36,432 nucleotides of DNA from Deltaproteobacteria bacterium (GTDB lineage: Bacteria; Myxococcota_A; UBA9042; DTJE01), in contig JAKPTZ010000058.1 of assembly GCA_029555025.1 (NCBI GenBank), forward strand, positions 1 to 36,432. The letters run 5' to 3'. Positions 1 through 36,432 of the stretch are shown here, piece after piece. The notes under the pieces were generated by a model. The model was given only the letters and a program-made list of their open reading frames with translations. It searched no databases and was not told the origin of the DNA. The translations under genes and the position numbers were made by a program. Within the stretch, counting starts at the first letter, position 1; the number at the start of each line of letters is the position of its first letter.

Positions 1-326
1 CCTTCCTGGCAATACTCACCGGCTGGGCATTTGTGGAAAGCATTGCACGCGGCTGTGCAAAACCACTTTCCCTGTTCATCGATATTGCAGTATTCGGCTG
101 GGGCACAGACCTCCGTGTCGGTGCAGTTTCCCGGCCGGTAACACTGAAACAGCCTGCATTCACCATCCCGACAGGCCAACCCGCGACTGCAGTCGGTCGA
201 ATCGATGCACTTCTCCTTCGATTCCCCGCATGAGACAAGCAGGACGGCGGCCGGCCCGACGAAAAGCAGACACATCATCAGCCGTGCGGCGGTAACACGG
301 GCTCCAGATGGAATGAATCCAGTCAT
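1..326 (-). CDS. Cys-rich lipoprotein, partial (C-terminus beyond window)
   Basis: The reading frame is open from an ATG at 326 to the left edge, giving 108 residues. An N-terminal hydrophobic stretch (MCLLFVGPAAVLLVSC) ends in a lipobox LVSC, so the mature protein is probably a lipid-anchored envelope protein. After the anchor comes a run of closely spaced cysteines in CxxxxDC and CRDGEC-like patterns, resembling the Cys-rich spacers of myxobacterial surface proteins and of the large lipoprotein at 29398-31881. Codons specifying Met-Met just before the hydrophobic core offer a second possible start. It lies downstream of ftsH on the same strand but is separated from it by a 290-bp repeat array, so it probably has its own promoter. 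Function unknown. Confidence 0.6.
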   Translation of the reverse strand, partial: MTGFIPSGARVTAARLMMCLLFVGPAAVLLVSCGESKEKCIDSTDCSRGLACRDGECRLFQCYRPGNCTDTEVCAPAEYCNIDEQGKWFCTAACNAFHKCPAGEYCQE

Positions 327-410
327 CGTTCGAAAACCCCGGTTCAGTCAGATGTCCAGAAGAATATTACCGGCAAGCATTTGATGCAACTGGGCGTTCT
401 GCACTGCGGC

Positions 411-600
411 CCGGGCGAATTTTCATTCGTCCTTACGTGTACGGGCGGATTACATCCGCCCGCTGCGATCCAGCACATTGCCGTCAACCTGCCGGGCGAA
501 TTTTCATTCGCCCTTACATGTACGGGCGGATTACATCCACCCGCTGCGGTCCAGCACATTGCCGTCAATCTCCCGAGCGAATTTTGATTCGCCCTTACCG
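411..600. repeat. 81-bp tandem array of R1/R2 hairpin repeats
   Basis: This fills most of the 327-619 gap between ftsH and the upstream-edge lipoprotein. Units start at 411, 492 and 573 (period 81, third unit partial). Each unit holds R1 (413-432, 494-513, 575-594; stem GGGCGAAT/ATTCGCCC, loop TTTC on this strand, GAAA on the other), then R2 (442-462, 523-543; stem CGGGCGGAT/ATCCGCCCG, loop TAC), then a spacer beginning GCTGCG. The second R1 is perfect; the others carry single changes. No coding signal was seen in 327-619 apart from reading frames produced by the array itself. Confidence 0.9.
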
Positions 601-619
601 ATCGAATCTGGATGATGGT

Positions 620-2581
620 TCATTCGGCTGCAGGATTCGCTGGTGACTCGGCCGGGGATGGTTCGGGGGCGGGTGGATTATCATTCATGGCGGTTGGATT
701 TTCATTCACCCCCACGGAAGGCTGCTCCGGGACGTGCGGCTTGAACGGGATGCACGGCGTCAAAGGCGGGCAGCCGGCGGCTTCCATCAATTTATCGACC
801 TCGCAGCCGTCCAGGGTCTCGCGATCAAGCAGAGCCCTGGCAACGGCCACCAGGGCCGCCCTGTTCTTAGTAAGTATCTCGATGGCCTTGTCGTGGGCCG
901 CCATCACCAGTTTGGAAACTTCCTGATCCACCTTGCGGGCGGTCTCCTCGCTGACCGGGCGCTGGGTTGAAAGCTCACGGCCCAGAAACACCATCTCCTC
1001 GGTGTGATCCATGTGAATCGGCCCGAGGATCGACATTCCCCACTGGGCGACCATTCGACGGGCAATGTCCGATGCCACCTTGATGTCCTGGCCCGCACCG
1101 TTGGTCACATCGTTGAACATCACCTTTTCGGCGGCCCGACCACCCATAAGAATGGCCAGGCGATCGACCAGATATCCACGCGACGCCGTATGGCGATCCT
1201 CCAGCGGAAGCTGCTGGGTCATTCCAAGCGCCATTCCGTGCGGGATAATCGTTACCTTGTGCAATGGATCCGCCCCCGGCACGGACTTCGCGATAATCGC
1301 GTGGCCCGCCTCGTGGTAAGCGGTCAATTCCTTTTCCTTCTCGCTCATCACGAACGACTTGCGGGCGGTCCCCATCATGATCTTGTCCTTCGCCTCGTCG
1401 AAGTCCGCCATCATGACCTTGTCCTGGCCCTTGCGGGCCGCCAGCAGAGCCGCCTCGTTAACCACGTTTGCCAGATCCGCACCAACGAAGCCCGGTGTTC
1501 CGCGCGAAACGACCGCCAGATCAACATCGGAGCCCATGGGAACCTTTGCCGTATGAACCTTCAGGATTGCCTCGCGACCGTTGATATCCGGGCTGGGAAC
1601 CACGACACGCCGGTCAAAACGACCTGGCCGCAGCAGCGCCGGATCAAGGACGTCCGGACGGTTCGTCGCCGCCACGATGATGACGCCGCTGTTGGACTCG
1701 AAGCCGTCCATCTCGACCAGTAACTGGTTCAACGTCTGCTCGCGCTCGTCGTGGCCGCCACCCAGGCCCGTGCCGCGCTGGCGTCCGACCGCGTCGATTT
1801 CATCGATGAAAATGATGCACGGCGCCTTACGCTTTCCCTGCTCGAAAAGGTCACGCACGCGGCTGGCACCGACGCCGACGAACATCTCGACGAAGTCGGA
1901 ACCGGAAATCGAGAAGAATGGAACGCCCGCCTCGCCCGCAACCGCGCGCGCCAGCAGTGTCTTACCCGTGCCGGGTGGCCCCATCAGCAGGACACCCTTC
2001 GGGATGCGACCGCCCAGCTTGGTGAACGTCTCGGGGGCCTTCAGGAACTCCACGATCTCGCTGAGTTCGACCTGCGCCTCCTCAATGCCGGCCACGTCCT
2101 TGAAGGTGACCTTGCGGCTGGTGTCGGTCAACTGACGCGCCCTGCTCTTTCCGAACGAAAACAGCTTTCCGCCGCCGGACTGGGACTGACGGATGAAGAA
2201 CAGGAAGATAAAAAGAAAGAACAGCATCGGCAGCCAGCTTGTCAGCAACTGCAACCAGATCCCACCGGTTTCATCCTTGTATGTAATTGAGATCCCGCGC
2301 CCGACCAGATCCTTCTGGTATTCGCTGACATCGCCGAATGTCTTGAATTCCTTGCCGTCCTTCATCCGGCCTTCAATCTTCTGGCCGGTTATCGTGACTT
2401 CCTTCACAAGGCTGGAAGGCAATGGGCCGTCCGGCGTGGTCGGATCCGGCAAGGCGGCTGTGATAAACTGCGAGAACACCATCTCGCTGCTGGCCGGCTT
2501 GCGATCGACCGTTTCCACGATTGCAACGAATACACCAATCAGAAGAAGCCACACCAGCACGGTCTTAAGGTTCTGTTTCAC
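620..2581 (-). CDS. ftsH: ATP-dependent zinc metalloprotease FtsH
   Basis: Membrane-anchored AAA+ protease that extracts and degrades membrane and short-lived cytosolic proteins. The start is taken as GTG at 2581 ([16 protein letters not shown], the usual FtsH opening) with GGTGG upstream; a TTG at 2584 is less likely. Visible in order: transmembrane helix (about 4-23), periplasmic domain (about 25-105), second helix (about 110-131), Walker A GPPGTGKT (201-208), Walker B IIFIDEID (about 257-264), second region of homology [21 protein letters not shown] (split here as [21 protein letters not shown]; about 305-325), zinc site HEAGH (423-427) and third ligand Asp 499 in GAGQD. The 653-residue length is normal. 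The last ~45 residues form a Pro/Asn-rich tail partly encoded by degenerate R1 repeats. It lies 47 bp downstream of the nitroreductase, probably cotranscribed. Confidence 0.97.
671..715 (-). repeat. Two degenerate R1-like repeats inside the ftsH 3' coding end
   Basis: On the minus strand two adjacent stretches keep the core of R1: GTGAATGAAAATCC (around 715-695) and ATGAATGATAATCC (around 690-674), each followed by a CCGCC-type segment. By eye the first matches about 21 of 27 positions of a GTAA-R1-CGCC consensus. They encode VNENP and MNDNP in the FtsH tail. The hairpin stems are decayed, so this is a proposed ancestry, not an intact element. Confidence 0.45.
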
Positions 2582-2628
2582 CAATCCACCATTATTCAGC
2601 CTGCGCGGTAATTACGCGGCAAGGCAGG

Positions 2629-3309
2629 CTACCAGGACGCCATGTCCTCGTGATAAACGACCTCGAAAAGCGGGCGCCGCGGCTTCACAGGCTGCCTTCC
2701 CATCGCCAGCGACGGCATCCCCAGGGCAATTATCACGACTGGAACAAAGCGATCCGGAATCTCAAAAGCCCTTCTCAACTGGGGTTCGGAAAACCCGGCG
2801 ATCGGGCACGATGCGATGCCACGCTCGGTTGCAACAAGCATCAGGTTCATCGCGACCAGGGCCGGATTTCTGTACGCCATGGCAATTCGGGCGCGCTCGT
2901 CACGAAGATAAGTATTCTTGATCCGTTCCGCCAGTGCCCTTGCGTCGTTCTGAGCGGACTGAATCGACTGTTGACCCGGCTGCGCCGCCGGACCCGGATC
3001 GAAGTACCCTGTTTCAATCAATTCTTCCGCGGCCTTGTCCGCGCGCTCCCACCCGCGGGTATCGCCGCAGACGACGATCAGAGCACTTGCCTGGCGAATC
3101 TTTTCCTGCTTGAAACAGCAATCATAAAGGGCCTGCTTGCGCTCGCGATCGCGAACAACCAGGAACCGCCAGGGCTGCAGGTTGAATTCCGAAGGCGCTC
3201 GCGTCGCCTCGAAAATCAAATCCTCCAGGACCTCGCGGCCAAGCAGCAGGCCGTCCGGCTCGAACGCCCTGGTTGATCGACGACTCCGCAGGGCCTCTGA
3301 TACTTCCAT
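2629..3309 (-). CDS. Nitroreductase-family protein (FMN-dependent)
   Basis: A 226-residue protein of the nitroreductase fold, expected to bind FMN and reduce nitro compounds, quinones or related substrates with NAD(P)H. The family opening is clear: EALRSRRSTRAF (residues 5-16), then EATRAPSEFNLQPWRFLVV (about 33-51), the phosphate- and flavin-binding segments, and late AMNLMLVATERGIASCPIAGF (split: AMNLMLVATERG, IASCPIAGF), typical of the NfsB-like branch. The start is ATG at 3309, with GGAG about 10 bases upstream. The frame stays open 52 codons further upstream, but that stretch is R1/R2 repeat sequence and not protein. An insertion rich in Gln/Ala near residues 118-130 lies in the variable helix region. 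True substrate cannot be told from sequence. Confidence 0.88.
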   Translation of the reverse strand: MEVSEALRSRRSTRAFEPDGLLLGREVLEDLIFEATRAPSEFNLQPWRFLVVRDRERKQALYDCCFKQEKIRQASALIVVCGDTRGWERADKAAEELIETGYFDPGPAAQPGQQSIQSAQNDARALAERIKNTYLRDERARIAMAYRNPALVAMNLMLVATERGIASCPIAGFSEPQLRRAFEIPDRFVPVVIIALGMPSLAMGRQPVKPRRPLFEVVYHEDMASW

Positions 3310-3342
3310 CAGGTTATCTCCACATCTTCCGCCAATTTCCCT

Positions 3343-3457
3343 GTACGGGCGGGTTACATCCGCCCGCCGCGGTTCCGCACGTCCTTCCCTGTACGGGCGG
3401 GTTACATCCGCGGGCCGCGGTTCCGCACGTTCCGTACGGGCGAATGAAAATTCGCCC
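3343..3457. repeat. R2-R2-R1 repeat cluster with 48-bp period
   Basis: This lies between the 3' end of the PIN-PhoH gene and the nitroreductase start. R2 copies are at 3346-3366 and 3394-3414 (48 bp apart, sharing the flank with GCGGTTCCGCACGT), followed by a perfect R1 at 3438-3457 with loop GAAA on the plus strand. Each hairpin is preceded by GTAC. The second R2 has lost pairing on its 3' arm (ATCCGCGGG). Because 48 is a multiple of three, the array leaves an open frame in front of the nitroreductase. Confidence 0.88.
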
Positions 3458-3470
3458 GCCCGCACCCGTC

Positions 3471-4808
3471 TTACAACAGATTCGCCGCCAGTTCCGCCAG
3501 CTTCGACCGCTCGCCCTTGGTCAGGGTAACCGTCGCGGCTATCTCGGAATCCTTAAACTTTTCGGCGATATACACCAGACCGTTATTGACCGAATCGACG
3601 TACGGATTGTCGATCTGGTACGGGTCGCCCGTGAGCACGATCTTCGTGCCCTCGCCAACGCGCGTCAGGATTGTCTTCACCTCGTGCGGCGTCAGGTTCT
3701 GCGCCTCATCGACGATCATGTACTGGTTCGGAATCGAGCGCCCGCGAATGTACGTCAGCGGCTCGACCTTGATCATATTCATGTCCATCAATTCGCGGGG
3801 CGACCTGTTCGAGCGCCGATCCTGCTTGTTGAATCCCATCAGCAGTTCAAGGTTGTCGTGAATCGGCTGCATCCACGGATTCAGTTTCTCCTCGACGTCA
3901 CCCGGCAGGTACCCGATGTCGCGCCCCATCGGGAAAATCGGCCTGGAAACCAGCATCCTGGTAAAGACCTGTTCATCCGTGACCTTCTGCAGGCCGGCCG
4001 CAATCGCCAGCAGCGTCTTGCCGGTGCCGGCCTTCCCGATCAGCGTCACCAGACTGATGTCGTCACGCAGAAGCGCGTCAAATGCGAAATGCTGTTCCTT
4101 GTTCCTTGGCTTGATACCCCAGACGGAATCACGCACCTCAACCGTCTTGTGAAAGCGTCCGTCCTTGGTCGATGCCCTGGCTAGCGCGCTCTGGGAAGGA
4201 TTCGTCGCATTGCGAATCAGGATGTACTGGTTCTGGAACAGGTTCTTCACGCCGGCCGGAATCGCCACATGCCCCACGCGGAAGAACTCGGCGATCATGT
4301 CGCCTTCAAGCAGAAGTTCGCCGGTTCCCGTGTAAAGCTCCGATACGTCCTTGTTTTCCTTGTCGTAATCGACAGCCGTCAGGCCCATCGCCTCGGCGCG
4401 TATGCGCAGGTTCGTGTCCTTGGTCACGAACACCAGAGGCACGTCCGGCTCGGCCATCTTCAGTTCCAGCGCCGTGCCCATTATCAACCTGTCCATCACG
4501 TGGCTCAGGTTGATGTCCCTGTGGATGATTTCGGAATCCATCACGTCGTGACGCGACGAAAACAGAACCCGGACGCTTCCACCAGATTCCAGTTCGACGC
4601 CCTGTCCGATGTTTCCAAGCGCACGGTACTTGTCCAGGTTCCTGGAAATCTCTCGTGCGTTACGGCCCAACTCGGACAATTCCTTCTTGAAATTGTCGAT
4701 TTCCTCGATGACGTAAATCGGCACGCACACATTGTTGTCGGCAAACCCCGTCATGGCCGCCGGATCGTGCAGCAGAACGTTGGTATCAAGCACAAAATTC
4801 TTTTTCAT
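3471..4808 (-). CDS. PIN-PhoH family protein (predicted ribonuclease-ATPase)
   Basis: A 445-residue fusion of an N-terminal PIN nuclease domain and a C-terminal PhoH ATPase domain, as in the PhoH2/YlaK group, which are thought to act as RNA-unwinding ribonucleases. PIN: KNFVLDTNVLLHDP (residues 3-16, first acidic metal ligand Asp 8), IEEIDNF (34-40), and VFVTKDTNLRIRA (127-139). PhoH: Walker A GKAGTGKT (258-265), SRPIFPMGRDIGYLPGD (288-304), Walker B YMIVDEAQN (363-371) and LTGDPYQID (392-400). The start is ATG at 4808 because the PIN motif begins at once and a GGGGGT Shine-Dalgarno variant stands 4 bases upstream; the longer open frame overlaps the upstream gene and is unsupported. It follows the acyl-CoA dehydrogenase by 91 bp. 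Confidence 0.93.
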   Translation of the reverse strand: MKKNFVLDTNVLLHDPAAMTGFADNNVCVPIYVIEEIDNFKKELSELGRNAREISRNLDKYRALGNIGQGVELESGGSVRVLFSSRHDVMDSEIIHRDINLSHVMDRLIMGTALELKMAEPDVPLVFVTKDTNLRIRAEAMGLTAVDYDKENKDVSELYTGTGELLLEGDMIAEFFRVGHVAIPAGVKNLFQNQYILIRNATNPSQSALARASTKDGRFHKTVEVRDSVWGIKPRNKEQHFAFDALLRDDISLVTLIGKAGTGKTLLAIAAGLQKVTDEQVFTRMLVSRPIFPMGRDIGYLPGDVEEKLNPWMQPIHDNLELLMGFNKQDRRSNRSPRELMDMNMIKVEPLTYIRGRSIPNQYMIVDEAQNLTPHEVKTILTRVGEGTKIVLTGDPYQIDNPYVDSVNNGLVYIAEKFKDSEIAATVTLTKGERSKLAELAANLL

Positions 4809-4899
4809 CGTGACCCCCGGCAGTGCCAGCCCTTCCGGCGAAAGCTTTTCGCGGTGAAAGATTATATCTGTTGACGGAAAAAGGCTATCGAAGAGAGGC

Positions 4900-6750
4900 T
4901 CAGAACACCATCTCAACCGCGCTGCGGTCGCCCGACTTCATGATTTCGACGCGTGCGGCGACGAAGGGAAGGATCTCCCTGCAATAGAACTCGGCGGCCT
5001 TTATCTTACCGAAGTAGTACGCCGCGTCGGGATTGGACTTCACCAGGTTCAGCTTGTCGGCGTCCATCACCAGGCCCTTTTCAGCATACATGGCATCCAG
5101 CTTCGCGCTTGCCACGACGGCCTGCTTCAGCAGCATCCAGGCGCCGACCATCTCGCCGAAGGCATCCTGGATCATGTACGCATGCGAAAGCGTGTACGAC
5201 AGATCGGACATGGCGGCCATCAACAGCTTCATCGCCGCTTCCGCCACCTGGTTTGCAGCGACCTTCAACTTGCCGCACAGATCGCCAAGCACCGGATGGC
5301 CGGAATTCTCCGCGACAAACGCGTGGATTTCCTTCATGAATCCCTGAAAGTTCTTCATGTTGTTCATCGGAACCTTGCGGCCGATGAAGTCCATCGCCTG
5401 GATGCCGTTGGTGCCTTCGTAAATCGGCCCGATCCTGGCGTCACGCACAAACTGCTCCAGCGGGTATTCATTGGTATAGCCGTATCCGCCCAGGCACTGC
5501 AACCCCAGGTCGCACGACTTGAATCCAAGATCCGAGCACCACGACTTGCAGATCGGCGTGAGCAATTCGACCCATCCGCGATACTTCGCCTTTTCCTCGT
5601 CGGTCTGCGCCTCGCGCGCAAGATCCTCGTACATCGCGGTCATGTAAAGCAGGCCGCGCATCGCCTCGACGGCCGCCTTCTGGAACATCAGCATGCGCCG
5701 GACGTCCGGATGGTTGATGATCGCGACCTTCGGGGCCTTCGGATCCTTCATGTGCTCGATGTCGCTGCCCTGCAGACGTTCCATCGCGTACGCCCTCGAC
5801 TTCTCATAGGCCGCCGCCGCCAGTCCAAGGCCCTGGCAGCCGATCATGATGCGGGCTTCGTTCATCATGTGAAACATCTGCTTCATGCCGGCGCCCTGCT
5901 CGCCAAGCAGGTGGCCGATGCATTCACCCTTTTCACCGAAGTTCATAACGCATGTCGGGGACGCCTTGATGCCCATCTTATGCTCGATGCGCGCGCACCT
6001 GACGTCGTTCGGCACAGGACCTGCCAGCATCTTGCCGTCCGCACCGACGCGGAACTTCGGAACCATGAACAGCGACAGCCCCTTCGTTCCGGGGGCGTCG
6101 CCTTCAACCCTTGCCAGGACCGCATGGACGATGTTCTTCGACATGTCCTGGTCGCCGCCGGTGATGAATATCTTTGTGCCTTCGATCAGGAAGGTGCCGT
6201 CGTCCAGCTTCCGTGCAACGGCACGGCTTGCGCCGACGTCCGAGCCCGCGTTGTCCTCGGTCAGGCACATGGTTCCGGCCCAGCCCTGCTCCAGCAGGCC
6301 CGGCAGATACATGTCCTTCAGCGCTTCATTGCCGAAATGGTGGATCAGGTCAATCACGCCCTCGGACAACCCGCCAAGCAGCGCGAAGGAGATGTTCGAA
6401 CCCAGGAAAAACTCGTGAATGACCTGTCCCATCAGGACGGGCAGTCCCTGGCCACCAACTTCCTGCGGAACAATGGCCCCGATCCAGCCGTCCGCGGAAT
6501 AGCGCTTCCAGCCATCGATGAAGCCGGTCGGCATCGTGACGCCATCCGGCCCGAATCCCAGTCCTTCCTTGTCGCCGACGTCGTTCAGGGGCGCCAGGAC
6601 CTCGGACGCGAACGCATACGCCGCATCAATGATGGCCTCGTAGTCATCGACCCCGAAATCCGCGAATTTTTCCAGCTTCTGCAAGTCCCCGGCCTTCAAG
6701 ACTTCAAACAGCAGAAACTTAATGTCCTTCAGATCAGCGGTGTATTCCAT
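4900..6750 (-). CDS. Acyl-CoA dehydrogenase, long FadE5/DmdC-like form
   Basis: A 616-residue flavoprotein expected to oxidise an acyl-CoA to its trans-2-enoyl-CoA, passing electrons to ETF. At ~600 residues it belongs to the long class with an extra C-terminal acetyl-CoA-dehydrogenase-like domain, not the 380-residue short class. Seen: N-terminal helical domain (1-155), the FAD/substrate signature MCLTEDNAGSDVGA (161-174), GTKIFITGG (191-199), middle beta domain, HKMGIKASPTCVMNFG (257-272), second signature CLGGYGYTNEYPLEQFVRDAR (split: CLGGYGYTNEYP, LEQFVRDAR; 419-439), and catalytic Glu 445 in IYEGTNGIQAMD. Start ATG at 6750 has GGAGGG just upstream. It is the first gene of the minus-strand block and diverges from the aminotransferase. 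Substrate chain length is not evident. Confidence 0.92.
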   Translation of the reverse strand: MEYTADLKDIKFLLFEVLKAGDLQKLEKFADFGVDDYEAIIDAAYAFASEVLAPLNDVGDKEGLGFGPDGVTMPTGFIDGWKRYSADGWIGAIVPQEVGGQGLPVLMGQVIHEFFLGSNISFALLGGLSEGVIDLIHHFGNEALKDMYLPGLLEQGWAGTMCLTEDNAGSDVGASRAVARKLDDGTFLIEGTKIFITGGDQDMSKNIVHAVLARVEGDAPGTKGLSLFMVPKFRVGADGKMLAGPVPNDVRCARIEHKMGIKASPTCVMNFGEKGECIGHLLGEQGAGMKQMFHMMNEARIMIGCQGLGLAAAAYEKSRAYAMERLQGSDIEHMKDPKAPKVAIINHPDVRRMLMFQKAAVEAMRGLLYMTAMYEDLAREAQTDEEKAKYRGWVELLTPICKSWCSDLGFKSCDLGLQCLGGYGYTNEYPLEQFVRDARIGPIYEGTNGIQAMDFIGRKVPMNNMKNFQGFMKEIHAFVAENSGHPVLGDLCGKLKVAANQVAEAAMKLLMAAMSDLSYTLSHAYMIQDAFGEMVGAWMLLKQAVVASAKLDAMYAEKGLVMDADKLNLVKSNPDAAYYFGKIKAAEFYCREILPFVAARVEIMKSGDRSAVEMVF

Positions 6751-6945
6751 CGGTACCCTCCGTGAATGCCATCAAGGCGACCAGACCAGCCCGGCTTGCC
6801 CCGGCGCCATATACCAACACACGAAACGCCGGAAAATTCAGGAACGAAACACAAGCTTCCGACAAACGGCATTCGCGGTCAACCGATTATCTGCGAAGGT
6901 GCTTAATATTATTTTGATTTGTTCGGCCACCGGTTGTGGAGACTG

Positions 6946-6974
6946 TTGACCCGGCAACGCCGATACGATATTCA
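6946..6974 (+). promoter_or_regulatory. Candidate sigma70-type promoter for the aminotransferase
   Basis: TTGACC (6946-6951, five of six to the -35 consensus) and TATTCA (6969-6974, first three bases match) are 17 bp apart. This would give a leader of about 20 bases before the ATG at 7003. The -10 match is weak. The rest of the 252-bp divergent gap (6751-7002) is locally AT-richer and holds no repeat. Confidence 0.3.
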
Positions 6975-7002
6975 GGCAACGGTTTGATTCAAAGGTGTTC
7001 AG

Positions 7003-8190
7003 ATGTACACATCCGACCAGATGCAAATCGACATAGGCAGGGGTTCCTGGATTCGAAGGATGTTCGAGGAAGGACTTGAACTGAAGAAAATCCACGGAAA
7101 CGACAAGGTTTTCGACTTCACTCTGGGCAGTCCGTGCGTCGAGCCGCCCCCCCAGTTCCAGGCGGCCCTTGTCGATGTGGTCAACGACCCGACGCCAGGC
7201 ATGCACACCTACATGCAGAATCCGGGTTATCCGGCCACGCGGGTGGCGATTGCGCGCCGGCTTACGGCCGAATCCGGTATCGAATACACCGCGGAAAATA
7301 TCATCATGACAGTCGGCGCGGCCGGGGCATCCAACGTATTCCTTCGCAGCGTCCTGAACCCGGGCGACGAAGTTATCGTGATCGCGCCCTTTTTCCCGGA
7401 ATACAGTTTTTATATCCACAACCAGCGCGGAACCCAGGTTGTTTCAAAGGCGACCCCGGAATGCCTTCCGGACCTGGACGACCTTCGCGGCCGCCTGACC
7501 GACCGTACCCGCGTCCTGATGCTGAACTCGCCGTGCAACCCGACCGGTCGGATGATTCCCGCGCCGATCCTGAAGGAAATCGGCGAAATGCTTCGACGGC
7601 ACTCGGAAAAGATTGGCCGGCCGGTATTTATCCTTTCCGACGAACCTTACCGCAACCTGCTTTTCGACGGGCTTCAGTACGCGGCACCGGCCGATTATTA
7701 CGACGACACTATCATCGTGACGTCATTTTCGAAGTCCATTTCGCTTGCCGGCGAGCGGATCGGCTACATGGCAATCAGTCCGCGCTGCAAGGGCGCTGCC
7801 AAGGTTTTCGAGGCGTGCGCCTTCAACACCAGGACGCTGGGCTTCGTCAACGCCCCGGCGACGATGCAACGCGTGATGGCCAGGATTCAGGACTGGGAGT
7901 CGAACGTTCCGGTTTACCAGGCCAAACGCGACCTTATGTACAACGGGCTGACCGAGATCGGTTACAAGATCCCGAAGCCGGAAGGCACATTCTTCATGTT
8001 CCCGGAGTCCCCGATCGCGGACGACCCGAAATTCGTGATGATGCTGAAGGATGAGCTTGTGCTGGTCACGCCCGGAACCGGGTTCGCCGCACCCGGATTC
8101 TTCAGGATTTCGTTCGCCTGCCCCGACCAGGTCATCCAGAACTCTCTCCCCGGTTTCCGCCGCGCATTCGAACGCGCCATGGCCCTCTAA
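7003..8190 (+). CDS. Class I/II PLP-dependent aminotransferase
   Basis: A 395-residue fold-type I aminotransferase. The PLP-binding set is complete: Asn 179 in NSPCNPTG, Asp 213 and Tyr 216 in LSDEPY, the Schiff-base Lys 244 in TSFSKSISLAGERIGY, and the carboxylate-binding Arg late in FFRISFAC. GSPCVEPP (42-49) replaces the usual GEPDF-type N-terminal motif, and HTYMQNPGYPATR (68-80) matches the YxxxxGxxxLR segment. Length is standard for the aspartate/aromatic aminotransferase family; amino-donor preference cannot be assigned. AAAGG precedes the ATG. It appears monocistronic and ends against a convergent PilZ-like gene with an R1 hairpin between them. Confidence 0.92.
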   Translation: MYTSDQMQIDIGRGSWIRRMFEEGLELKKIHGNDKVFDFTLGSPCVEPPPQFQAALVDVVNDPTPGMHTYMQNPGYPATRVAIARRLTAESGIEYTAENIIMTVGAAGASNVFLRSVLNPGDEVIVIAPFFPEYSFYIHNQRGTQVVSKATPECLPDLDDLRGRLTDRTRVLMLNSPCNPTGRMIPAPILKEIGEMLRRHSEKIGRPVFILSDEPYRNLLFDGLQYAAPADYYDDTIIVTSFSKSISLAGERIGYMAISPRCKGAAKVFEACAFNTRTLGFVNAPATMQRVMARIQDWESNVPVYQAKRDLMYNGLTEIGYKIPKPEGTFFMFPESPIADDPKFVMMLKDELVLVTPGTGFAAPGFFRISFACPDQVIQNSLPGFRRAFERAMAL

Positions 8191-8203
8191 TCAGCAGGCG
8201 GGC

Positions 8204-8227
8204 GGGCGAATTTTCATTCGCCCTTAC
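8204..8227. repeat. R1 hairpin repeat at convergent junction
   Basis: A perfect R1: GGGCGAAT (8204-8211), TTTC, ATTCGCCC (8216-8223), followed by TTAC, which reads GTAA as the 5' foot on the minus strand. It lies 14 bp past the aminotransferase stop, between two convergent genes. No T-tract follows on either strand, so it is not a classical intrinsic terminator. Confidence 0.9.
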
Positions 8228-8362
8228 GGATCGGGGTGCGGATCGGGCCGGACCATAAGTGTCAGGTGAGCCCCTTGAACCGGGCACTTCATGGCCGGCC
8301 ACAGGCACGACTGCGTTATTCGTCGAGCGTGGAATTACGGATCGTGGGGCGGATCGGGCCGG
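8224..8362. repeat. 28-bp direct repeat pair, 111 bp apart
   Basis: The stretch 8224-8251, starting TTACGGATCG and ending GATCGGGCCGG, recurs at 8335-8362 with two mismatches. The first copy begins inside the R1 foot; the second lies just before the stop codon of the PilZ-like gene. The 83 bp between them show no coding signal and no further pattern that I can name. Confidence 0.75.
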
Positions 8363-8365
8363 TGA

Positions 8366-8674
8366 CTAGGCGGCGGCGCGGGCGGAGATAAGGCCGGAAA
8401 GGATCTGGCGATCGTTCGGGAAAAGATGCTTGAAGCGCACGGTTATGCTGTCGATGGTTCCATCGCGGCGGATTCCCATGATTTCGCCAAGAACCTTCAC
8501 CGTCCTGCCGGTATCCGGAAGCGTGAAGCCGATCCAGGCGAACCTGCCGGGCGGAACGTCCTTTGACTGGAGTTCCATCCCATCGAGTCCCAGCCGTGTG
8601 GCGATTCCCGAGCCAGACGCCTTTTCACCCCTGATTTCGGTAACCGGGAAACTGATGTTAACCATGTTTTCCAT
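8366..8674 (-). CDS. PilZ-like domain protein, divergent
   Basis: About 102 residues, starting at ATG 8674 (MENMVNISFPV) with GGGAG about 10 bases upstream; longer starts at 8707 and 8821 are open but lack support. The layout fits a single PilZ beta-barrel: GSGIATRLGLDGMEL (about 21-35), in place of the (D/N)xSxxG motif, a central strand FAWIGFTLPDTGRTVKVLGE (split: FAWIGFTLPD, TGRTVKVLGE), and the typical ending VRFKHLFPNDRQILSGLI. PilZ domains usually bind cyclic di-GMP, but the RxxxR arginines and the Ser of the second motif are not evident, so ligand binding is doubtful. Could instead be a PilZ-fold adaptor. It converges with the aminotransferase. Confidence 0.62.
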   Translation of the reverse strand: MENMVNISFPVTEIRGEKASGSGIATRLGLDGMELQSKDVPPGRFAWIGFTLPDTGRTVKVLGEIMGIRRDGTIDSITVRFKHLFPNDRQILSGLISARAAA

Positions 8675-8930
8675 AACCTTGTCGCTCCCGTGAATCGCCA
8701 AAAGCATCGACGCCTTCCGATTCCGACGTCGATCCCGAACACACCGTAAATCAGGTTTGCGATCAATGCCAAAAAGACGACAGGATTTTTTTGAAGGTCG
8801 TGCCGATCCTGCCGAAAACACCGCGAATCGGCGAATCCGACAACTGGCGATTTACGGATTGACCGGAAAGCATTAAGATCCGCCGTCACCCGGGAATGGC
8901 CCGTGGTTGCGACTGTGAAGGAATCGCCCG

Positions 8931-9302
8931 ATGGAAGCCAGCGAACCAATCTTCAAGTGTTACAACTGCGGCGAAGAACTTGTCTTCGACGTAAAGATCG
9001 GTCGGCGCGACATGTGCCCGAACTGTTACGCGTACCTGCACTGCTGCTACAACTGCAAGTTCTGGGACAAGAACGTCCACAACCAGTGCACCGAGAACCA
9101 GGGCGAGTTCATCCGCGACCGCGCCGAAGGCAACTTCTGCCTTTACTTCACTTTCAAGCCGGTTCCCGGAACCGAAGGCATCACCGAGGAACAGAAGGCA
9201 AAGGCAAAGATCGAGTCGTTGTTCGGGGGACCAAAGGTTGAAACCAGCCCGCGCACCGCTGACGACGCAAAGGCCCGCCTGGAAAAGCTGTTCAGCAAGT
9301 AA
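8931..9302 (+). CDS. Cys-rich zinc-ribbon-like cytoplasmic protein
   Basis: A 123-residue protein with no signal peptide. The first half is packed with metal-ligand pairs: CYNC (10-13), CPNC (29-32), HCCYNC (37-42), HNQC (50-53) and NFC near residue 69, suggesting one or two structural zinc sites. The second half is charged and helical, with two similar segments, KAKIESLFG and KARLEKLFS, that look like a short duplicated amphipathic helix. ATG 8931 follows GAAGGAATC. Similar small proteins are annotated only as cytoplasmic or hypothetical. It heads the plus-strand cluster and is 21 bp upstream of the pdxB-like gene, so cotranscription is likely. Function unknown. Confidence 0.8.
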   Translation: MEASEPIFKCYNCGEELVFDVKIGRRDMCPNCYAYLHCCYNCKFWDKNVHNQCTENQGEFIRDRAEGNFCLYFTFKPVPGTEGITEEQKAKAKIESLFGGPKVETSPRTADDAKARLEKLFSK

Positions 9303-9323
9303 TTCCGGGGCGACAATGTCCGC

Positions 9324-10445
9324 ATGAAAGTCGAACCCATCTTCCTTGTCGATCAGGACAGCCCCTTCGCGGAGCTTCTTTTTTCGGGACTCGGCCGCGT
9401 CGAGTATTTCGGGGACTCGGATCCGACATCCCGCCCGGATCTGCTTGAGTCCGCCGATGTGCTGTCAGTAAGGTCTTCAACCAGGGTCGATTCGGGATTG
9501 CTTTCCCGCTGTAACAACCTGAAGGTTATCGTGACCCCCGTCGTCGGCACCGACCATATCGACACGAACGCGGTTGCCGAACTGTCGGCGCGCCTGGGGC
9601 GAGTGATCCCGGTCTTCAACGCGGCCGGTTCAACCGCCGAGGCCGTGGCGGACTGGACCATCGGTGCAATCTTCAAGTCGCTTGAAGGCGCCCCGGCTTC
9701 GGTCGGGATCGTCGGCGTGGGCAACATCGGGCGCCAGGTGGCCCGCAGACTGGATTTGCTTGGAATCACTTACCTTACATGCGATCCGGGAAGGATGGAC
9801 GAACCTGAATTCCGGCACACCCCGATTGAGGAAGTGCTGGGCTGCCAGGTCGTGACGTTCCACGTTCCGATGACACGTTCCGGGCAATCACCATGGCCAA
9901 CAGCCGGAATGATTTCCGGGCAGCTTTGCGAAGATGCCAGACATTGCGGCTGCCGGCTTTTTGTCAACAGTTCACGTGGCGGAATCGTCGTCCCGGATGT
10001 GTTCCTGATGGCCGGCGACAGGCGCCCCGCCCTTGCCTGCGACGTCTTCCTTGACGAACCGGCTCCTGCCCCTGCCGCCATCGCTGCATGCACGGTTGCA
10101 ACACCGCACCTTGCGGGAAGCGGCCGATATGGACGCGCCAGGGCCGCCATGATGGTCCGCGACAAGGTTCGCGCCGCACTTGACCTGCCGTCCCAACCGC
10201 TTGATCCTGGACTTTTCGGGCTTCCCGGGCGGCCCGAAATCCGAGGGTTACCCGGCTGCATTTCAACTGAGTCCGGCATGACGCGATTCCTTGGTGAAAT
10301 CGACATTCTTTCGGGCACTTCACAGTCAGCATCATTCAGGTCGGAATACATTTCCGCGGCGGCATCCGACAGAGCCCGTGTGTTCACATCTTTCAGGATG
10401 GCCGGCACCCGGACGGAGCCACTCTGGATCGGTTCCTGCAATTGA
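9324..10445 (+). CDS. pdxB: Erythronate-4-phosphate dehydrogenase-like protein
   Basis: A 373-residue D-2-hydroxyacid dehydrogenase. PdxB oxidises 4-phosphoerythronate with a bound nicotinamide cofactor in the DXP-dependent route to pyridoxal phosphate. Points in favour of PdxB: VRSSTRVD (49-56), VGTDHIDT (74-81), NAAGSTAEAVADW (99-111) and a C-terminal extension past the catalytic core, making it longer than most family members. Rossmann motif GVGNIG (131-136); catalytic Arg 218 in NSSRGGIVV, Glu 245 in DVFLDEP, His 262 in ATPHLAGSGRYGR. The C-terminal ~75 residues do not clearly match the PdxB dimerisation domain and are Ser/Gly-rich, so assignment as another hydroxyacid dehydrogenase remains possible. 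A second family member, serA, lies at 18715. Confidence 0.68.
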   Translation: MKVEPIFLVDQDSPFAELLFSGLGRVEYFGDSDPTSRPDLLESADVLSVRSSTRVDSGLLSRCNNLKVIVTPVVGTDHIDTNAVAELSARLGRVIPVFNAAGSTAEAVADWTIGAIFKSLEGAPASVGIVGVGNIGRQVARRLDLLGITYLTCDPGRMDEPEFRHTPIEEVLGCQVVTFHVPMTRSGQSPWPTAGMISGQLCEDARHCGCRLFVNSSRGGIVVPDVFLMAGDRRPALACDVFLDEPAPAPAAIAACTVATPHLAGSGRYGRARAAMMVRDKVRAALDLPSQPLDPGLFGLPGRPEIRGLPGCISTESGMTRFLGEIDILSGTSQSASFRSEYISAAASDRARVFTSFRMAGTRTEPLWIGSCN

Positions 10446-10498
10446 CACTGCCCATGATTGCATCTATAAATTGATGGCTTCTTGAAGGGACTGAACCC

Positions 10499-11482
10499 AT
10501 GGCTTACAAAATCTGCCCGAATTGCGGAACGCAGCAGCCCGAAGATTATATGTTCTGTGCCGAGTGCGGAACCAAGCTTGGCGATGTTCCCGTGGCGGGG
10601 GCCGAGCCTGAAGCCGCCTGGGCCCAGCCACAGGAGCCGGTTCGCGTCGTGCCGCCGGCGCAGCCGGTTGCCCCTTCATGGTCGGCGCCGCGCCCCACCC
10701 CGGCACCAGTGCGGCCGGCGCGCGAACCTGCCCCTGTTCAGCAGCCCGCCGCCAGACCGGCCCCGGCACCTGTTCCCGCCGCTGCGCCACGTCCCGCGCC
10801 GGTTCCACAGACGCCCGCGGCGCCAATCGCGCGTCCCGGCAGGCGCCTGGCCTGGTCGCTGGTTCACCTTTCCAGGGCTGGCGGAACCAACGTTCCGTAC
10901 CAGGTTCCGGAAGAAGGAATGTTCGTTGGCCGCCAGGGCTGTGGCATCTGTTTCCCGGATGACAGGACGCTGTCTGAAAGGCATGCGATGGTTTCGATCG
11001 GCGACCGCGGACTTGTCGTCGAGGACGCTGGCAGCGTCAACGGCCTTTTCCAGAAGATCACGACCGACCATATTCTGACCGACGGCGATGTTTTCGTATG
11101 CGGCGACTCCGTTTTCAGGTTCAGTGCGGAAGCCGCCGGCCTTAACGCCGAAGACTATCGGCTCTATGCGTCCCCCGACGAGACATGCCCGGCCGGCACG
11201 GTGACAAAGATTCTGGCCGGCGGCGCCGATGGCCAGGTCTATCCGGTGGGACGGCGCGCGGTCGTCATCGGGCGTGAAGTCGCGGACGTCTCATGTCCGG
11301 AGGATCGCTACATGTCCCGCGTTCACGCATCGGTCGAGCCGGTTTCGTCCGGACTTGCGCTGAAGGACAAGCAAAGCCGCAACGGTACCTACATCAAGAC
11401 TTCGGGCAGCATCACCGTCCGTGACGGCGATGTAATCCTTGTCGGACGACAGCTTCTGAAGGTCGAGGCCAAACCCCAGTGA
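10499..11482 (+). CDS. Zinc-ribbon and double FHA-domain protein
   Basis: A 327-residue cytosolic protein. The N-terminus is a zinc ribbon, CPNCG (6-10) with CAECG (20-24). A Pro/Ala-rich linker (about 30-115) leads to two forkhead-associated domains, which bind phosphothreonine peptides. FHA1 (about 117-210): GMFVGRQ, LSERHA and VNGLF. FHA2 (about 235-325): VVIGRE, MSRVHA and RNGTY. Both keep the Gly-Arg, Ser-x-x-His and Asn residues that contact the phosphopeptide, so both may be active. GAAGGGA precedes ATG 10499. Its stop overlaps the start of the glycosyltransferase gene (TGATG), implying translational coupling. A natural partner would be a Ser/Thr kinase such as that at 23143-25425, but this is inference. 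Confidence 0.92.
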   Translation: MAYKICPNCGTQQPEDYMFCAECGTKLGDVPVAGAEPEAAWAQPQEPVRVVPPAQPVAPSWSAPRPTPAPVRPAREPAPVQQPAARPAPAPVPAAAPRPAPVPQTPAAPIARPGRRLAWSLVHLSRAGGTNVPYQVPEEGMFVGRQGCGICFPDDRTLSERHAMVSIGDRGLVVEDAGSVNGLFQKITTDHILTDGDVFVCGDSVFRFSAEAAGLNAEDYRLYASPDETCPAGTVTKILAGGADGQVYPVGRRAVVIGREVADVSCPEDRYMSRVHASVEPVSSGLALKDKQSRNGTYIKTSGSITVRDGDVILVGRQLLKVEAKPQ

Positions 11483-12240
11483 TGACTCAACCGGCGCCGA
11501 AAGACGGCATTTCAATCGTTATCCCCAGTTACAACGAGTCATCAAGGATCGGTGCGACCCTGTCGGCAATCCGCGCTTACGCCGAGCGAAACCTTGCGGA
11601 CTGGGAGATAATCGTCGTCGATGACGGATCTTCCGATAATACCGCCGATGTCGCCAGGTCAACCATCCCCGATTCGCAAAGACTGGTCGTCGTTTCCAAC
11701 CCCGGCAACCGCGGCAAGGGATTCTCGACGAAGAACGGATGCGCCCACGCCCGTTTTCCGTACGTTCTTATGAGCGACGCTGATCTTTCAACCCCAATCG
11801 AGGAACTTGAGAAACTGGCCGTTCACGCGGCGCCCGACACCGTCGTAATCGCCAGCCGGGGCATGGCAGGGTCGAACCTGGAAGTCAGGCAGCCGCTTTA
11901 TCGGGAACTGATGGGGCGCGTGTTCAACCTGATGGTTCGAATCTTCGTAATCGGCGGCATCAGCGACACCCAGTGCGGCTTCAAGCTCTTCGGGCCCGAA
12001 GTGGTGCGAAACCTGATGCCTTTGCTTCAGACCGACCGTTTTGCGTTTGACGTCGAGATCCTTGCCCGCGCAAGACAGATGGGATACCCGATCCACGAGG
12101 TTCCGGTTCGTTGGCGCAACGACGATCGGACAAGGGTCAGCGCCCTTTCCGATTCGGCCGGGATGTTCATGGATATGCTCGCGGTTCGACGCATGGTCAA
12201 CAGGAGTCCCGGCCCTGCGAAGCCGGGATCTGACAACTGA
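11482..12240 (+). CDS. Family 2 glycosyltransferase (polyprenyl-phosphate type)
   Basis: A 252-residue GT-A enzyme. Motifs: SIVIPSYNES (11-20), EIIVVDDGSSDNT (42-54) with the nucleotide-binding DDGS, NRGKGFSTKNG (76-86), and the metal-binding DAD at 99-101 in LMSDADLSTP. The later block DTQCGFKLF and FDVEILARARQMGY resembles dolichyl-phosphate beta-glucosyltransferase and polyprenyl-phosphate mannosyltransferase relatives. No C-terminal membrane helices are present, so it would act at the cytoplasmic face, charging a lipid-phosphate sugar carrier. The ATG at 11482 overlaps the previous stop by one base; an in-frame GTG at 11479 is an alternative start. Sugar and acceptor unknown. Confidence 0.9.
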   Translation: MTQPAPKDGISIVIPSYNESSRIGATLSAIRAYAERNLADWEIIVVDDGSSDNTADVARSTIPDSQRLVVVSNPGNRGKGFSTKNGCAHARFPYVLMSDADLSTPIEELEKLAVHAAPDTVVIASRGMAGSNLEVRQPLYRELMGRVFNLMVRIFVIGGISDTQCGFKLFGPEVVRNLMPLLQTDRFAFDVEILARARQMGYPIHEVPVRWRNDDRTRVSALSDSAGMFMDMLAVRRMVNRSPGPAKPGSDN

Positions 12241-12241
12241 T

Positions 12242-12257
12242 GTCCCGATTCCGGGAC
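12242..12257 (+). other. Short hairpin just before the rne start
   Basis: GTCCCG-ATTC-CGGGAC is a perfect 6-bp inverted repeat ending five bases before ATG 12263, inside the 22-bp gap after the glycosyltransferase stop. No better Shine-Dalgarno is visible, so the hairpin covers the ribosome landing region and could limit translation. Confidence 0.5.
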
Positions 12258-12262
12258 CTTGA

Positions 12263-14809
12263 ATGGAATTTGAATTGGCAAGAAAAATCGTTATATCGGC
12301 TGACTCGTATGAGGCCCGCGCGGCGCTGCTTGACGGCGACCTGCTTATTAACCTGGAGATCGAATCGGCCGGGTCGAACAGGAAGAAGGGAAACATCTAC
12401 CGTGGTCGCGTGACCACCATTGAGAAGGGGCTGGACGCAGCCTTCGTCGATTACGGAACGGGCAAGGAAGGCTTTCTTCCGCTGGACGAAGTCAACGAAC
12501 GGTCGCTGATTGAGTTGACCGGCAAGTCGGTCGCCGCCAACGGCCACGTCAGCCTCGGCGTCGGCGACACCGTCCTGGTTCAGGTCGCCAAGGAAGAGGT
12601 CGGCAAGAAGGGAGCCGCCCTGACGATGAACATTTCGTCGCCTGGCCGCTTTCTGGTTCTGATGCCCTTTTCAAGTCGAACCGGCGTTTCCCGACGATTG
12701 GCCGGCGACGACCGGACCCGCCTGAAGGACGCGCTCGATCGACTGTCGCTGCCGGAAGGTTTCGGCCTGATCATCAGAACCGCCAGCGATCAGTCGATGG
12801 AAAAGGAACTGCAGGCAGACCTTAACCACCTTCTTTCCCAGTGGAAGGACATCCTGTCCAGGTTCAACCAGGCAAAGAAACCGACCGAGGTTCATACGGA
12901 ATCAAGCCTGGCGCTTCGTTTCATCCGCGATTACATGGATGCCGGCGTCAGCGAGGTCATCGTCGAGGATCAGGGCACGTGGCAGGAGCTTAACGGCTAT
13001 TTCGCTTCCGTAATGCCCGGCTGGCAGTCGATCCTTTCAAGATACACGGGTGATCTGCCACTTTTCGTGAAGTTCAATGTCGATCGCCAGGTCGAGGCGC
13101 TGCTGAAGAACAAGGTTATCCTGCCTTCGGGCGGCAGCATCGTGATCGGCCAGACCGAGGCACTGACGGCGATTGACGTCAACAGCGGGCGGACGAAGAA
13201 AGGCGCCATCGAGGACACGGCTTTCAAGACAAACCTGGAAGCCGCGGTTGAAATCGCGCGCCAGGTGATTCTGCGCGACATCGGCGGGATTATCGTCGTC
13301 GATTTTATCGATATGGAGTCGGAAGCGCACCGCAAGGGTGTCGAGGACGCTCTTCGCAACGCGCTGGCCCGCGACAAGGCCCATCTGACTGTTGCCAGGA
13401 TTCGGGACTTCGGGTTGCTGGCCTTTTCACGTCAACGGCTCCGCCACACCGTCGAGGAAGGCATCATGTCGGCCTGCCCCGCGTGCGGCGGCACCGGACG
13501 CATCCGGGCACCCGGCCCGCTTGCGATGTCGATTATGCGCCGGCTGCGCGAGCGCCTTGCCAACATGACAAGCGAAGCCGAGCTGGTTGAAGTGACCGTT
13601 TCGGTTGATGTCGCCAATTTCCTGAACAACAGGAAGCGTGACGAACTGATTGCGCTTGAAAAGAAGCACGGGCTGGCCATTGAAATCCTTGGAACCACGG
13701 ACGTGGCGGCCGAGGACATGCAGATAAGGATTCACGAGGACATTCCCGACGACCGCCAGCTTGCGCGTGCAAGGATAGAGGGTCACGAGGAACCGGCGGC
13801 GGCGGCGCCGGCAGCGACAAAGGATGCCCAGCAGCCCGCCGTTGCCGCCGGGCAGCCAGCCTCACCGCCAAAACAGAAGCCGTCGCTTCTGAAGGGCCTG
13901 ATCGCGAAGCTGCTTGATCTTGACGAATTCGACGAAGTGCCGACACGCGGCAAGGGCAAGGGGGAGACCCAGCCGCCCGCGACCGCGAAGCCGACAGTTT
14001 CGACAACTTCCGGACGTGACCCGATTTCCACGGCATCGCCATCGGGATCCTCGGCCGGCGCGATCCCGTCCGCGGCGACAGAGGTTAATGCTCCAGCCAC
14101 GGGCCCGCAGGCGGGGGATCGCCGAAACCAGTCCGAGCGGCGCAAGGATGACTCCACGGCCGGGGCAGACGCGGAAGACAACCAGCAGGCCAAGCCCCGG
14201 GAGGGGCGCTCCCACCGATCAAGATCGTCAAGGGGCCGGGGACAGAAGCCGGCACAGCAGCAGGATCAGTCGGCAACGGCGCAGGATCCTTCGACCGCCC
14301 CCGCCCGCGATGGCCGAAAGGCCAGCGACGCAAAGCGACAGCCCGCCCCCGCCGCGGACGTCACCAGGGCGACATCGACAACGGCTTCAGGCAACGGCGG
14401 TCAGTCGCGACAGGGCCAGGTGACGCCCGACGGTTCAACTGCTCCGGCGGTTGAAGGTGAACAGCCTGCCAGGTCGAAGCGCTCGCGCAGCCGCAGGCGG
14501 CGATCAAGTCAGAAGAGCCCGACCGATCAGGGTACGGCGACCACCACGCTGCCGACCGGCTCGTCACAGGCTGGGGCTGCCCCGACCTCTGCCGGCTCGG
14601 TCACGGCGCCAGTCGTGAACACGGTTGCCACGGTCGGCGAGGGTTCACGTTCGCCCGCTGAACGCAGGGAATCCGACGGCGGGGACGCCCAGGGCGCCCC
14701 GGACAAGCCGAAGGCCCCAAGGAAGAGGTACCGTTCCCGCAAACCGAAAACCGGCAACGCTGAAGGTCGCGGACCGAATCCGCCGGACGGTGGGCAGGGT
14801 CAGAAGTAG
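12263..14809 (+). CDS. rne: Ribonuclease E/G family endoribonuclease
   Basis: An 848-residue endoribonuclease for mRNA decay and stable-RNA processing. The catalytic half (about 1-510) is complete: S1-like RNA-binding region with NIYRGRVTTIEKGLDAAFVDYG (split: NIYRGRVTTIEKG, LDAAFVDYG; 44-65), the 5' sensor region, the DNase I-like domain with Asp 305 in TAIDVNSG and Asp 347 in IIVVDFIDM, and the zinc-link CPACGGTG (405-412). The C-terminal ~330 residues are low-complexity, rich in Pro, Ala, Ser, Gln and Arg, with basic clusters (SKRSRSRRRRSS, RKRYRSRK) suited to RNA or partner binding, as in RNase E scaffolds, though with no recognisable degradosome motif. It is called rne for the long tail; RNase G is the alternative. 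It sits between the glycosyltransferase and serS. Confidence 0.93.
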   Translation: MEFELARKIVISADSYEARAALLDGDLLINLEIESAGSNRKKGNIYRGRVTTIEKGLDAAFVDYGTGKEGFLPLDEVNERSLIELTGKSVAANGHVSLGVGDTVLVQVAKEEVGKKGAALTMNISSPGRFLVLMPFSSRTGVSRRLAGDDRTRLKDALDRLSLPEGFGLIIRTASDQSMEKELQADLNHLLSQWKDILSRFNQAKKPTEVHTESSLALRFIRDYMDAGVSEVIVEDQGTWQELNGYFASVMPGWQSILSRYTGDLPLFVKFNVDRQVEALLKNKVILPSGGSIVIGQTEALTAIDVNSGRTKKGAIEDTAFKTNLEAAVEIARQVILRDIGGIIVVDFIDMESEAHRKGVEDALRNALARDKAHLTVARIRDFGLLAFSRQRLRHTVEEGIMSACPACGGTGRIRAPGPLAMSIMRRLRERLANMTSEAELVEVTVSVDVANFLNNRKRDELIALEKKHGLAIEILGTTDVAAEDMQIRIHEDIPDDRQLARARIEGHEEPAAAAPAATKDAQQPAVAAGQPASPPKQKPSLLKGLIAKLLDLDEFDEVPTRGKGKGETQPPATAKPTVSTTSGRDPISTASPSGSSAGAIPSAATEVNAPATGPQAGDRRNQSERRKDDSTAGADAEDNQQAKPREGRSHRSRSSRGRGQKPAQQQDQSATAQDPSTAPARDGRKASDAKRQPAPAADVTRATSTTASGNGGQSRQGQVTPDGSTAPAVEGEQPARSKRSRSRRRRSSQKSPTDQGTATTTLPTGSSQAGAAPTSAGSVTAPVVNTVATVGEGSRSPAERRESDGGDAQGAPDKPKAPRKRYRSRKPKTGNAEGRGPNPPDGGQGQK

Positions 14810-14855
14810 TAAGTATCCGCCGGAAATTCCCGACGAACGGTAAAAGGAGTCAATC

Positions 14856-16121
14856 ATGCACGATGTCAAATACCTTCTTGAAAATTACGACCTGGCCGCG
14901 GCGCGGCTGGAATCACGCGGATACACGGATCTTGGATGGCTGGCTGAACTTGCCGAAAAGCGTCGCGTGATGGTCGGCCAGCGCGACGGACTTCGCGGCG
15001 ACCAGAAGAAGGTCTCGGATTCATTCAAACTGCCCGGCACCACGCCGGAGATGCGGGAGGAACTGCGGGAAAGAAGCAAGGCCATCGGCTTGCAGATTGA
15101 CGCCATGACGGCCGAACTTGAGGCGATCGAGGCCGACCTTGAAAACCGGCTGATGTACGTTCCAAACCTGCCGGACGAGCTTACTCCCGTTGGGCCGGAC
15201 GAGTCCGGAAACGTCGTTGCCCGCGCATGGGGAACGCCGCGCCAGCTTCCATTCAAGGCGCTTGAGCACTGGGAACTGGGTGAAAAGCTGAACATCCTGG
15301 ACTTCGAGCGCGCCCGGAAGATCTCGGGTGCCAGATATGTGATTTATCGCGGCGCCGGAGCCCGCCTGGAGCGTGCCCTGGCGGCTTTCATGCTGGACAT
15401 CCACACGACGGAACACGGCTATACCGAAATTCTGCCGCCGTTCCTTGTCCTTGAACAGTGCATGCGGGGGACCGGACAGCTTCCCAAGTTCCGGGAGGAA
15501 GCGTATGTCGCCACCGACGAGATGTTCCTGATCCCGACCGCCGAGGTTCCAGTCACCAACATGCACCGCGAGGAAATCCTGGACGCAAAGGATCTTCCGC
15601 TGAAGTACGCCGCGTATTCGGCCTGCTTCCGTCGCGAGGCCGGCAGCTATGGCCGGGATGTAAAGGGAATGACCCGCGTGCATCAGTTCCAGAAGGTCGA
15701 ACTGGTCAAGTTCACCACACCGGAAACATCCGAGGAAGAGCACCAGAAGCTGACAGCGGACGCCGAACGCATCCTTCAGCGCCTGGAACTGCCCTATCGA
15801 GTGATGGAACTGTGCAGCGGCGACATCGGGTTCTCGGCCGCGCGCTGCTTCGATCTGGAAGTCTGGCTTCCCGGTCAGCAGGCGTTCCGCGAGATTTCTT
15901 CATGCAGCAACTTCAAGGACTTCCAGGCGCGAAGGGCCGGCATCCGCTATCGCCCCGCCCCCGGTGAAAAGCCGCGGTTCGTCCATACCATCAACGGCAG
16001 CGGCCTGGCCGTGGGCCGCACCGTGATCGCAATCCTTGAAAACTACCAGCAGGAAGACGGCAGCATCGTCGTTCCAACCGCCCTTCGCCCATACATGGGC
16101 GGCCTGGAAGTCATCCGCTGA
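14856..16121 (+). CDS. serS: Seryl-tRNA synthetase
   Basis: A 421-residue class II aminoacyl-tRNA synthetase that charges tRNA-Ser and the precursor of Sec-tRNA. The N-terminal antiparallel coiled coil (about 25-110) that grips the long variable arm is present. Class II motif 2 is seen at ACFRREAGSYGRDVKGMTR (about 264-282) followed by HQFQKVELVKF; TAEVPVTN (about 229-236) and SSCSNFKDFQARR (about 349-361) are standard SerS blocks; motif 3 is NGSGLAVGRTVIAILENYQ (about 380-398). AAAGGAG stands 8 bases before ATG 14856. The gene follows rne by 46 bp and ends the plus-strand cluster; an R1 hairpin lies just beyond. Confidence 0.98.
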   Translation: MHDVKYLLENYDLAAARLESRGYTDLGWLAELAEKRRVMVGQRDGLRGDQKKVSDSFKLPGTTPEMREELRERSKAIGLQIDAMTAELEAIEADLENRLMYVPNLPDELTPVGPDESGNVVARAWGTPRQLPFKALEHWELGEKLNILDFERARKISGARYVIYRGAGARLERALAAFMLDIHTTEHGYTEILPPFLVLEQCMRGTGQLPKFREEAYVATDEMFLIPTAEVPVTNMHREEILDAKDLPLKYAAYSACFRREAGSYGRDVKGMTRVHQFQKVELVKFTTPETSEEEHQKLTADAERILQRLELPYRVMELCSGDIGFSAARCFDLEVWLPGQQAFREISSCSNFKDFQARRAGIRYRPAPGEKPRFVHTINGSGLAVGRTVIAILENYQQEDGSIVVPTALRPYMGGLEVIR

Positions 16122-16149
16122 TCGCCGCCGGGCGGAATATCCTTGCAAC

Positions 16150-16173
16150 GGGCGAATTTTCATTCGCCCCTAC
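16150..16173. repeat. R1 hairpin repeat that carries a gene's stop codon
   Basis: GGGCGAAT (16150-16157), TTTC, ATTCGCCC (16162-16169), then CTAC; on the minus strand it reads GTAG followed by the hairpin with loop GAAA. It lies in the 48-bp convergent gap between serS and the AgmX/PglI-domain lipoprotein. The TAG of its GTAG foot (16172-16170) is the stop codon of that lipoprotein. Confidence 0.9.
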
Positions 16174-16613
16174 GGATTTTCTGGCTGAAAAATGAATGGA
16201 TAAGACACCCTTGCGGCAGAGCCGTGATGGGAAGGGAACCGCCAGGACTCGATACGCCCGACAATGCACTTTTCCAGATCAGTCGAGTCTGGAATCGATT
16301 TTTCGATGGTGACTGCCGCGGTTCGCCCATTCGGCATTATGGTCCATTTAACGCGCAGGACGCCGGCAAGATCCGGCCTGTTGACCAATGCCGCCTGATA
16401 GCACTCCAAGGCGTCAGGTGCCAATTTTCGAATACGGGCGCCGACAATCTCCTTTGTGAACTTCCCGGGAACCTGAACCGGCATCGACAGAATCTTCAGC
16501 TTCGGCTTCGCCGCGGCCGCCTGCTTCGTGTTTTTCGCGCACCCGGCGCCCCCGGCCAGCGCCAGCAAAAGTGCCATGAACCAAAGCACCCACAAACGTC
16601 CGCGATAGTTCAT
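16170..16613 (-). CDS. AgmX/PglI C-terminal-domain lipoprotein
   Basis: A 147-residue protein starting at ATG 16613 (MNYRGRLW); an upstream in-frame start at 16685 would put a non-signal segment ahead of the signal peptide. The hydrophobic core VLWFMALLLALAGGAGC ends in a plausible, slightly unusual lipobox GAGC (Cys 25). The rest matches the TonB-like AgmX/PglI C-terminal domain: two conserved cysteines (ECYQ Cys 71 and EKCIVGRI Cys 116), VLRVKWTIMPNGRTAAVTIE in between (split: VLRVKWTIMPNG, RTAAVTIE) and WRFP (124-127). In Myxococcus such domains occur in gliding-motility and envelope proteins. The stop codon lies within an R1 repeat. The gene diverges from the Asp-rich lipoprotein. Confidence 0.8.
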   Translation of the reverse strand: MNYRGRLWVLWFMALLLALAGGAGCAKNTKQAAAAKPKLKILSMPVQVPGKFTKEIVGARIRKLAPDALECYQAALVNRPDLAGVLRVKWTIMPNGRTAAVTIEKSIPDSTDLEKCIVGRIESWRFPSHHGSAARVSYPFIFQPENP

Positions 16614-16718
16614 AATCAGAAACCTTCGTGGCTTACCCGGCGGATTATATCGCCAATCCCCCGGCGAACAAACGCCTTCGGCCATGACACCGACGCATAG
16701 GCCGCCATCGCTTCCGAT

Positions 16719-16745
16719 TTGATTCGCATTTGCTAAAGTTATAAC
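16719..16745 (+). promoter_or_regulatory. Candidate promoter for the Asp-rich lipoprotein
   Basis: TTGATT (16719-16724) and TATAAC (16740-16745) are 15 bp apart, shorter than ideal. The -10 lies in a palindrome GTTATAAC (16738-16745) that recurs at 16772-16779. GTTATAAC may be an operator or two alternative -10 elements. Confidence 0.3.
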
Positions 16746-16809
16746 ATCAAATCCTTAACCATTGAGACCGGGTTATAACCGTCGTTTCAGCCTTACGGGA
16801 GTGCGCTGC

Positions 16810-18417
16810 ATGAAATACCAACCGATCGTCCCGATACTTGCCTGCCTGGTCTGCTTTGGATGTTCCGGGACATCAACGCCGACTCCCGGCGACACGGGCG
16901 CGACCGACACACTGCGTGCCGACGCGGTCGATATCGCGGTACCGGACGCTGTGGACGATGTCGCCGAATCCCTGGATGTTGCGGATGCCGATGATGCCGG
17001 TGATGCCACCGACGCCGATGATGCCACCGACCCCGCTGATGCCGATGATGCCACCGACACGACCGTGTGCAATGAATTCTGCCTTGGCGCGTGCGCTTCC
17101 CGGCGTTTCGACGCACCCACCGGCGAGTGTCCAGGATTTGTCTGCGATCTTGATCCCGCGATCTCGGGCACGCCGCACCCAATCCCCGGCGGGGGCTGGC
17201 TGCTTGAATCCAGCCCGAACCTTTGTGTCACCGACACGGCGTCATGGCGACTTGCGATGCTTTCGACCGATGGAACCTTCAGCGTCCTTCAGCAGCGCGA
17301 AATCAACATCATGAACGCCGACCAGACTCTTCCATCGCTGGTCGCGGTTCAAAAAGACAAGTACCTGCTGCTGAAGACTGGCTGCCCGTACGACGAGTGC
17401 CGGGAAGAACTGGCCGGACAATATGCAACCCTGTCCGCGTACTCATTCGACAGCGCGGCGGCTCTGTGGCAAATCGGTGGTCCGGAATTGCAGAACGGGA
17501 ATCTTGCGTCGGCCGTGGCCGTCGATTCCGATCGCATCTGGATCGCATCAACACAGTGGAACCCTGGCAACGTCGGCAGCACCCACCTGGTGTCCGTCAA
17601 ATTTGACGGAACGGTTGCAGATACAATTGAAATCCCCGGTGACGGATGGCTTAAGGCCTTCATGGCCGACGATGACAGAATCCTTCTGGTATTCAGGTCA
17701 ACGACGACAAGCGAAAGTGCACAGACGACTTCCGTCTATTCAATCAGTATCGACAGACTGGGCAATGTAGGCGGCCCGACTGAACTTAAGACAATCACGT
17801 TTTCATCGTCGGGCTCCGTGGTTACGCGATTCCTTCCAATGACTTCCGGAATGATCGGCTATTACAGGATTTTCGATTCAGCGACTCCGCCCATATCCCC
17901 CGGCACCTTCGTCATTAACCTTGATGGAGGGCGAAGATGGATTCACGAAGGCGAGTGGGAAAACGGTCAGTTCGAGTTTTCGTGGGTCGTTCATGAATTC
18001 GATGATTCGACGATCGGATATATCACGCCCAGCGGGACGGAGTACCGTAAGATTTCGGCGGACGGCCAGTCATCGACGACCATTCAACCGGCAATCCCGC
18101 CGCCGGTCGATGGATTGAACTGGGGCATCATGGGAATGTATTTCCTGGATGACGGAATTCTGGCAGTTGGGGCGGCGTCCAGGAACAGCCCCGACAATGA
18201 ATACTTCATTGCACGATACACCGGCGATTTTGGCACGCTTAAGTGGGTGCGTAATTACGGTTCGTCCAGCCACGGTGGCGGGTTGCGGCCCGACGGCGAC
18301 GGATGGCTGCTCTGGTACGATCGGTGCAGCCCCTGGATTGGCCATGATGGCGGGGAATTCAGTTGCGGCGAAACCTGTGCCGGCACGTATCTCGGCTTTG
18401 ACTCAATCTGCGGGTAA
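16810..18417 (+). CDS. Large lipoprotein with Asp/Ala-rich stalk, function unknown
   Basis: A 535-residue protein starting at ATG 16810, with GGGAG 8 bases upstream. A signal peptide ends in a lipobox FGC (Cys 18). Residues about 20-87 are a low-complexity acidic linker rich in Asp and Ala, built partly from a 27-bp DNA repeat, which probably lifts the domain off the membrane. A cysteine group follows (CNEFCLGAC, 87-95; GECPGFVCDL, 105-114). The remaining ~400 residues are beta-rich with repeated strand patterns such as DSDRIWIAST and DDDRILLVFRS, suggesting a beta-propeller-like surface domain, but I recognise no named family. A closing Cys cluster (CSPW, FSCGETCAGTY) may form disulphides. 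It appears monocistronic. Secreted, outer-membrane or surface location is inferred. Confidence 0.85.
   Translation: MKYQPIVPILACLVCFGCSGTSTPTPGDTGATDTLRADAVDIAVPDAVDDVAESLDVADADDAGDATDADDATDPADADDATDTTVCNEFCLGACASRRFDAPTGECPGFVCDLDPAISGTPHPIPGGGWLLESSPNLCVTDTASWRLAMLSTDGTFSVLQQREINIMNADQTLPSLVAVQKDKYLLLKTGCPYDECREELAGQYATLSAYSFDSAAALWQIGGPELQNGNLASAVAVDSDRIWIASTQWNPGNVGSTHLVSVKFDGTVADTIEIPGDGWLKAFMADDDRILLVFRSTTTSESAQTTSVYSISIDRLGNVGGPTELKTITFSSSGSVVTRFLPMTSGMIGYYRIFDSATPPISPGTFVINLDGGRRWIHEGEWENGQFEFSWVVHEFDDSTIGYITPSGTEYRKISADGQSSTTIQPAIPPPVDGLNWGIMGMYFLDDGILAVGAASRNSPDNEYFIARYTGDFGTLKWVRNYGSSSHGGGLRPDGDGWLLWYDRCSPWIGHDGGEFSCGETCAGTYLGFDSICG
16987..17067 (+). repeat. 27-bp tandem repeat encoding the acidic stalk
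   Basis: GCCGATGATGCC recurs at 16987, 17014 and 17041, a period of 27 bp (nine codons). The first half of each unit is conserved and the second half varies. It encodes ADDAGDATD, ADDATDPAD and ADDATDTTV. In-frame periodicity allows length change without frameshift. Confidence 0.8.
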
Positions 18418-18507
18418 CAGCCCGCCACGACATCTTTCATCATTTGACATGAACTCAGGATGCATCCGCAAGTAATCCAAACCTGTGCATAACTTCCCCG
18501 GTTTGCA

Positions 18508-18536
18508 TTGCCAATGACAGGGTGGTGTGCTAATCT
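18508..18536 (+). promoter_or_regulatory. Candidate promoter for tRNA-Arg (extended -10)
   Basis: TTGCCA (18508-18513, five of six to consensus) and TAATCT (18531-18536) are exactly 17 bp apart, and TGC directly before the -10 gives an extended -10 form. Transcription would begin about 8 bp before the mature tRNA at 18551. The -10 itself is a modest match. Confidence 0.45.
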
Positions 18537-18550
18537 CCAGCCGTTTGTTC

Positions 18551-18624
18551 GGGCGATTAGCTCAGCTGGATAGAGCGTTGGTCTCCGGAATCAAAGGCCG
18601 TGGGTTCGAATCCCGCATCGCCCA
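18551..18624 (+). tRNA. tRNA-Arg (anticodon CCG)
   Basis: A 74-base cloverleaf. The acceptor stem GGGCGAT pairs perfectly with ATCGCCC (18617-18623). The D stem is GCTC/GAGC, the anticodon stem TTGGT/ATCAA, and the loop CTCCGGA with anticodon CCG reads the Arg codon CGG. The T arm is GTGGG, TTCGAAT, CCCGC. A20 in the D loop, an arginine identity element, is present, and A is at position 73. The 3' CCA is not encoded (ACCG follows). No integrase or duplicated tRNA 3' end is nearby. Confidence 0.96.
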
Positions 18625-18640
18625 CCGACGAACCTTGGGT

Positions 18641-18663
18641 TTCCCCGACGCCCGTTGGGGGAA
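18641..18663 (+). other. Strong GC hairpin between tRNA-Arg and serA
   Basis: TTCCCC (18641-18646) pairs with GGGGAA (18658-18663), with an inner ACG/CGT pairing across a two-base loop. It lies 17 bases past the tRNA and 51 bases before serA. No T-run follows, so it could be a factor-dependent terminator, a processing signal or a serA leader structure; the sequence does not decide. Confidence 0.5.
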
Positions 18664-18714
18664 GGACGTGTTCGCCCATCGGTTCGCAATCAATTTTCCG
18701 CATTGGAGGATGTC

Positions 18715-19671
18715 ATGTCTTTTCGCGTTCTGATCGCAGACAAGTTGGACAAGCAGGCAGTTCCGATTCTGGTTGACGCTGGATTCGAAGTCGTCAACAA
18801 GCCCGGGATGAACGAAGATGAAATCGCCGCGGCGATTCCAGGTTTCGACGCAGTCATCGTCCGCAGCGCAGCAAAGATCACCGCGAAAATCATCCAGGCC
18901 GCCGACTGCCTGAAGTGCATCGGCCGCGCAGGCACCGGCGTTGACAACATCGACGTCAAGGCCGCGACGGCAAAGGGAATCCTGGTCATGAACGTCCCGG
19001 GCGGCAATACCGTTACAGCCGCCGAACACGCTCTTGCGATGATGCTTTCGATGTCCCGCATGGTTCCCCAGGCCGACGCAAGCATGAAGGCCGGCAAATG
19101 GGAAAAGTCGGCCTTTACCGGCTTTGAGATCACCGGAAAGACCCTTGGCGTCGTGGGATTCGGCAAGATCGGACAGATTGTCGCCGACCGCGCGCTTGGA
19201 CTGCGCATGAAGGTTGTCGCTTACGATCCGATCGTCCCCCCGTTCGTGATCGAAGCCGCCGGCGTTACTCCGGTGACAACGGTTGCGGATCTGATGAAGG
19301 TTGCCGATATCGTGTCAGTGCATACGCCGCTGAACGACAAGACTCGTGGACTGATTGGCGCGGACATGCTGGCGTGCGCGAAGGACGGAGTGATGCTGGT
19401 CAACTGCGCGCGCGGCAACATCGTTGACGAGGCTGCCCTGATTGAAGCGCTGAAGTCCGGCAAGGTTCGATCCGCCGCCATCGACGTCTGGTCTGCCGAA
19501 CCGTTCGCGGAAGGAAGCGTCGCGGCGACCCTTGCAGCCATGCCGAACGTCGTGGCAACGCCCCACCTGGGCGCCAGCACGCATGAGGCGCAGAATCGCG
19601 TCGCCCTGTCGATTGCGCGGCAGATTCGCGACTTCCTGAACACCGGCGCCCGTTTTGGCGCGGTTAACTGA
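18715..19671 (+). CDS. serA: D-3-phosphoglycerate dehydrogenase, short form
   Basis: A 318-residue enzyme for the first step of serine synthesis, oxidising 3-phosphoglycerate with NAD. ATG 18715 is chosen because GGAGG ends four bases before it; the longer open frame runs back toward the tRNA. Substrate-domain motifs are VIVRSAAKIT (47-56) and GRAGTGVDNID (70-80); Rossmann motif GFGKIG (148-153) with Asp 171 favouring NAD; catalytic Arg 233 in NCARGNIVDE, Glu 262 and His 283 in ATPHLGAST. It ends soon after the catalytic core, so the ACT regulatory domain of long SerA is absent and serine feedback through ACT is not expected. A related 2-hydroxyacid dehydrogenase function cannot be excluded. 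It follows tRNA-Arg and precedes purA. Confidence 0.88.
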   Translation: MSFRVLIADKLDKQAVPILVDAGFEVVNKPGMNEDEIAAAIPGFDAVIVRSAAKITAKIIQAADCLKCIGRAGTGVDNIDVKAATAKGILVMNVPGGNTVTAAEHALAMMLSMSRMVPQADASMKAGKWEKSAFTGFEITGKTLGVVGFGKIGQIVADRALGLRMKVVAYDPIVPPFVIEAAGVTPVTTVADLMKVADIVSVHTPLNDKTRGLIGADMLACAKDGVMLVNCARGNIVDEAALIEALKSGKVRSAAIDVWSAEPFAEGSVAATLAAMPNVVATPHLGASTHEAQNRVALSIARQIRDFLNTGARFGAVN

Positions 19672-19707
19672 GCCGGCCCTTTTCTCCCATACGAAATGCG
19701 TGAGTTC

Positions 19708-21003
19708 ATGATGACGGATTGCCTGACGATTGTTGGTGTTCAGTGGGGTGACGAAGGCAAGGGAAAAATTACCGACCTGCTGGCGGATCGGGCAGACATC
19801 GTTGCCCGATACCAGGGCGGCGCGAACGCCGGCCACACGGTGGTCGTCGAGGGTCGCAAGATCGTCCTTCACCAGATTCCCTCCGGTATCCTCAATCCAC
19901 GGTCGCTCTGCCTGATTGGACCTGCCGTGGTCATCGACCCGCAGACCATCATCAATGAATTCCAGGAACTGATCGACGCGGGCTGGATCGTCAACCCGGA
20001 ACGCCTTCGCATCAGCAGCCAGGCCCATGTGGTCATGCCATACCACAAGACGCTGGACAAACTGCGCGAAGCCGCAAGGACAAAGGGCAAAATCGGCACC
20101 ACGGGACGCGGTATCGGGCCGGCGTACGAGGACATGGTGTCACGCGCGGGCATCAGGGTTCGCGATTTCTGCAATGAAGAAAGGCTCGCTGAACGGCTTC
20201 ATGCCCTGCTTCCGGAACGCAACGCCGTGATGCAGTTCCTTGGCGGCGAGCCGGTTCAGGTCGAGTCAGTTCTTGAATGGGCAAGGCCTCTGGCGGCCAG
20301 AATTTCCGACTACCAGGCCGACACCGGGAAACTGCTTGCCGACTGCATCGGGCGTGGCGGAAAGGTTCTGTTCGAATCGGCCCAGGGCACGCTGCTTGAT
20401 GTCATCCACGGCACGTACCCGTTCGTTACATCTTCATTCACCTCCGCACCGGCGGCATTCAGTCTTTCGGGCATCGGAATCGCACGCACAGGCGTGGTTC
20501 TTGCGGTCGTCAAGGCGTACACCACACGCGTGGGCGAAGGGCCGTTCCCAACCGAGGACTTCGGCGCGTTCGGAGCCAGGCTGCGCGAAAACGGACATGA
20601 ATTTGGCGCCACGACCGGCCGTCCGCGACGATGCGGCGCGCTTGATCTTCCGGCGCTTCGTTACACGTTCCGCGTCAACGGCGTGACCTCGATTGCGCTG
20701 ACCAAGATGGATGTGCTTTCCGGGTTCGACTCGTTCCCGGTTTGTATTGCCTACGACGTGCCTGGGCGCGGCCGCGTTAACGAACTTGTTGCCGACGACT
20801 TCACGACGCCCGGCATCCAGCCAATCTATGAGAGTTGGCCCGGTTGGTCGGAAGACATCGGCGGGGTATTGTCCATCGAAAGCCTGCCTGCGAACTGCCG
20901 GGCATTTATCGGGCGCCTGGAACGCGAACTCGGGGTTCCAATCGACATCGTATCGACAGCCCCGGATCGTGAGTCCACAATTGTTGTAAACCCAGTCTGG
21001 TAA
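19708..21003 (+). CDS. purA: Adenylosuccinate synthetase
   Basis: Joins IMP and aspartate with GTP to make adenylosuccinate, the committed step to AMP. About 431 residues, normal for the family. The GTP-binding signature VGVQWGDEGKGKITD follows the start at once, then GANAGHTVV, IGPAVVIDP, the IMP-binding GTTGRGIGPAYEDMVSR (split: GTTGRGIGPAY, EDMVSR), FESAQGTLLD, VVKAYTTRVGEGPFPTE (split: VVKAYTTRV, GEGPFPTE), TGRPRRCGALD and the C-terminal TKMDVLSG guanine-binding segment. Starts at 19696, 19708 and 19711 are all possible; the Shine-Dalgarno is weak, and 19708 is chosen because the four residues before it are not family-like. It is 36 bp after serA, probably cotranscribed. Confidence 0.97.
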   Translation: MMTDCLTIVGVQWGDEGKGKITDLLADRADIVARYQGGANAGHTVVVEGRKIVLHQIPSGILNPRSLCLIGPAVVIDPQTIINEFQELIDAGWIVNPERLRISSQAHVVMPYHKTLDKLREAARTKGKIGTTGRGIGPAYEDMVSRAGIRVRDFCNEERLAERLHALLPERNAVMQFLGGEPVQVESVLEWARPLAARISDYQADTGKLLADCIGRGGKVLFESAQGTLLDVIHGTYPFVTSSFTSAPAAFSLSGIGIARTGVVLAVVKAYTTRVGEGPFPTEDFGAFGARLRENGHEFGATTGRPRRCGALDLPALRYTFRVNGVTSIALTKMDVLSGFDSFPVCIAYDVPGRGRVNELVADDFTTPGIQPIYESWPGWSEDIGGVLSIESLPANCRAFIGRLERELGVPIDIVSTAPDRESTIVVNPVW

Positions 21004-21084
21004 CCCCGGCGCCACGCACCCAAAAGTTTTACCAATGTCTTTACGTTTGATACACTAACTGCCGTGTCGCTTCGGCGGTGACCT

Positions 21085-22179
21085 GTGTCCGACAACGGCG
21101 AACAAGACAGAAGACAGACGCCCTCGCCGGGCCATATCCTTTCGACCTTCAGGCTGCTCATTGTGGCCGAAAGGCATCTTGGCACCAAACTTACCGGAAT
21201 TCTTTCCCCTTTCGGTTACCATGTGACCTGCATAGACGACCCTAACGTTGCCAGGCAGACCATTGGCCTTATGCCACCCGACCTGTTGATTCTCTCGGGA
21301 AACTTCCCAAAGGAGGAAAGCTGGAACATCCTCCGGGCGGTCAGGACCGACAGGATTACCCAGCAGTTGCCGGTACTGATGTTCTTCCACTCAATCGATT
21401 CAGAAAACGAAGTGCGCGCCTTCCAGTACGGCGTTGACGAAATCGTGGATTCCAGTTCCCAGGATATCGCGATTCGCGCCCGTGTTCGCGTGCTGCTTCG
21501 CATTTCCGCGTACAGGCGCCGGATTGAGAACGAGAAGCGGCGTCTTGAGCTTCGAGTTCAGGAACGAACAAAGGAACTGATGGAAATCACGTTTTCCACG
21601 GTTGCAGCCCTGGAAAAGGCCGCTGAATTTTCCGACCACGAGACTGGCCAGCATATGAACCGCGTGGCGGAATACTCATGCGTGCTGGCCCGCGAGCTGG
21701 ATCTTGGAAGCGAACTAATTGAAAAGATACGGGTTTACGCGCCTTTGCACGACGTTGGAAAGGTTGGGATCAGCCATGACATCCTTAAGAAGGAAGGCAT
21801 CCTGTCCGCCGACGAGTTCGAGGAGATGAAGCGCCACACAGTCCTCGGATACGAGCTCCTCAAGGCGGCCCGAGCGGATCCCGTGGCCTGCAATATCGCC
21901 CTGTGCCACCACGAGCGTTTCGATGGCAGCGGCTATCCCAACCACCTGCAGGCGAACGAAATCCCGATCGAGGCTCGAATCGTGTCGGTTGCGGACGTTT
22001 TCGACGCGCTGATCACCAAAAGACATTACAAACAGGCCATGAGACCGGACATGGCATTCCTGTGCATCACATCCGAAATGAAGAATCACTTTGATGCAAA
22101 CGTCCTGCGCGCCTTCGCGGTTCGTTTCGACGAGATCCGCGATATCTGGGCACGCCTTGACGGTACGCTTGGCGGTTGA
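21085..22179 (+). CDS. HD-GYP phosphodiesterase with degenerate receiver domain
   Basis: A 364-residue cytosolic protein starting at GTG 21085 with GGTGA upstream. The N-terminal ~125 residues have the layout of a response-regulator receiver (FRLLIVAERHLG, then PDLLILSGNF), but the position of the phospho-accepting Asp is Ser 71 and the early acidic pair is missing, so normal phosphorylation is unlikely. A coiled coil (about 140-168) links to an HD-GYP domain, which hydrolyses cyclic di-GMP: HETGQHMNRVAEYS (185-198), LHDVGKVGI (221-229), HHERFDGSGYP (275-285) and SVADVFDAL (301-309). The GYP triplet and metal ligands are intact, so the catalytic half should work. It follows purA by 81 bp. Confidence 0.93.
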   Translation: MSDNGEQDRRQTPSPGHILSTFRLLIVAERHLGTKLTGILSPFGYHVTCIDDPNVARQTIGLMPPDLLILSGNFPKEESWNILRAVRTDRITQQLPVLMFFHSIDSENEVRAFQYGVDEIVDSSSQDIAIRARVRVLLRISAYRRRIENEKRRLELRVQERTKELMEITFSTVAALEKAAEFSDHETGQHMNRVAEYSCVLARELDLGSELIEKIRVYAPLHDVGKVGISHDILKKEGILSADEFEEMKRHTVLGYELLKAARADPVACNIALCHHERFDGSGYPNHLQANEIPIEARIVSVADVFDALITKRHYKQAMRPDMAFLCITSEMKNHFDANVLRAFAVRFDEIRDIWARLDGTLGG

Positions 22180-22244
22180 CGGCCCGAAGCATTTTCGTGC
22201 CGTGAATTTATTGATTGCGGCTTTTCGGTGATACGATTTCGAGC

Positions 22245-22997
22245 ATGAAGAACCTTGACCAGATATCTGCGGAAGAATTGATTTCGGCGCTGCTGATGCG
22301 ATTTCCCGATTCATTTGCCGAGGCGGGCGTGAAGCGGGGCGAGATTCGGCAGGCACTTGCCGATTTCGACCCCGAAAGCAACGAATTGGCGTCGTCCATC
22401 CTGGAGACGATGCGACTCCTGCGATTGCGGGCCGGCCAGTTGAAAGTTTCCGACCTTCCCACCGAAGTTCAGGAAGTTAACGGTGACGCATCCCAGGCCC
22501 CCACCGAGCAGCTTCCGCCGGCCGATGTCCCGGAGGAAATGCCCCAGGCCGCGGATGAAGTTGCCAGCGAGGTAACCCAGCCACTGCCACACAAGATTCC
22601 CGGGCGGTGGACCGATCGCGAGCGACTTCTTTACCGTGACATCATCCACCTGTTCGAGCTTGGCGACCACGGCGGCGCTATGGCCTCGCTCGAGCGGCTT
22701 TTCATGCTGTGTCCGGACGCCACCGAGTTGTCGACTTTCCTTGGAAAGAACGAGGCGACTCTGCTGCGGCTTTATCGTGACCAGATGGGAACAATGGATC
22801 GCGTAACGATTCCAAGCCGTTCAAGGAAGCCGATCCGCATCCCCACCCCGGACGCCGACCTGATGCTTAAATTGATTCGAATGTCGGACGGCCACCGGCC
22901 CATCCGCGACTTCGTGAAGAAGGCCGAGTCCCCCGAGCTTCACGTGCTTCTTACCCTTTCCCATCTTGTGCGTTCCGGCTACCTTGAACTTGCCTGA
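22245..22997 (+). CDS. Unknown protein with winged-helix-like C-terminus
   Basis: A 250-residue soluble protein from ATG 22245 (MKNLDQIS). Residues 1-75 look helical, with ISAEELISALLMRFPDSF near the start. An acidic, Gln/Pro-rich linker (about 80-120) follows. The middle (125-180) is helical and may hold a TPR-like pair (LLYRDIIHLFELGDHGGAM, ASLERLFMLCPDATEL). The end, LMLKLIRMSDGHRPIRDF then LLTLSHLVRSGYLEL, resembles the terminal winged-helix of DUF4388/PATAN-type proteins and of the kinase encoded convergently at 23143. It is 65 bp after the HD-GYP gene, probably the same transcript. I do not recognise a named family; a signalling role is suggested by neighbours only. Confidence 0.78.
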   Translation: MKNLDQISAEELISALLMRFPDSFAEAGVKRGEIRQALADFDPESNELASSILETMRLLRLRAGQLKVSDLPTEVQEVNGDASQAPTEQLPPADVPEEMPQAADEVASEVTQPLPHKIPGRWTDRERLLYRDIIHLFELGDHGGAMASLERLFMLCPDATELSTFLGKNEATLLRLYRDQMGTMDRVTIPSRSRKPIRIPTPDADLMLKLIRMSDGHRPIRDFVKKAESPELHVLLTLSHLVRSGYLELA

Positions 22998-23006
22998 CGC
23001 AATCCC

Positions 23007-23114
23007 GTAAGGGCGAATGAAAATTCGGCCGCATGCCTGCCTTCCTTGTACGGGCGGATTACATCCGCCCGCTGCGATTCTGCAAAATCCGTAAGGGCGA
23101 ATGAAAATTCGCCC
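23007..23114. repeat. R1-R2-R1 repeat cluster at convergent junction
   Basis: R1 at 23011-23030 (one arm mismatch, ATTCGGCC), R2 at 23051-23071 (perfect), R1 at 23095-23114 (perfect). Both R1 copies show loop GAAA on the plus strand and are preceded by GTAA; R2 is preceded by GTAC and followed by GCTGCGAT, the same flank as R2 at 442. It fills the 145-bp gap between the unknown gene and the kinase gene, which converge. Confidence 0.92.
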
Positions 23115-23142
23115 GCCATGACGAACCTTAAATTTGCAATGA

Positions 23143-25425
23143 CTACCGACCAGTGCGGAAGCGGACGATGCCGGTTTCAAGAAGCAGGTAAACGACACGG
23201 TTCACGACGAACGGCCAGTCCCCGCCCTGGGGAAGTCCGTCCAGCAGGGCCCGGATGGTATCGCGCGCGCCAATCAGGTTAACGACGCGAAGTTCACGCG
23301 GAATCAATTTCAGTTCCTCGACGGTCACCTTGGCATCGGATGCGAACACCATTCTCTGCTGGGCGTACTCGGACATCCATGCGTTGATCATCTGGGGCGG
23401 TATCATCGTCCGCACGCCCTGGGAGATCAGTTCCATCGGATCCATGTCGTGCTGGACGACGCCCTGGGGAACCTTGACCCCTTCGAAGAACCCGCACCAG
23501 CCCTCTTCCCACGTGAAGATGTCCAGGAAGCGATCCTTGAACTGGTCGGCCAGGAAAAGGGCAAGTTCATGTGAACCGACCGCGCCGTGGTTAATCAGGC
23601 TGTCGCCAAGACGTCCCCCGCCGCTTGCCATGTCCTTCAGAGCATCGGCCAGCTTCTCGCGGGCCACAAGCTGCCGCCTGACAAGATATTCGCCAAGAAG
23701 CTCGGATTTCAGGTTCGAGAAGACGACCTTGGGCCGCCCCTTCACGAAGTAAATTTCCTTCTGGTGAACGCCCTTCTTGAACACCAGCAGACCGCTCAAG
23801 ACCTGGCGACGACAGACCCTGGTCAACATTCGCACGTTGAACCTGCGGTCGATCTGTGCATCGAAAAGCATGCTGTTGCGGTCGATAACCGGCCGAATCT
23901 GACCAAGGTGACTCTGGACGATGGAAACATCGCCAAGCCGCTGCCAGTCACCGTTATCGACCGACACGAGTTCGTCTTCGGTAAGCGCGCGGCTTCGAAG
24001 CAACGAAAGGACATTCTCAAACGAAACCGGGCCGAAAATGTTGCCGGCGGCGTCCCGAATCCGGAAAGTCGCCACCTCGGGCTTGACCTTGGTATTCCGG
24101 GTTGACTCGCGGGAAGGCTCTGGCGACTTGTCATCAATTGGAAGATCGCCGCTTTCATCGGACCCGGCTGACATTCCGATCGTCGGTTGAGACTGCTCGT
24201 GTTCCGGGGCATCCTCGGGCGGCGGCACGGCCACGGCCTTCCTGCGCCCGCCTGCCCTTGACGGCGGCTCGACCACCGGCTCTGGTTCGGGCTCCGGCTG
24301 GTCGCGATCCTCATCATCGCGCGAATCGTCATCCTCGTCGGCGTACTCGTCTTCGGAAATCGATGGCGCATTGCGAATCGCGGTTGTTGAAACCCGACCG
24401 CTGACGCCTGTCGTTGACTCCTCGCTTCCAAGCGGCAGCAGTTCCCGCTCGACCTTTTCCGCGAAAAGTTCCTTCATCAGGTTGGCAACGTCGAGCTGAC
24501 TGACCCGCAACCTTCGCCCGAAAAGATAGTCCTGGATGTCATCAAGGAATTCCTGGGCGCCTGGATACCTGTCATCCGGTTCCCTGGCCAGCGATTTACG
24601 GATAATCGAGGCGACGCCGTCATCGATCTCCGGGTGCTTGGACAGGCGCTTGTCGGCGTCCGCGTCCCTGATATTTATCAACGTCTGCAGATCCGTCTTG
24701 CCAAGGAACATCCGCTTCAGGGTCAAAATCTCAAACAGGATGATGCCAAGCGAAAACAAATCCGATCGGTTGTCGATTTCACGCCCAAGAACGGTTTCCG
24801 GGGACATGTACCCAAGCTTGCCCTTCAGGACGCCGGTCTGCCCCTCGTTCTTTGAATTGGCGGCCTTCGCGACACCGAAATCGGTGACCTTAACCTCGCC
24901 ATCGAACGAGATCAGGATATTGCTGGGGGATACGTCGCGGTGAATTATCTTCAGCGGCTTCCCGTAAGCATCGCGGGCGTTGTATGCGTACCACAGGGCC
25001 TTGCACACCTCGCCGATGATGAAAAGGGCAACCCCGGGCGGAATCGTCGCGCCAATCTTGTTGGCCCTTGCCATCACTGCCTGCAGATCGACGCCATTGA
25101 CCAGATCCATCGCCAGGTAATACTGGCCGTCAACCTGGTCGAACTCGTAAATCGAAACGATGTTGGCGTGCTGAAGCGGCGCGGTGATCAAGGCTTCGTC
25201 CTTGAACATCTTGACGAAAGCCGGATCCCGCGAATATCTGACAAGAATCCTTTTGATTACAAGAACTTTCTGAAAATCGCCCGCACCGCGGGAAACGGCC
25301 TTGAATATCTCGGCCATCCCGCCCGTTCCGATCTTCTCAAGCAGGGTATATTTCCCGAACTGCCGCGGACGCATCCTGGCCTGTTCCGGATTTTGAACGA
25401 CTGCGCTGTCCTGAACGTCCGCCAC
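23143..25425 (-). CDS. Ser/Thr protein kinase with GYF and DUF4388-like domains
   Basis: A 760-residue protein. GTG 25425 is chosen as start because a GGGGGT ribosome-binding variant stands 5 bases upstream; TTG 25431 touches the G-run, and ATG 25374 remains possible. The kinase domain (about 24-300) is complete: Gly-loop GTGGMAEIF (33-41), Lys 58 in VIKRI, HRDVSPSN (162-169) with catalytic Asp 164, DFG (182-184) and MSPE (207-210). An acidic, Pro-rich linker (about 350-450) leads to a GYF_2-like domain (about 454-505, with FGPVSFENVLSLLRS) and a DUF4388/PATAN-like region (about 528-760). No transmembrane segment is seen, so it is cytosolic. It is the last gene of the minus-strand operon, 33 bp after the small lipoprotein. 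Confidence 0.94.
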   Translation of the reverse strand: MADVQDSAVVQNPEQARMRPRQFGKYTLLEKIGTGGMAEIFKAVSRGAGDFQKVLVIKRILVRYSRDPAFVKMFKDEALITAPLQHANIVSIYEFDQVDGQYYLAMDLVNGVDLQAVMARANKIGATIPPGVALFIIGEVCKALWYAYNARDAYGKPLKIIHRDVSPSNILISFDGEVKVTDFGVAKAANSKNEGQTGVLKGKLGYMSPETVLGREIDNRSDLFSLGIILFEILTLKRMFLGKTDLQTLINIRDADADKRLSKHPEIDDGVASIIRKSLAREPDDRYPGAQEFLDDIQDYLFGRRLRVSQLDVANLMKELFAEKVERELLPLGSEESTTGVSGRVSTTAIRNAPSISEDEYADEDDDSRDDEDRDQPEPEPEPVVEPPSRAGGRRKAVAVPPPEDAPEHEQSQPTIGMSAGSDESGDLPIDDKSPEPSRESTRNTKVKPEVATFRIRDAAGNIFGPVSFENVLSLLRSRALTEDELVSVDNGDWQRLGDVSIVQSHLGQIRPVIDRNSMLFDAQIDRRFNVRMLTRVCRRQVLSGLLVFKKGVHQKEIYFVKGRPKVVFSNLKSELLGEYLVRRQLVAREKLADALKDMASGGGRLGDSLINHGAVGSHELALFLADQFKDRFLDIFTWEEGWCGFFEGVKVPQGVVQHDMDPMELISQGVRTMIPPQMINAWMSEYAQQRMVFASDAKVTVEELKLIPRELRVVNLIGARDTIRALLDGLPQGGDWPFVVNRVVYLLLETGIVRFRTGR

Positions 25426-25458
25426 AAACAACCCCCGGGGTTCGACGCATCGGCCGGG

Positions 25459-25698
25459 TCAGTCCCGACCGCCTTGAACGCCGCTTCCCAACGATTTAAT
25501 AACCGCCAGCGCGCTTTGGCAATAGTGTCTTTCAGCAAGTCCGGCCTGATCAGCAAATTCCTTCATTTCCTGGCACTGGGTCGAGCCCCCGCCACGCTTC
25601 AGGCAGACTTGATCGGCCAGCCTGGAACAAGGTTCGGTGCATGAAACGCTGACAAGGGGAAGAATTGCGCACGCAAGCAACAAAAGCCGTTTTTTCAT
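25459..25698 (-). CDS. Small Cys-containing lipoprotein
   Basis: A 79-residue protein from ATG 25698 (MKKRLLLLACAILPLVSVSC). A basic n-region, hydrophobic core and lipobox SVSC (Cys 20) are evident. The mature ~60 residues carry further cysteines in EPCSRLADQVCLKRG, TQCQEMK and HYCQSAL, which could form two disulphides in a small helical hairpin. A longer open frame starting at 25749 adds residues ahead of the signal peptide and is unlikely. It lies between the PEGA protein (78 bp away) and the kinase (33 bp away) and is probably cotranscribed. Function unknown. Confidence 0.75.
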   Translation of the reverse strand: MKKRLLLLACAILPLVSVSCTEPCSRLADQVCLKRGGGSTQCQEMKEFADQAGLAERHYCQSALAVIKSLGSGVQGGRD

Positions 25699-25776
25699 AC
25701 GACTCCGGAGTCCGACACAAAAACCAGAAGACACCACGGACGATAGCAACTCAGACCGGAACGCCGCGAGAGCAAC

Positions 25777-27207
25777 TTACTTGATGCCGCCCAGATTGAT
25801 CAGCACGCTGCCGTTCCCGGTTCCGCCGCCCTGCTCGCCGCCAGCCGTCACGCCCCAGTACGTAAGCCCGCCGATTGCGCCAAGCCCAAGCACCAGCGCG
25901 GTCCAGAACCACCACTTCTTCTCGATCCCGTCCTTCTTCTTGGCGTTTGGATCCTTGAACAGCGGACTGTTGGGATCGATCAGAAGCGAACCGTCCGGGG
26001 CAAACTCCTCTTCCTCGGAGGCAACTTCCTTGACGGCCTGAACCATGTCCGGCTCCAGCGGCGCCAGCACGGCAACCTTTGGGGGCATCTGGTTCATCGT
26101 CTTGCCGAAAATGGACTCGACTTCAGCCATGACGTCGGAATCGCGCGGGATTGTCAGATCGACCTTGCCGGAGACCTGGCCATTGGACATATAGACGCCG
26201 TTGACCAGGAAATTGTCGCCGGAAGCGCCGAAAGACACTGCCAGCAGATCGGTCGCGCCAACGAGCGTCGCGTACTGGCCCGCCTTCGGTCCGACCGACT
26301 GCGTGCCGATTGCCGCGCCGAGCTCATCGGAAGCCTTCTGAACCGCACCGGCATTATCCAGTTCAATCAGTTCGCCCATCGCATACTCGGCCGGTCCGCC
26401 GGTGATATCGACAAGCTGCGAAAGCGGCTCGTATCCATCGGCCATGAAGGTAACGATATGCTCGCCAACGACCAGGTTCTGAACCGTCACCGGCGAATAG
26501 CCCTTGAACTCGAAGTCAACATACACTTCGGCGCCCTCGGGCGAGGTCTCAACTTCCATCATGCCCTTCGGGGAGTCCATGATCTCGCGCTGGGCCGAAA
26601 GGATGAAATTTTCAAATTCCTTCGAGTACGAGTACTCGGACTTGGTCTGGTTAGGATACGCGAACAGGGACAGTTTGATAGCCCTCTTTGCCTGGGCGGG
26701 CTTCGATGCCGCGATAAATCCGATACCAAGGCCCTTGTAGATGTGTCCGACCAGGGCGCGATCCGCGTATCCCATGTACGCACGTGCCGAGTTCTCGGCC
26801 TCGGTAAAGGCCGCGAATGCGTCGGCGATCTTGTTTTCCTTCAGTAGTGCCCGCCCCTTGTCAACATTCTGCCACGCCCTGGCAAGAGCCTGTGCCGCGG
26901 CCGGAGGCATGCCCGTCGCCCTCTGGAAGCCCTGCTGGGCAAGCCGATCGGCGCCACCGCGCAGGACGACATAAACTGCCTTTGCCAGCGCCTCGTCACC
27001 GGCCGTCTTGGGATAAACCTTGACAGCAAGCTTGCGCGCCCCGGCACCCTCGGCAGCCGACGCCGAACCGACTGCAAACCCAATCAGGCCACCCGCCTGC
27101 AAATTCAGGAACGCCGTCGCGACCAAGACAGATACAACCCGAAGAAGCCGTTTTGACCGGCACATCGGCGAAATCAACGATACCCTTCTGAATGGGCTGG
27201 TATTCAT
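25777..27207 (-). CDS. PEGA-domain envelope protein with C-terminal membrane helix
   Basis: A 476-residue protein. ATG 27207 is preceded by GGAGGG at 8 bases, deciding the start. An N-terminal signal sequence or anchor covers about 20-52 (hydrophobic, ending ASAAEG, a plausible signal peptidase I site). Residues about 110-210 look like helical TPR-type repeats (GRALLKENKIADAFAAF, AYMGYADRALVG). A PEGA domain follows (215-272): MEVETSPEGAEVYVDFEFKG (split: MEVETSPEGAE, VYVDFEFKG) and VTVQNLVVGEHIVTFMADGYEP (split: VTVQNLVVGEH, IVTFMADGYEP). A transmembrane helix lies at about 432-455 (WWFWTALVLGLGAIGG), then a Gly-rich tail. PEGA domains are common in surface and cell-wall-linked proteins. The start is three bases after the stop of the kelch-like lipoprotein, so the two are tightly coupled. 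Confidence 0.88.
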   Translation of the reverse strand: MNTSPFRRVSLISPMCRSKRLLRVVSVLVATAFLNLQAGGLIGFAVGSASAAEGAGARKLAVKVYPKTAGDEALAKAVYVVLRGGADRLAQQGFQRATGMPPAAAQALARAWQNVDKGRALLKENKIADAFAAFTEAENSARAYMGYADRALVGHIYKGLGIGFIAASKPAQAKRAIKLSLFAYPNQTKSEYSYSKEFENFILSAQREIMDSPKGMMEVETSPEGAEVYVDFEFKGYSPVTVQNLVVGEHIVTFMADGYEPLSQLVDITGGPAEYAMGELIELDNAGAVQKASDELGAAIGTQSVGPKAGQYATLVGATDLLAVSFGASGDNFLVNGVYMSNGQVSGKVDLTIPRDSDVMAEVESIFGKTMNQMPPKVAVLAPLEPDMVQAVKEVASEEEEFAPDGSLLIDPNSPLFKDPNAKKKDGIEKKWWFWTALVLGLGAIGGLTYWGVTAGGEQGGGTGNGSVLINLGGIK

Positions 27208-27210
27208 CAA

Positions 27211-29202
27211 TCAATCCCTCCAGCATTCTTTCAGTTCACTGAGCAGATCATTACGCATTCCCTCTGTCAGGGTCTCGGGCGCCCCGCCGGTCATGCATTC
27301 GGGGTACATCTCGGGCGTCCACAGCATCTCGGGGGTATACACCTCGATCATGCCGGCCCCAGCCCCGTCAAGGGTATCCAGGGAAATCATGCCGCCCGCC
27401 AGGAAAATGGTATCGTCGGGAAGCGAAACGGCCGCGAAACCGGCGCGGGACAGGAACGACCGGTCACCCGCCGGCAACTTCTCAAACGCGTCGGTCTTGT
27501 CGAAGGTCGTCCTGGTTGCGTCAAACTTGCACGTGCCAAGGTTAGACACACCGGAATTACCGGCGACGCCGCCGAACATCACAACGGACTTGCGATCGTG
27601 GCTGACGAACATGGCGCCCATCGCCCGCCGCGCACAATCCCCGACAATAGGAACCATGCGCACGCCGTCCTTCTGATCCACCTTGCTGACGTTGGATGTG
27701 TCCTCGTAAAGCCGAAGCTCGTACGCCATCTGCGTCGATGAACCGATCTTGTAGGCATCCGCCTTGACCTGCTTCGAAGACTCGAACGCGCCGTAAGTAA
27801 TCAGGAAACGCTCGTGCGCGATATCGGCCGGATCGGGCATGATCTGCACGACCGAAGGGAAGAACATCTTCGGCAGGGTCTTGTCGTAGTTCAGGCTGGC
27901 AAATTCAGCGTCCGAGCGAATCTTGAACACTCCGGGGACGCCCTCTTCCTGCTTTGACGACTGGGTGAAAACTTCGATGACGCTCTCACGGTTCGTGCTT
28001 CCACCGACGATCAGGAAGCGGGAAAGGCCGCGTCCGGTATCGGGAAGACGAATCATCGTCCCGCCATTGTGCTGGGAACTCATCGCCAGCGAACCGCTTA
28101 CCGCCAGCATTCCACCCTTTCCGCCATCGGCGTAGGGTGCCCAGATTTCGGCCTTGCGGTAATCAATCGTCTGTTGACCGTCGGGAGTCGGGGTTTCATC
28201 GACCGGCCATTCACCGCCGCCTACAATCAGAACCGAGTTGTCGCCCATCCGGCCCACATTCAGGAACGCCCTTCGAAGCTCCATCGTCTTGGGCTGACCG
28301 TTCAGTTCGCCACCCTCATGAAGCGGAATCGTGAAGGTTCCGTCCTTCACGTCAAAAATCTCGATTGAGTTAAACGCGGATTCCGAGTCGAAGGAAAACG
28401 GGAAATTCCCGCCAGTCCGCATGATTACCTTGTCGGTGCCGCCGAAAATCACCACGGAATCGCGACCGCCGATGGCGACGTATGCCATGGCGTGTCCTGC
28501 GCGGGCCACCTTCATGTTGCCGACGAACTCGAAAACACCGGAAGCCGGGTCATAGATGAACGCCTTGTCAGTCGGGCTGTTCAGCTCATATTCCTGGGCA
28601 CCGTCCACTTCCCCGCGGGAGACCTTGCCGGTCAGGCCGCCGGAAACAAACACGCGCCCATCGCCAAGCCGAACGGCCGCCGGGAACGCCGCGTGAACAA
28701 ACTTCTGGGCGCCCTTGTCCGCTTCAGTCACGCCATCGGCATACTGCTGGGAAATGCAGGTGAACGAGTCGTAACGCGAAAGAACCATGTCGATATCGGA
28801 AGCGCGATCCTCGACGATATTGACGTTGCGGGCGCGACCGAACCATGAAGGATTCGAATTGCCGCCGGAATATCCCAGCACGGTGACCACTCGCCCCTGG
28901 CCCTCGCGGATGCCGTCGATTTCGGCGACGCCTTCCTCGACGTCAACCTTACTGCACTTGCAGATCGGGACATCGACGCCGTTTCTGTCCTTGACGGTGA
29001 GATTGTTCACCAGGACTCTGATCCTGTCGATCTGATCAAGCGGTGTTGGCGCCGGCGCCCCGGAGCAACTGTTGGTCGCAGCCGACACGTTCATACCGAG
29101 GAATCCCACCCCGGTTCCTTCCTCTGCGCCGTCAACAGGCCCGCAGGCCGTCAGCGCCAGGACTGGAATCATCGCGAAACACAGCAAAATTGATTTTTTC
29201 AT
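27211..29202 (-). CDS. Kelch-like beta-propeller lipoprotein
   Basis: A 663-residue lipoprotein from ATG 29202 (MKKSILLCF), lipobox LTAC with Cys 20. Residues about 30-155 form an N-terminal beta-sandwich-like region. From about 165 to 625 there are spaced kelch/galactose-oxidase-type strands ending in Gly-Gly: VFVSGG (184-189), VVIFGG (250-255), VLIVGG (324-329), FLIVGG (396-401), FLITYG (466-471, degenerate), VVMFGG (540-545) and IFLAGG (599-604). Seven strands fit a seven-bladed propeller, a fold used for binding or, rarely, oxidation; no copper-oxidase active site is apparent. The C-terminus has cysteines (YPECMTGG, KECWRD). It is 195 bp after the three-module lipoprotein and couples to the PEGA gene. 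Confidence 0.88.
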   Translation of the reverse strand: MKKSILLCFAMIPVLALTACGPVDGAEEGTGVGFLGMNVSAATNSCSGAPAPTPLDQIDRIRVLVNNLTVKDRNGVDVPICKCSKVDVEEGVAEIDGIREGQGRVVTVLGYSGGNSNPSWFGRARNVNIVEDRASDIDMVLSRYDSFTCISQQYADGVTEADKGAQKFVHAAFPAAVRLGDGRVFVSGGLTGKVSRGEVDGAQEYELNSPTDKAFIYDPASGVFEFVGNMKVARAGHAMAYVAIGGRDSVVIFGGTDKVIMRTGGNFPFSFDSESAFNSIEIFDVKDGTFTIPLHEGGELNGQPKTMELRRAFLNVGRMGDNSVLIVGGGEWPVDETPTPDGQQTIDYRKAEIWAPYADGGKGGMLAVSGSLAMSSQHNGGTMIRLPDTGRGLSRFLIVGGSTNRESVIEVFTQSSKQEEGVPGVFKIRSDAEFASLNYDKTLPKMFFPSVVQIMPDPADIAHERFLITYGAFESSKQVKADAYKIGSSTQMAYELRLYEDTSNVSKVDQKDGVRMVPIVGDCARRAMGAMFVSHDRKSVVMFGGVAGNSGVSNLGTCKFDATRTTFDKTDAFEKLPAGDRSFLSRAGFAAVSLPDDTIFLAGGMISLDTLDGAGAGMIEVYTPEMLWTPEMYPECMTGGAPETLTEGMRNDLLSELKECWRD

Positions 29203-29350
29203 GACCCAAGGTCTCCCGGTCTGTGTTATCCCCTTAGGAAACAAGGATAGATATTGCACACAAGGTTAGATTAGTCGATTGCGAAAGGCAAGTAATTATC
29301 GCCTTGATCCGTTGATTTCACAGGGGCCGGACGGTGGCTTCCGGGGCCTC

Positions 29351-29368
29351 GCCGGGACTGATCCCGGC
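29351..29368 (-). other. GC hairpin after the three-module lipoprotein
   Basis: GCCGGGA-CTGA-TCCCGGC is a perfect 7-bp stem with a 4-base loop, 30 bases past the stop codon at 29398 on the minus strand. There is no T-tract, so a classical intrinsic terminator is not supported. It may stabilise the upstream mRNA or reduce read-through into the kelch-like gene. The rest of the 195-bp gap shows no repeat of the R1/R2 family. Confidence 0.5.
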
Positions 29369-29397
29369 ATGTCCCGACAGGCTGGGCGGGCAAGGCT

Positions 29398-31881
29398 TCA
29401 GTCACACGCCCTGACGACGCGGATCGAATCGACGAAGATGCCTTCGCCGGTGTTTTCCAGCGCATCCACCGAATCGAAGCTGAAGCGCAGCCGAATGTTC
29501 TTGCCCTTGAAGGTGTTCAGGTTGATTCCGGTGACCTCGAACCAGTTGCGATAAACGGCCGATGGTACCGCGGCCTTTGAGAACACCGTGGTCGGCGTCA
29601 GCCCGTCCATCACGTCAACAACGAACTTGTCCTTGGCCGAATCGGTCTGCACGTCAACGAATACCGCGAATGAAAGCTCGTAATCACCCGTGGCGGGCAC
29701 GCGGAATTCCGGCGACGTGGCCTTGCCCCTGGCGATGCCACCGTTGTCGAAGTTGGCGTTGTCGCCGTTGCCGAAGTACATCGCGCGGGTGCCGCCGTGG
29801 AAGCGACGGTCGCTCAGATGCCAGCGAACGTCGGCCCCACCCGACCCGGGAACCGAGTCGTTGACCACGGCGAATCCGTCAAGATCGCCAAAGATGTCGA
29901 ATGTGTAGTCCGCACGGACATCCTCGAAGCAGCATCCCGGCTTCTCGATGAATTCATGCATGCACTGGTTTGCCACGCAGCCATCGGACGTGCAGTCGTC
30001 ATTGTCGTTGCAGTCCTGCTGGACGGCGCAGCAACCTGTGGCCCCGACAAGCTGGACGTCGCAGACGTTATCGACGCAACCGCCAACCCGGCAGACGCCG
30101 TCAACGCCACAGTCCGTATTGGCCATGCATTCCCTTGCCTTGCACTTGTCGTCGATGACCTTCACGTTATCGATATAGACGCCCTCGAAATTATTGAATT
30201 CCTCGTTGCCGGTCTCGAACCTGAACCTGACACGGACGACCTTTCCCGCCCAGGGCGACAGATCGACACCGACCGGAATGAACACGCCGCCGGTGGTTCC
30301 GTGAATGTTGTGCGACGACCACACGTCGGTGACCGCCTCGGTCGGCTGGCCCATCCTTTCCACGACCTGAACCGTGAACAAATCCCACTGGGCCGGGTTG
30401 TAGTAATTGGCCGGGGTCACGTTATCCCATTCGGTCGAAAGCATCAGGTCGAATGACAGGAATCCGTTATATCCGGCGCGAAGCTCAAGCTCCTGGGACG
30501 ATGCCTCGCCATTGTTCATGAACGCGCCGCTGTCATAGGTGCGCGTGACCGTATTTCCATAATAAAGGGCCCAGGCGCCGGTCGCGGACTTGAAACTGCT
30601 GGGCTGCCACTTGACCGTCTGGTTATCCATGTATGCCCACAGTTCAAAACCGCCGGCGGTTCCGTCCTCGAACCCGGTCGAAAGCAGTTCGAACTGCCTG
30701 CAGCACTGATCCTCGGGAAGCTCGGTATAGACGCATGCGCCTGCCGGGCACGAAACGGACACGCAGGGATCGCTGCTGGGGCATTTGGTCGCAACGTTCT
30801 GCGGAGTACAGACCGGCTCGACACACGCCGGCATGATCGGATGCGTGCACGCGCCCTTCTGTTCACGATTGCCGAAGACCTGGCACTTATCGTCGGTGCA
30901 GGCCTCCTCGTCGGCCGTGCACTCGGTTCCCGAATCGCACTGCGGGGAACAAATCGAGAACACCTTCACTTCATCGACATAAACGCCCTCGAACAGGTTG
31001 TTTGAACCTTCAAGCGAATCGAACGAAAGACGCAGAGCCGCCTCCTTCCCGACGGCGCTGGACACGTTGCCGCTGATATAGACGAAGACGCCGTTTGAAT
31101 TCTTGTCAACGATCGTCGAACTGACAACCAGTTCGGTGACATCGGTTTCGCCGGCCGTCGTGACGATGGACATCCGGAACTGATCCGGCTGGACTTCCTT
31201 GGGAATGCCGCCAATCATCGGTTCGGACTCGACCCAGATATACGCCGACGCGATGAAGGTCGCTTCCGCGGAACTGATGGGCGGAAGGAAGAACTTCGTG
31301 GAAGTCATCGAAGCGCGGACGGCCTCGGAATCCTTCTGCTCGGGATCAACGGGCTCGCAGTTGGCGTCAAGGGCGCCGGAGTAGTAAGTGAGGCAGGTCG
31401 GATTCCCGAAATAGGCCGACTTTGAGCCAAAGGCCCGGCGGTTGGCGGCAATCTGCCAGCCGACAAAATCGTTCGGCCTGGGATCGTTGATGGTCCATCC
31501 GGACAGATCGCCCTCGAAGTCCTCGTGGAAGTAAACCGTTTCCATGCAGCAGGCTGAATCCCAGCCGGCAACGCAGAAATTTTCTTCCCCGCAGACCTTT
31601 TTCTGGCACTGCCCAAGCTCGACCGGCGCATCGACGCAGTCCGAATTCTTCTGGCACGGCACGGGACCGGTATCCTCGGAAACCTCTTTCGTGTCCCCGG
31701 GATTAAGATCCGGCCCGACTTCCGGCACATCGGCAACAACGTCCTCCTGGCCCTGATCCCCGCCGTTATCGGGGTAATTGACATCCTCGCCGCCACCGAA
31801 ATCGGGCGTGGTATTGCCGCCGCCGCACCCGATGACCACAACAGCAATAAGCGCCGCGAAAATCCAGGAAAGCCTGTGCAT
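29398..31881 (-). CDS. Three-module Cys-rich surface lipoprotein
   Basis: An 827-residue lipoprotein. ATG 31881 is chosen over ATG 31887 because GGAGGA abuts the latter and sits six bases from the former. Signal peptide with lipobox VIGC (Cys 19), then an Asp/Gly-rich stalk (20-75). Three similar beta modules follow, at about 115-310, 395-575 and 650-827. Each opens with a tryptophan strand and YFGN or YYGN (SKSAYFGN, GAWALYYGN, TRAMYFGN) and closes with RLSFDS/RFRFET then FEGVYVDEVKV-like motifs, a MAM/jelly-roll-like pattern. Cys-rich spacers between them (CDSGTECTADEEACTDDKC; CNDNDDCTSDGC) resemble myxobacterial surface-protein inserts. Likely an adhesin or binding protein on the outer surface; ligand unknown. 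It diverges from pilM and heads the minus-strand operon. Confidence 0.9.
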   Translation of the reverse strand: MHRLSWIFAALIAVVVIGCGGGNTTPDFGGGEDVNYPDNGGDQGQEDVVADVPEVGPDLNPGDTKEVSEDTGPVPCQKNSDCVDAPVELGQCQKKVCGEENFCVAGWDSACCMETVYFHEDFEGDLSGWTINDPRPNDFVGWQIAANRRAFGSKSAYFGNPTCLTYYSGALDANCEPVDPEQKDSEAVRASMTSTKFFLPPISSAEATFIASAYIWVESEPMIGGIPKEVQPDQFRMSIVTTAGETDVTELVVSSTIVDKNSNGVFVYISGNVSSAVGKEAALRLSFDSLEGSNNLFEGVYVDEVKVFSICSPQCDSGTECTADEEACTDDKCQVFGNREQKGACTHPIMPACVEPVCTPQNVATKCPSSDPCVSVSCPAGACVYTELPEDQCCRQFELLSTGFEDGTAGGFELWAYMDNQTVKWQPSSFKSATGAWALYYGNTVTRTYDSGAFMNNGEASSQELELRAGYNGFLSFDLMLSTEWDNVTPANYYNPAQWDLFTVQVVERMGQPTEAVTDVWSSHNIHGTTGGVFIPVGVDLSPWAGKVVRVRFRFETGNEEFNNFEGVYIDNVKVIDDKCKARECMANTDCGVDGVCRVGGCVDNVCDVQLVGATGCCAVQQDCNDNDDCTSDGCVANQCMHEFIEKPGCCFEDVRADYTFDIFGDLDGFAVVNDSVPGSGGADVRWHLSDRRFHGGTRAMYFGNGDNANFDNGGIARGKATSPEFRVPATGDYELSFAVFVDVQTDSAKDKFVVDVMDGLTPTTVFSKAAVPSAVYRNWFEVTGINLNTFKGKNIRLRFSFDSVDALENTGEGIFVDSIRVVRACD

Positions 31882-31946
31882 CGCCATTCCTCCGGAAAAC
31901 AGACAAAAAGAAAGACGCCAAATGTTATCACATCTGCGATTGCTAG

Positions 31947-31973
31947 ATCATAATTTGAATGCCGGCGGGTCAA
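31947..31973 (-). promoter_or_regulatory. Candidate promoter for the three-module lipoprotein operon
   Basis: On the minus strand TTGACC (31973-31968) and TATGAT (31952-31947) each match five of six consensus bases, but the spacer is 15 bp, shorter than optimal. Transcription would start near 31940, leaving a leader of about 60 bases with a T-rich stretch before the GGAGGA. Confidence 0.4.
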
Positions 31974-32021
31974 CAGCCCGGGTGCGGACGGAGCCAGTCC
32001 CCTTGCAGCCCAGCACTTTTC

Positions 32022-32050
32022 TTGACACCCACCGGAAAGCAAAAGATTAT
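32022..32050 (+). promoter_or_regulatory. Candidate sigma70 promoter for pilMNOP
   Basis: A perfect -35 TTGACA (32022-32027) and GATTAT (32045-32050, four of six) are separated by exactly 17 bp. Transcription would begin near 32057, about 20 bases before the pilM ATG. It lies in the 196-bp divergent region shared with the lipoprotein operon promoter. Confidence 0.55.
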
Positions 32051-32077
32051 TGGACAGGTCGTAACTGGACATTAAGT

Positions 32078-33148
32078 ATGGGCTTGTTTGGCCAGCATGG
32101 CGGACTTGTTGGACTCGACATCGGATCGAGCTCAATCAAACTTGTACGACTGAAGCAATCGGCCGGTTCCTGGGCGCTGCAGGCTTTCAGCCTTGGGCAC
32201 CTGCCCCCGGACGCCATTATCGACGGAAGAATAATGAATTTTTCCGTGGTGATCGAGCGTCTGCGCGAGCTGATGCGCGAGGCCGGGATCAAGGGCGGAT
32301 CGTGTGCAATCGCGATTTCCGGCGCGTCCCTGATCGTCAAGCGCCTTTCGCTTCCCGAGATGACCCGGGAGGAACTGGCCGAGTCAATCACGTGGGAAGC
32401 CGAGCAGTACATCCCGTTCGACATCAAGGACGTGAACGTCGATGCCCAGATCATTAATTCGCGCGCCGGCCAGGGCCAGATGGACGTGATGATGGTCGCG
32501 GCAAAGAAGGACGTCGTGAACGAATACGTTTCGGTCGCGACCGAAGCCGGCCTTGTAACCGAAGTCGTCGATGTCGCCATCTTCGCGGCTTTGAACATGT
32601 TCGAGACGAACTACACGGTTCCGGCGGACCAGACGATCGCCCTGCTGAACATCGGCGCCAATACTATTAATGTTGGCGTGCTTTCCGGCGCCAGCATCGC
32701 CTTCACCCGGGATATCAGCATCGGTGGCAGCCGGCTCACGACCGAAATCCAACGACAGTTCAATGTGTCGTGGGAGGAAGCCGAAGCATTCAAGACCGGC
32801 GCCGAATCCTCGCTTTCGTCATCGACAATCGCCCGCGACGTCAACAAGCTGGCGGACAAGGTGTGCGACTCGATCGTAACGGAAATCCAGCGATCGCTTG
32901 ATTTCTATGTCGCGACGTCCGTAAACAGCGACATCAGCAAAGTGTATCTGACCGGGGGCTCGGCGCAGCTCCCGGCCCTGATCCGAACGCTTGAACGCAG
33001 GATGGAAGTGCCGGTTGAACTGGTCAATCCCTTCAGGAACATCGCGGTTGACGCCAGGAAGTTCGACATCGACCTTCTCCAGAGGGCTGCGCCGGTTGCC
33101 GGTGTCAGCGTTGGTCTTGCTTTAAGGCGAGCCGGGGATTCGGAATGA
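32078..33148 (+). CDS. pilM: Type IV pilus assembly ATPase-like protein PilM
   Basis: A 356-residue actin-like cytoplasmic protein that binds the PilN N-terminus and links the inner-membrane alignment complex to pilus motors. The FtsA/PilM nucleotide-binding blocks are clear: GLVGLDIGSSSIKLVRL (about 8-24), ALLNIGANTINVGVL (about 187-201) and VYLTGGSAQLPAL (about 288-300). WEAEQYIPFDIKDV (about 106-119) is characteristic of PilM. ATG 32078 is chosen because the family starts with MGLF; the frame stays open 100 codons upstream, but that region contains the promoter. Its stop overlaps pilN (ATGA). Confidence 0.95.
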   Translation: MGLFGQHGGLVGLDIGSSSIKLVRLKQSAGSWALQAFSLGHLPPDAIIDGRIMNFSVVIERLRELMREAGIKGGSCAIAISGASLIVKRLSLPEMTREELAESITWEAEQYIPFDIKDVNVDAQIINSRAGQGQMDVMMVAAKKDVVNEYVSVATEAGLVTEVVDVAIFAALNMFETNYTVPADQTIALLNIGANTINVGVLSGASIAFTRDISIGGSRLTTEIQRQFNVSWEEAEAFKTGAESSLSSSTIARDVNKLADKVCDSIVTEIQRSLDFYVATSVNSDISKVYLTGGSAQLPALIRTLERRMEVPVELVNPFRNIAVDARKFDIDLLQRAAPVAGVSVGLALRRAGDSE

Positions 33149-34029
33149 TTCGCATAAACCTTATTGGCCGCAAGGTTAAACAGAAGAAGTCCCATGGCAG
33201 CTACCAGGTGCTGATTTACCTGGCCCTGCTCGGGGTCGCCTGCGTCGTGCTGTTCCTGTGGCACCAGAGCGTGAACGACGAACTGGAAGGTTCGAAGAAG
33301 CGCGCCCGGGAAGCTGCGGAAAAGGTGGAAAACCTTATGCGCGTCAAGCAGATGTGGGAAGCATGGCAGGCCGAGAAGGCCGACCTGGATCGCCAGACGG
33401 CGGTTTTCAACGCGCTTCAGGCGGACCAGATCGGCCCGGCGATGGCGTTGCAGTACCTTAGCTATGCATTGACCCGACTGACCGACGAGGCAGCCCAGGG
33501 TGAGGAGGCCAGGGAGCAGGAGCTTGCAGGATGGAATCCGAAGTGGGATCCCAGTCGAATCTGGATTCGATCGATTGAAATCAAGAACGGTGTCGCGGAG
33601 TTCAAGGGCGAGGCAATCGATCATGAGGACGTTGCCGAGTTTTACCGCCGGCTCGAGAGTTCCAACCTTTTCAGGAACATCGCGCCGGGAACTCAGCGCA
33701 GGCGCATCCACGAGGAACTCCAGATAAAGTTCGTCGAATTCCAGGTCAGGGCCGAGGTTTCCTTCGTCGAAAGCGCGCTTGCATGGCGTGATGCCGAGGA
33801 TCGGGCGGCACGTCAGGCGGCAGAGCAGCAGTTGGCGGCACAGGCGGCGGTTGATCGCGAGGCGGCGGATGACGGCGCAGGGCCTGCCGGCGAGCCTGCG
33901 GGTGAACCGGGATCTGAACCTGAAGGTCCGGCACCGACGGAACCCCAGGCCGCACCGGCCACCCCCGAGGGTGGCACCGCACCGGCCGAAGGCGCACAGC
34001 AACCCGCGGAAAAGGGAATATCAGAATGA
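33145..34029 (+). CDS. pilN: Type IV pilus inner-membrane protein PilN
   Basis: A 294-residue bitopic membrane protein. The short cytoplasmic N-terminus begins MIRINLIG, the conserved INLL-type motif that docks in PilM, followed by a transmembrane helix (about 23-40, VLIYLALLGVACVVLFLW), a periplasmic coiled coil (45-90) and a ferredoxin-like periplasmic domain (about 135-215, IWIRSIEIKNGVAEFKGEA). Unlike typical PilN (about 200 residues) it has a 70-residue C-terminal tail rich in Pro, Ala, Glu and Gly, probably disordered in the periplasm. The start overlaps the pilM stop and the stop overlaps the pilO start, both ATGA, so the set is translationally coupled. Confidence 0.93.
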   Translation: MIRINLIGRKVKQKKSHGSYQVLIYLALLGVACVVLFLWHQSVNDELEGSKKRAREAAEKVENLMRVKQMWEAWQAEKADLDRQTAVFNALQADQIGPAMALQYLSYALTRLTDEAAQGEEAREQELAGWNPKWDPSRIWIRSIEIKNGVAEFKGEAIDHEDVAEFYRRLESSNLFRNIAPGTQRRRIHEELQIKFVEFQVRAEVSFVESALAWRDAEDRAARQAAEQQLAAQAAVDREAADDGAGPAGEPAGEPGSEPEGPAPTEPQAAPATPEGGTAPAEGAQQPAEKGISE

Positions 34030-34733
34030 ACAAGTTTTTTGATCTTCCGCTGATTCAGCGAATTCTGATCGTTGCGATTGCGCTTGCGGTCGTCACGGGC
34101 GGCGGCTTTTATCTGCTGGTTCTTCCGACCAGCCAGGCAATCAGCCGCGAACAGATCAAGCTGAAGAACACGATGAATGAATACTCGAAGCTGCGTGAAT
34201 ACGACGCGCCCGAGTTCAAGCAGGAAATGGATCGACAGAAGGCCGAGGCCGTCAAGCAGCGCGAGGCTTACGCGAAGATGCTGCCGCGCGAGGACGAGCT
34301 TCCCGACCTGATTGATGCCCTGAAGCGCGAGGCCGACAACTCCGGCCTTGCCCTGACCAGGTTTGAGCCGAACAAGGAAGGCGAGGTCGGCGACGGATAC
34401 CGCGGACTGGCGTTCGATGTCGAGATGATTGGGTCGTATCACCAGATTGTGACTTTCATGAACAACCTGGCAGCGCCGTCCAAGCGCATCATCAACGCGA
34501 AAAATCTGAACATTCAGCTTGTCCCGTCCGACCAGCTTCAGAAGAGCGCCGGCGACGTGGGCATGCTTCGCGTGATCATGGAACGCGAGACGGCACGCGG
34601 ACTTACGCCAACGGAAAAGTACGCGAAGGCCGTGCTGCTGTTTGACGACATTGCCAAGCGCCGGCTTCTGAAAGTGACCTTCACCGCGATGGCCTATGTA
34701 TATACCGGTGAACGCGCCCCGACGGCGCCGTGA
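34026..34733 (+). CDS. pilO: Type IV pilus inner-membrane protein PilO
   Basis: A 235-residue partner of PilN. One N-terminal transmembrane helix (about 12-33, ILIVAIALAVVTGGGFYLLV), a periplasmic coiled coil (about 36-85, with heptad-like KLKNTMNEYSKLREY), and a ferredoxin-like domain, where LPDLIDALKREADNSGLAL (about 93-111) and MIGSYHQIVTFMNNLA (about 135-150) match the family. It forms the PilN-PilO heterodimer that couples PilM to PilP. ATG overlaps the pilN stop; pilP begins 12 bases after its own stop. Confidence 0.94.
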   Translation: MNKFFDLPLIQRILIVAIALAVVTGGGFYLLVLPTSQAISREQIKLKNTMNEYSKLREYDAPEFKQEMDRQKAEAVKQREAYAKMLPREDELPDLIDALKREADNSGLALTRFEPNKEGEVGDGYRGLAFDVEMIGSYHQIVTFMNNLAAPSKRIINAKNLNIQLVPSDQLQKSAGDVGMLRVIMERETARGLTPTEKYAKAVLLFDDIAKRRLLKVTFTAMAYVYTGERAPTAP

Positions 34734-34745
34734 TTGGGGGTAAAC

Positions 34746-35345
34746 GTGAAGCGTAACCTGTTGATGCTTTTTGTGGTTGCCGTCGCGTTCACTGCTTGTG
34801 GAAGCGACAGCCCGATGCTTGCGGCGATCACTCCGACCCAGGAAGACCTGAACAAGGCCGCAAACAAGGTTCTTGGCGGGGTTCCCCAGGCAGCGCAGGC
34901 CGCCGAGGCCGTTCCTGCCGCGGTTACCGGCCCAGTCGGGATCCGTAAGTACTACTTCGATTACCTGCACACGCCGGTCGAGGCCAAGATCAATCCGTTC
35001 CAGTCGAACATGGCAGCGTTCACGCCCACGGTCGAGATCGAAGCGGATGTCGTTGCCGAGGAGACTGGCCCGGTAACCCCCCTTCAGTACTACGATACCG
35101 ATTCGTACAAGCTGGTTCTGATCATGTCGGGCACCGCGATTCCAAAGGCGCTGGTCAGCGATCCGCAGGGTAAATCGTACGTCATCATGGTGGATACGGC
35201 GATTGGCAACCGTCAGGGCCGGGTTGTTTCGATTACCGCCAACGAAGTCCGAATTGATGAACCTGGATTCCCGCCGGTCGTCAAGACGCTTGGCACCGAT
35301 CGCGAAGACATGATCAAGGAACTTCAGTCCGTCCAGGAATTCTGA
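34746..35345 (+). CDS. pilP: Type IV pilus lipoprotein PilP
   Basis: A 199-residue inner-membrane lipoprotein that joins PilN-PilO to the secretin PilQ. GTG 34746 is chosen because GGGGGT ends four bases before it and it gives a clean signal peptide, MKRNLLMLFVVAVAFTAC, with lipobox FTAC (Cys 18); a TTG at 34734 is the longer alternative. After a flexible linker comes the beta-sandwich domain: PLQYYDTDSYKLVLIMSGTA (about 98-117), ALVSDPQGKSYVIMVDTAIG (about 121-140), then GRVVSITANEVRIDEPG, the classical PilP motif. pilQ does not follow; the next gene is an FHA protein, so the secretin must be encoded elsewhere or farther on. Confidence 0.93.
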   Translation: MKRNLLMLFVVAVAFTACGSDSPMLAAITPTQEDLNKAANKVLGGVPQAAQAAEAVPAAVTGPVGIRKYYFDYLHTPVEAKINPFQSNMAAFTPTVEIEADVVAEETGPVTPLQYYDTDSYKLVLIMSGTAIPKALVSDPQGKSYVIMVDTAIGNRQGRVVSITANEVRIDEPGFPPVVKTLGTDREDMIKELQSVQEF

Positions 35346-35458
35346 TCCAGCGAGTCCCATTTCCAGATATCATCAAGCCGGTTTCCAGTTTTGGTGTCGA
35401 GTCGTTCACGGGCCCGCCGTCCGGCGCGGCCGGGCGACTGCCTGCCGCGGGGGTACCA

Positions 35459-36007
35459 TTGGATTCGGTTGCCTGCCTTATCAAGTTCAGGGTTGTCGGC
35501 GGCCCCGACGCGGGACTTGAAGTCCGCATGGATTCGGAACCGGTTTCGATTGGACGCGATTCCGGGTGCGACGTCGTTCTTACGGACCCAACCGTTTCGC
35601 GCAGCCACATGAAGCTGGAACGCATCGACGGGCGCTGGTACCTGCAGCACCTTGCGCCGGGCAACCAGACCCACGTCAACGGCCGGCCGGTGATCGTCAC
35701 AGATCCCCCCACGGCGCTGAAGTGCGGCGACCGGATATCGTTCGGCGCGAGCGTCATGGTGGTCGAGTTCCGGCACACCGGCCTGACCGACGCCAGTCGA
35801 GACCCTGGCATTGCGGCCGACGCGGTCGATGGAATTCCGCTTGATGCATCGATCAAGCTGGGTGCGCCGCCGGCGCTTCGCCCGCCCGAGATCGAGCCCG
35901 CCACCCGGTTGCCATCGGCCACACTTCGCAGGCTTGCCGCACCCGTTGCGGCGTTGACCCTTGCCCTGCTCTTCCTTGCGGCAATCCTTCTGCGTTCGTG
36001 CGAGTGA
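35459..36007 (+). CDS. FHA-domain protein with C-terminal membrane anchor
   Basis: A 182-residue protein from TTG 35459, supported by GGGGGT four bases upstream; no ATG exists before the domain. The FHA domain (about 5-102) is intact: VSIGRDSGCDVVLTDPTVSRSH (split: VSIGRDSGCDV, VLTDPTVSRSH; 29-50), LAPGNQTHVNGRPV, and FGASVMVVEF. Arg 33, Ser 48 and His 50 and the Asn-Gly pair should bind phosphothreonine. A ~45-residue linker leads to one C-terminal transmembrane helix (about 158-178, VAALTLALLFLAAILL), ending CE. It is thus a tail-anchored phosphopeptide reader facing the cytoplasm. It lies 113 bp after pilP and may be cotranscribed with the pilus genes. Confidence 0.87.
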   Translation: MDSVACLIKFRVVGGPDAGLEVRMDSEPVSIGRDSGCDVVLTDPTVSRSHMKLERIDGRWYLQHLAPGNQTHVNGRPVIVTDPPTALKCGDRISFGASVMVVEFRHTGLTDASRDPGIAADAVDGIPLDASIKLGAPPALRPPEIEPATRLPSATLRRLAAPVAALTLALLFLAAILLRSCE

Positions 36008-36132
36008 CGGCCCCGGCGCCGCTGGCGCCATTCTGGTCTGGCGGTTCGCGGCGGCGGCCATGCCTTGCCTGTCCAGGCAGATCGTGCCAACATTCGGTTA
36101 CCAACTTTCATTGCCTTCATGCGAGGTCAGCC

Positions 36133-36432
36133 ATGCAAATCAAAAGGAACAAGCGAACCTTCTGGCAGCGGCTTCTGGGACGTCCCGTCACGCAGCTTCC
36201 AGCCACCAATGACTTCTGGTCGGTCTCGGGCGGGCGGATCGTTGTGGATCTTGCCACGGCACCGGGGCTCTCGACGCCGGGCGGCGCGGTCAGGCTGGAA
36301 GGGAAGATTCCAGGTCGCATCCTGGTCGTCCACTGCCAGGACGGAACCTTCCACGCGTACGAAAACAAGTGCACGCACGGCGGCCGCTGCGTCGATCCGG
36401 TGCCCGGGACGAACACGGTCCAGTGCTGCAGC
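36133..36432 (+). CDS. Rieske [2Fe-2S] protein, partial (runs off right edge)
   Basis: One hundred codons from ATG 36133, with GAGG six bases upstream, to the window end. After a basic N-terminal segment (MQIKRNKRTFWQRLLG) and a linker comes the Rieske fold: ILVVHCQDGTFHAYENKC, then the first cluster-binding loop CTHGG (Cys and His ligands, about 84-88). The second loop begins QCCS at the last residues, where CxxH is expected just beyond the edge. The single-domain layout suits a small Rieske ferredoxin or an N-terminal electron-transfer domain of a larger enzyme. The length and any catalytic partner cannot be seen. Confidence 0.8.
   Translation, partial: MQIKRNKRTFWQRLLGRPVTQLPATNDFWSVSGGRIVVDLATAPGLSTPGGAVRLEGKIPGRILVVHCQDGTFHAYENKCTHGGRCVDPVPGTNTVQCCS

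Follow-up and report, generated by a model that had tools for sequence, protein, structure and literature searches.

A kelch propeller lipoprotein and a TPR-PEGA protein encoded side by side: a probable two-gene envelope module in Myxococcota-related bacteria

Gene layout of the locus

The window, by which we mean the whole stretch of DNA analysed, is an entire contig of 36,432 bases and belongs to a 3.49-Mb draft genome. The PilM protein encoded in it shares 75–82% identity with its counterparts in several draft genomes labelled as uncultured 'Myxococcales' or 'Deltaproteobacteria'. A first-pass annotation of this DNA had drawn attention to a run of five genes on the minus strand, which we found at the positions given there and with the same gaps of 195, 3, 78 and 33 bp (Table 1). 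The lipoboxes of the three lipoproteins that it predicted are likewise present in the sequence, and pilM, pilN, pilO and pilP do diverge from the run on the plus strand. For the MAM lipoprotein the annotation took the second ATG (31881) as the start; the ORF reaches 31887.

Table 1. Features of the window around the kelch-PEGA gene pair
Feature	Coordinates	Strand	Evidence or remark
Core: kelch beta-propeller lipoprotein, 663 aa	27211..29202	-	Lipobox LTAC (C20), Kelch_6, Kelch_4, AF2 fold
Core: TPR-PEGA protein, 476 aa	25777..27207	-	PEGA domain, signal peptide, model
Family-level neighbour: lipoprotein with MAM-like repeats and Cys-rich linkers, 829 aa	29398..31887	-	Lipobox VIGC, InhA-like MAM
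Optional small Cys-rich lipoprotein, 79 aa	25459..25698	-	Lipobox SVSC
Family-level neighbour: cytosolic Ser/Thr kinase, 760 aa, with GYF-like and DUF4388 parts and MshEN-like c-di-GMP motif	23143..25425	-	
Divergent pilM, pilN, pilO, pilP	32078..35345	+	Linked to the kelch-PEGA pair only in part of f1
FHA / YscD-like cytoplasmic domain gene, 3' of pilP	35459..36007	+	
Convergent neighbours conserved in f1: response regulator-HD protein and 260-aa protein	21085..22997	+	
Two copies of the GGGCGAATTTTCATTCGCCC-type intergenic palindrome, closing the five-gene run	23005..23117	.	

The kelch gene may have a promoter of its own in the 195-bp gap that precedes it. A promoter scan there gave nothing decisive, while neither an RNA structure beyond chance (z -0.19) nor a match to any Rfam family was found in the same gap.

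Several other features of the window deserve mention. The intergenic palindrome GGGCGAATTTTCATTCGCCC occurs, with a companion CGGGCGGATTACATCCGCCCG, at 412-602, 3437-3465, 8203-8231, 16149-16177 and 23005-23117; its core has eight matches at two or fewer mismatches, against 0.08 expected, and is REP-like, with two copies directly after the kinase gene. No pilQ was noticed in the pilM-pilP block, and the FHA / YscD-like gene stands where one would look for pilQ; its counterparts in relatives encode about 650 residues (L033:17587-19539). Finally, an ORF of 551 residues (16762-18417) begins like a lipoprotein, contains a repetitive Asp/Ala/Thr region, encoded by a 9-bp repeat (16972-17065), and gave no Pfam match.

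The kelch lipoprotein

The kelch protein matches the Pfam domains Kelch_6 (E = 2e-10), Kelch_4 and Kelch_1 above their cut-offs. An N-terminal beta-sandwich, flanked by two near-invariant cysteines, C46 and C149, is followed by the kelch propeller. The AF2 model (mean pLDDT 82, pTM 0.87), when compared by Foldseek with the PDB, finds kelch and galactose-oxidase propellers as its best folds, with E-values down to 3e-13. In the alignment the lipobox cysteine, C20, is invariant in all 34 proteins, and C46 and C149 are conserved in 97% and 94% of them, respectively. The lipoprotein may reside in the outer membrane.

The copper site of galactose oxidase is built from Tyr, His and Cys ligands, among them an adjacent Tyr-His pair. 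When such a site was sought in the kelch alignment, no Tyr or His proved invariant, and Tyr or His columns conserved at 70% or more were limited to H237, Y348, H529 and Y622, no two of which are adjacent. A copper radical oxidase of the galactose oxidase type was therefore rejected, the copper ligands not being conserved in the kelch family. As no conserved copper site is present, an oxidase function is unlikely and, judged from the sequences, a binding role is the likely one.

The TPR-PEGA protein

PEGA is described in PMC2447325 as a 70-residue domain of archaeal and bacterial cell-surface proteins. The window protein matches the corresponding Pfam entry (PF08308) with 40.8 bits against a cut-off of 20.8 (E = 2e-10). 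Its N-terminal helix, as seen in the alignment, is a signal peptide closed by a conserved AxA signal-peptidase-like site. The model, with a mean pLDDT of 80.5 and a core above 90, consists of a strand (58-66), a helix (69-92), TPR helices (approximately 102-211), the PEGA domain (214-279) and then helices and three strands up to residue 371, after which come a low-confidence linker, a WWFW helix (432-450) and a terminal strand. The TPR helices and the PEGA domain are thus modelled as an insertion between the halves of a split alpha/beta domain.

Past the single C-terminal helix there remain about 20 residues, and 25 at most; the mean net charge around this helix is +0.9 before it and -0.2 after it. 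The first-pass annotation had seen in the PEGA protein a bridge across the membrane. With an AxA site after the N-terminal helix and so short a tail after the C-terminal one, a signal output through PEGA to the cytosolic kinase is not evident, and we do not retain that view.

The terminal strand alternates hydrophobically in 34 of 35 orthologous PEGA tails, where shuffled sequences would give 2.7. Among the PEGA proteins of non-orthologous pairs, 25 of 30 end in tryptophan (for example ...GFEAEVSW), against a background of 1.1%. We know of no cytoplasmic function for a C-terminal tail of this kind. Such a strand, placed behind a glycine-rich membrane helix and closed by W in most families, is reminiscent of the strand at the C terminus by which outer-membrane proteins are sorted, and is in itself a conserved, unexplained sorting or docking feature. 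It might hand the PEGA protein to the outer membrane or to BAM, or else be donated to the kelch partner, and the result would then be a tether of the outer membrane whose membrane part is alpha-helical and which is built or checked by the lipoprotein propeller. We regard this scheme as improbable.

Conservation of the gene pair

To assess conservation of the locus, the PEGA, kelch and MAM proteins were used as queries against 53 related genomes, and gene neighbours were compared in stretches around 40 PEGA genes; families are labelled f1 (that of the window), f2 and so on. The kelch and PEGA orthologues are adjacent, on the same strand and in the order seen in the window, in all 36 loci of the class where both genes could be read. 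The gap between them has a median of 13 bp and is 50 bp or less in 28 of the 36, with some genes overlapping. Paralogous pairs are found within the class in G003, G004, G005, G007, G009, G011 and G016, and also in the window's own genome, where one contig (G000:C4) carries two of them in tandem. The paralogous pair of f1 has infC, rplT and an IHF-like gene as its neighbours (L131-L135). At 21 loci outside f1 (L042 and L058, for example), the kelch gene is mostly preceded by one for a lipoprotein of about 228 residues, with no Pfam match, which may be a third partner of the pair at the level of the class.

Profiles of both proteins were also run over 141 genomes of the phylum, and 20 places were then read. 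Outside the class, f19, f30 and f14 have PEGA-kelch pairs in the opposite gene order, PEGA almost always preceding kelch: this was so for 13 of 13 testable loci in f19 and five of five in f30. Since the loci read first had mostly been picked for matches to both profiles, it should be noted that the six f19 loci matched by both, all of them adjacent pairs, were complemented by a second draw picked by PEGA alone. In that draw a kelch lipoprotein adjoins the PEGA gene in all seven further f19 loci with downstream sequence and in all three f30 loci; four further loci stop at a contig end, and one of two f6 paralogues has an adjoining kelch gene. Pfam confirms both domain types in the non-orthologous pairs, the PEGA domain in G009 lying just below the cut-off. 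By a hand count, at least 17 of about 58 non-orthologous kelch loci adjoin a PEGA gene among the matches listed, compared with an expectation of 1.4–3% (P < 1e-12), the lower figure assuming some 14 PEGA genes in 4 Mb. The Pfam entry PF13964 was too insensitive to be used for counting kelch genes. Some kelch genes of the same type have no PEGA gene among the listed matches (for example G017:C7 and G139:C44), so that the kelch part evidently also exists alone.

The two proteins appear to have diverged together. Trees were built from 53 paired proteins, and for both partners the orthologues and the members of f19 pairs form separate clades, with support of 0.95–1.0; the 'infC' paralogues of f1 make up a single clade for kelch and fall into two groups for PEGA. 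Locus types thus separate largely in step in the two trees. Kelch and PEGA distances correlate at 0.94 when all pairs are taken and at 0.91 among the orthologues, values which are inflated by the shared species tree, and the informative part of the co-divergence is the parallel split of pair types inside the same genomes.

Neighbouring genes

The MAM lipoprotein, recognised by an InhA-like MAM match (E = 4e-7), has an orthologue upstream of the pair in 10 of 11 testable f1 genomes, but shows no linkage in G006 or in f2, the sister family. The kinase lies downstream of the PEGA gene in all 11. The small lipoprotein is encoded in three of 11 f1 loci, including that of the window (G000, G001 and G004), whereas in G002, G003, G008 and G009 the gap between PEGA and kinase genes is only 31–43 bp and contains no ORF. 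Elsewhere in the class neither a MAM nor a kinase orthologue adjoins the pair: homologues of the kinase occur across the class but at other places, 15–18 kb away on the same contig in four f6 genomes. The proposal that the five genes make up a single system must accordingly be narrowed. Linkage of kelch and PEGA goes beyond chance and bears out the idea of an undescribed, conserved envelope gene set at this place; that of the other members, though real, is confined to f1. What was taken for a five-gene system is a two-gene core with family-specific neighbours.

The kinase contains Pkinase (2e-39) and DUF4388 (7e-10) domains along with a GYF_2 match below threshold. Its Gly-loop, VIK, HRD and DFG motifs are intact in all 11 aligned f1 orthologues, and no membrane helix is evident in it. 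A match of its DUF4388 part to the MshEN-type c-di-GMP motif NF053729 (42.1 bits, cut-off 38) suggests that the kinase is possibly responsive to c-di-GMP; the motif region is absent in G002. A PADLOC assignment as an anti-phage kinase (PD-T4-6) was rejected, all matches shown covering the generic kinase domain only. Kinases number 22 in the window's genome and 50 in G017. The f6 pair has a divergent neighbourhood made up of another Ser/Thr kinase, which bears its own PEGA domain, and a TPR-PEGA-like gene (L058:13116-16082 and other f6 loci). This is a second, independent kinase-PEGA neighbourhood, so that recruitment of a kinase close to the pair has taken place on two or more occasions.

The window also holds an HD-domain response regulator (21085-22179) and a PilZ-like ORF just below the cut-off (8366-8821), as well as pilMNOP. 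It is plausible that the kinase, the HD protein and the FHA protein by pilMNOP constitute an f1-specific regulatory block round the pilus genes, separate from the pair. The kinase, the HD regulator, the PilZ-like ORF and pilMNOP could possibly serve as a block for control by c-di-GMP and phosphorylation.

Alternative interpretations

Could the five genes nevertheless be a signalling route, with surface lipoproteins as its binding part and the PEGA protein as the relay to the cytosolic kinase? The invariable position of the kinase in f1, at 31–43 bp in four of its genomes, its intact catalytic motifs and the different, PEGA-bearing kinase beside the f6 pair are all in keeping with such a route. 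Yet a kinase orthologue is found beside the pair in f1 only, no membrane helix is evident in the kinase, the PEGA tail has 25 residues at most, the small lipoprotein is optional and kinases are so common that one would fall near a given locus by chance in some 4–5% of cases, and we think this reading quite unlikely. It is slightly harder still to see the pair as an accessory that places or regulates the type IV pilus of the divergent pilMNOP. That role, or one in surface contact as the first-pass annotation hinted, draws on the neighbourhood in f1, where pilMNOP diverges from the pair in seven genomes and where the same block also encodes the HD and FHA proteins and the kinase that carries the MshEN-like motif. 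No constant linkage or co-occurrence of the pair with pil genes was found in the class, however: pilM lies elsewhere in its other families, three f10 genomes (85–94% complete) have the pair but give no PilM match, and the f19 pair sits near quite different genes. A pilus accessory is thus very unlikely.

Those genes in f19, mraZ-rsmH-ftsL-pbp of the dcw cluster, lie approximately 0.7–3 kb from the pair in four of six loci (L121, L122, L127 and L129), and they bear on another reading, that the pair is an Lpo-type regulator of peptidoglycan synthesis or division, the alpha/beta domain of the PEGA protein activating a synthase while the kelch lipoprotein anchors PEGA to the outer membrane. The 50 best PDB fold matches of the PEGA model include three LpoB entries, and the TPR content recalls LpoA, which has TPR-like helices. 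The LpoB matches are not significant, though (Foldseek E 0.07–0.2, probability 0.66–0.89), proximity to dcw genes is not seen in the window's own class, and no conserved PBP-binding residue is known in the pair. We judge an Lpo-type role unlikely, if the least so of the alternatives considered here. There is also the null case of two common envelope families without a joint function that have simply remained neighbours on the chromosome, as the conserved gene order around house-keeping genes in f1 might suggest. But adjacency holds in both gene orders, at unlinked paralogous loci and in several families where all other neighbours have changed, which leaves this the least credible explanation of all.

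A two-gene envelope module

The kelch lipoprotein and the PEGA protein are, then, probably parts of one undescribed envelope module. The export signals, membrane anchors and folds of the two, and the constancy of their neighbourhood, are supported by sequence and models: the kelch gene is predicted to give an exported, lipid-anchored propeller, and the PEGA gene an exported TPR/PEGA/alpha-beta protein that closes with a membrane helix and a short beta strand. Their tight spacing, their adjacency in both orders and their co-divergence suggest that both genes are probably carried on one message and that the products bind each other; a physical partnership is, on this genomic evidence, somewhat probable. 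The likeliest mechanism, though more tentative and in itself less probable than not, is that propeller and TPR-PEGA protein act as a scaffold at the membrane-periplasm interface, docking and positioning an envelope machine. The machine might be one for wall-synthesis activation of the Lpo kind, one for assembly of the BAM kind, which analogy and the terminal strand may hint at, or another. In the window's family a MAM lipoprotein would have been added upstream and a possibly c-di-GMP-responsive kinase downstream; both could adjust the module while standing outside its core, and kinase signalling with the pair, though possible, would be secondary.

Many PEGA and kelch proteins of Myxococcota-related lineages have no known role, and the pair gives a handle on them. 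If the scaffold is real, it would be a component of outer-membrane or cell-wall assembly that Escherichia coli lacks; the control genomes in which PEGA was matched do not include E. coli.

Comparison with known systems

In the open literature searched, the PEGA-kelch pair was not found described. One of its closest analogies may be in the BAM complex, where the beta-propeller lipoprotein BamB works with the TPR protein BamD at the outer membrane. The pairing of a propeller lipoprotein with a TPR protein is what the two systems would have in common. The Pfam and NCBIfam models for BamB and BamD do not match the pair proteins; the propeller here is of kelch type, the TPR protein is no lipoprotein but has a PEGA domain, an alpha/beta domain and a C-terminal helix, and the genes are adjacent, with no link to bamA seen. 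LpoB offers weak fold matches to the PEGA protein and LpoA comparable TPR-like helices, but the window's PEGA protein is anchored through a helix at its C terminus and is constantly accompanied by a kelch lipoprotein. With galactose oxidase and other kelch propellers the window protein shares the propeller fold, from which it differs in being lipid-anchored. The kinase shares DUF4388 and an MshEN-like motif with Ser/Thr kinases of that type, and is a neighbour of the pair at family level only. Lastly, the description of the PEGA domain (PF08308) covers the domain alone and not a module with a linked kelch lipoprotein.
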